This document shows, in pieces, positions 1-64,000 of a DNA stretch of 64,000 nucleotides; the first letter of the stretch is position 1, and the number at the start of each line of letters is the position of its first letter. A model generated the notes under the pieces. The model saw only the letters and a program-made list of their open reading frames with translations, did no database searches and was not told where the DNA came from. A program made the translations under genes and the position numbers. The stretch is from Chloranthus sessilifolius (Eukaryota; Streptophyta; Magnoliopsida; Chloranthales; Chloranthaceae). The DNA lies in contig CM037588.1 of NCBI GenBank assembly GCA_021018995.1, forward strand, positions 89,626,765 to 89,690,764, written 5' to 3'.

Positions 1-802
1 GAGGATTACCTAATTGCTAAACCAATTAGCTCTTAAGTAACCCTCTAACCCACCTCTTCTCTATAAATAGAGAGACCCCCCTCTTCCCAAAAGGGTTGAA
101 AAAATGAAGGTTGAAAAGATTAGGGTGAAAGCTTGAGTTAGGAGAGAGAGAGCCCTAGAAAGAGAAAGTTTTTTTCTTATATTTTCAACCAGAATTCCAG
201 CAGGCATAGATTTTTTTTTTAACCCTTTTTAACCATTAGATCACCTCTTTTAGTTAAAGCTTAGTCCTAGCTTCATCCTACACTTCCTATCTACCAAATC
301 CTAGCATTAGAAACCGATTCTCCTACCGTTTAAGCCATTCAAAGCCATCGAAAGCACGCCGAAGCGAAGGTCTTCCACGGTGCAACAAGAGCTCGTGAGC
401 TCCGGCTCACCCCTCTCTTCCTCTACCTTCTTGGTGTTTCCTCCATCCAAGGATTCAAGCCGTTACGCCGCCAAAATTTCGGTTTAGCTCAAACCTTGAT
501 ACGACCGCATTGCCTTTGGGCAAGGGGAAGCTCCGCCCATTTGTTTTTTTATTTTTGGCCATAGATAGAGACCGCTACATGCGGGGTTGATCGGGTGCCT
601 AAACCCTTCCCGATCGACAACCGAAGCCTCTACCCTAGAGCCTTTGGTAAAGACAGGTAAATCAGAGTCATATTTAGCACTTCGGTACTCAAAATATCGA
701 TTTAAAGGTTTCCCGGGTCACCAAAAGCTTCGGGTGGCGACTCTACATTTTATTCCATCGCGAGTGCATCGCCGCGACGGGTTCGAGAGGATCCATGCTC
801 GC
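1..802 (+). mobile_element. Family-A LTR, 3' portion (Tat/Ogre-like Ty3/gypsy)
   Basis: This stretch is co-linear with 28545-29333, the second half of a better preserved LTR. Shared landmarks are the start (GATTACCTAATTGCTAA), the TATAAATAG box, the GCCGTTACGC segment, and the end with the CAGAGTCATATTT and TGGCGACTCT/TGGTGACTCT blocks. The window opens inside the LTR, so U3 is missing. The 3' terminus aligns at about 800-802 (GCTCGCACA), but the primer-binding site that should follow is absent and the 14-bp satellite starts at once. It could be a solo LTR or the 5' LTR of an element whose interior is now satellite. The short ORF at 587-838 lies in LTR sequence and is not a gene. Confidence 0.8.
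62..70 (+). promoter_or_regulatory. TATA box of family-A LTR
   Basis: TATAAATAG sits at the same relative place as the TATAAATAG at 28609-28617 in the second family-A LTR, about 740 bp before the LTR end, as expected for the U3/R promoter of an LTR retrotransposon. Confidence 0.65.
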
Positions 803-2546
803 ACACTTGAACGTGAATGCTTGTACGTGATTGCTTGAACGTGAATGCTTGAACATGAATGGTACGTGAATCTCTTAATATGAATGCTTGAACGTGAATG
901 CCTGAAAGTGAATGCTTGAACGCGAACGCCTGAACATGAATGCTTGAACGTGAATGCTTGATAGATAGTAAGACGCTTGAATGTGAATGCTTGTACATTA
1001 ATGCTCGAACGTGAATGCTTGATAGATAGTGACACGCTTGAATGTGAATGCTTGAACATTAACGCTGGAACGTGAATGCTTGAACGTGAACGCTTAAGCA
1101 TGAATGCTACGTGAATGCTTGAACATGAATGCTTGAACGTGAATGCTGGAACGTGAATGATTAAACATGATTGGCTGAACCTGAATGGTTGAACATGAAT
1201 GCTTCAAAGTGATAGCTTGAACGTGAATGCTTGAACTTGAATGCTTGAACATGATGGCTTGAATGTGAATGCTAGAACTTGAATGCATCAATGTGATTTA
1301 TCGAACGTGAATGCTTGAACGTGTGAATTCTTGAACGGGAATGCTTTAACTTGAATATTTGAATGTGAATTCTTAAACATGAATGCTTGATCATGAATGC
1401 TTGAACAGGAATGCTTGAACGTGAAGGCTTGAACTTGAATCCTTGAACGTGTGAATTCTTGAACTGGAATGCTTGAACATGAATGCTCGAACATGAATGC
1501 TTAAACTTGAATGCATGAACGTGTGAATTCTCAAGTGTGAATTCTTGAACGGGAATGCTTGAACCTGAATATTTGAGCGTGAACGCTTGGACATAAATGC
1601 TACGTGAATGCTTGAACGTGAATGCTCGAACATGAATACTTGAACATCAATGCTTTAACATAAATGCTTGAACCTAAATGCTTGAACGTGAATGCTTAAA
1701 TGTGATTACTTGAACGTGAATACTTGAACTTGAATGCTTGAACGTGATGGCTTCAACATTAATGATAGAACGTGAATGCATGAACGTGATTGATTGAACG
1801 TGAAAGCTTGAATTTGAATGCTCGAACTTCAATGCTTGAATGTGTGAATTCTTGAACGGGAATACTTGAACCAAAATATTTGAATATGAATGCTTGAACA
1901 TCAATACCTGAACATGAACGCTTGAACATGAATCCTTCAACGTGAATGCTTGAACTTGAATGCTTGAACATGTGAATTCTTGAATGGGAATTCAAGAACG
2001 GGAATTTTTGAACCTAAATATTTGAAAGTGAATGCTTGAACATTAATGCTTGATAGATAGTGACATGCTTAACCGTGAATGCTTGATAGATAGTTACGCG
2101 CACAAACGTGAATGCTTTAACATTAATGTTTGAACGTGAATTCTTGAACGTGAATGCTAGAACGTGAATGCTTGATGATGAATACTTGAACGTGAATCCT
2201 AGATTGATAGTGACACAATTTAACGGGAATGCTTGAACATGAATGCTGGAATGTCAATGCTTGAATGTGAATGCTTGTCCCTGAATGTTTGAACATGATT
2301 GCTTGTGCATGAATGCTTGAAAATGAATGCGTGATAGGGACTGATCGAATGTGAATGCTCGAATGTGAATACTGGAACATGAATGTTTGAAAATGAATGA
2401 ATGCTTGATAGATAGTGACATGAACATGAATGCTTGAACATGAATACCCAAAAATGAATGCTTGATAGATAGTGACATGAACATGAATGCTCGAATGTGA
2501 ATCCTTGAACCTGAATGCTTGAACATTAATGCTTGATCATGAATGC

Positions 2547-2714
2547 TTGAACTTGAATGCTTGAAATTGAATGCTTGAACGTGATTGCTTGAACCTGAAT
2601 GCTTGAACTTGAATGCTTGAAATTGAATGCTTGAACGTGATTGCTTGAACCTGAATGCTTGAACTTGAATGCTTGAAATTGAATGCTTGAACGTGATTGC
2701 TTGAACCTGAATGC
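2547..2714. repeat. 56-bp local triplication within the array
   Basis: Three consecutive near-identical 56-bp blocks (four 14-bp units each) start at 2547, 2603 and 2659. Each runs TTGAACTTGAATGC, TTGAAATTGAATGC, TTGAACGTGATTGC, TTGAACCTGAATGC. The identity of the blocks marks a recent local amplification. Confidence 0.88.
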
Positions 2715-5156
2715 TTGAACGTGATTGCTAGAACGTGAATGCTTGAACATGAATGCTCGAGCATGAATGATTGAACATGAATGCTTGAACATGAATGCTT
2801 GAACGTGAATGCTTGAACTTGAATGCTTAAACCTGAATGCTTGAAAATGAATACTTGATAGATAATGACATGCCTGAACATGAATGCTTGAACGTTAATG
2901 CTTGTACCTGAATGCTTGAACGTGATTGCATGAACGTGAATACTTAGATGTGAAGGCTTGAACATGAATACTAGAACATTGATGCCCTAACATGAATGCT
3001 TGATAGATAGTGACACGCTTAAACATGAATGCATGCATGTGAATGCCTGGACGTCAATGATTAAATGTGATTGCTTGAACGTTAATGCTGGTACCTGAAT
3101 GTTTGAACATGATTGCTTGACCGTATATACTTGAACATTAATGCTTGAATGTGAATGCTTGAAAGATACTGACATGCTTGAACGTGAATGCTTGATAGAT
3201 AGTTACACTCTTGAAGATGAATGCTAGAACGTGAATACTTGAAACTGAATGCCTGAACGTGTGAATTCTTGAACGGGAATGCTTGAACCCGAATATTTGA
3301 ACGTCAATGCTTGAACTTGAATGCTTGAACGTGAATGCTTAAACATGAATGCATGATCGTGAATACTTGATAGGTAGTGACACGCTTGAACGTGAATGCA
3401 TGAATGTGAATGCTTGAACTTGAATGCTTTAACAAGAATGCTTGAACGTGAATGCTTGAACATGACTTCATGCACATGAATGCTTGAACATGAATGCTTG
3501 ATAGATAGTCACATGCTTAAATGTGAAAGCTTGAACACGATTGCTTGGATGTAAATGCTTAAACGTGAATGCTCCGACGAGATTGCATGAACGTGAATGC
3601 TTGAACAAGAATGCTTGAACATGAATGCTCGACTAATAGTGACACGCTTGAACATGAATGCTTGAACGTGATTTCTTGATAGATAGTGACTTGCTAGAAT
3701 GTGGATGCTTGAACATTAATGCTTGAACATGAATGCTTGAACGGGAACGCTTGAACATGAATTCTACGGGAATACTTGAACATGAATGCTTGAACGTGAA
3801 TGCTTGAACGTCATTGCTTGAACGTGAGTGGTTAAACCTGAATGCTTGAATGTGATTGGTTGAACGGGAATGTTTGAACTTGAATGCTTTAATGTGATGG
3901 CTTGAACGTGAATGCTAGACCATGAATGCATGAACGTGATTGATTAAACAAGAAGTCTTGAACAAGAATGCTTGAATATGTGAATTCTTGAAAGGGAATG
4001 CTTTAACCTGACTATTTGAACATGAATGCTTAAAGATGAATGCCTGTGAATGCTATTACATGAATGCTTGAACGTGAATGCTTGAACTTGAATGCTAGAG
4101 CATGTGAATTCTTGAATGGAAATGTTTGAACCTGATTATTTGAATGGAATGCTTGAACATGAATGCTTCAACGTGAATGCTTGATAGATAGAGACATGCT
4201 TAAACGTGAATGCTTGATAGATAATTACACGCTTGAACATGAATGCTTTAACATGAATGCTTGAACGTGAATGCTTGAATGTGAAAGATTGAAAATGAAT
4301 TCTTGAAAGTGAATGCTAGATTGATAGTGACACGTTTTAACGGGCATGCTTGGGCATCAATGCTGGAACCTGAAGCCTTGAATGTGAATGCTCCAACATG
4401 AATGCTTGAACCTGAATGCTTGAATGTGATTGCTTTAATGGGATTGGTTTAACATGAATGCTTGAACATGAATATTTGAACATGAATGCTTGATGAGGAA
4501 TGATCGAATGTGAATGCTCTAACATGAATGCTTGAACATGAATGCTTGAACCTTAATGCTTGAACATGAATGCGTGAAAGATAGTGACATGAACATGAAT
4601 TCTCAAACGTGAATCCTCGAACATGAATGCTAAAGCATAAATGCTTCAACTTAAATGCCTGAAAATGAATGCTTGGTAGATAGTGGCATGCTTGAACGTG
4701 AATGCTTGAACATGAATACTTGAACGTGAATGCTTGAACGTGAATGCTTGAACGTGAATACTTGAACATGGATGCTTGAATGTGAATACTTGAACATGGA
4801 TGCTTGAATGTGAATGCTTGATAGATTGTCACATGCTTAAACGTGAATGCTTGAATAAGACTGCTTGCACGTGCATGCTTGCACGTGAATGTTTGAACGT
4901 GAATGCTTGATAGATTGTCTCACTCTTAAACGTGAATGCTTTAACAAGACTGCTTGCACGTGTATGCCTGAATGTGAATGCTTGAACATGAATGCTTGGA
5001 CATGATTGCTTGGACGTGATTGCTTGAACGAGAATGCCTGAAGATGAATGCTTGAACGTGAGTGCTCGACAGATAGTGACACGCTTGAACGTGAATGCTT
5101 TAATGTGTGAATGCCTGAACGTGAATGCTTGACCGTGAATGCTCGAATGTGAATGC

Positions 5157-8100
5157 TCAAACGTGAATGCTTGAACATAAATGCTTGAACGTTAATGCTT
5201 GAACCTGAATGTTTGAACATGAATGCTTGAAAATGAATGCTTGAGAGATAGTGAAATGCCTGAATGGGAAGGCTTGAAATTGAATGCTTGAACGTGAATG
5301 CATGAACATGATTTCTTGAACATGAATGCTGAAACATGAATTCTTAAACCTGAATTCTTGAACATGATTGCTAGAACATGAAGGCTTGAACATGAATGCT
5401 TGAATGTCATTGTTCGAACATGAATTCTTGAACGTTAATGCTTAAACCTGAATGCTTGAAAATGAATGCTTGATAGATAGGGACATGCTTGAATGTGAAT
5501 GCTGGAATGTTAATGCTTGCACCTTAATGCGTGAACATGATTGCTTGAACGTGAATACAAGAATGTGAAGGATTGAATGTGAATGCCTGAATGTGAATGC
5601 TTGAACGTGAATACCTAGACATGGATGCCTAAACGTGAATGCTTGATAGATAGAGACACCCTTAAACGTGAATACTTGAACATGAATTCTTGCACGTGAA
5701 TGTTGGAACGTGAATGCTTGTACCTAAATGATTGAACGTGATTGTTTGACCGTTAATACTTGAACGTGAATGCTTGAACGTGAATTCTTGAACGTGAATG
5801 CATAAATGTGAACTCTGTAACATGAATGCATGATAGATACTCACATACTTAAACGTGAATGATTGATAGATATTTACATGCTTGGACGTCAATGCTAGAA
5901 CGTGAATGTTTGAACTTCAATGCTTTAACGTGTGAATTCTTGAACGCAAATTCTTGAATGGGAATTATTGAACCTCAATATTTGAACGTCAATGCTTGAA
6001 CATGAATGCTTGAACGTGAATGTTTGAACATGAATGCTTGAAGGTGAATGCTTGAACTTGAATGGTTGAACGTGTGAGTTCTAGAACGGGAATGGTTGAA
6101 CTTGAATATTTGAACATGAATGCTTGAACATGAATGTAAAGTGAATGCTCGAACGTGAATGCTTGAATGTGAGTGCTTGAACATGAATGCTTGAACCTGA
6201 ATGCTGGACCGCGATTGCTCGAACATGAATGGTTGAACATGAATGCTTGAACGTGATTGGTTGAACGTTAATGCTTGAACTTGAATGCATGAATGTGAAA
6301 GCTACAACGTGAATGCATGAACGTGATTGATTGAACATGAATGCTTGAACATGAAGACTTGAAGATGAATGCCTGAATGTGAATGCTTGATATATAGTTA
6401 CACGCTTGAACGTGAATGCTTGAACATGAATGGTTGAACGTTAATGCTTGATAGATAGTGACAAGCTTGAATGGGAATACTTGAATGTGAATGTTTGGAC
6501 AAGAATGCTTGAAAGTGATGGTTTGAAAGTGATTGCTTGAACGTGAATTCTTGAACATGATGGCTTGAACGTGATTGCTTGAACAAGAATGCATGAATAT
6601 GAATACTTGAATGTGAATAGTTGAAGATGAATGCTTGAACATGAATGCTTGAACGTGTCAATGCTTGAACGTGAATGCTTGAACCTAAATATTTGAAGGT
6701 GAACGCTTGAACATGAATGCTAGAATGTGAATGCCTAAACATGAATGCTTGAATATGACTGCTAGATAGATTGTGACACGCTTGGGCGTCAATGCTATAA
6801 CCTGAAAGCTTGAACGTGAATTCTTGAACCTGAATGCTTGAATGTGAATGCTTTTACCTTAATGCTTTAATGTGAAAGCTTTAACATGCATGCTTCAACA
6901 TGAATGCTTGAACGTGAATGATTGAAAGTGTGTACTTAAGCGTGAATGTCGCAACATGAATGCCTGATAGATAGTGACATGCTTGAATGTGAATGCTAGA
7001 ACATTATTGCTTGAACGTTAATGCTTTAACGTGAATGCCTGAACTAGAACACTTGGACATGAAAGCTACGTGAATCCTTTAACATGAATGCCCGAACGTG
7101 AATGCTTGAGCATGAATGCGTGAACGTGACTACTGGAACATGAATGCTTGACAGATAGTGACACGCATGAATGTGAATGCCTTAATATTAATGCTGGAAC
7201 GTGAACGCTTGAACGTGAACACTTGAACATGAATGCTTGAACATGAATGCTTTAATGTGAATGTTAGAATGTGAATGCTTGAACGTGAATGCTTAAACAT
7301 GATTGCTTGAACGTGAATGGTTGAACCTGAATGCCTGAACGTGATTGCTTGAACGTGAATGCTTGAAGTTGAATGCTTGAACATGATGGCTTGAACGTGA
7401 ATGCTAGAACGTGAATGCCTAAACTTGATTGATTGAACGTGAATGCTTGAGCTTCAATGCTTGAACGTGAGAATTCTTGAACGGGAATGCTTAAAAATGA
7501 ATATTTGAATGTGAATGCTTGAACATGAATGCTTGATCGTGAATGCTTGAACAGGAAAGCTTGAACGTGAATGCTTGAACATGAATGCAAGAATCTGTTA
7601 ATTCTTGAACGGGAATGCTTGAACCTGATTATTTGAATGTGAATGCTTGAAAGTGAATGCTTGAATGTGAATGCTTGAATATGAATGCTTGAACGTGAAT
7701 CCTTGAACTTGAATGCATGAATGTGTGAGTTCTCGAATGTGAATTCTTGAACGGGAATGCTGGAACCTGAATGCTTGAACGTGAATGCTCGAATGTGAAT
7801 GCTCAAACGTGAATGCTTGAATATGAATGCTTGAACATTAATGCTTGAACCTGAATGCGTGAACATGAATGCTTGAAAATGAATGCTTGAGAGATAGTAA
7901 AATGCTTGAACGGGAAGGGTTGAACTTTAATGCTTGAACTTGAATGCATGAACGTGATTTCTTGAACATGAATGCTGAAACATGAATGCTTAAACCTGAA
8001 TGCTTGAACATGATTGCTAGAACGTGAAGGCTTGAACATGAATGCTTGAATGTCATTGTTCAAACATGAATGCATGAAAATGAATGCTGGTACGTGAATG

Positions 8101-10400
8101 ATTGAATGTTAATGCTTAAACCTGAATGCTTGATAGATAGGGGCATGCTTGAATGTGAATGCTGGAATGTTAATGCTTGCACCTTAATGCGTGAACATGA
8201 TTGCTTGAACGTGAATACAAGAATGTGAAGGATTGAACGTGAATGCCTGAATGTGAATGCTTGAACGTGAATACTTGACATGGATGCCTAAACGTGAATG
8301 CTTTATAGATAGTGACACCCTTAAACGTGAATACTTGAACATGAATTCTTGCACGTGAATGCTAGAACGTGAATGCTTGAATGTGATTGTTTGACCATTA
8401 ATACATGAACGTGAATGCTTGAATGTGATTGTTTGACCGTTAATACATGAACGTGAATGCTTGAATGTGAATTCTTGAACGTGAATGCATGAATGTGAAC
8501 TCTGTAACATGAATGCTTGATAGATAGTCGCATACTTAAATGTGAATGCTTGATAGATATTTACACGCTTGAACGTCAATGCTAGAACGTGAATGTTTGA
8601 ACTTCAATGCTTTAACGTGTGAATTCTTGAACGTAAATTCTTGAATGGGAATGCTTGAACTTGAATATTTGAACGTCAATGGTTGAACATGAATGCTTGA
8701 ACTTGAATGGTTGAGCGTGTGAGTTCTAGAACGGGAATGGTTGAACCTGAATATTTGAACATGAATGCTTGAACGTGAACGCTTGAACATGAATGTAAAG
8801 TTAATGCTTGAATGTGAATGCTTGAATGTGAGTGCTTGAACGTGAATGCTTGAACCTGAATGCTGGACCGTGATTGCTCGAACATGAATGGTTGAACCTG
8901 AATGCTTGAACGTGATTGGTTGAACGTTAATGCTTGAACATGAATGCATGAATGTGATGACTTGAATGTGAAAGCTACAATGTGAATGCATGAACGTGAT
9001 TGATTGAACATGAATGCTTGAGTGTGAAGACTTGAAGATGAATGCCTGAACGTGAATGCTTGATATATAGTTACACGCTTGAACGTGAATGCTTGAACAT
9101 GAATGGTTGAACATTAATGCGTGATAGATAGTGACACGCTTGAATGGGAATGCTTGACTGTGAATGTTTGAACATGAATGCTTGAGAGTGATGGTTTGAA
9201 AGTGATTGCTTGAATGTGAATTCTTGAACATGATGGCTTGAACGTGATTTCTTGAACATGAATGCATGAACATGAATACTTGAATGTGAATGGTTGAAGA
9301 TGAATGCTTGAACGTGTCAATGCTTGAACGTGAATGCTTGAACCTGAATATTTGAAGGTGAACGCTTGAACATGAATGCTAGAATGTGAATGCTTGAATG
9401 TGAATGCTTAAACATGAATGCTTGAATGTGACTGCTAGATAGATTTTGACACGCTTGGGCGTCAATGCTATAGCATGGAAGCTTGAACGTGAATTCTTGA
9501 ACGTGAATTCTTGAACCTGAATGTTTGAACGTGAATGCTTGTACCTTAATGCTTTAATGTGAAAGCTTTAACATGCATGTTTCAACATGAATGCTTGAAC
9601 GTGAATGATTGAAAGTAAGTACGGGAGCATGAATGCCACAACATGAATGCTTGATAGATAGTGACACGCTTGAATGTGAATGCTTGAACGTTAATGCTTC
9701 AACCTGAATGCTTGAACTAGAACACTTGGACATGAAAGCTACGTAAATCCTTGAACATGAATGACCGAAAGTGAATGGTTGAACGTGAATGCTTGAACAT
9801 GAATGCTTGATAGATAGTGTCACGCTTGAATGTGAATGCTTAACATTAATGCTGGAACGTGAACGCTTGATCATGAATGCTTGAACATGAATGCTTTAAT
9901 GTGAGTACTAGAATGTGAATGCTTGAACGTGAATGCTTAAACATGATTGCTTGAACATGAATGGTTGAACCTAAATGCCTGAACGTGATTGCTTGAACGT
10001 GAATGCTTGAACATGATGGCCTAAACGTGAATGCTAGAACGTGAATGCCTAAACGTGATTGATTGAACGTGAATGCTTGAGCTTCAATGCTTGAACGTGT
10101 GAATTCTTGAACAGGAATGCTTAAAAATGAATATTTTAATGTGAATGCGTGAACATGAATGCTTGATCGTGAATGCTTGAACATGAAAGCTTGAACGTGA
10201 ATGCTTGAATATGAATGCAAGAATGTGTGAATTCTTGAACGGGAATGCTTGAACCTGAATGCTTGAAAATGAATGCTTGAGTGTGAATGCATGAATATGA
10301 ATGCTTGAACGTGAATGCTTGAACTTGAATGCATGAACATGTGAGTTCTCGAATGTGAATTCTTGAACGGGAATGCTGGAAGCTGAATATTTGAACGTGA
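5157..10400. repeat. Two ~2.65-kb higher-order repeat blocks
   Basis: Blocks at about 5157-7790 and 7800-10400 share the same order of unusual units. Examples are TGTCATTGTT at 5405/8051, GCTAGATAGATT at 6761/9433, GAACTAGAACACTTGG at 7041/9714 and GAGTTCTCGAATG at 7727/10343, with offsets of 2616-2673 bp. A third, more diverged relative of the first part lies at about 13600-14800 (GCTCGACAGATTGTGACACG at 13631 beside 5065). The drifting offset reflects small indels. Confidence 0.8.
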
Positions 10401-12616
10401 ATGCATGAACGTGAACGCTTGAACAAAAATGCTACGTGAATGATTGAACATGAATGCTTGAATGTGAATGCTCGGTCATGAATGCTTGAACGTGAATGCT
10501 TTAATGTGAATGCTTGAACCTAAATTCTTGAACGTGATTGCTTGAACGTGAATGGCTAAACCTGAATGCTTGAACGTGATTGCTTGAACATGAATACTTG
10601 AACTTGAATGCTTGAACGTGAATGCATGAACGTGATTGATTGAATGTGAATGCTCGAACTTCAATTCTTGAATGTGTGAATTCTTGAATGTGAATTCATG
10701 AACGGGAATACTTGAACCAGAATATTTGAATGTGAATGCTTGAACGTGAACGCTTGAGCATGAATCCTTCAAAGTGAATGCTTGAGCGTGTGAATTCTTG
10801 AATGTGAATTTAAAAAAGGGAATGCCTGAACCTAAATATTTGAACGTGAATGCTTGAACCAGAATGCTTGAACATGAATGCTTAAACGTGAATGTTTGAT
10901 AGAGAGTGACACGCTTGAATGTGAATGATTGATAGATAGTTACTCACATGAACGTGAATGCTTTAACATGAATGCTTGAACGTGAAAGCTAGAATGTGAA
11001 TGCTTGATGATGAATACTTGAACGTGAATGCTAGATTGAGAGTGACACGGTTTAACGGGAATGCTTGAACATGAATGATGGAATGTGAATGTTTGAACCT
11101 GAATGCTTGAACGTGATTGCTTGTTCATGAAAGCTTGAACATGTATGCTTGAATGTGAATGCTTGATTGGGAATCATCGAACGTGAATGCTCGTACATGA
11201 ATGATTGAACATGAATGCCTGAACCAAAATGCATAAACATGAATGCTTGATAGATAGTGACATGAACATGAATGCCCGAACATGAATCCTTGAACCTGAC
11301 TGCTTGAACATGATTGCTTGATCAGGAATGCTTGAACGTGGATGGTTGAAATTGAATGCTTGAAGGCGAATGCTTGAAGGTTAATCCTTGTACCTGAATG
11401 CTTGAACTTGATTGCATGAATGTGAATACTTGAATGTGAAGGCTTGAATGTGAATGCTTGAACGTGAATACTTGAACATGGAAGCCTGAACGTGAATGCT
11501 TTATAGATAGTGACACTCTTAAAGGTGAATGCGTGAACATGAATGCATGCAAGTGAATGCCTAGACGTGAATGCTTGAATGGGATTACTTGAACGTGAAT
11601 GCTTGAACATGAATGCTTGTACTTGAATTCTTGAACGTGATTGCTTGACCGTGAATACTTGAACGTGAATGCGTGAATGTGAATTCTTGAACATGAATGT
11701 TTGAAAGATAGTGACATGCTTAAACGTGAATGCGTGCTAGATAGTTACACTCTTGAACCTGAATGCTTGAACTTCAATGCTTGAACGTGTGAATTCTTGA
11801 TCATGAATTCTTGAACGGGAATGCTTGAACTTGATTATTTGAACATCAATGCTTGAACTTGAATGCTTGAACGTGAATGCTTGAACATGAATGCGTGAAT
11901 GTGAATGCTTGATAGATAGTGACATGCTTGAACGTGAATACTTGAACATGAATGCATGAACATGAATGCTGGAACATGAATGCTTGAACAAGAATGCTTG
12001 AATGTGAATGCTTGAACATGACTTCTTGCACGTGAATGGTTGAACATGAATGCTTGATAGATAGTCTCACGCTTAAATGTGAATGCTTGAACATGTGGTT
12101 GCACGTGAATACTTCGACGTGATTGCATGAACATTAATGCTTGAATGTGAATGCTTGAACATGAATACTTGAGCCAGAATGCTTGGACGTGAATGCTCGA
12201 CTGATACTAACATGCTTAAATGTGAATCCTTCATAGATACTGACATGCCAGAATGCGAATGATTGAACATTAATGATTGAACATGAATGCTTGAACAGGA
12301 ACGCTTGAGCATGAATTTTACGTGAATGTTTGAACATGAATGTTGGAACGTGAATGCTAGAACGGGAGTGCTTGAATGTGATTGCTTAAATGTGAATTGT
12401 TAAACCTGAATGCTTAAACGTGAATGCATGAACGTGATTGATTGAACATGAATGCTTGAACCTGAATATTTGAACATGAATGGTTGAAGGTGAACGCGAG
12501 TAAATGAATGCTTGAACGTGAACGCTTGAACTTGAATGCTTGAGAGTGTGAATTCTTGAACGGGAATGCTTGAACCAGAATATTTGAATGAGAATGCTTG
12601 AACATGAATGCTTCAA

Positions 12617-13100
12617 CGTGTATGCTTGAAAGTGAATGCTTGATAGATAGTGACACGCTTAAACGTGAATGCTTCATAGATAGTTACGAGCTTGAACGTG
12701 ATTGCTTTAACATGAATTATTGAATAGGAATTCTTGAACGTGAATGCTTGAACATGAATGCTGGAACATGAATGCTTGAATGTGAATGCTTGAACATGAA
12801 TGCTTGAACGTGAATGCTTGAACCTGAATGCTTGAACATGAATGCTTCAACATGAATGCTTCAACGTGTATGCTTGAAAGTGAATGCTTGATAGATAGTG
12901 ACACGCTTAAACGTGAATGCTTGATAGATAGTTACAAGCTTGAACGTGATTGCTTTAACATGAATTATTGAATAGGAATTCTTGAACGTGAATGCTTGAA
13001 CATGAATGCTGGAACATGAATGCTTGAATGTGAATGCTTGAACATGAATGCTTGAACGTGAATGCTTGAACCTGAATGCTTGAACATGAATGCTTGAACA
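12617..13100. repeat. 248-bp tandem duplication in the array
   Basis: The block from CGTGTATGCTTGAAAGTG (12617) repeats from 12865 with an exact 248-bp offset; for instance TGAATAGGAATTC occurs at 12721 and 12969. The two blocks differ at only a few positions, so this is a young duplication. Confidence 0.85.
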
Positions 13101-15098
13101 TGAATCCTTGATCGAGAATGATCAAACGTGATTGCTCAAACATGAATGCTTGAACGTGAATGCTTGAACGTGAATGCTTGAACCTTATTGCTTGAACATG
13201 AATGCTTGAAAAGGAAGGCTTGATAGATAGTGACATGAACATGAATGCTCGAGTGTGAATCCTCGAACATGAATGCAGGAACATGAATGTTTGAACATGA
13301 ATGCTTGTACCTGAATGCCTGTACATGAATGCTTGATAGATAGTGATATGCTTTGATGTGAATGCTTGATACTGAATGCTTCAACACGAATGCTTGAATG
13401 TGAATACTTGAACAGGGATGCTGAAATATGAATGCTTGAAGATAGTAAAACGGGAATGCTTGAACATGATTGCTTGGACGTGAATGCTTGATAGATAGTC
13501 ACACTCTTAAATGTGAATTCTTGAACATGGCTGCTTGCACGTGAATGCTTCAACGTGAATGTTTGGACGTGATTGCTTGAATGTGAATGCTTAAAAATTA
13601 ATACTTGAACATGAATGCATGAACGTGAATGCTCGACAGATTGTGACACGCTTGAATGTGAATGCTTTAACGTGTGAATGCTTGAACGTGAATGCTCGAA
13701 CGTGAATGCTCAAACCTGAATACTTGAACCTGAATGCTTGAACGTTAATGCTTGAACTTGAATGCTTGAACATGAATGCTTGAAAATGAATGGTTGAGAG
13801 ATAGTGAAATGCTTGAACGTGAATGCTTGAAATTGGATGCTTGAACCTGAATGCTTGAACGTGGATGCTTGAATGTGATTGCTTAAACATGACTGCTGGA
13901 ATTTGAATTCTTGAACCTGAATGCTTGAACGTGATTGCTAGAACTGGAAGGCTTGAACATGAATGCTCGAATGTGAATGCCTAAAAAATGAATGCTTGTA
14001 AGTAAATGCTTAAACCTCAATGCTTGAAAATGAATGCTGGATAGATAGTGACATGCTTGAACGTGAATGTTTGAACGTTAATACTTGTACCTAAATGCCT
14101 GAACGTGATTGCTTGAAAGTGATTACTAGAATGTGAAGGCTTGAACGTGAATGCTTGAACGTGAATTCTTGAACATGGATGCCTGAAAGTGAATGCTTGA
14201 TAGATAGTGACAAGCTTAAGCGTGAATACTTGAACATGAATGCTTGAACGTGAAACCTTGTACCTGAATGCTTGAACGTGATTGTTTGACCGTGAATACT
14301 TGAATGTGAATTCTTGAACGATAATTCTTGAATGTGATTGCTTGAACATGACTCTTAAACATGAATGCTTGATAGATAGTCACATGCTTGAACGTGAATG
14401 CTTGATAGATATTTACACGCTTGAACGTGAATGCTTGAACTTCAATGCCTTAACTTGTGAATTCTTGGACTTGAATTCTTCAATGGGAATACTTGAACCT
14501 TAATATTTGAATGTGAATGCATGAACATGAATGCTTCATAGGTATGACATGCTTGAACGTGAAATCTTGAAAGTGAATGTTTGAACATGAGTGCTTGAAT
14601 ATGATGGCTTGAACGTGGTTGCTGGAACATGAATGTTTGAATGTGATGGCTTGAACGTGATTGCTTGAACATGAATGCGGGAATGTAAATGGTTGAATGT
14701 CAATGCTTGAACATTAATGCTTGAACCAGAATTCTTGAACGTGTCAATGCTTCAATGTGAATCGTTTGACATGAATGCTTGAACATGAATGCTTGAACAT
14801 GAATATTTGAACGTGAATGCTTGAACATGAATGCTAGTACATGAATGCTTGAATGTGAACGCTTGAACTTGAATGCTTGAGCGTGTGAATTCTTGAATGG
14901 GAATGCTTGAACATGAACGCTTCGATGTGTATGCCGGAATGTGAATGCTTGATTGATAGTGATACACTTAAACGTGAATGCATGATAGATAGTTACGAGC
15001 TTGAACGTGAATGCTTTAACATGAATTCTTGAACGGGAATTCTTGAACGTGAATGCTTGAAAGTGAATGCTTGAATGTGAATGCTAGATTGATAGTGC

Positions 15099-15886
15099 AT
15101 CTTGCACTTAGCATATTGATACATTGAATCATTAAATTCATAATTCTGAACTCCGATTTGATTTATGTCATGTGATATACATATATGACCTGTTTGACTT
15201 TGAGATCATGTGCAAAGAGGAGTGGAGTCTCCAAGAGAGGGGTAAAGTCCCCAGGGTTGAGACCTTGTTCCCGTTACGGGATGCTTTGACATGATATTTG
15301 TATATGACATTCTGATGCCACGTTTGTGTAGAGGGGAGTGAAGTCTCCAAGAGAGGGGTGGAGTCCCCAGGGTTGAGACCCTGCTCCCACTACGGGATGC
15401 TCTGTTCCCACTACGGGATACTCACACTAATGAAGAGGATCTGAATTATATTCCCGAAGAGGAGGAAGAGCTGCCTGAGAAGTTTTTCCCTTGATCAGCT
15501 CCTCTAGATATTTGATATAGTGTGGATAGTGTACTATTGATACTTGGTACAGTCCTTTGGATTAAACCTTTGTACAGTTTTGTATAGTTGTACACCACTG
15601 TTTAGGTGACGATCAGTCATCATCGATGGTCCGTATAAATTTGTTATATTGTGAACTAATGGAAATCTTTTTGCAATGATTTTGTGGGTATAAATTACCA
15701 CTTTGCTTCCGCACTCAAGTAAACTTACTGAATGCTTAATGGCCCGATCTTTCCAATTACCTAATTAGGGGAAGATCGAGTTATCACAAAGGTATCAATA
15801 CTCCGATACCAAAAAGAAACTTTGTAATCAGATTGTGTTCTACGATCTAACGACAAGGATTTTAGGTAAGGAAATCCGAGTTGTCA
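15099..15886 (+). mobile_element. LTR 3' portion of a Tekay/Del-like Ty3/gypsy element
   Basis: This LTR is assigned by position: it ends (GTTGTCA) four bases before a perfect initiator-Met primer-binding site, and a Ty3/gypsy gag follows. The 5' boundary is not defined because the satellite array abuts at about 15098, so the LTR is probably truncated. It contains a 116-bp imperfect duplication (GTCTCCAAGAGAGGGG at 15227 and 15343) and repeated CACTACGGGATGCTC blocks. The family is inferred from the PBS and coding remnants. Confidence 0.6.
15210..15420. repeat. 116-bp imperfect duplication in LTR
   Basis: The sequence around GTCTCCAAGAGAGGGG, CCCCAGGGTTGAGACC and TACGGGATGCT occurs twice, offset 116 bp, with a further half-copy of CCCACTACGGGAT near 15406. 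Confidence 0.75.
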
Positions 15887-15890
15887 TAGG

Positions 15891-15902
15891 TGGTATCAGA
15901 GC
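15891..15902 (+). other. Primer-binding site, tRNA-iMet type
   Basis: TGGTATCAGAGC is the classical plant LTR-retrotransposon PBS, complementary to the 3' end of initiator methionine tRNA. It lies four bases after the LTR end, where minus-strand DNA synthesis would be primed. Confidence 0.9.
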
Positions 15903-16035
15903 CTAGGCTATAAGTCTCATGGGAATCCAGAGCTATGGCCTAGGTTCCAAACAATGGCATAGATTTTCGTCATACCTTAGGCTAGATTTTTATGATCACT
16001 TGGATTAATCATTTGCTTGATCATGACAGGCCAAT

Positions 16036-16472
16036 ATGCCTCCAAGAAGAGAAAGACCAAGGACTGTGTACATGAGAGGTACAACAGGTGGCGAAAGGGT
16101 GGCCACTGGTTCGAATGCAATTCCCAAAGGAAACCATAACAATAACAACAATGTCTAAGGAGTAGAGAACAAATTCGACAATACCTTCTTAGTAGGGAAC
16201 AATGCTGGGAGCGACCAGCAGTTACTAGAAACCATGGTAAATACCATGGCAATACTTGCCGAGAGATGTTAGCTGTCTGGTTTCCAAGAGTTCAGGAGGA
16301 TGAGGCCTCCTAGCTTTTATGGGTAGACTGATCCGCTGGGAGTGGAGATATGGTTAAACCAGATGGAAAAGATCCTCCAAAGGGTCAAGTGCACCGAGGT
16401 AGAGAAAATGAGTTGGGCTTCTTTTCAACTCGAAGGAGAGACGGACCCATGGTGGAAATCCGTCAAGAGAAC
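16036..16472 (+). pseudogene. Tekay/Del-like gag, N-terminal fragment
   Basis: This is the capsid-precursor (gag) start of the element primed at 15891. The frame begins with ATG at 16036 (MPPRRERPRT), 145 bp after the PBS. The gag-core signature is visible near the 3' end: PPSFYG, then VEIWLNQMEKIL, then QLEGETDPWW, matching the Retrotrans_gag family (known family knowledge). Three in-frame stops (after NNNNNV, after LAERC and after PPSFYG) break it. The frame is cut at 16472 by an inverted LTR. The rest of gag, the CCHC knuckle, protease and the RT N-terminus are missing from the window. No function is expected. Confidence 0.82.
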
Positions 16473-17877
16473 TGACTCTTGTATTTTTATGTATTATAAT
16501 TATATTAAATTCAAGTCTAAACCTATTGCAAGAGCACAATGAAAATTATAGTACTAACATAGGATCATTCCCATGAGGAAGTTCATTATCTTATTAATTC
16601 CTAGTTAATATCGTTTATCTAAATTCCTATCTTAAAAATTTTTATTTATCTTTAAGATTTCCTAATCTACTGGAAAAATATGAATAAAAGAATACATTTT
16701 TAAACTAAAGTACATAAAAATAAATCCTAATCCTCTTTCTTCAGATTAAGGTCATCAATCTTAATCTTTAGCTTTCAGATATTTATGAAAATAAATAGTA
16801 CCATTATACCATATTTCTAGTCTCCTAACACTAGTCGTCAATCAAGTCTAAGATCCTATCAATACAGATTTAATCTAATTAATAATCAACCAAAAATTTG
16901 GGCATCAATCAAACTTTAGCAAACTGAAGATGGAAAAGTAAAAATTATTATACTAATTTACAAATGTTAACATGAGTCGTCAATTCAAATTAAAACTTGG
17001 AGATGTTTACAAAGCAAATAAAATCTAAACAAGAAAGCAAAGTAAAATATATCCTTCACCCCTCAGCCGTAGTAGTCAATTGCTCCTGAGAAATTATAAA
17101 TATCTACACTAATCTTTAGCACTCAATTGTAGTCGTCAATTGCTCTTGAGAAACCTCTGATATCTAATTTACTCTAATTAGTATATACTACTTTGATCGG
17201 AAGAAAATCTAACCTCAGGCGTCAATTGATACTGAAATTCTTTGATGCTTATTCCTATGCCGAGCCCTCTTATTTATAGATCGTAAGGGGTCGGTTTACA
17301 AAGATCTAATTCTAATAAAAGAAACTACTAAAAACAAAAGATTCCTAATATAACTCTAATTCCTAATTTTATCTTTCCTTTCTTTCTTTAGTTAATGCGC
17401 TTCTGGATTGTTCTTTATTGAGCAGCAGTAGAGTCCTTCAGATTAGATCTTCATCAATCTTCTCAGATCCGTGGTTCATCAGACTTCTAATTGCAGGAGT
17501 CTTCTAATTTTAGATATGGTGGTGTTAAACTCTCACGTGATTAGCAATAGCAGCAATAGTAGTAGGAAAGCTTCTATTTTAGAAAATCGTTAATCACGAT
17601 TTTCTATCTTTCATAGCTTCTGTTGGAAAATCGTTACTCACGAATTTCTATTTCTCAAAGCTTCCTCATAGTTGACGATTTCTCTGAATTACGCTTTATC
17701 GCTTTTCTCCTTTTGTCTCTTTTGAAGAATCGTAAATTACGATTCTCTGGCTTTTAGTAGGCGGAAAAATGTCTTTTTCACTCGATCGTCTTTTTTATTG
17801 CTTTTTGAGTTCATTTTGACAAAGATTAATACTTAGATTTAATCTCGATAAGGGATTTATTAGGTCGAGTGTTTTAC
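16473..17877 (-). mobile_element. Family-D LTR, inverted (Athila-like)
   Basis: The reverse complement aligns with the plus-strand LTR at about 21695-23178. Shared blocks include CCTATTGCAAG, CACGGATCTGAGAAGATTGA, GAACAATCCAGAAGC, TCTATAAATAAGAG and the CAATTGACGACTAC motifs. The 3' LTR end aligns at 16473 (TGACTC... mirrors GATCA before the D+ PBS). The other end stops at the RT codon for Trp at 17878. There is no PBS and no matching 5-bp target duplication, so it is a lone LTR whose insertion or later recombination removed neighbouring DNA. Confidence 0.85.
17271..17278 (-). promoter_or_regulatory. TATA box of inverted family-D LTR
   Basis: TATAAATA on the minus strand, inside the same TCTATAAATAAGAG context as the plus-strand copy at 22393. 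Confidence 0.6.
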
Positions 17878-19299
17878 TATGGGGAGCACCCGTGCTATTT
17901 GTCAAGAGTAAGGATGGATCCATGCGGCTCTGTATTGATTATCAGCAATTGAATAAGCTGACGATAAAGAACTGTTATCTGCTCCCAAGGATTGATGACC
18001 TCTTCAATCAGTTGCAAGGGGCGAGATTCTTCTCCAAGATAGGCTTAAGGTCGGGACACCATCAACTGAAGGTGAAAGCTGAAGACATTCCAAAAACAGC
18101 CTTTCGAATGAGATATGGCCACTGTGAGCTCCTAGTTATACCATTTGGGCTGACAAATGCACCAACATCCTTTATGGACCTCATGAATAGAGTTTTCAAG
18201 CCTTATCTTGATCAGTTTGTAGTTATCTTCATGGATGATATCCTTATCTATTTGAAGACGAAAGAAGAACACGAACAACACTTGCATGTAGCTCTACAAA
18301 TGCTTCACGATCACTAATTACATGCCAAGCTGAGCATGTGTGAATTTTGGCTGGAGCAAGTGAGTTTTATGGGACATGTCATCTCAGAAGCCGATATAAA
18401 AGTGGACCCAACCAAGATTAAGGCTGTGGTGAAATGGGAGCAACACAGAACCGTAACTAAAATTCATAGCTTTCTGGGATTAGCTGATTACTACAGGAGA
18501 TTCATTGAAGGATTCTCTAAAATTGCAGGATTACTCACGCAACTCACTAGAAAGAATGCAAAATTTGAGTGGACCGAGTCATGTGAACAGAGCTTTCAGG
18601 AGCTCAAAAGAAGGTTGACCTCCGCACCAGTACTCACCATACCATCAGGCAGTGGTGGATTCGTAGTATTCAGCGACGTGTCACACAGTGGGCTAGGTTG
18701 GGTGCTGAATCAGAATGATAAAGTCATTGCATATGATTCGTGACAGTAGAAGGACCATGAAAAGAACTACCCCACACAAGACCTCGAATTGGCAGCAATC
18801 AACTTTGCCTTGAAGATCTAGAGGCACTATCTCTATGGTGAGACATTTGAAATATTCACCGATCACAAAAGCCTCAAGTATTGGTTCACCCAAAAGGACC
18901 TGAATCTGAGGCAAAAATGATGGATGAGATTCTTTAAAGATTATAATTGCTCGATTCAATAACATCCAGGAAAGGCAAATGTGGTAGCAGACATGCTAAG
19001 CCGAAAGTCAACTGCCCTGTTATCATACCTCATCACAAGAATTCGCAAATGGCATCTACTTGAGGATTTAACCTTGATTGACACAACATTTAATGTGAAG
19101 GAATCTGAAGCTTTAATTGCCAACCTTATTATTGGATCAACTCTCTTCGATAGAATCTACGAGCAACTATTAACTGATGAAGAATTGGTTACCATCAGAC
19201 AAGAAGTAGTGGATGGAAAGCTGCCTGACTTCTTCATCAAGGAAGACGGATCCTTAGTATTCTAAGGCCGACTTTGCATACTGGCTGATGTTGACCTGC
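17878..19299 (+). pseudogene. Tekay/Del-like reverse transcriptase-RNase H fragment
   Basis: This is the pol remnant of the element begun at 15891. It starts in the RT fingers ([13 protein letters not shown]) and continues through [20 protein letters not shown] and the polymerase box FMDD (18228-18239; YMDD/YVDD in most relatives). Next come the connection domain (FLGLADYYRRFI) and RNase H ([10 protein letters not shown], then HPGKANVVADMLSR). The last segment (EQLLTDEELVTIRQEV) is the linker before the integrase zinc finger, cut at 19299 by a family-B LTR. Stops at 18315, after AYDS, in ALKI*RHYLYGE, after LRQK and before HPGK break it. Most are C-to-T or G-to-A type. Confidence 0.92.
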
Positions 19300-21095
19300 T
19301 GTAGACACCCCAATTTTGCCCTCTCGGAGTATACAAACTTGTTCGATCAACCTTTGACCTTGCCCACGATCTTCGGAGAAGGACTGACCTTAAATACGGG
19401 GACCATATGCTGAAGCAATAGTTTATGCCCGAGTTTCAGGCTACAATAATAGTCCTATGACTCAAACTCAATCCAGTCTGAGGAAGATCCTGAATTTTGT
19501 GCCCTTACAGAGGCGCGTAATTTGATTACACGCATAGGTGTATGCGCACAATTGGTCCCAAGTTGGTCCAGACCCGCTCTTCCCACGATTTCCTTAAGAC
19601 CTGATTCCTCACGTTGGATAGGTCACGTAATCAAATTGCATGCCCCATCACTGGCATGCAATTGGTCCAACTTGGATCAGTCCTCCGCCTTTCGTAGATC
19701 GCCTGAAGACTCAATTACGTGCCTTCACCAGCACCCGCAATCGATTACACACACAATTATCAGCACGCAATTGGTCCCCAGTTGGACCTGGTCTCTAATT
19801 CCCGTGACCGTCCAAACTCCTCAATCAAGCGCACTTAAGCAGGCGCTTAATTGGATTGCACTTGCTATATAGGGCGCGCAATTAGTTCCAAGCGAGTGGG
19901 AACTAGGACACCCGACTGAGCCAGTCAGCCAGTCACTCACTGAGTCTGTGACCGATTCAAAGTGTATTACGTGCCTTCACCAGTGCTCGCAATTGGATCC
20001 AACCGGCCAATTGTGTACCTCCCACAGGGCACGTAATTACCTGAATACCTATAAATAGACCCCCTACTTCGACAATTTACACATCAATCAATTAACACAC
20101 ATTCAAGCCTCTAGTTCCTCTCCTCCAAGCTTAGGATTTCGAGACTCCCTTCGTGGTGCTTAGCTTCAAGTAATCTCTCTTAGTTTTTTAGTTTTAATTT
20201 CTAATTTATGGTTCTAGTTCTTAGTTCTAGTTTCTAATTCTTAGTTTCTAGTTCTAGATCTTAGGTTTTAATTCGTAGTTCTTAGTTTCTAATTCTAGTT
20301 TCTTGTTCTTAATTTCTAACTTCTAGTCCATAGTTCTTAATTTCTGATTCTAGTTCTTAGTCGCTAGAACCAATTCTTAGCTTTTAGTTATCAATTTTTA
20401 GTTTTTTAATCCTAAATTCTAGATCATCGTTATTATTTAGTTTCTAGTTATTAATTCCTAGTTCTAATTTGTTGTTAAATAGTTCATAATTCTCAACACT
20501 AATCCTAATCTTTAGATTTCTTAATCTTGATCTTTAAAATCTTAATTTTTCGACTCAAATTCAGCTTTCAGTCCATAATATTTTTAAAATAATCCTTAAC
20601 CACCCGATTTGCCCAAGGAAGCTTACGAAGGGTACTTGGGAACAGGGCCGATCCTAGCATAGCGGGCCACAACAATCAGAATTATAGAAGAATTAAAAAA
20701 CTTAATTAATTAGAATCAAAGTAGTATTAGGAAATTAAAATTAGTTAGAGTCAGAATAGTAATAGGATAGTAAATTAATTAGACTTAGAGTAGGATTAGG
20801 AAAATTAAACTAACTAAACTCCAAGGCAACCTAGAGTTGTTGAAGTCGGTCGGCCAACGTTCAACAAAGAAGTCAACCCACACCTCGAAAAGTGTGATCA
20901 ACGACATGTTGCAACATCGATAAATATTTGCAGCTGACGATCGCAATAAAACTAGGTATTCTTCGCTCAGAATTTACCTATTTATTTTCAGTATTTAATA
21001 TCTCTTATCCACCGCCTTTTCTAGAGTCCACTCGGACCGAATTGGGCCACTTCTTTCGGGGACCGAAAGGAACCCAGAAAAAGTGCGCACCAACA
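19300..21095 (+). mobile_element. Family-B LTR, copy 1
   Basis: Begins TGTAGACACCCC and ends CACCAACA, the same termini as the two longer family-B LTRs at 33094 and 40937 (TGTAGACACTCCC). At 1796 bp it is about 1 kb shorter, mainly because it lacks the amplified stem-loop array and some of the AT-rich downstream part. It carries GCGCAATTGGTCC-type dyads (a perfect one with 11-bp arms at 19634-19663) and a TTAGTTCTAGTTTCTAAT-like degenerate repeat at 20200-20480. It interrupts the Tekay-like pol. Confidence 0.88.
20050..20057 (+). promoter_or_regulatory. TATA box of family-B LTR copy 1
   Basis: TATAAATA in ACCTATAAATAGACC, aligned with ACCTATAAAAG at 34102 and 41947 in the other copies. Confidence 0.65.
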
Positions 21096-21098
21096 GAC

Positions 21099-21119
21099 TG
21101 GCGATCATGATGAGACTCC
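21099..21119 (+). other. Presumed primer-binding site, family-B copy 1
   Basis: TGGCGATCATGATGAGACTC follows the LTR end after three bases (GAC). It resembles the TGGCGACTCC-type site of Tat/Ogre elements but is diverged, and the priming tRNA cannot be assigned with confidence. Confidence 0.5.
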
Positions 21120-21303
21120 TTTCGCTAGGGTTGCCCCGGTTTAATTAATTTGGTTTTCATTTTTTTCATTTTAATTAATTTGGTTTTTATTTATGCTTTA
21201 TTCTCACTTTTTACACACACTCACACTGTATACCTAGCTTTTCAAAAATAAAAATATATAATAAAATAATCAAAATAAATAAAACATAAAAAACTATTTT
21301 AAA

Positions 21304-21690
21304 ATGTCAAACTTTAATAATATCGACCCACCCTCATGGGGCTCCCATAGCGATCCGAGTATAACGTTAGGTCATCTCCATGGACAGCCCAGCATTGTGC
21401 CCGGATAAAGATGGTTAGTGAGAGCGAAAAATACCCCTTTACTCCACAGAATACAAATCACAGTAGCAACAATAGAGATGATAGCGGGCAAAGATACATT
21501 ACCAGCCAAATTTTAGACCTCACTGCCAATAAGCTAAGGAAGGGAGGAGAAGAAGCCGATGCCCTACAACAATCCCTAGTCGAGCTATACGAAGTCGTGA
21601 CGGATCAGAAGCTGATGGATCAATGACAATTTACTCCGAGAAGCAGACAAGAGGAAAAGACTCCGACTCCCCTGATCAGTCACATAATAT
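21304..21690 (+). pseudogene. Family-B gag N-terminus, copy 1
   Basis: The leader ends at ATG 21304 (MSNFNNIDPPSWG). The product is similar in layout to the family-B gag start at 36090 (MSGIRRVSLEDPPLWG): a DPPSWG/DPPLWG motif, then PFTPQN/PFSTPH, then an ALQQSLVELYE helix matching ELLQGLAAAYE. The ATG at 21411 opens the longer uninterrupted piece (71 codons), after a stop and a frame change near 21405. A stop follows LMDQ at 21624. The rest of gag is absent because a family-D LTR begins near 21695. Gag of this lineage packages the element RNA; this fragment cannot. Confidence 0.75.
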
Positions 21691-21694
21691 ACTA

Positions 21695-23178
21695 ATTTAT
21701 TATCCTTAACTTAGTGATACTAGAACTTAGTTTACTCCTAATAAGTTAATGATGTGCAAATATTAAGAAAAATCACTAAAAGAGAGCCAAAGTGTTAATA
21801 TTCATCAAAATAAACTCAAAAGAGCAGTAAAAAGACGATTGAATCAAAAGACGAGTCATCGCCTACTGAAAAGGTGAAAAATCATGTTTTACGATTTTGC
21901 GGAATAAAGTACTAAGAAGACTAAAAATTGTAATTTACGAATTTCTATGAATAGCCGCTCAAGAGTAAAGTACGGTACAAGAAAAATGATGAATCACAAA
22001 TAAAGAATCATTCACTAAAAGCTGTGCTGAGAAATAGAAAATCGTGATTTACGATTTTTTAAGGAAACTTATAATAGAAGAAAGATAATCATGATTTACG
22101 ATTTTATAGAAAAAGCTTCTCGTTGCTGATGCTGCTGATGATCACGTGAAGATCTACACCGCCATGCACTGAATTAGAAGAACTCTTGAATTAGAAGTTT
22201 GACATATCACGGATCTGAGAAGATTGATGAAGATAGACTCCAAAAGATCTCTACTACTGAACAATCCAGAAGCACATCAACAAATGGAAAGTAAGGAGAG
22301 TTAAATTAGATCTAGAGTTATATTTGGATAGTTTTGCTTTAGTTATTTCTTTTATTAGAATTAGAAGTTTTGTGAACCAACTCCTTATGATCTATAAATA
22401 AGAGAGTCCGATATGAGAATAAGCATCGAAAAAATTCTCAGCATCAATTAACGACTAAGGTTGGGTTTTCTTCCGATAAAATTTAGAGTAGATTTTTATT
22501 GTTTTGTGGATTAGAAATCTAAGGTTTCTTAAGAGCAATTGACGACTGCAATTGAGAGCTGAAGATTAGAGTAGATATATATACTTTCTTAGAAGCAATT
22601 GACGACTACGGCCGGGGATGAAAGATATAATTTTATTGCTTTCTAGTTTAGATTTATTTTATTATAATTTCCTACTTTGTAAACATCTTCGAATTTTAAT
22701 TTAAATTGACGACTCAGGTTGAAGTTTACAGATTAATGTAACGGTTTTTACTTTTCCATCTTCAGTTTTCTAGAATTTGATTGACGCCCAAGTTTTAGGA
22801 GATTGTTGATTAGATTAAATCTGTATTGATAGGAATTTAGTATTGATTGATGACCATTGCTAGGAAACATGATATATAGTGTAACGGTACTATTTAAATT
22901 CATAAATATCCAATAGCTGAAGATTGTGATTAACAACCATAATCTGAAGAAGGAGGATTAGGATTTATTTTCTATAATTTAGATTAAGAAATAATTCTTT
23001 TATTCATATTTCTCTAGTAGTTTAGGAACTTAAAAGATAAATATAAGTTTTCAGAAAAATTAAGTTAATATAAAAAAATCCGGTGTTCATAGGAACGATC
23101 CTATACTAGCTCTACAATTTCCATTTTGCGCTTGCAATAGGTTAAGACTTAATTAGATACACATATAAGTAGCGATCA
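21695..23178 (+). mobile_element. Family-D LTR, forward copy (Athila-like)
   Basis: The 3' end (GATCA) is fixed by the PBS at 23185. The 5' end is approximate (about 21690-21720), from alignment with the inverted copy. It holds AATCGT...ACGATT dyads in U3 (21885-22110), a TATA box at 22393, and a run of ATTGACGACT-like motifs downstream (22446-22935). It is inserted in family-B gag. Confidence 0.82.
22393..22400 (+). promoter_or_regulatory. TATA box of family-D LTR
   Basis: TATAAATA in TCTATAAATAAGAGAG, conserved in the inverted copy. Confidence 0.65.
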
Positions 23179-23184
23179 AGTTTT

Positions 23185-23204
23185 TGGCATCGTTGCTGGG
23201 GATA
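23185..23204 (+). other. Primer-binding site, decayed tRNA-Asp type
   Basis: TGGCATCGTTGCTGGGGAT differs from the exact tRNA-Asp complement seen at 52444 (TGGCGCCGTTGCCGGGGAT) at three positions, all transitions (G to A or C to T). It follows CAAGTTTT, the same spacer as at the family-C site. This type of site is characteristic of the Athila group. Confidence 0.82.
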
Positions 23205-23440
23205 GGTGATTATTACTAATTTAAGAAAACAAGTATTTATCTTTCTCTTTTTATATTTCATTATATTTTTAATTTTCTTTGATTACTTCTTAAATCTTTT
23301 ACAGGTTTATTCGGAGTGACGAATCAGAGTTTCAACTTTCTCTGATCAGAGAAGCTCGAGGCTTAGATTTATTTTCTCTCCCTGACTTCTAGAAAAAAAA
23401 AATACAAATATATATACAAAAATATAAATTTTCTTTTTGT

Positions 23441-24830
23441 ATGCATCACACCCAATCTAGAAGCCTAAACTTCTTTGAGCGTGATCCAGAAATTGAAAGA
23501 ACTTTCTTGCGTAATTTAGCATCACACCGTATACCCACAAGAGAATCCTTAGTTATGGCTGACGATTTGTCAATCTAAGCACATTTTAGCACAATAGCTT
23601 TGATCGAGCCCTCTTGTATAGTTATACCAGAGGTGCCTGCAGGTCAAAATTATAAAATCAAGCTCCATACACTTCAATCTGTATCAACCTTTAATGGGCT
23701 TGATCGAGAAGATCCCTACCTGCATCTGAGGGACTTCATAGGGTTTTGCACAGTGCTGTAATTATCGACTGCCAATAAAGAGGCCGTAAAACTGTTTGTT
23801 CCCATTCTCTCTCAAGAATAAGGCCAAGGCATGGTTAATTTCGTTACCTGTCAAACATATTACCATATGGGAAGAATTGCAGTCTAAGTTTTTGGGCGAG
23901 TACTTCCCAATTGGTAAAACTAACCAAATTTGCCAAGCGATTCAAGACTTCAGGCAAAAGCTAGGTGAATTATTTCATGAGAGTTGGGAATGGATGAAGG
24001 ATTTGTTACAGAAGTGTCCTCGTCATGAGGTACCAAATTGGTCAAAAGCGCAAAGCTTCTACCAAGGGTTGACTGAGACTAATCAGTCTACAGTCGATGC
24101 CATGAGTGGAAGAGCCATTATGGCTCAAAATGGCCAGCCGTCCTAGAATTTATTTGAGAAACTGGCCAATAACTCAAAACAAAAGCAGACTCTGTTTAGA
24201 TCAGATCCAGATGTCACTCGCTACACCCCGCTAGCGAGGGGTGGACTTTATGATATCAACAATGATAAAGTAAAGAAGGAGGATGACATGAGTGCGAAAG
24301 TTTTGGCCCTTGAACACCAAATCACAACATTAATGGTTGCCCAACCTAGCACCCCTAATAGATCCTTGGCAAGCTACTCTAATTGCCAGACTTAGACATA
24401 TACTGAAAATCTAACTGCGCGTGGAAAGTGAACAAATAATGGCATTTCAGAGGGGAGACTATGGAAATACATATAATCCAACATGGAGGAACCACCCTGG
24501 ATTTAAGTATGGTTCCACAGGCGGAGCACAACTAGCACCATTAGTTGTGCAACCTCGATTTTCCCAGACTCAAGCTTTCCACCAAAGACCTCAATTACCT
24601 ACTGTACAACCCAATTTGGACAACAGAGCAATGCACCTGATGCCACAGTTATTCAAATCCTTCAAGAATTACAGCAACAGTCGCATCAGCACTCAAAAGA
24701 TTTACAACAGCTTGCTCAATTCTCTCAGGTACTCAACTCACATACCCAGTCTTACGAAGCTAGAAAGCCAGATAGGCTAACGAGCTTCCCAAGTGGCAAG
24801 AAGAGAGAGTGACCAATTGCTTACATAGTC
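23441..24830 (+). pseudogene. Athila-type gag
   Basis: The frame opens at ATG 23441 (MHHTQSRSLNFFERDPEIER), 237 bp after the PBS. It continues with the conserved start of Athila gag (IVIPEVPAG, then FNGLDREDPYLHLRDF). After stops at 23576 and 23759 and a frameshift near 23780, the capsid core follows in the piece at 23796-24146: FSLKNKAKAWLISLPV, EELQSKFLGEYFP, WEWMKDLLQKCPRHEVPNW, QSFYQGL. A further piece (24421-24780, Gln/Pro-rich) matches the spacer after the core. Pol and the 3' LTR are not found downstream. The family call rests on the capsid motif order, which is distinctive. Confidence 0.85.
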
Positions 24831-25560
24831 AGTCAATAATCCTAGAGGACAAGTGCTCTTAGGGGAGATATTGTCTCCCTAAAATCAAATATAGACCCCT
24901 CATGATCGTTGAGCTACCGACTCATCCGTAGCATCAATTGTAAATTATGTAAATTATATTTTTCTCTTTCTTTTTAGTTTAGGTATCATACTATGACCCA
25001 AATCGTTGAAAGACGATGAGTCGTAATATCCTACCATACTGTACATTATAGCAAACAATCGTATGGATGCATGATTGATCGTCACTAGGTCTATCAGTGA
25101 AGTGATAGTGATTACGATTCACTGATATGAGGGTTCGTACTAGAATCAACCAACAATTCTAGGTCAAAACCCAATTGATGACCGATTCAACAAGTTGTCA
25201 CTGAAAATAGGGCCTACATATTCGAAAAAAGGATCTGTCGGCCCCATTTTTAACTTCTCTAGTTTTTCTCTCTTACCTTCCCCTTTTTTGTTTTTAAAAG
25301 GCTCTTCATTGTAACCGTCCTCCTACCCAACCCAACCATTTTACTTTTTTATATACCTCTTGCTTCCTCTGTTTTATTTCGGGAACCCTGCATGCATTTC
25401 ATTCCACATTTACAAGTTAGAGTTTCAATCATCAAGAGGTAAGGTGACGATTTTAATGATTTTAATGGAAGGGTTTCTACAAGAAAATTTTACTCAATAT
25501 ATGGATTTCATGGCTAATTAATAATATTTTTTAATTCTTATAAGAAAAGAAAAGAGTGGT
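24831..25560. other. Non-coding stretch with promoter-like features
   Basis: No coding frame is supported. It contains a 9-bp-arm inverted repeat (ATCAGTGAA at 25093, TTCACTGAT at 25118), a pyrimidine-rich tract (25240-25350), a TATATA-like box at about 25360, and a strong 5' splice-site match AG/GTAAGG at 25437-25444, ahead of the ATG at 25564. This would fit the promoter and 5'-UTR intron of the broken ORF that follows. That link is inference. Confidence 0.35.
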
Positions 25561-25563
25561 AGC

Positions 25564-27660
25564 ATGACTAATGAGACGGGCAAACGAAAAGGGAAAGAGG
25601 GAGAGGAAGAAGAAGGTAATAGTTCTGATAACACTCCAATTATTAACCGTATTGCACTGTCTGCTGCCCTTAAGGCCAAATCAAAAGCCGCAGACCCACC
25701 CAAGAAGAAACTCAAATCTTTCGGGGTAGTTATCAGAGAAAATCCTAAAGACACAAAAGAGACAGAATCTGTGTCTGTCCCTAAAAAGGGGCTGAAATTA
25801 GATAAAGGTAAAAAGCCAGCATCCTTTGCTACATCAGCAGATAGACTCCCTACTTCAATGAAACATCATATAGTGGGAGCCAAAATTATGGTAGACTTTG
25901 AGTCTTTAGAAAAATTGGAAATGAGTGGAGAAGCCATGAAATATTTTAAGGATGCCGGGCTGAATTATTTCTTAAAGCCAGGAGGTGAGGATGTTTTACA
26001 AAAATATGACCAAAAGTAGTCAGGAACCAACCCCAATCCTCTCCACCAGTATCGATGGACTTCCGATCCAAATTACAAAGGAAATGGCCGCCAAGGTGAT
26101 GCATGCCCCCTTGGAAATACCATAATTTTCCAAAGATAACCCAGAGGCCAACCTTTTGAGGATGCCATCAGATACCCTCCCTGACTTTGCCCAAATGACA
26201 ACAGAACTATTAGGAAAGGACCTGGAAGCAAGGAGTTTATCACTATAATTCTTTGACGTGCTAATTCATAAGACTATTCACCCCACGGGTTATGGAACAC
26301 AGAGAAGGGCCCTATTTTCCAAGACATTATACTTAATGGCAAATCGCTATTGATTCTATGTGCCCTCTTATCTTTTTAAAGTAATCACCACTGTGAGGAA
26401 GAAACTGAGTCAAGAAAAATACCAGACGAAGAAGTTGACCCTACCATTTGGAGGCCTTATCACAAATCTGTTGATGAATGTGGAGTATAGTATAGACCCC
26501 ATGGAAAAGCTTTAGCAATAACAGAGGAAGGCTTAACAATCATAGCCTATAGGAGAACTTTAGGTGTCGAAAATTAAAATAAAATCTTGCTCACTCCTCG
26601 CACCAAAAGTACCTCCTCTACACCGCACGTCCCACAAATTCATGAGGACCGAGAAGAGACTGCCATAGAGTAGCTAGCAGAAATTGAAGCCCCAAAAGTA
26701 GTTATAGAAGAAGGTGTGAGTACTTCTACTCCCCCTCATGAGAGAGCAAAGATCAGCTCTCAAGTACCAGAAAGAATAAACGATTTAGGAATCTCAGTTG
26801 CAGACCAAGCCAGTTTGTATGACCCTGCTTTCGACTCACCAGTAGGGCCTGCTATGCCCCCTTCAACAGAGGCAGACACGCTACCAACCATCACTGAAGC
26901 AGACCCTGTGAACCAAGAAATCCCTTCACCTATGGACCAACAGATTGTGGCTACTTCTAGCCATACCCCAATAAAACCTGTTGCTCAGCCTACCATTGTA
27001 GCCACTACAGAGTAAACCCTCATAGTTCAAGTTGTTGAAGTGGAACCAAGCTCCGAGTTACCAAGAGGGAGTTTTACATAATTATTAAATGGAGAAGAAG
27101 TTTCCCCTGAGGATCCTCCAGTCACCACTGCTTCAATCCCCAAGTTAGAAAGGAGATTGAAGGTAGTGGAACAATGGTAACTTACACATGAACAAAATCT
27201 ATTGCCATTACCAGAAGTAGAAAGAAGGGTGAGAGAACTAGAACAATGGACCTCTACAAATACCCCATCTTTGATCAAACTACCAGGTATAGTAAGAAAG
27301 TGGATGGAGGAATATCACAGACTAAAGAAGAGAGTCTTTGATACTACACTGATGATTCAAGAGTGCACAGAGATAATGGAGGGCTTACGACGTAAAGCTA
27401 TGCAAGATCATCATGCGATGGGCAGCAGACACAAAAAAGAGAGTCCAAGATGCCACTTCAACCCTTCAAGCACAGATCACCCAGCCGTAAGCAGAGAATA
27501 GAATACTGAGCAAAAATCAGCAAGCTTGGGAAGAAGAAAGAAAGGTGCATGAAGATAAAATAGCAGCTATACTTGAATAGTTTGGAGGTTTAATGGTAGC
27601 ACCTGACGATGCAGAAACTGTAATAGAAAAAGTTCTCAAAGACTACCAGTAACAACTCCA
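25564..27660 (+). pseudogene. Broken plant-transposon-type ORF (Lys-rich N-term, coiled-coil C-term)
   Basis: First piece 25564-26019, 151 codons: a basic N-terminus with KRKGKEGEEEEG and PKKKLKSFG, then KGLKLDKGKKP. In shifted frames the middle reads PSDTLPDFAQMTTELLG, LIHKTIHPTGYGTQRRALF, then TLPFGGLITNLLM. This resembles the domain listed as putative plant transposon protein, found in many Athila-like and unclassified plant elements (recalled pattern, not searched). The C-terminal pieces are 26716-27015 (Pro/Thr-rich) and 27202-27501, with heptad-like stretches (VERRVRELEQW, KWMEEYHRLKKRVFD). At least ten stops or frame changes break it. It is cut by the family-A LTR at 27718. It could belong to the same element as the Athila gag upstream; the intervening pol is missing. 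Confidence 0.5.
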
Positions 27661-28133
27661 TCAACAGCTGGGTGAGAAGGATCACTTATTGACTGTAGCT
27701 GAAGGGAAAATAATGCATGATGACACCAAAATTTGGGCCAAGGCCCCATCGAAACATAATTCGAGAGAGACGTACCCCTGAGCTTCTGAGAGCATTTCCC
27801 ATATCCCTAGGAACCTTCCCATATCCCTAGGAACCTTTCCAAGACCCTAGGAACCTTTCCAAACCCTTAGGAATTACCCCCAAACCCATAGTTAACCCTC
27901 CCGGGCAATGGTTAGAGAGAGATATACCAAGGTTGACGGGGACCTCTACTAAGACTAAAGCTCACACCATTGAAAAGTAGAGGATCTCAGCTTTCTAACA
28001 AGCTAAGAATTACCTCAATCCGAGTTGTAAATCAAAAGTAATAGTGATCCAAATTTGACCCAAAACTGTAGCTATTTGGACCAATCGACAGGTTCCGAGC
28101 CCCTCGACAGCTTCTCGAGAGGATGGGCGTGCT

Positions 28134-28327
28134 TAGCGTGTACAATACACACACTAGGCCATTTTTGGAGAAATGTTGCCTAGCGTGTATATTATACATG
28201 ATAGGTCATCTTTTCCCAGATGTGGCTTAGCATGGATAATACACACACTAAGCATGGTTGGGTCCCACAATGGGCTCTGGACTTGTCTGACACTGCAGCT
28301 ATGCTGGTGTGGATAATACACACGTCA
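28134..28327. repeat. Palindrome array in family-A U3, 47-bp period
   Basis: The 23-nt dyads built on TAGCGTGTA...TACACGCTA start at exactly 28134, 28181 and 28228 (47-bp steps, 24-nt spacers). A diverged member (GGTGTGGATAATACACAC) lies near 28305. Several arm positions have decayed at CpG (CG to TG or CA). Confidence 0.85.
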
Positions 28328-28608
28328 GACTTAGCTACAGTAAATCTTAGATTTTGCCCAAATTTTACTTTTGGGGTTTGACTTGTTGACCATCCCTATG
28401 TTTAGGGTGGGTTTCTTTAGGACTATTGCACCCTCATTTACCTTATTTGCAACCCTCTAGTCATTTGAAAACCCACCCTATCATCTACCATTGAAACCCA
28501 TTGCCCACATTTCCAAGCTCTCAAAACCTTAGAAAATATTAGATTATAAGATTACCTAATTGCTAACCCTAATTAGCTTTTAAGTACCCTACTAACCTCC
28601 CTTTTTCC

Positions 28609-28617
28609 TATAAATAG
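28609..28617 (+). promoter_or_regulatory. TATA box of family-A LTR
   Basis: TATAAATAG, identical to the one at 62-70 in the other family-A LTR. Confidence 0.65.
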
Positions 28618-29337
28618 AGAGGTACCCCTCCCTTTACATGGGGGTAAAAATTTTCAAAGAGAGAATATTCTAGTGAACTCCCCTCCCATTTGCCTCCACT
28701 AAACCCATATAATTCAAGAACTGAGTTTCATCTTTGACATCTCATTCTACACCATCTATCCTTGAGATTTAGCTAGATCTAGCTCCTAGCCTTCTTCTCC
28801 TACCTCTTAGCTCCCTAGCCTTAGTAATCAAAACCCATTTCTCTAATCGTTTGCTTTCGGAAGCTCATCTAAGATACACCTACGCGAAGGTCTACTATTG
28901 TGCTACAAGGGTCCGAGAGCTCTGGCTCTCCCCTCTACTCCTCTACCTTCTTAGCTTTTCTCTTGACCTTGAATTTGTGCCGTTACGCTGCCGAAATCTT
29001 TGAAATTGTGGAGGGGCACAAATAGGATTAAAGTTCCTTTGAGAAAGTGGAAGTGCTCTTTTTTCACATTTGTTTTTCTTTTATTTTGGCCATCAGTAGA
29101 GACCGCTTACGAGCGGGTTGATTGGGTGCCTAACACCTTCCTGATCGATAATCGAAGCCCCTACCCAAGAGCCTTTGGCGTAGACCGGAATCAGAGTCAT
29201 ATTTTTACACTACGGTGTGCTTTCAATATTGATTTAGGTTTCCTGGGACACTAAAAGCTCTGGGTGGTGACTCTAGTTTTTTTCATTAAATGAGCGCATG
29301 ATCACAATGGACTCGCGAGAGCCCATGGTTGCACAGA

Positions 29338-29356
29338 TGGCGACTCCACTGGGGAC
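29338..29356 (+). other. Primer-binding site, tRNA-Arg-like (Ogre/Tat type)
   Basis: TGGCGACTCCACTGGGGAC is the signature PBS of Ogre/Tat elements, reported as complementary to a tRNA-Arg. It lies four bases after the LTR end. Confidence 0.85.
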
Positions 29357-31501
29357 TAGCTAGTAGAGCTTCCCCTTGAAATTTGGCCTTTTTAGTTATT
29401 TTTACTAACATTTGGTTGCTTTCTTTTATTTTTACTCACCCCTATGGTTTCATCAATTTTTCTCACTCCTACGATTCGGTTTATTTTTACTTACCCCTAC
29501 TTTTCAGTCATTTACGTACCTTAGCCGACTGGCGGGCCTACTTGAGCATCGTCATTACAATTCATTTATTCATCTGTCATTAGCTGATTGGCAGGCCTAC
29601 TTGAGCGTCGTCATTACAATTCATTTATTTTTCTGTCATTTACATGCCTTAGCCGATTGGCAGGCTTACTTGCGCATTTACACTCCTTAGCCGTTTGGCG
29701 GGCCTACGTGAGCTTTTGCTTTCTGCAATCATATCTTATTAGTGAACGCCAGCCCGTAGATGCGGCACGAGACTATCACCACCCGGTTTTGAACATTAAG
29801 TAAACTCTCTTAAAATTTGAAATTAAAAGTAAACCAAGAGGGGAACTTAATTGAACTTTGTCAAGGGTAGATTTTACAAGGGTTGGGAATTTAGGCAACG
29901 ACACAAACGTCCCGATTCTTAGTATGACGACAGCCCCTAGTGGTGATGAGCAGGAAAAGTACCACCCCATCTAGTATCTGAGAAGGTGCTTACGCCGAAG
30001 GTATATCGGGTGGGTGACCGATCCAATTGCAAAGCTTAAAACCCGTGGGGGAGTGCGTTAGTTGTCCCAAATCGACCTTGTATCCCTAGGTTCGGTGAGG
30101 AGGGACCCGTTATAACAGAAAAATTAGTCCCCAGAAGTATCGCTTCCAAAAAACTCAAAAAATAGACTCAATTCGGGCCTGCTATTTGTTGTCAAAATAG
30201 TTTATATAAACTATTTTTGCCTAGCGTGTATAATATACACGCTAAGCCTTTTTTGCCCTGAATTGCTCTAGCGTGTATATTACACACGCTAAGCCAACCC
30301 TTGTCAAATTTAGCCTAGCGTGTGTAATACACACGCTAAGCCAAAATCTCTAGGATTTGGCCTAGTGCATATAATACACACGCCAAGCCTGTTATGAGCT
30401 AGACAACCCCAATCTGAGGCCTTTATCACCTCCCCGAGTCCCTCGCTCAATAGTTTAGCATCTCTGATAAATCCCACACTCTTCGATACCCAATATGCCC
30501 TTGCTGGTTAAAAGAGGTCACTCTCTTATTGAAATGCTCTAGGGGATGGAGTTATTTGCGTGGTTTCCCATGCCTTCACATAGATCGAAGGGTTTCCCTT
30601 TTGATTCTTCTGAAGCACGTTGGGAGCCCGTCGAGGGAAATATTTAGGGTGTGAACGCTGCCCGAAACGAGAATTCCAAAGGCCCCAGAGTTCATCGTAA
30701 AGATTCACTTATTTTAAAATAAAATAAAAACTAAAAAATATATATAGCTTGTGGTGCCGGCATAACGACATCGCCTTACCCTCCGTCATCTCGTAGGGGA
30801 AGGAGGAGAAAATTCTACGGACCCCTCCCGAGGCATCCGTACCCAACCTGTCACCAAGCAATGTCGTGGGTAGTAGATCCGCGATACGCTGATCCCAATT
30901 CATCCCCACCATGGTTCACAACCAATTCTCATTTGGAGGAAATGTTCACTTCCATTTCGCTCACCTAACCGTCATTCACCGTCACCAGTCCCTTTGGTGC
31001 ACCCATATTCCCACCCCCACCCATTCAAAGTGCATCCCTTCCCCGCCCACATCCGTTCAAAATCCATCCACATCAACTTCAAATCTCCCCAGTTTTCCCC
31101 CCACCTTTACCTAAAATCCACCTCATGCGTCACCCTATTCTTTCCCTACCTCAAACCAAAATTCACCCCATCTTCCTTCCACATCTAATATACCCCCCTC
31201 ATCCCCGTCCAATCCAAGCATGCCACATTTTTCCACATTCACTCTTCCAAATCCCCCCCATCTTGCATCCATACCTTCCCAAAATCCAATCCAATCCTCC
31301 ACCTTTTCCCCACATTTTCCCCAAGCAATGACCAATTAGCTCTCATCCTCACAAATTACACACAATACCCCCTCATATGCCCAGGTCATGCCCAATTTTA
31401 TCGGGGTCCTGCCCAAATTTTTCCATACATCCACCTAATTCATACCCTATGTTTTCCTTCCATCAGATACACCCCTTGCACCCACCCCCTCACCCAATCC
31501 A
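29357..31501 (+). other. Long leader of family-A element
   Basis: This is 2.1 kb of untranslated leader between PBS and gag. Contents: four imperfect copies of a TTAGCCGATTGGCAGGCC unit (29521, 29580, 29649, 29687; spacing 59, 69 and 38 bp); a perfect 24-bp palindrome at 30194-30217; four 23-nt palindromes at 47-bp spacing (30222-30385); and a C-rich, poorly structured segment (30950-31500) leading into the proline-rich gag. ORFs in 29383-29803 follow the repeat and are not convincing genes. Confidence 0.65.
30194..30385. repeat. Palindrome cluster in leader, exact 47-bp period
   Basis: A perfect 24-bp palindrome (AAAATAGTTTAT and its complement, 30194-30217) precedes four 23-nt dyads starting at 30222, 30269, 30316 and 30363, each step exactly 47 bp. 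The first has perfect arms TAGCGTGTATA and TATACACGCTA around one A. The third has perfect arms TAGCGTGTGTA and TACACACGCTA around one A. The 24-nt spacers begin AGCC but are otherwise unrelated to each other. Confidence 0.92.
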
Positions 31502-33087
31502 ATGGCCATGATGGAGAAAATGGTCAGGGCCTACACTAGTTGGAAAGCTTCTCAAAGCAGTCTCCCTTATCCACCCCTCACAAACCCATCTCATATAGTC
31601 CCAAATCTCCATGCCCCTTTTCTCCAAAACTCTCATCAACCCCCCATTATCCATACCACCCAAGACCCTCACCAACCATGGGGTCATTTGAGTGAGCCTC
31701 AGGCCCCCATGGGCCAGACCCATCAAGACCCAATGGGTCAGACCCATCAAGGCCCAATGGTCCAGACCCATCAAGGCCTAATGGGTCAGACACACCAAGG
31801 CCCAATGGGTCAGACCCACCAAGACCCAAAGAACCAGACCCATCAAGGCCCAATAGGCCAGACCCATCAAGGCCTAATGGGCCAGACCCATCAAGGCCCA
31901 ATGGGCCAAACCCATCAATGCCCCATGGTCCACACCCACCCAGGCCCTATGGCCTAAGCCCATCCAAGCTCCTTACCCTATACCCAATCCCAGCAAGGCC
32001 CAAACCTTAGAGCCTCATACCCACACCCTCCACAATTCCCTCAAAATCCCATTCACTCACAACCTTCATACCCGACCCAATACAGGAACCTATCTCACAC
32101 CGTTCATCAACCCCAACTCACCCGTCCTCCTACATCTCAATCTCATCCCCATGAATTCCCCAGGCACAATGGCCTCATCAAGCCCTAATCCAAAACCCAA
32201 CCTCTACTCACCCTATCATTCCACCGAATTTCCCCTATGTACAGTGGTCCCACCCAGCACCCCTTCAGACTACCCAACACCAACAGGAAAATCACACCCT
32301 TCCCTCATTTTATGAAGACCCATAGTATGAGGAAGTTGAGATAAGAAATAGTGGGGCTTATATGGGGGCACACACAAGTATCAATCCTCCGCCACCGGTA
32401 ATCACAAGCCCATCGACATTATAAAGTGAACGGAGGGCGACAATCAAAAGAACGACACCACCATCCAAAGAATCCGAGCAATTGAAGGAACAACTAGACA
32501 AGATCCAAAAACAACTAATGAAGATGGGTGGAAATGAAATCCATGCCACAGACTTTTCCGACATGTGCTTGTTTTCTGAAGTCCCCTTACCCCCGAAATT
32601 CAAAGTGCCGATCTTCGACAAATATAATGGCACGGGTAACCCCATTGCACATCTCAAGTCCTACTGTGGGGATATGTGCCAGTACAAAGGGGATGAGCAT
32701 TTGCTGATAAAGGTCTTCCAAAAGAGCCTTACGGGCCCGACCTTAAGGTGGTTCACTTCGCTGGAACCTTCCATGATAAAAACTTGGAAGGATCTAACCC
32801 ACTTATTCTAAGAGTAATATGTATACAACATAGACATTGAACCTAGCCTGGCTAAAGCAGTAGCCGACGAAGCATTTAGTGATTATCTTGGGCGGTGGAG
32901 GGCACTGACATCTTAGGTCGGGAATAGAATATCCGATGATGAGCAGATTGAAATGATTTAAAAAAATACCCTTCCGATCATCTAAGATTTTCTGGTATAT
33001 CAACAATAATCCAACTTTGCTGATTTGGTAAGGAATGCCAATCGCTGCGAAGATGCAATAAGAGAAGGGCAATTGAATAAAACCACA
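31502..33087 (+). pseudogene. Family-A gag with octapeptide repeat
   Basis: The Pro/Gln/His-rich N-terminal part (31502-31957) includes about ten copies of an eight-residue repeat, consensus GQTHQGPM. After a stop and frame change the capsid domain follows at 32482-32811. It has a short helical lead (KEQLDKIQKQLMKMG), then PPKFKVPIFDKYNGTGNP, HLKSYCGDM, LIKVFQKSLTGPTLRWF and WKDLTHLF. This is the Retrotrans_gag core as found in Tat/Ogre elements. It continues with stops through LAKAVADEAFSDYLGRWRAL and ANRCEDAIREGQL until a family-B LTR enters at 33094. The rest of the family-A element is not in the window. Confidence 0.85.
31705..31955 (+). repeat. 24-bp coding minisatellite in gag
   Basis: Tandem 24-bp units (CAGACCCATCAAGGCCCAAT and four more bases) encode QTHQGPMG-type octapeptides about ten times. 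Single-base variants give QTHQDPM, QTHQGLM and QTHPGPM. The reading frame is kept across the whole array. Confidence 0.88.
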
Positions 33088-33172
33088 AATAGTTGTAGAC
33101 ACTCCCATTTTGCCCTCTCAGAATATACAAATTTGTTTGGTCAACCTTTAACCTCATAACCCTGATATGGGA

Positions 33173-33644
33173 CCATATGCTGAAACTATAGTATATGGTT
33201 GGACACAGGCTGAAACAATAGTTCTGTGGCTCAGGCCCCATACCCCCGACGTGGGAACCATGCACTGAAACAATAGTACATGGCTGAACACAGGCTGAAA
33301 CAATAGCTCTGTGGCTGATATCCCGACGTAGGGAAATTATATACTGAAATAATAATATATAGTCGAAATGTAGACAGAAATAATAGTCTGACATTTCAGA
33401 CCCCTAACCCTAATGTGGGACCATATACTGAAACAATAGTATATGGCTGGACACAGGCTGAAACAATAGTTCTGTGGCTCAGGTCCCATACCCCCGACGT
33501 GGGAACCATGCACTGAAACAATAGTGCATGGTTGAACCCAAGCTGAAACAATAGCTCTGTGGCTCATATCCCAACGTAGGAAGACTATATACTGAAATAA
33601 TAGTATATAGTCAAAATGCAAGCTGACACAGTAGCCTGGCATTT
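33173..33644. repeat. Array of 12 dyads with constant loop GAAACAAT
   Basis: The array is two modules of six dyads, each built as stem-CT-GAAACAAT-AG-stem'. Perfect examples: arms CCATATACT/AGTATATGG at 33421-33446, CCATGCACT/AGTGCATGG at 33506-33531, and CTATATACT/AGTATATAG at 33585-33610. The module ends use AAATGT/ACATTT (first) and AAATGC/GCATTT (second, 33614-33644). Stems differ between members yet stay complementary. Confidence 0.9.
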
Positions 33645-34103
33645 CAAGCTCAACCCGAGCTCGGATAATCTCGAATTATGCGCCTAAAACCAAGCGCTCA
33701 ATTCGATTGCATGCCATATCACAAGCGTGCAATCAATCCCTTTTTAGACCAGACTTCCTTTCCCCAGACCAACTCGAGACTCGATCACGCGTCTATCATG
33801 AGACGCACGATCGGATTAAGCTCCCCATCATAGGAGCGCAATTGGCCTACTCCCGGCCTAGCCTCACCGTCCTCGATCCCTAAGTTTCCTTAATTAAACG
33901 CTTCGAGAGTGGTGCTTAATTGGATTACGCACCCCAAAATGTGCGCGCAATTAGTTCTAACACTATTAGGACTAGGAAACTCGTTGAGCAAGTCAGCCAA
34001 TCGCTCACTGAGTCGGTGACCGACTCAAAGCAATTAAGCATCAGGAGATCGGCGCGTAATTTTATTAAACACTTGAAACAGGGTGTTTAATTGAAGAAAA
34101 ACC

Positions 34104-34110
34104 TATAAAA
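34104..34110 (+). promoter_or_regulatory. TATA box of family-B LTR copy 2
   Basis: TATAAAA in ACCTATAAAAG, repeated at 41949 in the tandem copy and aligned with TATAAATA at 20050 in copy 1. Confidence 0.6.
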
Positions 34111-36031
34111 GTTTTTTTAAATTTCGACCAAAAAAAGAGGGGAGGAGAGCGAGAGAGAAAGGACTTTTTTGGATTCTGAAACCAGAGAACTCTGAGAATG
34201 AGTACATAGAGCAACCTAACCATAATTTCGAAATTCAAGCGCAGAATCTTCGAGGTTTCTCTCCGCAGCCCCGGTCCTAGGTAAAAATCTTAGTTTTAGA
34301 TTTAAGATCACTCTCTTAGTTTTAATTTTTAGTCCAAGACCGTAGAATAATTTTTTAGACCGCAAATTTTTTATATCTAATTCTAGTTCTCCAAATTTAG
34401 AACCAGTCCTTAATCTGACGGTCTAATTTATCGATCCTAAGCTTTAATTCCGTTCTAAAATCTCAATTTCCAGTCCTATCATTAATTTTTGGTTCTAGTC
34501 CTTGGATTCTAGAACCGGTCTTTAATCATACAGTCTGATTTTCTGCTTTCGGATCCGAATTCAGTCTTAAAAATTTAAATTTAAATTTAAATTTCTTAGT
34601 TTAATATTTCTAAATATCCTAAATATTAATTTTAGTTTCTATAATTCTACTTTTTCAATTTCATTCCTAATTATTACTCCAAAATTGACTCTGAAAAATC
34701 CAAAAATACTATTTTATAATCCTAAATCCAATTTATCTTTAATCTCAACCATTCGATTTGCCCAAGGGAGCTTACGGAGGGTACTCAGGAATGAGGCCAA
34801 TCCTCCTTAGCATAGCGGGCCCAAACCCCTTTTTTTATAGAATTACTTAGTTGCTTTAATTAGGATTATAATATCAGTTTCATAATTTCTTCTTAGAATT
34901 TTAGTACGGTCAATTTGCATGCCTTATTTTAATCAAATCCTTAGAATAATTGCTTCGATTAGAACCCCAATAAAATTTGTTCCTTTATTTTTAATTAGAT
35001 ATTTCTAGCATAGTTAATTCCTCGCCTTATTAGACCCTAATATCAATAATCAGTCCTTTTATTCCAATAAGAATCTTAGTATAATTAATTCATTGCTTTG
35101 ATTATAATTCTAGTCAAATCAGTCCTTTATTTTAATAAGAATTTAGTATGATTAATTCATTACTTTAATTAGATTTCAAGTACAGTTAATTCAGTGCTCT
35201 GATTGGAATTTTAATCAAATTAGTTTGTTTCCCTCAATTAGATTTTTCTATTTTATTCATATAAAATTAATTCATTGCTTAAATTAGAGTTTTAGTAAAA
35301 CTAGTTCTCTATTTCAATTAGAATTCTGGTACAACTAGTGTATGTGCTTTACTTAAAATTTCAGTATAACTAGCATGCTTGGTTTAATTAAAGATTTATT
35401 AAAATTAATACACCTGCATTCCTAGTACAATTTGGAGAACGATGTTAATTGGACTTTTAGTAGTATTAGGACACTATATTACTTAGAATACTAGTAGTGA
35501 TAGGAAACTAAAATTAATTAGACTCCGGATAGAATTAGAATACTAAATTAAATAAACCATAATAAATTCCCATATAACTAGACTCACAAGAGAATTGGAA
35601 AGTCTAAACTGATTAGAACTACAATAATAGCAGGGGAAGGGAAGAAAAATTAAACTATCTAAATTATAAGAAAAGACATAGCTATTGGCGTTTGCAGGCG
35701 GACGATTTAGTAAAGAAGTAACCTACACCCGCTCTAAAGCATGACCATTGACGTACTGCAGTGTCGTTAAATATCTGCAGCTGGCAATCGCAACAAATTA
35801 GGATCCTTCCTAGAAAACCCATTATTCCTAACATTCCAAATGCTGCATCGCTAGAGTGCACTTGGATAGAATTGGAGTCACTGATTCAACAGGGACCGAG
35901 CAGAACCTAGAAAAAGCGCACACCAACAGATTGTCGATCGCGATGGGACCCTTTTGCAAAGTCTTTTTCTAGAAAGTTAGTTTTCATCTTATCTCCCTAT
36001 TTTTTCTTTCTATCGTGTCAGTTAGATTCTC

Positions 36032-36032
<1 letters not shown>

Positions 36033-36067
<35 letters not shown>
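36033..36067. repeat. TA microsatellite before gag
   Basis: About 17 TA dinucleotides lie 22 bp upstream of the gag ATG. The same tract occurs at 43878-43910 in the tandem copy. Confidence 0.95.
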
Positions 36068-36070
<3 letters not shown>

Positions 36071-36089
36071 TCTTCGTTAAAGACTTGAG

Positions 36090-37770
36090 ATGTCTGGTAT
36101 ACGAAGAGTGAGTTTAGAAGACCCACCATTGTGGGGATATCATAACAATCTCACGTACGAAGAAGAACCATTTCACAATTTCAGCTCACGACAACCTGAG
36201 ATTAACATGGCCGGCGAGCAAGAAAATCCCTTCTCAACCCCACACATCAGTAATAATCATAATGGGAGAGATGGTAACACCAGACAAAACCTCACCGCTC
36301 AACAGATCGTAGAGCTTAGTATTCAAAGAATACAAAGAGGAGATGACAACTTCGAGGAATTGCTTCAAGGGTTGGCCGCCGCATACGAAACTATTTGGTC
36401 ACGACAATTTTCAAAAGAACAAGAGCGACAAGAGAGGCCACCTCCTACCCCGAGCACGGTATTAGCCCATGCTACACCATTGAGACAACCTGCCCACACA
36501 TTCTTCAATGATGACTCTTTAGACAAGGTTTTCTCACTGGTCGCTCCAAAAGATAGCACCATTAAAATTGAAGATCTCCCTAAAATGCTCGATGAGTATA
36601 TGGCCAAGAGAGAGCACCCCGATCATTTATTCGGATTTGAAAAATTTTGCTGGGACGTCGAGTTTAATTTACTAATAGGATTTAAGCCACTGAAATTTAC
36701 CAAAATATAATGGCACGGGAAATCCGAACCATCACTTGGCCCTCTTTTGTAATGATTTCCGACCCATATGTGATAATGAAGGAATTCTCATTCACTATTT
36801 CCAACGCTCATTAGAAGGAGAGGCTTTAGATTGGTTTGCGGGACTCCCGCTTTATAAGATAGAAACCTTCGGTGAATTAGTCGGTCAATTCTTAGACCGA
36901 TACAAACACTTGATCCATGAGACAGTCAGTCTCAGCGATCTAATGGCAGCCAAGCAAGGACCTAATGAAGAATTTACCGACTTTGTCGCCAGATGGAGAA
37001 AACTTGCTGCTAAGACTAGCACCTCAATGAAAGAGAAAGATTCGGTGGATATTATTATTAATAACACTAGAGAACCATTAAAGAGCGCACTTGTCATAAA
37101 TGATTGCCCCGACTTCACTGCACTCCACTCCCGGGCATCTCGACTAGCGCAACACATTAAAGGTGGAGACCATACTCTATCCATAGTCACATCGAAAGTG
37201 GGCTCTTCTAGTGAATCAAAATCAAAAAATAATAAGAAAGCCTTACGAATAAAACAGGTCAATATTGTTGTTAATCAAGGACAAAACTCCGAGAATAGAA
37301 ATTCTACCCATGAAACTTCGAGCAAAATCAAAATCTGCAACGATACACCAACCAAAACCAAGACACTAATCAGCAAAGATATGCAAACCAAAACCAAAGC
37401 TAGAACTAGAATCAGGGCCAGCATTAGAATAGAAATTAATATCCCAACACCTACCAGAATCAGAACACGACGCAGAATGGATCGGCCCCCGTGCCGAATT
37501 ACAATAGTGTGCCCCCACCGTAGAACTTTAACCCAGCTAGAGGCCCCTACTAGCCGAGGCAGGAACACTATCCCCCTTTACCGGATACGATTCCTAACAT
37601 TTTTGGTCTCCTTAACACTTAGAATCTCCTCTGATTCTCACAAGAAAGACCCCGCCCATGGCCGACAAATCTAGACTATAGTAAATACTATGCCTTCCAT
37701 CGATACACGAGACACAATCTAAAAGACTGTTGGGTCCTCAGGGACGTAATCTATGACATGAATGATCGAA
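36090..37770 (+). pseudogene. Family-B gag, tandem unit 1
   Basis: Capsid precursor. The ATG at 36090 (MSGIRRVSLEDPPLWG) opens 206 codons ending at 36710, where one extra A in a run of As shifts the frame. The capsid core continues at 36736-37260: LALFCND, IHYFQRSLEGEALDWFAGLP, GQFLDRYKHLIHETVSLSDL, EEFTDFVARWRKLAAKT, RASRLAQHI. Past 37260 the longest frame is Arg/Lys/Thr-rich (KTKARTRIRASIRI), while another frame shows YSKYYAFHRYTRHNLKDCW near 37680-37735. That is the zinc-knuckle-like motif of Tat gag with its first Cys changed to Tyr. The order is Tat-type. Confidence 0.87.
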
Positions 37771-38145
37771 GTCAGATCAATTTGGAAGCACTTAGGAATC
37801 CTAACCCTAATAATAACCAACCCTAACAAAATTTAGGGATCGTTAATAACCCCATGCCCAACTACAACCAAGCAATACCGGCTCAGGTCACCACCATTGA
37901 TCTCTTTGGTCGATCCCCCTTCCAACCTTCTACCTTAATCACTCTCATTCAACCCTTTGCTTCTTCTGCCACACCAATGAGAGCTCCTTCACCCCTGCAT
38001 CCCTCGGCCCTGATCACTCGCATCGCCTCGTCGAATCGACCTCCTTATCCAAAATTCACTCAAATATGAGTCCATTCCTTTAGGGCTAGGAGACCACTCC
38101 TCCATAGTCACCCACCAGAACCTCCAACCCCTCGAAATCTTGAGC

Positions 38146-39283
38146 CAATGCCATTACCTTTCCCTTTGTCAGATTCTAAACCCGAGTATGGAGATCACAT
38201 TCTCCAAACTACAGTCCAAATTGTTACATGGGTAGAAAGTGTCACACGAAAGTCTCCAAGCCAAGACAACGAAATAACCACTGAGCATTCGCTGAATCTA
38301 AAAGAAAGCGAGCCAGAAGAACATCCTGACCCATGCGAGACTGGTATCTGCTTTCCTAGAAGAGGAAGATTACACACAGTACCTCCCACCTTGGAGCAGC
38401 ACCATTCAGGTATGTGTTCCAACCTTGAATTTCACCCATTTTATAAATACAACCGTGCCAAGACGCGTCGGGTTCGGTCAACAACCGACTTGCCTAATTC
38501 TCAAATCAGGAACCAATTACCCACCTCCACCTTTCCCTCAAAAAAAGGATTTCATGAACGCACAACCACCGGAGGGGAATGTGAGAGAAAGAAAAGTTAA
38601 CTTGCCTCCCCCACCTCACATCATCCCTCCGCCAATGCCTGCACCTCAACCATTCCAACCACCCGCACCTAAGGCCCATCGGCAAGAATACGACCTTTTG
38701 CGACATCTCTAGATAATCCTGACCCAGATATCCATACTAGAACTCATGGATGAGGATATGACCCTAGATGAGCTTCATCAAATCACTTCGGTCATGGCAC
38801 AACCTCTGGCGCTCACTTTTACAGATGCAGACATGCCTAAAGAGTCACTCCATGGGAGTGCGGCCCCCATATATCTTACGATCATAATTATAGGATTCTC
38901 CGTGCCACACGCACTAGTTGACACGAGAGCAGGACTTAACATTTGCCCTCTCACCACATTAAAAATGCTCGAATATATGGAGCAGGATGTTAGGCCCTCT
39001 GCACTGTCACTCATAGCTTATGATGGGTCGCGTCACTTTATCAAAGGAACTATCAAGCTGTGTTCGCCTACCTATAACGAAAGACGTTACCTTCCATATT
39101 TTGATTCCGCTAAATGCGTACAATCTCATTTTAGGAAGAAAATGGCTAGAGTCAATGAAGGCCGTCGCATCCACATACCATCAATACGTCAAATTCCCAT
39201 ACGAGGACTTGTTAGGCTATTTTAGAGTGCTTGCTACTAACTTTATTGATGACAGTGATAAGAATGGGGTGAATGAAAATGAA
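38146..39283 (+). pseudogene. Family-B linker and aspartic protease, tandem unit 1
   Basis: A Pro-rich linker (38146-38700) leads to a retropepsin-like domain. The active-site segment is HALVDTRAGLNICP (catalytic Asp codon at 38920-38922); the usual DTG/DSG Gly is Arg, which should inactivate it. Further on, LILGRKWLESMKA is the conserved ILGR-W block. A 54-bp deletion at about 38747 and a garbled stretch at 39056-39115, relative to unit 2, put the C-terminal half in another frame (39020-39286). The domain is followed directly by an inverted family-C LTR. Confidence 0.8.
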
Positions 39284-40929
39284 TGAAAGGTAGATTGAAG
39301 ATGACAGAGCAGCAAGCCTAAAATATGCACAATCCTGCAAGCTATAGGGCCTGTTGTAGCAAGTTTTGATAAGTAAGAGTTTGTCCCATAGGGAAATTGA
39401 TCTTAAGCTCCAAGGGAGCCATCTTTAGTAGGCCCTCCAGATCTGACTACAGATCTGGCAATCCTAAATGGAAGGGGATTTGGGGTCACTAAAGTCTAAA
39501 TTCTAAGGTATCCTAATGTCTAGACTATAGAAAGGTTTAAGAAAGAAGATGGAGTGAGAAAATAAATATAAAAGGGTGAGAAGTATGCTATTAGGTTCAG
39601 ATCTGATGGGTTTCATGACTCAAATTCAGATTTGCTGCTATAGAAGTCCTGTCCAGTGGCTACATTATCACCATTGAGGAGAAAGAATCCAACTCATCTC
39701 TGTGCCATGATCCAATCCCTTTATGGTTATAACCTGTCAACTTAAATGGTCACAGATTATCCAATTGGGGAACCACAGTCCAGAGATGGATCAAAACGAG
39801 TTTATCATTGTAGGCACTACTTCATGCAGGATACAAGCATAAGAATCCATAGGGAACCTCAACCTCTAAAGTGCTATGTGTGGGGCTAGGCCTGTATGGG
39901 AGCATGTTAGCCCAGACACATAGAACCAGCAAGAAGTTGAGTGCAGCCTTAGATCCAGCTGTCCACTGCTTTAGAGAGTTTGTAGTGATCTAGTCGCAAG
40001 CCTACAATCTCTATAACCAAACCAGATTACCCATCTGATGGCGGGTCTATACACATACAGGGGAGTTTATCTCAGCACAATCTCTCACAGGGCTAGAAGC
40101 ACAAGTGCAGAGAAGAATAATCTATCTTGAGTCTGTGGGTTGGCTTCACCCTAAGGCTATAACCTGTCCACTTAAATGGTCACAAACTATCCCAGAGGCT
40201 ATCCTCCTCACAAAGCTCAAGATAGAACAAGAGACATTGCTGCCACCACCATGTTCACAAGGCTACAAAAGCTCATTGCTCCCTTGGGGACTTCAGATCT
40301 AGTGGGTCCTGTGGTGGGGCTAGGCCTGTATGGGAGCATATTAGCCCAGACACACAGGTCACTTGGATCTGAATAAACCATGAAATCAGTCCTCCATTGC
40401 TTGCAATATGTCTTAGCAATGGAGGATCTCAAGATTGACCTTATGTCAACAACTCACAAAAATCCCATAAAAGTAAAGCACCCTATCATGAAACTCCATT
40501 AATCTATTCCAAATAGTCATACAAAGGCATAGCCAGCAACTGCTGGACTATGGAGAGAAGAAAATGTAAAAAGAAAAGTTCCTAAAACTTACTAGAAATA
40601 TGCAGCTACTACAAGAAGAAGAAGAAGATAGACTAAATTCTATTCTCAGCAGAGAGTCCTCTAAACCTAAACTAGGCTTAGGTTTATATAGCAGTTAGTT
40701 TGGCGGCGCATTAGGGTTAGGAAACCCTAATTTTAACGATGTCACATGGCCTAATATTATCCCTTGGATGCCTCGAGGCGTGTGCATGGAACTTGGAGCG
40801 TTGGAATGCGTGCCCTAATTATTGAAAGTTCCCAGAATATCCTCTGCAGAGGTGAGGGAGAGTTAGAGTTCAGAGGCTCGCTAGGTAGTACTGGTTTCCA
40901 AGACTGTCGCATGGTAGCACGAACTTCGC
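39284..40929 (-). mobile_element. Family-C LTR, inverted, truncated by the duplication junction
   Basis: Same sequence as 47166-48811 in the second unit and the reverse complement of about 50850-52437. It stops at GAACTTCGC (40929), where sequence jumps to the left flank of the family-B LTR. It has a minus-strand TATATAA box at 40684-40690. Short ORFs here lie in LTR sequence and are not genes. Confidence 0.85.
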
Positions 40930-40936
40930 AAATAGT
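40930..40936. other. Tandem-duplication junction
   Basis: AAATAGT before the second LTR copies the bases just left of the first LTR (33087-33093). To its left, CTTCGC continues in the other copy as CTTCGCGAGG (48807 onwards). The junction therefore joins the interior of the inverted family-C LTR to the DNA just outside the family-B LTR, with about one base of overlap. Confidence 0.82.
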
Positions 40937-43771
40937 TGTAGACACTCCCATTTTGCCCTCTCAGAATATACAAATTTGTTTGGTCAACCTTTAACCTCAT
41001 AACCCTGATATGGGACCATATGCTGAAACTATAGTATATGGTTGGACACAGGCTGAAACAATAGTTCTGTGGGTTTCAGCCCCATATACCTCGACGTGGG
41101 AACCATGCACCCAAAAACAATAGTATATGGTCAACACAAATAAAACAATAGCTCGGGTATCGATATCCCGACGAGGGAAATTATATATCATGAAATAATA
41201 ATATATAGTCGAAATGTAGATGTAAATAATAGTCCGACATTTCGCACCCTAACCCTAATGTGGGACCATATACTGAAACAATAGTATATGGCTGGACACA
41301 GGCTGAAACAATAGTTCTGTGGCTCAGGTCCCATACCCCCGACGTGGGAACCATGCACTGAAACAATAGTGCATGGTTGAACCCAAGCTGAAACAATAGC
41401 TCTGTGGCTCATATCCCAACGTAGGAAGACTATATACTGAAATAATAGTATATAGTCAAAATGCAAGCTGACACAGTAGCCTGGCATTTCAAGCTCAACC
41501 CGAGCTCGGACAATCTCGAATTATGCGCCTAAAACCAAGCGCTCAATTCGATTGCATGCCATATCACAAGCGTGCAATCAATCCCTTTTTAGACCAGACT
41601 TCCTTTCCCCAGACCAACTCGAGACTCGATCACGCATCTATCATGAGACGCACGATCGGATTAAGCTCCCCATCATAGGAGCGCAATTGGCCTACTCCCG
41701 GCCTAGCCTCACCGTCCTCGATCCCTAAGTTTCCTTAATTAAACGCTTCGAGAGTGGTGCTTAATTGGATTACGCACCCCAAAATGTGCGCGCAATTAGT
41801 TCTAACACTATTAGGACTAGGAAACTCGTTGAGCAAGTCAGCCAATCGCTCACTGAGTCGGTGACCGACTCAAAGCAATTAAGCATCAGGAGATCGGCGC
41901 GTAATTTTATTAAACACTTGAAACAGGGTGTTTAATTGAAGAAAAACCTATAAAAGTTTTTTTAAATTTCGACCAAAAAAAGAGGGGAGGAGAGCGAGAG
42001 AGAACGGACTTTTTTGGATTCTGAAACCAGAGAACTCTGAGAATGAGTACATAGAGCAACCTAACCATAATTTCGAAATTCAAGCGCAGAATCTTCGAGG
42101 TTTCTCTCCGCAGCCCCGGTCCTAGGTAAAAATCTTGGTTTTAGATTTAAGATCACTCTCTTAGTTTTAATTTTTAGTCCAAGACCGTAGAATCCTTTTT
42201 TAGACCGCAAATTTTTTATATCTGATTCTAGTTCTCCGAATTTAGAACCAGTCCTTAATCTGACGGTCTAATTTATCGATCCTAAGCTTTAATTCCGTTC
42301 TAAAATCTCAATTTCCAGTCCTATCATTAATTTTTGGTTCTAGTCCTTGGATTCTAGAACCGGTCTTTAATCATACAGTCTGATTTTCTGCTTTCGGATC
42401 CGAATTCAGTCTTAAAAATTTAAATTTAAATTTAAATTTCTTAGTTTAATATTTCTAAATATCCTAAATATTAATTTTAGTTTCTATAATTCTACTTTTT
42501 CAATTTCATTCCTAATTATTACTCCAAAATTGACTCTGAAAAATCCAAAAATACTATTTTATAATCCTAAATCCAATTTATCTTTAATCTCAACCATTCG
42601 ATTTGCCCAAGGGAGCTTACGGAGGGTACTCAGGAATGAGGCCAATCCTCCTTAGCATAGCGGGCCCAAACCCCTTTTTTTATAGAATTACTTAGTTGCT
42701 TTAATTAGGATTATAATATCAGTTTCATAATTTCTTCTTAGAATTTTAGTATGGTCAATTTGCATGCCTTATTTTAATCAAATCCTTAGAATAATTGCTT
42801 CGATTAGAACCCCAATAAAATTTGTTCCTTTATTTTTAATTAGATATTTCTAGCATAGTTAATTCCTCGCCTTATTAGACCCTAATATCAGTAATCAGTC
42901 CTTTTATTCCAATAAGAATCTTAGTATAATTAATTCATTGCTTTGATTATAATTCTAGTCAAATCAGTCCTTTATTTTAATAAGAATTTAGTATGATTAA
43001 TTCATTACTTTAATTAGATTTCAAGTACAGTTAATTCAGTGCTCTGATTGGAATTTTAATCAAATTAGTTTGTTTCCCTCAATTAGATTTTTCTATTTTA
43101 TTCATATAAAATTAATTCATTGCTTAAATTAGAGTTTTAGTAAAACTAGTTCTCTATTTCAATTAGAATTCTGGTACAACTAGTGTATGTGCTTTACTTA
43201 GAATTTCAGTATAACTAGCATGCTTGGTTTAATTAAAGATTTATTAAAATTAATACACCTGCATTCCTAGTACAATTTGGAGAACGATGTTAATTGGACT
43301 TTTAGTAGTATTAGGACACTATATTACTTAGAATACTAGTAGTGATAGGAAACTAAAATTAATTAGACTCCGGATAGAATTAGAATACTAAATTAAATAA
43401 ACCATAATAAATTCCCATATAACTAGACTCACAAGAGAATTGGAAAGTCTAAACTGATTAGAACTACAATAATAGCAGGGGAAGGGAAGAAAAATTAAAC
43501 TATCTAAATTATAAGAAAAGACATAGCTATTGGCGTTTGCAGGCGGACGATTTAGTAAAGAAGTAACCTACACCCGCTCTAAAGCATGACCATTGACGTA
43601 CTGCAGTGTCGTTAAATATCTGCAGCTGGCAATCGCAACAAATTAGGATCCTTCCTAGAAAACCCATTATTCCTAACATTCCAAATGCTGCATCGCTAGT
43701 GCACTTGGATAGAATTGGAGTCACTGATTCAACAGGGACCGAGCAGAACCTAGAAAAAGCGCACACCAACA
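40937..43771 (+). mobile_element. Family-B LTR, copy 3 (in tandem unit 2)
   Basis: 2835 bp, same ends as copy 2. It is nearly identical except for a patch at 41066-41240 with many small substitutions and indels, and a 2-bp deletion near 43697. It is part of a segmental tandem duplication rather than the element's own 3' LTR, because gag and protease follow it again. Confidence 0.9.
41949..41955 (+). promoter_or_regulatory. TATA box of family-B LTR copy 3
   Basis: TATAAAA, duplicate of the box at 34104. Confidence 0.6.
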
Positions 43772-43874
43772 GATTGTCGATCGCGATGGGACCCTTTTGC
43801 AAAGTCTTTTTCTAGATAGTTAGTTTTCATCTTATCTCCCTATTTTTTCTTTCTATCGTGTCAGTCAGATTCTC

Positions 43875-43913
<39 letters not shown>

Positions 43914-43932
43914 TCTTCGTTAAAGACTTGAG

Positions 43933-45590
43933 ATGTCTGGTATACGAAGAGTGAGTTTAGAAGACCCACCATTGTGGGGATATCATAACAATCTCACGTA
44001 CGACGAAGAACCATTTCACAATTTCAGCTCACGACAACCTGAGATTAACATGGCCGGCGAGCAAGAAAATCCCTTCTCAACCCCACACATCAGTAATAAT
44101 CATAATGGGAGAGATGGTAACACCAGACAAAACCTCACCGCTCAACAGATCGTAGAGCTTAGTATTCAAAGAATACAAAGAGGAGATGACAACTTCGAGG
44201 AATTGCTTCAAGGGTTGGCCGCCGCATACGAAACTATTTGGTCACGACAATTTTCAAAAGAACAAGAGCGACAGAGAGGCCACCTCCTACCCGGAGTGTA
44301 TTAGCCCATGCTACACCATTGAGACAACACCACATTCTTCAATGATGACTCTTTAGACAAGGTTTTCTCAACCGTCGCTCCAAAAGATAGCACCATTAAA
44401 ATTGAAGATCTCCTAAAATGCTCGTATATGGCCAAGAGAGAGCACCGATCATTTATTTGGATTTGAAAAATTTTCTTTGACGCCGAGTTTAATTTACTAA
44501 TAGGATTTAAGCCCGAAATTTACCAAATATAATGGCCGGAAATCCGAACCATCACTTGGCCCTCTTTTGTAATGATTGCCGACCCATATGTGATAATGAA
44601 GGAATTCTCATTCACTATTTCCAACGCTCATTAGAAGGAGAGGCTTTAGATTGGTTTGCGGGACTCCCGCTTTATAAGATAGAAACCTTCGGTGAATTAG
44701 TCGGTCAATTCTTAGACCGATACCAACACTTGATCCATGAGACAGTCAGTCTCAGCGATCTAATGGCAGCCAAGCAAGGACCTAATGAAGAATTTACCGA
44801 CTTTGTCGCCAGATGGAGAAAACTTGCTGCTAAGACTAGCACCTCAATGAAAGAGAAAGATTCGGTGGATATTATTATCGATAACACTAGAGAACCATTA
44901 AAGAGCGCACTTGTCATAAATGATTGCCCCGACTTCACTGCACTCCACTCCCGGGCATCTCGACTAGCGCAACACATTAAAGGTGGAGACCATACTCTAT
45001 CCATAGTCACATCGAAAGTGGGCTCTTCTAGTGAATCAAAATCAAAAAATAATAAGAAAGCCTTAGGAATAAAATAGGTCAATATTGTTGTTAATCAAGG
45101 ACAAAACTCTGAGAATAGAAATTCTACCCACGAAACTTCGAGCAAAATCAAAATCTGCAACGATACACCAACCAAAACCAAGACACTAATCAGCAAAGAT
45201 ATGCAAACCAAAACCAAAGCTAGAACTAGAATCAGGGCCAGTATTAGAATAGAAATTAATATCCCAACACCTACTAGAATCAAAACACGACGCAGAATGG
45301 ATCGGCCCACGTGCCGAATTACAATAGTGTGCCCCCACCGTAGAACTTTAACCCAGCCAGAGGCCCCTACTAGCCGAGGCAGGAACACTATCCCCCTTTA
45401 CCGGATACGATTCCTAACATTTTTGGTCTCCTTAACACTTAGAATCTCCTCTGATTCTCACAAGAAAGACCCCGCCCATGGCCGACAAATCTAGACTATA
45501 GTAAATACTATGCCTTCCATCGATACGCGAGACACAATCTAAAAGACTGTTGGGTCCTCAGGGACGTAATCTATGACATGAATGATCGAA
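43933..45590 (+). pseudogene. Family-B gag, tandem unit 2
   Basis: Copy of the gag at 36090. The first 123 codons (43933-44304) match, then a cluster of small deletions at 44270-44530 destroys the frame. The core is open again at 44532-45077 (NPNHHLALFCNDCRPICD to SKNNKKALGIK), ending in a TAG where unit 1 has CAG. At the place of the extra A in unit 1, unit 2 has the in-frame sequence, so each copy carries independent damage. The Arg/Lys-rich tail (45201-45494) is as in unit 1. Confidence 0.85.
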
Positions 45591-45965
45591 GTCAGATCAA
45601 TTTGGAAGCACTTAGGAATCCTAACCCTAATAATAACCAACCCTAACAAAATTTAGGGATCGTTAATAACCCCATGCCCAACTACAACCAAGCAATACCG
45701 GCTCAGGTCACCACCATAGATCTCTTTGGTCGATCCCCCTTCCAACCTTCTACCTTAATCACTCTCATTCAACCCTTTGCTTCTTCTGCCACACCAATGA
45801 GAGCTCCTTCACCCCTGCATCCCTCGGCCCTGATCACTCGCATCGCCTCGTCGAATCGACCTCCTTATCCAAAATTCACTCAGATATGAGTCCATTCCTT
45901 TAGGGCTAGGAGACCACTCCTCCATAGTCACGCACCAGAACCTCCAACCCCTCGAAATCTTGAGC

Positions 45966-47168
45966 CAATGCCATTACTTTTCCCTTTGTCAGATTCTAAA
46001 CCCGAGTATGGAGATCACATTCTCCAAACTACAGTCCAAATTGCTGCATGGGTAGAAAGTGTCACACGAAAGTCTCCAAGCCAAGACAACGAAATAACCA
46101 CTGAGCATTCGCTGAATCTAAAAGAAAGCGAGCCAGAAGAACATCCTGACCCATGCGAGACTGGTATCTGCTTTCCTAGAAGAGGAAGATTACACACAGT
46201 ACCTCCCACCTTGGAGCAGCACCATTCAGGTATGTGTTCCAACCTTGAATTTCACCCATTTTATAAATACAACCGTGCCAAGACGCGTCGGGTTCGGTCA
46301 ACAACCGACTTGCCTGATTCTCAAATCAGGAACCAATTACCCACCTCCACCTTTCCCTCAAAAAAAGGATTTCATGAACGCACAACCACCGGAGGGGAAT
46401 GTGAGAGAATGAAAAGTTAACTTGCCTCCCCCACCTCACATCATCCCTCCGCCAATGCCTGCACCTCAACCATTCCAACCACCCGCACCTAAGGCCCATC
46501 GGCAAGAATACGACCTTTTGCGACATCTCTAGATAATCCCGACCCAGATATCCATACTAGAACTCATCAAGAAATCGCCTGACCATCACTGATTGTTGAT
46601 AAGGACACTTGAAGACACACAAGTGGATGAGGATATGACCCTAGATGAGCTTCATCAAATCACTTCGGTCATGGCACAACCTATGGCGCTCACTTTTACA
46701 GATGCAGACATGCCTAAAGAGTCACTCCATGGGAGTGCGGCCCCCATATATCTTACGATCATAATTATAGGATTCTCCGTGCCACACGCACTAGTTGACA
46801 CGAGAGCAGGACTTAACATTTGCCCTCTCACCACATTAAAAATGCTCGAATATATGGAGCAGGATGTTAGGCCCTCTGCACTATCACTCATAGCTTATGA
46901 TGGGTCGCGTCACTTTATCAAAGGAACTATCAAGCTACAGGTTCGCCTCAGACCTATAACGAAAGACGTTACCTTCCATATTTTTGATTCCGCTAGTACG
47001 TACAATCTCATTTTAGGAAGAAAATGGCTAGAGTCAATGAAGGCCGTCGCATCCACATACCATCAATACATCAAATTCCCATACGAGGACTTGTTAGGCT
47101 ATTTTAGAGTGCTTGCTACTAACTTTATTGAAGACAGTGATAAGAATGGGGTGAATGAAAATGAATGA
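45966..47168 (+). pseudogene. Family-B linker and aspartic protease, tandem unit 2
   Basis: The better preserved copy of the protease. The continuous 191-codon frame at 46593-47168 includes MTLDELHQITSVMA, the active-site segment HALVDTRAGLNICP (Asp codon 46799-46801, again Arg for Gly), DVTFHIFDSASTYNLILGRKWLES and YIKFPYEDLLGYFRV. The 54 bp missing from unit 1 are present. The end (NENE) lies at the boundary with the inverted family-C LTR, so the last residues may be LTR-encoded. Because the Gly-to-Arg change is in both units, it predates the duplication. Confidence 0.85.
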
Positions 47169-49544
47169 AAGGTAGATTGAAGATGACAGAGCAGCAAGCC
47201 TAAAATATGCACAATCCTGCAAGCTATAGGGCCTGTTGTAGCAAGTTTTGATAAGTAAGAGTTTGTCCCATAGGGAAATTGATCTTAAGCTCCAAGGGAG
47301 CCATCTTTAGTAGGCCCTCCAGATCTGACTACAGATCTGGCAATCCTAAATGGAAGGGGATTTGGGGTCACTAAAGTCTAAATTCTAAGGTATCCTAATG
47401 TCTAGACTATAGAAAGGTTTAAGAAAGAAGATGGAGTGAGAAAATAAATATAAAAGGGTGAGAAGTATGCTATTAGGTTCAGATCTGATGGGTTTCATGA
47501 CTCAAATTCAGATTTGCTGCTATAGAAGTCCTGTCCAGTGGCTACATTATCACCATTGAGGAGAAAGAATCCAACTCATCTCTGTGCCATGATCCAATCC
47601 CTTTATGGTTATAACCTGTCAACTTAAATGGTCACAGATTATCCAATTGGGGAACCACAGTCCAGAGATGGATCAAAACGAGTTTATCATTGTAGGCACT
47701 ACTTCATGCAGGATACAAGCATAAGAATCCATAGGGAACCTCAACCTCTAAAGTGCTATGTGTGGGGCTAGGCCTGTATGGGAGCATGTTAGCCTGCATG
47801 ACATAGAACCAAAGAAGAAGTTGAGTGCAAAGCCTTAGATCCAAATGTCCCACCTTTAGAGAGTTTGTAGTGATCTAGTCGCAAGCCTACAATCTCTATA
47901 ACCAAACCAGATTACCCATCTGATGGCGGGTCTATACACATACAGGGGAGTTTATCTCAGCACAATCTCTCACAGGGCTAGAAGCACAAGTGCAGAGAAG
48001 AATAATCTATCTTGAGTCTGTGGGTTGGCTTCACCCTAAGGCTATAACCTGTCCACTTAAATGGTCACAAACTATCCCAGAGGCTATCCTCCTCACAAAG
48101 CTCAAGATAGAACAAGAGACATTGCTGCCACCACCATGTTCACAAGGCTACAAAAGCTCATTGCTCCCTTGGGGACTTCAGATCTAGTGGGTCCTGTGGT
48201 GGGGCTAGGCCTGTATGGGAGCATATTAGCCCAGACACACAGGTCACTTGGATCTGAATAAACCATGAAATCAGTCCTCCATTGCTTGCAATATGTCTTA
48301 GCAATGGAGGATCTCAAGACAACAGCCTTGTACAGAACAACTCACAAAAATCCCATAAAAGTAAAGCACCCTATCATGAAACTCCATTAATCTATTCCAA
48401 ATAGTCATACAAAGGCATAGCCAGCAACTGCTGGACTATGGAGAGAAGAAAAAGTAAAAAGAAAAATACCTAAAACTTACTAGAAATATGCAGCTACTAC
48501 AAGAAGAAGAAGAAGATAGACTAAATTCTATTCTCAGCAGAGAGTCCTCTAAACCTAAACCAGGCTTAGGTTTATATAGCAGTTAGTTTGGCGGCGCATT
48601 AGGGTTAGGAAACCCTAATTTTAACGATGTCACATGGCCTAATATTATCCCTTGGATGCCTCGAGGCGTGTGCATGGAACTTGGAGCATTGGAATGCGTG
48701 CCCTAATTACTGAAAGTTCCCAAAATATCCTCTGCAGAGGTGAGGGAGAGTTAGAGTTCAGAGGCTCGCCAGGTAGTACTGGTTTCCAAGACTGTCGCAT
48801 GGTAGCACGAACTTCGCGAGGTTGGATTAGCTTGAAATTCTAGCCGTCGCAGGGTTGTCTTAGTTACAGCTGAAGCAGTCACGCGATAGAGCATTGAATC
48901 CTCGCTGGATTGCTCTAATCTTCACAGGATTGGTCTTTCCTTCTGAATGGCACGAGAATCGCGCGAGCAATTTGTTTCTTGAAGGATCTTCGCGAGGATG
49001 TGATGTGCATTGGTCTCTGAATTGCGCGAGAAGTTTTTCTAAAGTTTTACATCTCGCAGCCACTGCGCGACAGCTGCGCGCTGAAATACCTGGAGCTCTC
49101 TCTCCTCAATTGATCTGAGTGAACTGCGTGAGGTTTGAGAGCTGCTTTCTTGGGCTGCACGAGACTGCATGAGTAGTTATATTTGAGCTTTGCGAGAGAT
49201 GCGTAAAGTATGATTCTGAAGCCCCTCTGTCTCTCAACTGTGTGAGAACATTGCAGGCTATTGGAAAGGAAGTTTTGGGAGGCTCGCGAGGACCGCGCGA
49301 GACTTAATTTCTGAATCCTTTAAAGCTTATAAAAGCTGCGTGAGGTTCAATTCTTGTCTGGGTTCAGCTTTCATCCTTTTGAGGGACTTCTGGGGCAAAA
49401 GTGGGCTCCTTAACAGGGTTCAGGCCTTATTGCAGCTGTTGTTTATTATCTACAGAAATGACTTAACACACATTTATTAGATGACTAAGGGTCTAACAGA
49501 GGCTAAGTTAAGGGGTGAAAAGTGGGGCTTTTCATGTCTTAACA
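47166..49544 (-). mobile_element. Family-C LTR, inverted (Athila-like)
   Basis: The reverse complement of the LTR at 49947-52437. The 5' terminus, TGTTAAGACATGAAAAG on the minus strand, is exact at 49544. The other end is approximate (47150-47166). It has a minus TATATAA at 48572-48578. U3 (48812-49345) is packed with CGCGAG-type motifs, and R/U5 holds two copies of a GGGGCTAGGCCTGTATGGGA block. It splits family-B protease from the G-patch segment. There is no PBS in this orientation, so it is a solo LTR or a decayed end. No 5-bp target duplication could be recognised. Confidence 0.85.
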
Positions 49545-49914
49545 GGACTCCATCGTCCTTACATATGCTGATGCGCCCCTCTAGGGGATGGATACTGATT
49601 ACGTGACGAGCATTTCAACCGCTCATGATTATGTGCTAAAGCCGGGTCATATCCCTGATGAGACAACCATTGCGGAAGTCCGTCCCCCTACCCCTCCTAG
49701 TTTTCCCCTAATGCCTCGACAAAAATTAATGAGAAGAGAGGTTGGCCCAGACCTCACTAAACTCTATGCCATTAACCCTACCGCGACAAAAGGGTGGGAC
49801 CTTATGTACCAACTTGGATACATTCCCCACACCGGACTTGATAAAAATAAGCAAGGTTGTGTAGGACCCATTGTCCCAATGCAAATATGTAAGTACGTAG
49901 GGTTAGGTTACTAA
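49545..49914 (+). pseudogene. Family-B polyprotein, G-patch-like segment
   Basis: Polyprotein resumes immediately after the LTR (DSIVLTYADAPL, a stop, then MDTDYVTSISTAHDYVLKPG). It includes the block GWDLMYQLGYIPHTGLDKNKQG and ends CKYVGLGY at 49912. That is the G-patch-like motif found between protease and RT in Tat/Ogre polyproteins (usually GLGK; here GLDK). It is interrupted 30 bp later by a family-C LTR. Confidence 0.75.
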
Positions 49915-49946
49915 TCGGACGACCCGCAAGCCAACTTGTCCCGTAC

Positions 49947-52437
49947 TGTTAAGACCTGAAAAGTACCACTTTTCATCCCTTAACTTAACCGCTGTTAGAC
50001 CCTTAGTCATTTAATAAATGTGTGTTAAGACCATTTTGTAGGTAATAAGTAGCAGCTGCAGATAAGGCCCTAACCCTGCTAAGAAGCCTACTTTTGCACC
50101 AGAACTCCAAGCAACTGGTAACCCATTCACAAAGGAAAGAAACACCAAGGTAGAACACACCTAGATGTACACATTGAATGCCCAAGTGGGCCTCAAAAGT
50201 TTCTCAGAAGAAAGGAAGTTAGACCCAGACAGAGAACTTGGCTGCAGCATAGGCAAAGCATAACAGCAACAAGTCAAGAAATGAGCCTTGCGCAGATGTC
50301 GCAATGTTCAAGTGATTCAGAGAAAAATGCTTAGCGTAGTTGTCGCGAGTTTCTCAAGGCAGCACACCAATTGCTCGTGTTGTTCTCATGTAAATTAATG
50401 ACAGAAGGGCTCGAGAAGCAGGCTTCACGCAAATCTCACGAGCCTCAGTTGTAAGCGCTCGCACAGTCTCGCGCGACTCAAGAGAGGAGCATTTAACCCT
50501 CGCACGATTCGCTCAGACAAGCTGAGGAGAGAGAGCTCCAGGAACTTCTGTGTGCAGTGGCCACGGGATGTAGATCTTCAGGGGACTGCTTGTGCAATTC
50601 AGAGGCTGATGTAATTGCTTCTTCGCGGGGATCCCCGCGAGATTCACTAAGGAACGAACTGCGTGCGTGATTCCCGCGCCACTCAAATGGAAAGCGCAAA
50701 TCCCATGACGACTAGAGCATTCCCGTGATGACCAAACTATCTATCCTGCGACTGCAGGAGCTTCAAGTCAATTCAATCCCACGACGACCACTCTATCATG
50801 CGACAAGACCTAGAAATCGTTGCTACCTAGTGAGGCTTGGGATCTTAACTTTCCCCCACTTCTGTAGGGGCAGTCTAAAAACTTCTAGCAACTAGGGCAC
50901 ACACTCCAATGCTCAAATCCACATGCACAAGCCCCGAGGCATCCAAGGAATAGAAATGAGCCATGTTTGTATAATTAAAATTAGGGTTTTCCTAACCCTA
51001 ATGCTCCCATAGCCGACTGCTATATAAGCCTAAGCCTAGTTTAGGTTTAAAAGGGGGGAGGTGAGGGCAGAATTCCTCCGATCTTCTTGAATCGGCTGTA
51101 GAGTTCCAGTAGACTAAGGTTAGGGATTAGGCAGCATCTTTTTCCTTTTTCTTCTCTCCATAACCCATCACTTGCTGGCTATGCCTTTGTATGTCTATTT
51201 GGAATAGTTTTAATAAAGTTTTATAATAGGATATTATACATGTATGGGATTGGTGTTTGAGGGTTGTTCTGTACAAGGTAGCTACCTTGAGATCCTCCAT
51301 TGCTAAGTTGTATTGTAAGCAATGGAGGATTATTTTTAAGGGTTTACACAGATCCAAGTGACCTGTGTGTCCAGGCTAGTGCACATATGCAGGCCTATGC
51401 CCCACCACAGGATCCACTAAATCTGAATCCCCATGGGAGCCTGAGCTGGTAGCCTTGTGAACATGGTGGTGGTAGTAATCTACTTGCTCTGTCTTAGATC
51501 TCTGTGAGGAGGATAGCCTCTGTGGATAGTCTGTGGCCATTTAAGTGGACAGGTTATAGCCCTAAGGTGAGGCCAATCCACAAATCTAAGACAAATTCTT
51601 CTTCTCTGCACTTGTGCTTGTAGCCCTGTGAGAGATTGTGCAGAGACAGGCTCCCCTGAATTTGTATAGACCCACCATCAGATGGCAGATCTGATCTGGC
51701 TGTAGAGATTGTAGGTTTATGACTAGATCACTGCTGTCTCTCTAAAGCAGTGAACAGCTAGATCTGAAGCTAGTACTCGAACTCTTGCTGGTCCTGTGTG
51801 TCCAGGCTAGTGCACATATGCAGGCCTATGCCCCACACACAGAACTTTAGAGGTTGAGGTTCCTATGGATTCTTGAGCTGGTAGCCTGGATGAAGTAGTG
51901 CCTCCAATGATAAACATGTTCCGACCCATCTATGGATTGTGGTTCCCCTATTGGATAGTCTGTGACCATTTGAGTCGACAAGATTGGATCATGGCATAGG
52001 GGTTAGTTGGATCCTTTCTCCTCTGTGGTGATAATGTAGCTATTGGACAGGACTTCTATAGCAGTAGATCTGAGTCTGAGTTATAAAACCCATCAGAACT
52101 GTACCTAATAGCTTACTTCTCACCCTTTTTATATTGATTTTCTCACACTTCATCATTCTTCTCAACCATTTCTGTAGTTTAGGCATTAGGTTACCATAGG
52201 ATTTATATAATAGTGACCTTAAATCTCCTTCCATTTAGGATTGCCAGATCTGTAGTCAGATTTGGAGGGCCTACTAAAGATGGCTCCCTTGGAGCTTTAG
52301 ACCATTTTCCCTGTGGGACAAACTCTTACTTATTAAAACTTGCTACAACAGGCCCTATATCTTGCAGGTCTTGATTTCTTTCAGATGTGCTGAATCCATC
52401 TTTGTTTCTTTTCACACTGGAGAAATAATAAACAACA
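49947..52437 (+). mobile_element. Family-C LTR, forward copy (Athila-like)
   Basis: Starts TGTTAAGACCTGAAAAG and ends AATAAACAACA, 2491 bp. U3 has a CG-rich motif cluster (50285-50815), TATATAAG at 51021, and an internal duplication of about 431 bp (CTGTGTGTCCAGGCTAGTGC at 51363 and 51794). A PBS follows, so this was the 5' LTR of an element. The interior after about 52500 is lost and family-B sequence resumes, which implies a deletion. Confidence 0.9.
51021..51027 (+). promoter_or_regulatory. TATA box of family-C LTR
   Basis: TATATAA in CTGCTATATAAGCC, mirrored in both inverted copies. Confidence 0.6.
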
Positions 52438-52443
52438 AGTTTT

Positions 52444-52462
52444 TGGCGCCGTTGCCGGGGAT
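52444..52462 (+). other. Primer-binding site, perfect tRNA-Asp complement
   Basis: TGGCGCCGTTGCCGGGGAT is exactly complementary to the 3' end of plant tRNA-Asp including CCA, and is the typical site of Athila-group elements. It follows the LTR end after AGTTTT. Confidence 0.92.
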
Positions 52463-52539
52463 TTTTGATCTATTAGTAGACCCTAGATTTTTGTATTTTT
52501 TTTTCACCAAAATGGTCTCTATATGACCACTTCGCCTAT

Positions 52540-54037
52540 GGGACCACTGAGAAAGCAGATGTGCCAAAGCATAAGGAAGTGTCCTTCACTAGATCCCAAG
52601 AAGTAGAAATTGAGCGAATGATTAAAGTGTTCAATGATTTAACCAATTTAAAGGATGATATTGATAAATTGCTTGAAGGAGTCAAGCCCATATTTGACAC
52701 TAAGGAATTTGCAGAAGAGAGGAGAGAAGAACCTCCAGAACTCGACCCACGAGTAGAAGATTGGGAATCCACTAATGACGAAGATTTTCACATAGCAACC
52801 TTGCAAGATAGTGAAGTGCACTTACGCTTAACATGGGAAAAAGATGACACTCCATAAGAAAATACTAACTCATATAGCATCCGCCTCGGCCTTTGCCTTG
52901 AGGGATGGGAATGCCCTTGGGACTCCCCTTGTATCACTTACCCATACCAACCCCGCTGTAGGGTATGTGCCAGCATATTAGAGCACTTCGCTAGTTGGAC
53001 CCGACACTATATGATAGAAGAATTGAATCACTCCAACGTCATGACCACCGACACAAGTAATGACCTACCAGCTCAACTGCCGACACAAGAAGTAGAAAAT
53101 CCCAACGGTCATCCGGTTGACCTAGGGGGAAACACTCTCATTGCCCTCATAGAATTTGAAGAGGAACTTGAACTAGATACTTCAACATCCCCAGATTCGC
53201 TACAACTCTAAATATTTTGGAAATCTCTATAGAAAGAGTGGCAACCTCCCCCGAGTGTTGACGAGAACTACTAGATATACCTCCCGACACTTGAGTTAGC
53301 AGAGCGAGCTTATCTAGGACTTCAAGCACTATCAGATCAAGAAGATGAATTTGATATTGTTTTTTACTTTAACCTAGAAGGATGGAAATGTCCTTAGGGA
53401 CCCCCTGCATTCTTCACCATTATCAACCTCGCTACCGAGCATGCGCGCTCATCCTAACATATTATGAAGATCAAGGGAAAGAACTTGCTACCCCTGAGGA
53501 TCCTTAGGTCCTTAGGGAGATTCCCCTTGGTGAGAAGAACAACATTATTATAACCCCGATGATGATAGTTCAATTGACTACGATCTTCAGATCTTCTTTG
53601 AAGAAGAGGCGATCAATGTGGCAGGAGAAGTCCAAGCGTTAGTGCCGCTGTCACCAGCATCACTCATTCAAAAGATCTCATCATATGAGGACTCAAAAAA
53701 AAATACCAAATTCACATCAAGTTCTTATTTCTCGAAGAATCGCCCGAACGGCTCTAACAGCCATCTCGCTCCCTCAACTAGAGGAAGCAATTCTCCCGAT
53801 GCCCCTTGAGGCGACCGACCCTATACCATATTTATTATCAAAAATCAAAAAAATTAAAAAAATAGAAAACCCTAAAAATTCAAAAATATAAAACCCAAAA
53901 AATTAGAAAACCCCAGAAAAGAAAGGGAACTCTTCGTCTCGAACCAAATTTGAGGCCAACAAGGAGACTTTTCTCCTAAGGTTTCTATCCCATTCCCCGT
54001 ACGAGGACGTAAAGCATCCGAGCTAAACAACAAGCCA
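52540..54037 (+). pseudogene. Family-B polyprotein linker between G-patch and RT
   Basis: Acidic, low-complexity pieces: 52561-52857 (EIERMIKVFNDLTNLKDDIDKLL, then EERREEPPELDPRVEDWE) and 53011-53211 (LIALIEFEEELELDTSTSP). GRPR-like repeats of LCLEGWECPWDSPC / NLEGWKCP occur at 52885 and 53375. Acidic linkers of this kind precede RT in Tat elements. There are several stops. The strand and position fit the same polyprotein as the segments on either side; no catalytic domain is visible. Confidence 0.6.
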
Positions 54038-55740
54038 GTGATCATACTGGATGAGATACTTCATGACTTTGAGAGAAGAATTAGTAGTCTTGACCTTCAC
54101 CTTACAAAAGATCTCTCAGTCATAGATTGTGCCGATGAAGGGTTACCTTTCGCAAACTCAGGTCCCCAGTGTAGCAATTTTATAGTATACGAACTTACCG
54201 AGGACGAAGAAAAAATACCAGTTGCCAAGGAGGCACTGGACTTCCAACGGATTATCAAGCATTTCGATAAGCAAACCCAAGCTATCGTGGAACCCACGGA
54301 AGAACTTAACTTTGGCACTGAAGAGAAACCCAAGAAGCTACTGATTAGCGCAACACTCAACTTCAAGGAATGCCAACAAATTACACAAGTCCTATAAGAA
54401 CACCTCGATTCCTTCGCATGATCCTATGAGGACATGCCTGATTTAGACCCAAATTTAGTAGAACATCGCCTCGTCTTGGAACAAAGCCTATTAAGCAGAA
54501 ACTCCGCAGGATGCACCCATGAACCGCCCTCCAAGTTAAAGAGGAAGTCGACAAGTTACACAAAGCCAAATTTATTCGAGTCATCCTCTACCCCAAATGG
54601 GTCGCCAACATATGACCTATCGCCAAGAAAGACGACAGAGTATGGGTTTGCATCGACTTCCGGAACCTCAATCAGGCATGCCCACAAGATGACTTCTCAC
54701 TTCCACAAATTGACACTCTAGTCGACAACACCACTGCACATGAGATGCTATCCTTTATGGACGATTTCTCTGGATATAATCAGGTCAAATTAGTAGAGTC
54801 CGACTAAAAGAAGACTTCCTTCACCACACTATGGGGAACATACTGTTACGTTGTTATGCCTTTGGGGCTCAAGAACGCAGGAGACACATATCATCACGCC
54901 ATGATGGCTATCTTTCACGACATGATGCATAAGTGTGTAGAAGTCTACGTCGATGACATATTAATGAAGTCCCAAACGCGAGTAGGACATGTTGAAGCAC
55001 TTCGGCTGGTATTATAAAGAGCTAAGAAATTCTAGCTAAAAATGAACCCGAAGAAATATGTCTTCAGGGTCACTTCTAGAAAATTACTTGGTTTCATAGT
55101 TAGCAAGCGAGGGATCGAAGTTGACCTTGTAAAAGTCAGAGCCATCCTCGAGATGCCGCCTCCTAGTAATATCAAAGAGTTACGATGCCTGATAGGAAGA
55201 TTACAATTCATCAAAAGATTTATCTCTCAGCATTCGGATAGATGCGATCCTTTCTACAAACAACTTAAAGGAGGAACTGAGTACAAATGGGATGATCAGT
55301 GTCAACAAGTCTTCGACAATATCAAGAAGTACTTCCTTAACCTGCCAATACTATCGCCACCAATTCTCGAAAGACCCCTAATTCTATACCTCTCAGCGAA
55401 CAACAAAGCAATGGGAGTAATTCTGGAAAAATATGAAGAAGACGGCAAGAGAGAGAAGGCTATCTATTACCTCAGTAGGACAATGGTCGAATATGAATAC
55501 AAATAAACTTCAATGGAGAAGACTTACCTCACATTGGTGTGGGGCTCTACCAAATTATGACACTACTTCGGAGCACATAAAATACTAGTATTAGCCTGAA
55601 TGGACCCTCTGAAGTGCGTATTCGAAAAGCCCACAACATCAGGAATGATCGCTCGTTGGCATATGCTCCTGCAAGAATTTGATATCACTTACGTCACACA
55701 GAAATTGATCAAAGGATAAGCGGTCGCTGATTACCTCGTA
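54038..55740 (+). pseudogene. Family-B reverse transcriptase and RNase H
   Basis: The pre-RT segment (KKLLISATLNFKECQQITQVL, then YEDMPDLDPNLVEHRL) is typical of Tat pol. The RT fingers are frameshifted around 54500-54720. Then come FMDDFSGYNQVKL, MPLGLKNAGDTY and the polymerase motif YVDD at 54946-54957, followed by the thumb (KYVFRVTSRKLLGFIVSKRGIE). The connection and first RNase H run in the open piece 55042-55506 (LRCLIGRLQFIKRFI, YLSANNKAMGVIL, IYYLSRTM), then WHMLLQEFDITYV. Stops occur near 54420, 54616, 54806, 55016, 55504 and 55557. Confidence 0.9.
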
Positions 55741-56240
55741 GATCTCCCACTGCTGAGTGATGAGTGCGTGTATGCTAATTTCCCTGATGAGGCCCTATTC
55801 ACGATTCATAACGAAGAGCCTGGTAAGACCTCATGGATTCTTTATTTTGATGGTGCTCTAAATCACAAAGGAAAATGCATCAGGATAGTCCTCCTAGGCC
55901 AAGAAGGAGTTGTCATACCTAAGGCTTTTCTACTAGATTTCCCTGTCACTAACAAGTCGCAGAATACGAAGCCTTTATAGATGGACTACGAGCAGCACTA
56001 CAATTAGGTATTAAACATTTAAAAACTATCGGTGATTCCAAACTAGTAATTTCACAAGTCATAGGAGAATGGAAAACTAAGGAAAGGAGACTAATAGCAT
56101 ACCTAGAAACCACTCAACATTTAGTAAAGAAATTTGAAAGAATCTCTTTCACACACATCCCTAGATTAGAAAATGAGCTCACAGATTCCTTAGCCACGCT
56201 AGCCTCGGTCATCCAAATATCCATCGGGTAAAATACCAAG
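55741..56240 (+). pseudogene. Family-B archaeal-type RNase H (Tat lineage hallmark)
   Basis: A second RNase H follows the first. It shows WILYFDGALNHKGK (first acidic residue), EGVVIPKAF, then after a one-base frameshift near 55963 EYEAFIDGLRAALQLGIKH, TIGDSKLVISQVIGEWK (third acidic residue), RISFTHIPRLENELTDSLATLAS. The FDGA, EYEA, GDS and HIPR...N..D blocks are those of the archaeal-like RNase H that distinguishes Tat/Ogre elements among Ty3/gypsy elements. It would help degrade RNA in RNA:DNA hybrids during reverse transcription. Confidence 0.88.
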
Positions 56241-57691
56241 ACCATTTTAATCGAAAAGCTGACAGTACCTGCCCACGAGGTAGCATGGACCGTCAAGAGA
56301 GAATCACCCATCCTCCCCACAAGTACAGGACCCAAAGAACCAATCACCCCAGAAAAGCACGTCAAGATAGAAACTGAAGTCGCTATATTCAGATTTGAAA
56401 AATTACCGACCGACGATGGACAACCATGGTATTTCAACATCTGGAACTTCTTGAAATATCAACACGTCCCTCCATATGCCACGCAGATCGAACAAAAGAC
56501 TATAAGGAACTGATGTGCTCGATTCTGCATACTCGACAAAATATTATACAAAGAAGCCTTCACTAAAGGATTATTACTACGATGCGTCACGACTGCCGAA
56601 GGATAATACATCATCTGAGAAGCACACGCTAGTGCCTGTGGCTCCCACTCTGATAGACAGAGACTCGCCGATCAAGTTACATGATAAGGCTACTTCTGGG
56701 CGACAATGATCAGAGATTGCCACCTCTACGTCAAATCCTGCAAGCAATGTAAGAACACGTCGCACTCGTCAAAGCTCTATCAGTTGCATTGAATACTATG
56801 ACCTCACCATGGCCGTTTTTTATGTGGGCCTTCGATGTCATTGGACCTTTCATAGACACCGTTGGAAACACTCACAAGCACGTGTTTATACTTACAGCGA
56901 CCGAATACTATACTAAATGGGCAGAAGTTGAATCCTATGTCAGAATCACCTCTTCAACACTCGTAAAGTTTATTATTTGAAATATCTTCACCAGGTTTGG
57001 AGTACCCAGGATGTTTGTCACTGACAACGGACCACAGCTCCTCGTGAAAAAGATGAAGAAGTTATGCAAGAAGTACTGCATCGATCTATGCCACTCATCA
57101 CCATTCTACCCTTAAGGCAATGAACAGGCAGAAGCTACGAACAAAATACTGATTCGAATCCTAAAATGCATAGTAGAAATGAGCAATGGAGCCGACTGGC
57201 CTTAACGACCATCAGAAGCACTCTGAGCTTATAGAACCTCTATTCGTACGATCACTGGCCAAACTCCCTACCTCCTTACCTACGGGATGGAGGCAGTCCT
57301 ACCATATAAGATACAAGTACCATCCTTACGGATTTAGCTCGATGATGAGCTATCCTTAGATGAGAGAAGAATTGCCCTACTCGCGTAGCTAGAGCAGCTC
57401 GATGAAACACGTCTAAGGGCAGCTGATCATGCTTAGCTATATCAGAGGAGAGTGGCTAGGACTTACAATAAGAAAGTCCTTGAACGAACCTTTAATATTG
57501 AGGAATTAGTCTTGAAGAAAATCATACTTTACAAGCACGCCCATCCGAAAGGAAAACTGAAACTAAAGTGGGAAGGCTCTTATGTCATAACAACCGCATA
57601 CCCTGGAAATGCCTACAAACTGACGAACTGAGATGGGGAATAACTCCCTAGCCCTTGGAATGCCATGTACCTTAGAAAATATTACCCTTAG
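56241..57691 (+). pseudogene. Family-B integrase
   Basis: The catalytic core shows the D,D-35-E triad: Asp in MWAFDVIGPF (codon 56834-56836), Asp in TDNGPQ (57023-57025), and Glu in QAEATNK (57131-57133), 36 codons after the second Asp. The HHCC region (56500-56760) is frameshifted. The C-terminal part continues with [26 protein letters not shown] and KLKWEGSYVITTAYPGNAYKL, ending YLRKYYP near 57690. Stops such as TAA in FYP*GNE and TAG in LLA*LEQ are C-to-T changes. The 3' LTR expected after it is not seen in the window. Confidence 0.9.
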
Positions 57692-59600
57692 TCCTCTGAT
57701 CGTCACATCCCGTGGTTAAATACTTATACTTATCACCCCTGTAGTCGTCGCAACCCATTCATTGGTCGTACACCTTCAATTCTAAGAATATCTTTAAGAC
57801 CTCCGATTTATCGCCCACCTTTTCTCACTCGGGCAATCTGATTAAAGGACTAGTGACCTATCTAACCTCTTTCAAAAGCATAAGTAACACCCGATCCTTA
57901 TTTCCCTTCTCTCTCCATTGGAGGAGATGTTAGAGTAAAAAAAAATGAAGATGTTAGGTTCAATCAAAACTCATTATTCTTACACTAGCAAGATGCTTTC
58001 AAGAATACATACATCGAAAATTTTGAGTGAGAGTATTACGATGAATGAACAAGTCAATGAGCTCAGGGAAGCATAAGAAGACCATGAGGACATCCCTGGT
58101 AACGTTACTAGAAGTGTATAACCAAGCTGCGAGGGAATCCCTGATGTCCCCATACTACTAGATGTCATCGTAAGGTGGCGGGAGGAGGATAGACTCCTGC
58201 TAATCATAGAATGTGACATTTTGATGGTACTGAAACATGACAAAGAGCTCGATCATGGCATCCCGTATCCCCTCTGAGAAAAAAGATTATTATTTATCCC
58301 TTTTGGGAAGTATTAGATATAGACTATTCCCTGCATTACTGAGCCTTACTCGCCTCTTCTATTTTTTTTAATTCGGACGATAAATCAGAAGCCTTACAGG
58401 TTGATCCTAGAAATGAAACTGAAAACTGATGAATGAAGACTGATGCAATCACCTACTATACCTACCATACTTCTCCCTAATAACCATGGGATAGGATGAC
58501 TATCACCCTAGGATAGACCCCCGTATACAACTGACCTAATCAAAGAGACCTCCCTAGTTCGATGATAGTACTGATCAACTTTTCTTCAAAACTAACTCAC
58601 CAAATAACCATGACTGCTTATAGACCAAAAGTGCTCATCTCGAAACAAGAAAAGCTCCATTGCATCTTGACGCTGGGGCATTTTTTTTGGATTAGAAGAA
58701 GAATCAAATCAGAAGTGCCAACTTGTCCACAAAGAAGATGAGGAACGACGAAGTTACCATTCGAAAAGTGCTACCGAAGATACCATACTGCCAATCCTAC
58801 CACGCTCCTACACTGGGGCATTTTTATTTTTATTGTTTTGTTATTATTTCTATCTTAGCTATTTGCTTTCCCTATTGCATTGTTGTCATTTCAAAGAAGA
58901 AAAAAAAAAGAAAAAAAGAGCACATATCCATCTTTTGCAACCAGACTCCGGTTTGAGACACTTATCTCCCTTGACAACTAGCAAGGGGGAGAACAAAAAC
59001 TACTGATAGCATTACTCTCACATGTGCAGATACAAAGCAACCTTCAACCATCATCGGGTCAGCTCAGGAAGCATTCAAGTCGCAATGACGGTCGATGGCA
59101 CTAAAGTAATTAAAAAGCAAAAGTAGTCGCAAGAGGTAACTAAAAGAAGAGGAGCCAATCAGGTACATCTAAACCAAAAATCTCTCTATATATGTCAAAA
59201 TATTTTTATTTCTTTTTACACTTGTCATTGGGGGCATCTCCCTATATATACAACTATGATAGCCTAGATTTCGGCACTCCGAAACTTGTGCCATCAAGCA
59301 TGACCCTCGAGGCCATGCCCCATATGCCTGCACGAAACATGTGGTATATCCACACAACTAGAAAGCAAAACACGGACTAACAAATACATAACTAAAATCC
59401 AGTTCTATAAGATAAAGCCAAAACATGAAGCTCAAAAGGCAGTTCTAATCTCATGCCACAGCATGAGCAAAAGAACTAACCCGAACCATTGGTGACGAAA
59501 CAGTCGTTACCCCAGATGGTTCGCCAAAAGAATATCTCACAAAATATTATATTATCTTATACGTAAGGCTGGATATACCAAGCCATACAATTTCTCTCAT
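57692..59600 (+). other. 3' untranslated region of family-B element and unassigned sequence
   Basis: No coding frame is supported. It contains three CTGGGGCAT-like motifs (about 58674, 58812 and 59231), an A-rich purine tract at 58894-58920 (AAGAAGAAAAAAAAAAG) and GGGGGAGAAC at 58984, which could include a polypurine tract. No family-B LTR start (TGTAGACACYCC) follows, so the element's 3' LTR is missing or lies outside the window. The right part of this region may already belong to the minus-strand element at 59600-61637. Confidence 0.4.
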
Positions 59601-61637
59601 AAAAATCTATCAAAGTACATAGAGGGTCCTCTAGAAGAAATCCTCAGGAGGGGGCTCGTACTCCTCCCCAAGCACGTAATCCGAATCCTCCAAATCAACG
59701 ACTCCTGAAGCAGCAACAATAGCTAACATTCGACCTATGACGTAAAGTCGAAGGAGTGAGCTACATCATAGCTCAATAGGGAATCAACTGAATGAACATA
59801 TAAGTCTATCTTACTCACATATATTCCATGGCATTAGAAACATGATTTATCAATAAAAGATAGCTGGAAAACAATTTAAGTTACTAAAAGCATGAACTGA
59901 ATGTATCTGTTACTCTACATGTATTAACTTATTTTCAATTTTGTTCTCATAGGCCAGAAGATCTGTCTTGAAACTTAAATCAAATAACTTAAATAATTCC
60001 TCGAGTAATATAGCATTGAGCCCCGATGGAATACCCACCATTGTCGTCCAATTGAACTATATTTCAATATAACATAACCCAAGTCCCTTTCTCCTAGGCA
60101 ACGGGGCGCATAACTCATATATGTCCCTAGGATGTCCTGCTGGTGTATGGATTGGCCGCCGTACCGGTCACGGATATTCTGCCGAGTTAGTCACGGGTAT
60201 ACCGCCGAGTCGGTGGGATATTCTATGAAACTCAAATCCATTGTGCAAAATATATATAGTTTATCACCGTGTAATTGTGCTAATTATAATATTCAAAGTT
60301 TGTTCAAGGCTCATTCACATACTTTCTCATTTGATTTCACATCCCTGGGATGTCACATACTTTCATATGTATCACCTAGATGCTCACATCTCATACACAT
60401 CCTTGGGATGTTATGCACTTATACTCTTACTGGTTTCTTAGTTAGTGTACACACACGCACACACACCTCTTTAATTCACATGCTTAAGCTCAATTTTGAT
60501 TAACAAGCAATTAACTATGGTCTTAACACACAGATGTACATATCACATCACTACATACATGATTTCATAATCAAAGATACATGTTCAGAGTATTCCCTAC
60601 CTCACGTGTTTTATCCCCAAGCATCAAGGTCTAACGTAGCTTTATGTGCCCAAATTCCAAGTGCTCAACCTAGAGTACATCATGTCCTACTCAAAGCATC
60701 AAGAACAATGCAAGAAAGAAGGGTACAAGGCCCTCCCAGAACTCTACGATAAAAAATAGAACCTAAACTAAGGTTGTCAAAATTGATTAATTGATCCCAA
60801 TATTGATTAATCGAAAATCCATAATTGATTAATCGTTCCAAAAATCGAATAATTGATTTTCTAAAACTTAGACTTTTCCAGCCACTGGAAGTACCCAGAC
60901 GATTAATCAATTTCAAATCGATTAATTGAAAACAAAAAATCGATTAATCGAATTTATTTCGATTAATCGATTTTGTGCTTTAGTCTCTAGAATTGATTTA
61001 TGACAAAAATTGATTCTCAAATCAATTAATTGATTTTGTCAGAAAACAACCCTCTTCGGGCTGTTCTTCCAACTTTCTTTTCTTTCAATTTTTCTTTTTT
61101 CTACCTCTTTAATTCATCAATTAGTCACTAAATCAAATATAAAACATCATACACATTGCAATCTAATAAAGCCTTTCCTCAAATCCATCTCATGATTGAT
61201 TCAATGGCTTGGGTCAAGGGCTAGGGTTCTTAGCTTCGACTCCAATAATTTCACACACTTGTCATTGCAATTAATTGTCCTCGTAAGGCCTTCCCGCAAG
61301 CTCCTTCGCATTAACCTCCAAGTATTTACTCCCCCTTTCCCTCTAATCTCTCTCTCTCTCTTCATAAATCTCCAACTAACTACCAAAACCCAAGAGAAAT
61401 AACTTCTCTTAAGTTATTAGACTATTTAACCCAATTCTTCTTTGGTGTAAAACACATACACCCATAACAGGTGTATATGACCTTATCAAAAGATCCTCAC
61501 CACCCACCTAGGTGTATTTTAACCTCAAGCCTAGTCTAACCAAAGTTATTAAGTTGACTTTCACTTGGTAAAACTTACGAGCTGTCGGGCACGTATTTTG
61601 AGGATACTTTTGAGGCCTAATTTTCGGGGATGTTACA
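59600..61637 (-). mobile_element. Family-E LTR, minus strand (Tekay/Del-like)
   Basis: The 5' terminus is clear: TGTAACATCCCCG on the minus strand from 61637, the typical start of Tekay/Del-group LTRs. Inside are repeated CACGGATATTCTGCCGAG / CACGGGTATACCGCCGAG blocks (60170-60212), CATCCCTGGGATGTCAC repeats (60345-60415) and a cluster of ATTAAT-centred palindromes (60780-61035). The left end and any PBS were not found, so its length is approximate. Confidence 0.55.
60780..61035. repeat. Cluster of TCGATTAATCGA-like palindromes
   Basis: About nine ATTAAT or ATAATT cores lie within 255 bp, most extended to GATTAATCGA or GATTAATTGA. The most symmetric are CGATTAATCG at about 60940 and 60959. 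Confidence 0.85.
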
Positions 61638-61681
61638 ACAACACACACATACCATGGATACAAAAATACATGCATGCACCC

Positions 61682-64000
61682 CTACTCCCTACGTTGCCGC
61701 TGGGATGGCTGATCACCGCTGTCCCTGGTATCATCAATTCGGAGGTTCGCAGACTGGTCCCTTGAAAACACAATCCCAGCACCTGGAGTCCTCAGAACCT
61801 CTAAACAATGAGGCCCCACCACAGAACCCCCCTCACTCGCCTGACTAATAGATTGATTCTATCGCGAATGAGGAGGATACCTCGCAAGAACCTCACGAAT
61901 AACAGAATCCTCACGAGTATCACCCCTGACACGATCATGGGACATGTGACGAGACTGCCCGGCTGAGGAACCCGTAGCCCTCGACTCTGACCCACCAGGC
62001 TGACGAGCCAGCCTATGTATCCCCCACTCACTCCTCGCCAAGCGATACTGCAGCTGATCTAGGGTCACCTGTGACTCTGCCCGCATCGTCCGACATGCTG
62101 CCTCCAATGCCTCAGCCTGAGTCCTCTGTGCAGCAATCATCTCGACAAATAAGTCGTCGCAACTCTGCTTCTCCCCAAGAACCCGTCTAGCCTCGGGAGT
62201 GGCTCGCGCTCACGCCGCCTCTAGACGCACCTCCTCAAGCTAACGGACCTGCATAATCATACCAAGTCAAAGGAAAACTAGTACATGAACAAATAAGAAA
62301 CTTTGGAAAGGAAAGGATTATACCAGATCCAGCCTCTCCTCCAACAGTCGCCCAACCGTCTCAGCAGTCACTGGATCAGTAGGAGGCACGGAAGGAACAA
62401 CCAACATAGGCGGCTGCAACAAGAACAAATAAATACATTAGAAAAATACTATAATGACAAATAAACCATGAACACAATAGTTAAAACATACCTGAGTAGG
62501 GATAGGAACAGACTCCTGAGGGGGAGCCTCGGGAGCAGAGTCCGAAACAGCCTGCACAAAGAATCAAACAAACCAACATAAGATATGTCAGAACAAAATA
62601 AAGATAAAATAACCTAAACAGAATTACGCCACATAGAAAAAAAATATATATCTGACTATTCGGGCGTAGAGAGGCAGCAGTCACCTCCCTCGCCTGAAGA
62701 TCCTCAACAACTCGACGCTGAAATACTATATAATATTAGTAAGCTACTAAGAAAGCGAAACAATGACACCCAACAAACTAATGCAATGACATAAACAAGA
62801 TAAAAGATTGAATGGAACTTACCCATGATCTAGCTCGGCCCGAAGCTGAGCCATCGCTGGATCCTCCCGACTGGAGGAAGCAATTGAAGATGGATCAAAT
62901 GCCCGAACGGGACCTCCAGCAGCGAGCTCAGCTTTCTATGAATAATAATAAACACATTAGTTGGCAAACCCATAATACTAACAATTAATAAAACCATATT
63001 TGTAAAGATACTTACCAATCGATCGACCTCAAAACGTAGACTAGCCGCTGCTGACTGCGATAGACATCCAGCAGGGCCGCCTGACGAGCAACCTCACCCT
63101 CCCTCTCAGACTGTCTGAAATAAAATAAAATGAGACACCACAACCATGTCAGAATGACCAGAAGACCGACTCCACATAATACAAAAAAAGCCACAAATTA
63201 ACTCATCAGGAGCCTTCGAGTCTCTGCTAGTCGAACCCCCAACTCATCCTCCGCTGCCCTAGCCTAAGCAACTAAGAAGGCTAAGGAGTGCAGCATCTCC
63301 TCATCTGGACAAGGAGCACACTCCATCCACTCCATCACCCTATGGAGGGTGTCTAATGCCCCCCGCATGCTCGCGGTGAGATGGCCCTGCTCCAACACAG
63401 CCAAACTCTCCCTCAAAGTTGACGTCGACTCTCGCCCACCGATCGTGAAAGAGCCACTTCATGGAAGGGGCATGTGAAGAGGCACCTGCCACCCAATGCA
63501 CTAACCACCGCACATACTCCCGGGTGTCCACCTCGTCAGACATCCTTGTAACCCTGGTCCCCAGCTCTAAAATCCACTATCTGAAGCGCCATTCGCTCTG
63601 CAAAATTCTAGCCAGGAGGGCCGGTCATCCTCTTCGCTACTCTTTGGCGAATCTCTGGAGGGACTCCCTGAGCGAGCCCCAGCTATCGTACCACTCGAGA
63701 TGTGTAGATCCTCTCCACCCTCCCAAAATAATGGACCCATATGTCCACATCAAAGAAGGGCCGGCCAGACTGAATCACTGGACCGCCCGCATCCTCCTCA
63801 TCTGCATACGGTCTCCAAATCACCTACAACCAAGCAAACGAGCCGACCCCTCAACGAAGACTCAAATCCTAAAAGACCAAAATGAAACGAAAAAAAATAT
63901 ATGCATGACGATCTATACCTGCCCCGCGTGCATATCCTCAAAGAGGCCGCGTGCGGTCTGAAGATTTGAAGACCAACGACGACCCCTCAACGCCTCCCTC
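61682..64000 (-). pseudogene. Spliced plant-mobile-domain-like gene, 3' part
   Basis: At least seven exons on the minus strand with GT-AG introns. Reading 5' to 3': 64000-63919 (ends FEDMHAGQ), 63823-about 63213 (QVIWRPYADEED, FFDVDIWVHYFGRVERIY), 63114-63016, 62935-62823, 62717-about 62652, 62551-62492 (60 nt, phase 0), 62413-62324 (90 nt, phase 0), and 62248-61682 (C-terminal helical part, AQRTQAEALEAACRTMRAES, ending QRQRRE then TAG). The WRPYADEE and YFGRVERIY blocks resemble the aminotransferase-like plant mobile domain (from memory). Stops in exons 2 and 8 are CAG-to-TAG or CGA-to-TGA type, exon 2 has two frameshifts, and one donor has lost GT. It could be a domesticated or transposon-borne gene; its 5' end is outside the window. 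Confidence 0.65.

Follow-up and report, generated by a model that had tools for sequence, protein, structure and literature searches.

The dyad array and its host element

The window, i.e. the entire 64,000-nucleotide stretch of Chloranthus sessilifolius DNA analysed here (on contig C5 of a 2.17 Gb genome in 32 contigs), contains an array of short dyads close to the start of a long terminal repeat, LTR1 (Table 1). The array begins approximately 80 nt inside LTR1 and spans about 80 to 550 nt from the LTR start. As the putative TATA box lies 3' of it, the array sits in U3, with the LTR start upstream and the TATA box downstream, which bears out the placement proposed in an earlier reading of the letters without database searches (sequence-only reading). 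The exact LTR-start pattern was found in 1,930 copies genome-wide (reversed control: 0). Just 3' of LTR1, at 35686, lies a decayed PBS-like TGGCG motif, which we take to be of the tRNA-Asp type. In addition to the gag-like ORF of the element, a second one (Retrotrans_gag) is present at 44511–45077, 3' of LTR2. No pol domain was detected in four ORFs of at least 170 aa tested within 36081–39225, nor in the seven tested ORFs of the array-bearing element, and the only RVT_1 match among 10 + 10 ORFs tested was a fragment outside this element, at 17820–18317 (E 3e-24), about 1 kb upstream of another LTR that starts near 19300. The array-bearing element probably belongs to the Ty3/gypsy group of LTR retrotransposons.

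The segments 33086–40929 and 40929–48817 are tandem copies (97%) in which the LTR and the internal region are duplicated, and no third LTR was seen at the end of the 33086–48817 duplication. The array of LTR2 is identical to that of LTR1 in module 2, and its module 1 (41070–41240) shows clustered substitutions and small indels relative to LTR1, attributable either to local conversion or to hairpin DNA having been misassembled or wrongly polished. Elsewhere in the window, a 14-bp satellite (CTTGAACGTGAATG) occupies 806–15085 (14.3 kb, approximately 995 copies, 70% matches) and includes shorter stretches with periods of 61, 75 and 117.

Table 1. Features of the window and their positions.
Feature	Position	Strand	Remarks
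Single A-B dyad pair, LTR of related family (starts ~19300)	19403..19460	+	Single pair usual in this family
LTR1 with array	33094..35684	+	Starts TGTAGACACTCCCATTTTGCCC; 3' end approximate; start shared with LTR2 at 40937
U3 of LTR1	33094 to ~34135	+	R start guessed from TATA box
Module 1	33157..33404	+	Three ~83-nt units, each a short CCC..GGG dyad + A + B or C
Dyad A1, module 1	33173..33198	+	Core 33180-33191, CTGAAACTATAG
Dyad B1, module 1	33204..33228	+	Core 33210-33221; one-base bulge on 3' arm
Dyad A2, module 1	33258..33283	+	Core 33265-33276; common C.A mismatch
Dyad B2, module 1	33289..33313	+	Core 33295-33306
Dyad A3, module 1	33335..33364	+	Core 33344-33355, CTGAAATAATAA
Dyad C, module 1	33366..33396	+	Core 33375-33386, CAGAAATAATAG
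Module 2	33405..33652	+	89% identical to module 1 over 242 nt
Dyad A1, module 2	33421..33446	+	Core 33428-33439
Dyad B1, module 2	33452..33476	+	Core 33458-33469
Dyad A2, module 2	33504..33533	+	Core 33513-33524; perfect 9-bp arms AACCATGCA/TGCATGGTT
Dyad B2, module 2	33537..33561	+	Core 33543-33554
Dyad A3, module 2	33583..33612	+	Core 33592-33603
Dyad C, module 2	33614..33644	+	Core 33623-33634
Putative TATA box CTATAAAAG	34104..34110	+	~460 nt 3' of array; assigned by sequence only
gag-like ORF of element	36694..37674	+	Retrotrans_gag, E 5e-8
Second array copy, in LTR2 (starts 40937)	41016..41489	+	Module 1 garbled; module 2 as in LTR1

The array at 33173–33644 was confirmed to consist, as first described, of twelve dyads in two six-dyad modules with unlike stems around CTGAAACAATAG. 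This core is exact in seven of the twelve dyads and deviates at one or two of its 12 positions in the other five; at core position 7, C and T are about equally frequent in several slots, i.e. dyad positions within the module. The order of dyads in each 248-nt module is A1-B-A2-B-A3-C, and the two modules are 89% identical over 242 nt at an offset of 248. TRF reported a unit of approximately 85 nt in 4.8 copies, indicating that each module is itself composed of three units of about 83 nt; the CCC..GGG dyads of these units were identified by inspection. The A stems comprise 7–9 pairs without a bulge, and in the B and C stems one base is bulged on the 3' arm, this base being variable in C (G 57, C 38, T 23, A 9) and T in 226 of 233 cases in B. 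All arms quoted in the sequence-only reading were present, the fully paired combination CCATGCACT/AGTGCATGG only in module 2 (33504–33533); its counterpart in module 1 is CCATGCACT/AGTACATGG, with a C.A mismatch. Among the genome copies of the A2 slot this mismatch was found in 92 of 117, and the perfect-arm form is uncommon, G occupying that 3' position in seven of the 117, including the two from the window.

Abundance and relatives in the genome

The exact core occurs 22,182 times genome-wide compared with 314 occurrences of the reversed control, a pattern beyond chance. The 76 sources analysed (the window and 75 loci) contained 73 arrays of at least two dyads, among which exactly twelve dyads was the commonest size (38 arrays) and 18 the maximum (three arrays); the module is present one to three times in this abundant family. 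Spacing in the 38 twelve-dyad arrays is nearly fixed (30/55/30/49/31/53–54 in most). An LTR start lies at most 330 nt upstream in 66 of the 73 arrays, and in 51 of those at a distance of 80–99 nt. Of the 46 matches of one search, 38 stretches entered the analysis, the other eight matches being the window itself (two) and further pieces of loci already listed (six); L001–L008, as overlapping copies of L009, were left out. Among the first 100 core places listed, 30 of 36 clusters held at least two dyads, with L028 (which holds no core, its cluster lying in L045) set aside. The other six clusters (L019, L023, L024, L026, L035 and L037) are lone cores without a second dyad and were set aside as background or other repeats. 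One of them (L024:4090–4210) lies amid other palindromes, around GATACGTA and GTATCGG.

A diverged relative of the array is present in the window itself, in the LTR starting near 19300, for which the sequence-only reading had given about two decayed dyads: there are two only, at 19410 (one mismatch) and 19441 (three mismatches). A single A-B pair is usual in this related family, two pairs being found in L017 and L116, and the abundant family reaches 18 dyads, in line with the earlier proposal that the array expanded within the family. A search with this LTR yielded 40 places, 32 of them at 72–80% identity. Hairpins A and B of the related LTRs have a common core, CTGAAAYAATAG. Moreover, a further 12-bp dyad, CTTCGGAGAAGG-ACTGA-CCTTCTCCGAAG, was present upstream of A, approximately 65–105 nt from the LTR start, in 32 of 39 LTRs (L084–L121), a tally that admits up to 8 mismatches in 29 positions and so refers to LTRs chosen by that likeness. 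Its 3' arm is lost in the LTR near 19300, and the dyad was not seen on inspection of the array LTR of the window (33121–33180). The U3 start of this LTR group is generally dyad-rich. Near the LTR start, GRTCAACCTTTGACC (window 19340–19359, also in other LTRs) contains a well conserved inverted TTGAC pair, presumably W-box-like.

Mean pairwise identity was calculated for 33 of the 39 LTRs, leaving out L111, L114, L115, L116, L117 and L121 because of near-duplication, a changed core, a double pair or an insertion. The cores of A and B showed identities of 0.89 and 0.86, respectively, compared with 0.78/0.81 for the arms of A, 0.67/0.72 for the arms of B and 0.62–0.66 for the adjoining flanks, indicating that the core is constrained and the arms less so. 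The cores are not uniquely conserved, as identity is also high in nt 1–50 of the LTR (0.88) and in nt 50–90 (0.79).

Folding and pairing in copies, lineages and a sister family

Folding of 33160–33660 was compared with that of shuffled sequences, and the prospect raised in the sequence-only reading, that the array might fold no better than these, was dispelled: z-scores were −8.2 for the plus-strand RNA, −7.2 for the minus-strand RNA and −9.3 for the plus-strand DNA, and in each of the three folds none of 100 shuffles was as good. When LTR1 was scanned in 200-nt segments, the first (33095–33294) was without excess (z −0.9, −0.4), the strongest signals came from three segments spanning 33245–33744 (z −3.9 to −7.6), and the remaining U3 to 34194 was also structured (z −2.6 to −3.5); beyond 34194, only 34445–34644 stood out on both strands (z −3.9, −3.4). 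No Rfam match was obtained in 33000–34200 at E up to 1.

To follow pairing among genomic copies, 719 of 744 dyads from the 76 sources were assigned to slots (A1 113, A2 117, A3 129, B1 114, B2 119, C 127), the 25 dyads without a clear slot being left out. At nearly every pair of the six slots the paired fraction was close to its shuffled value. The clear exception was pair 1 of C (78% paired, 54% shuffled), largely owing to a G-C/A-T difference between the modules; at pair 3 of A1 the values were 0.97 and 0.96, due to one swapped slot. Where a cell departed from the majority of its slot, the change was confined to one side in 852 cells and affected both sides in 81; 62 of the latter were complementary, 29 of them representing a single module-1/module-2 polymorphism in slot C. 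When module and slot were kept apart (38 twelve-dyad arrays), 50 two-sided cells were observed, weakly exceeding the 30 expected (odds ratio 2.1), and slot swaps such as A1/A2 exchanges may account for part of this excess. After insertion, copies thus decay for the most part as dead LTRs generally do, with loss of pairing mostly uncompensated. The sequence-only reading had inferred covarying stems and, from these, selection or a mechanism acting on a hairpin or cruciform, to be judged by compensatory changes exceeding single-sided ones across many copies. The arms indeed differ between members of the array and yet are complementary, but covariation did not extend to the genomic copies, where one-sided changes dominate, and selection on hairpins, as far as the copies show it, is refuted by that measure. 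Covariation apparent within a single repeat array can be missing among its copies, which calls for caution in claims of RNA structure in transposons.

The diverged LTRs were examined in an alignment of 46 (all 40 places plus six further segments). The fraction of paired cells was 83.8%, versus 83.6% after permuting the 3' letters between sequences (as high in 139 of 500 shuffles), indicating that the dyads are conserved mainly as sequence; it fell to 23–44% when one arm was slid. There were 17 two-sided cells compared with 11.6 after shuffling (20 of 500 shuffles), and RNAalifold predicted seven pairs only, all in A. On a flank-based tree, Watson-Crick pairs gave way to G.U in 46 cases, to A.C in 43 and to a different Watson-Crick pair in 15, the similarity of the first two numbers indicating no overall strand preference and no sign of a sense-RNA helix. 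The corresponding counts on internal branches only were 11, 5 and 3, and one-sided returns to Watson-Crick pairs on all branches numbered 19 from G.U and 6 from A.C.

Lineages were compared through the commonest letters of homologous slots in the 38 twelve-dyad arrays. In a chain of six comparisons, eight pairs had changed on both sides, seven on the left only and four on the right only, and 38 were unchanged (Fisher p = 0.0011; p = 2e-5 for all ten comparisons, both values being rough). All eight two-sided changes stay Watson-Crick, being A-T/G-C or C-G/T-A exchanges and hence transitions throughout, and occupy six pair columns, two of them entering the count twice because the comparisons share slots. 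Since two transitions always restore a pair, the evidence resides in the excess of two-sided changes and not in their complementarity. Pairing was kept between lineages, a positive if rough result from small numbers.

A sister family (L114, L115) has the LTR start in common with the LTRs above and lacks the core. Searching with L115 gave 40 scored places (908 first-look candidates), and the alignment likewise comprised 40 copies, L114, L115 and 38 fetched ones, with place C2:37151389 left out; one step of the analysis took 20 of the 40. The A dyad of this family (e.g. L124: GACTATATACTAT-ATGC-ATAGTATATAGTC) has a 13-bp stem and a 4-nt loop with 72–97% Watson-Crick pairing per pair, and the B dyad (GGGTTGA-AATA-TCAACCC) has seven pairs at 72–95%, the outer GAG/CTC being mostly kept. 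GGGTTGAAATATCAACCC occurs exactly 32 times in the genome (control: 0). One pair of A shows a one-sided C.A mismatch in 10 of 40 copies. Judged by the commonest letters, the B dyad differs at 10 of 17 positions in its 3' half versus 6 of 16 in its 5' half, a weak difference. Both loops and the B stem have thus been replaced in the sister family and the layout of hairpin A followed by hairpin B has been kept. The survival of this layout argues more strongly than any other result that the dyad form itself is of consequence or that some mechanism renews it.

Interpretation and comparison with known systems

We consider the chances about even that the array is a cis-element of U3 whose dyad (hairpin) form is kept in active lineages and which was amplified in tandem. 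Related LTRs open U3 with a series of dyads, often the upstream ACTGA-loop dyad, then A, then B, and in one very successful family the A-B stretch together with a short CCC..GGG dyad occurs as three diverged units (A1-B, A2-B and A3-C; 248 nt). With the core as its loop or centre, the dyad form would be maintained for as long as a lineage is active, and repetition would raise the dose of dyads, in the manner of other U3 repeat arrays. The most probable use would be a binding platform for a host or element protein, and this candidate platform may either govern transcription from the downstream TATA box or act on the genomic RNA, at the U3 copy in its 3' end. This is the best explanation, at the level of either DNA or RNA; the packaging, dimerisation and small-RNA roles suggested in the sequence-only reading are conjectural. 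The rivals overlap and are not mutually exclusive.

An array of enhancer-type sites in double-stranded DNA is possible, if somewhat doubtful. Here a host transcription factor would bind the 12-bp core, the arms would be a by-product or bind further dimers, and amplification would make a stronger promoter, which agrees with the conservation of the core above arms and adjoining flanks, with the position upstream of the TATA box, with tandem amplification and with the similarly placed motifs of Sirevirus that excerpts of PMC2829016 read as regulatory. Such an array leaves the complementarity of the unlike stems A, B and C unexplained, and the sister family keeps dyads yet loses the core. That loss also weighs against a more doubtful alternative, an array of hairpins in the genomic RNA, within the U3 copy at its 3' end, serving stability, packaging, Gag binding or escape from silencing, with the loop AAAYAA/GAAAYAAU as the recognition site. 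A constant loop on differing but complementary stems speaks for this alternative, as do the two-sided changes between lineages, the prevalence of G.U over A.C on internal branches (11 vs 5) and among the sources of returns to Watson-Crick pairs (19 vs 6). However, G.U and A.C are about equal in total (46 and 43), the antisense strand folds about equally well, and 33000–34200 matches no Rfam family at E up to 1.

Two further readings dispense with a function of the pairing, and we regard both as unlikely. The palindromes might perpetuate themselves through template switching at quasi-palindromes during reverse transcription, one arm being rewritten as the complement of the other, which would let dyads persist and stems change in single steps. 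A process of this kind has been described for the DNA replication of RNA genes (excerpts of PMC8794818); confined to replicating lineages, it would fit both the pairing between lineages and its loss in inserted copies, and the more strongly changed 3' half of the sister B dyad (10/17 vs 6/16) points weakly in the same direction. Yet the bulges of B and C and the C.A mismatch of A2 persist across copies uncorrected, and conservation of the core above its adjoining flanks needs selection. Plain duplication of one conserved palindromic stretch, with complementarity by descent, units a few transitions apart and pairing now functionless, is improbable to a like degree: the excess of two-sided over one-sided changes (rough p = 0.001) and the replacement of the sister B stem by another perfect dyad run counter to it, against eight two-sided changes only, in six pair columns and all transitions, and little or no covariation in the copies, which it would readily accommodate.

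Going beyond the U3 cis-element with a maintained dyad form, one may speculate, with little confidence, that the array exemplifies a kind of hairpin module in the U3 of plant LTRs. The loop would be the selected recognition element, and the stems would be free to change and remain complementary in active lineages, partly through template switching; tandem amplification would tune the dose (2 to 18 hairpins per LTR), and in the sister family both loops and one stem would have been exchanged within an unchanged two-hairpin layout.

Tnt1, which probably belongs to a superfamily other than that of the array-bearing element, has U3 boxes (BI/BII) that are repeated or symmetric and linked to transcription. 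These resemble the array as repeated or symmetric U3 elements, a likeness by description only, and the symmetry of box I is mentioned in excerpts of PMC2829016. In the openly licensed PMC literature no account of a hairpin or palindrome array like this one was found, the nearest being the motifs of Sirevirus (Ty1/copia), whose LTRs carry palindromic repeated motifs (RM boxes) upstream of the TATA box that are proposed to be regulatory; according to excerpts of the same source, they number 8 to 18 copies, have a CGG-CCG core in most cases and are tabulated as one motif per element (PMC2829016). The array shares with these boxes the palindromic, high-copy motif, the dyad symmetry and the position in the LTR upstream of the TATA box, but, as far as the excerpted account goes, differs from them in its constant asymmetric 12-mer core and in arms that vary within one array. 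The CGG-CCG signature is absent from the dyads of the window, whose core is CTGAAAYAATAG, and as regards a gag-pol of the Sirevirus kind, the tested ORFs gave a Retrotrans_gag match and no RT. As a published motif the 12-mer core was rejected, its only string match in the openly licensed PMC literature being in human Y-chromosome typing work.

Family-specific short tandem repeats are also known from Tat/Retand elements (plant Ty3/gypsy), where they lie between pol and the 3' LTR (excerpts of PMC11963269), and an 82-bp repeat in Gypsy/TAT elements of Coffea is cited there by title. Like the array, the Tat/Retand repeats are short tandem repeats in a non-coding part, and the 82-bp length is close to the ~83-nt unit, likened by description only; unlike the Tat/Retand arrays as excerpted, the array described here lies inside the LTR and is built of dyads. 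With RNA hairpins maintained by template switching it has in common that stems change and complementarity is kept, possibly in one step, whereas those hairpins, as excerpted, concern RNA genes and DNA replication, and here bulges and mismatches persist (PMC8794818). U3 is generally much less conserved and has few recognisable motifs besides the TATA box, according to excerpts of PMC3601003; in this poorly conserved region, a single genome supplies more than twenty thousand exact cores belonging to one type of dyad, in a known register and in several diverged families, so that sequence selection, pairing selection and palindrome correction become separable by counting.
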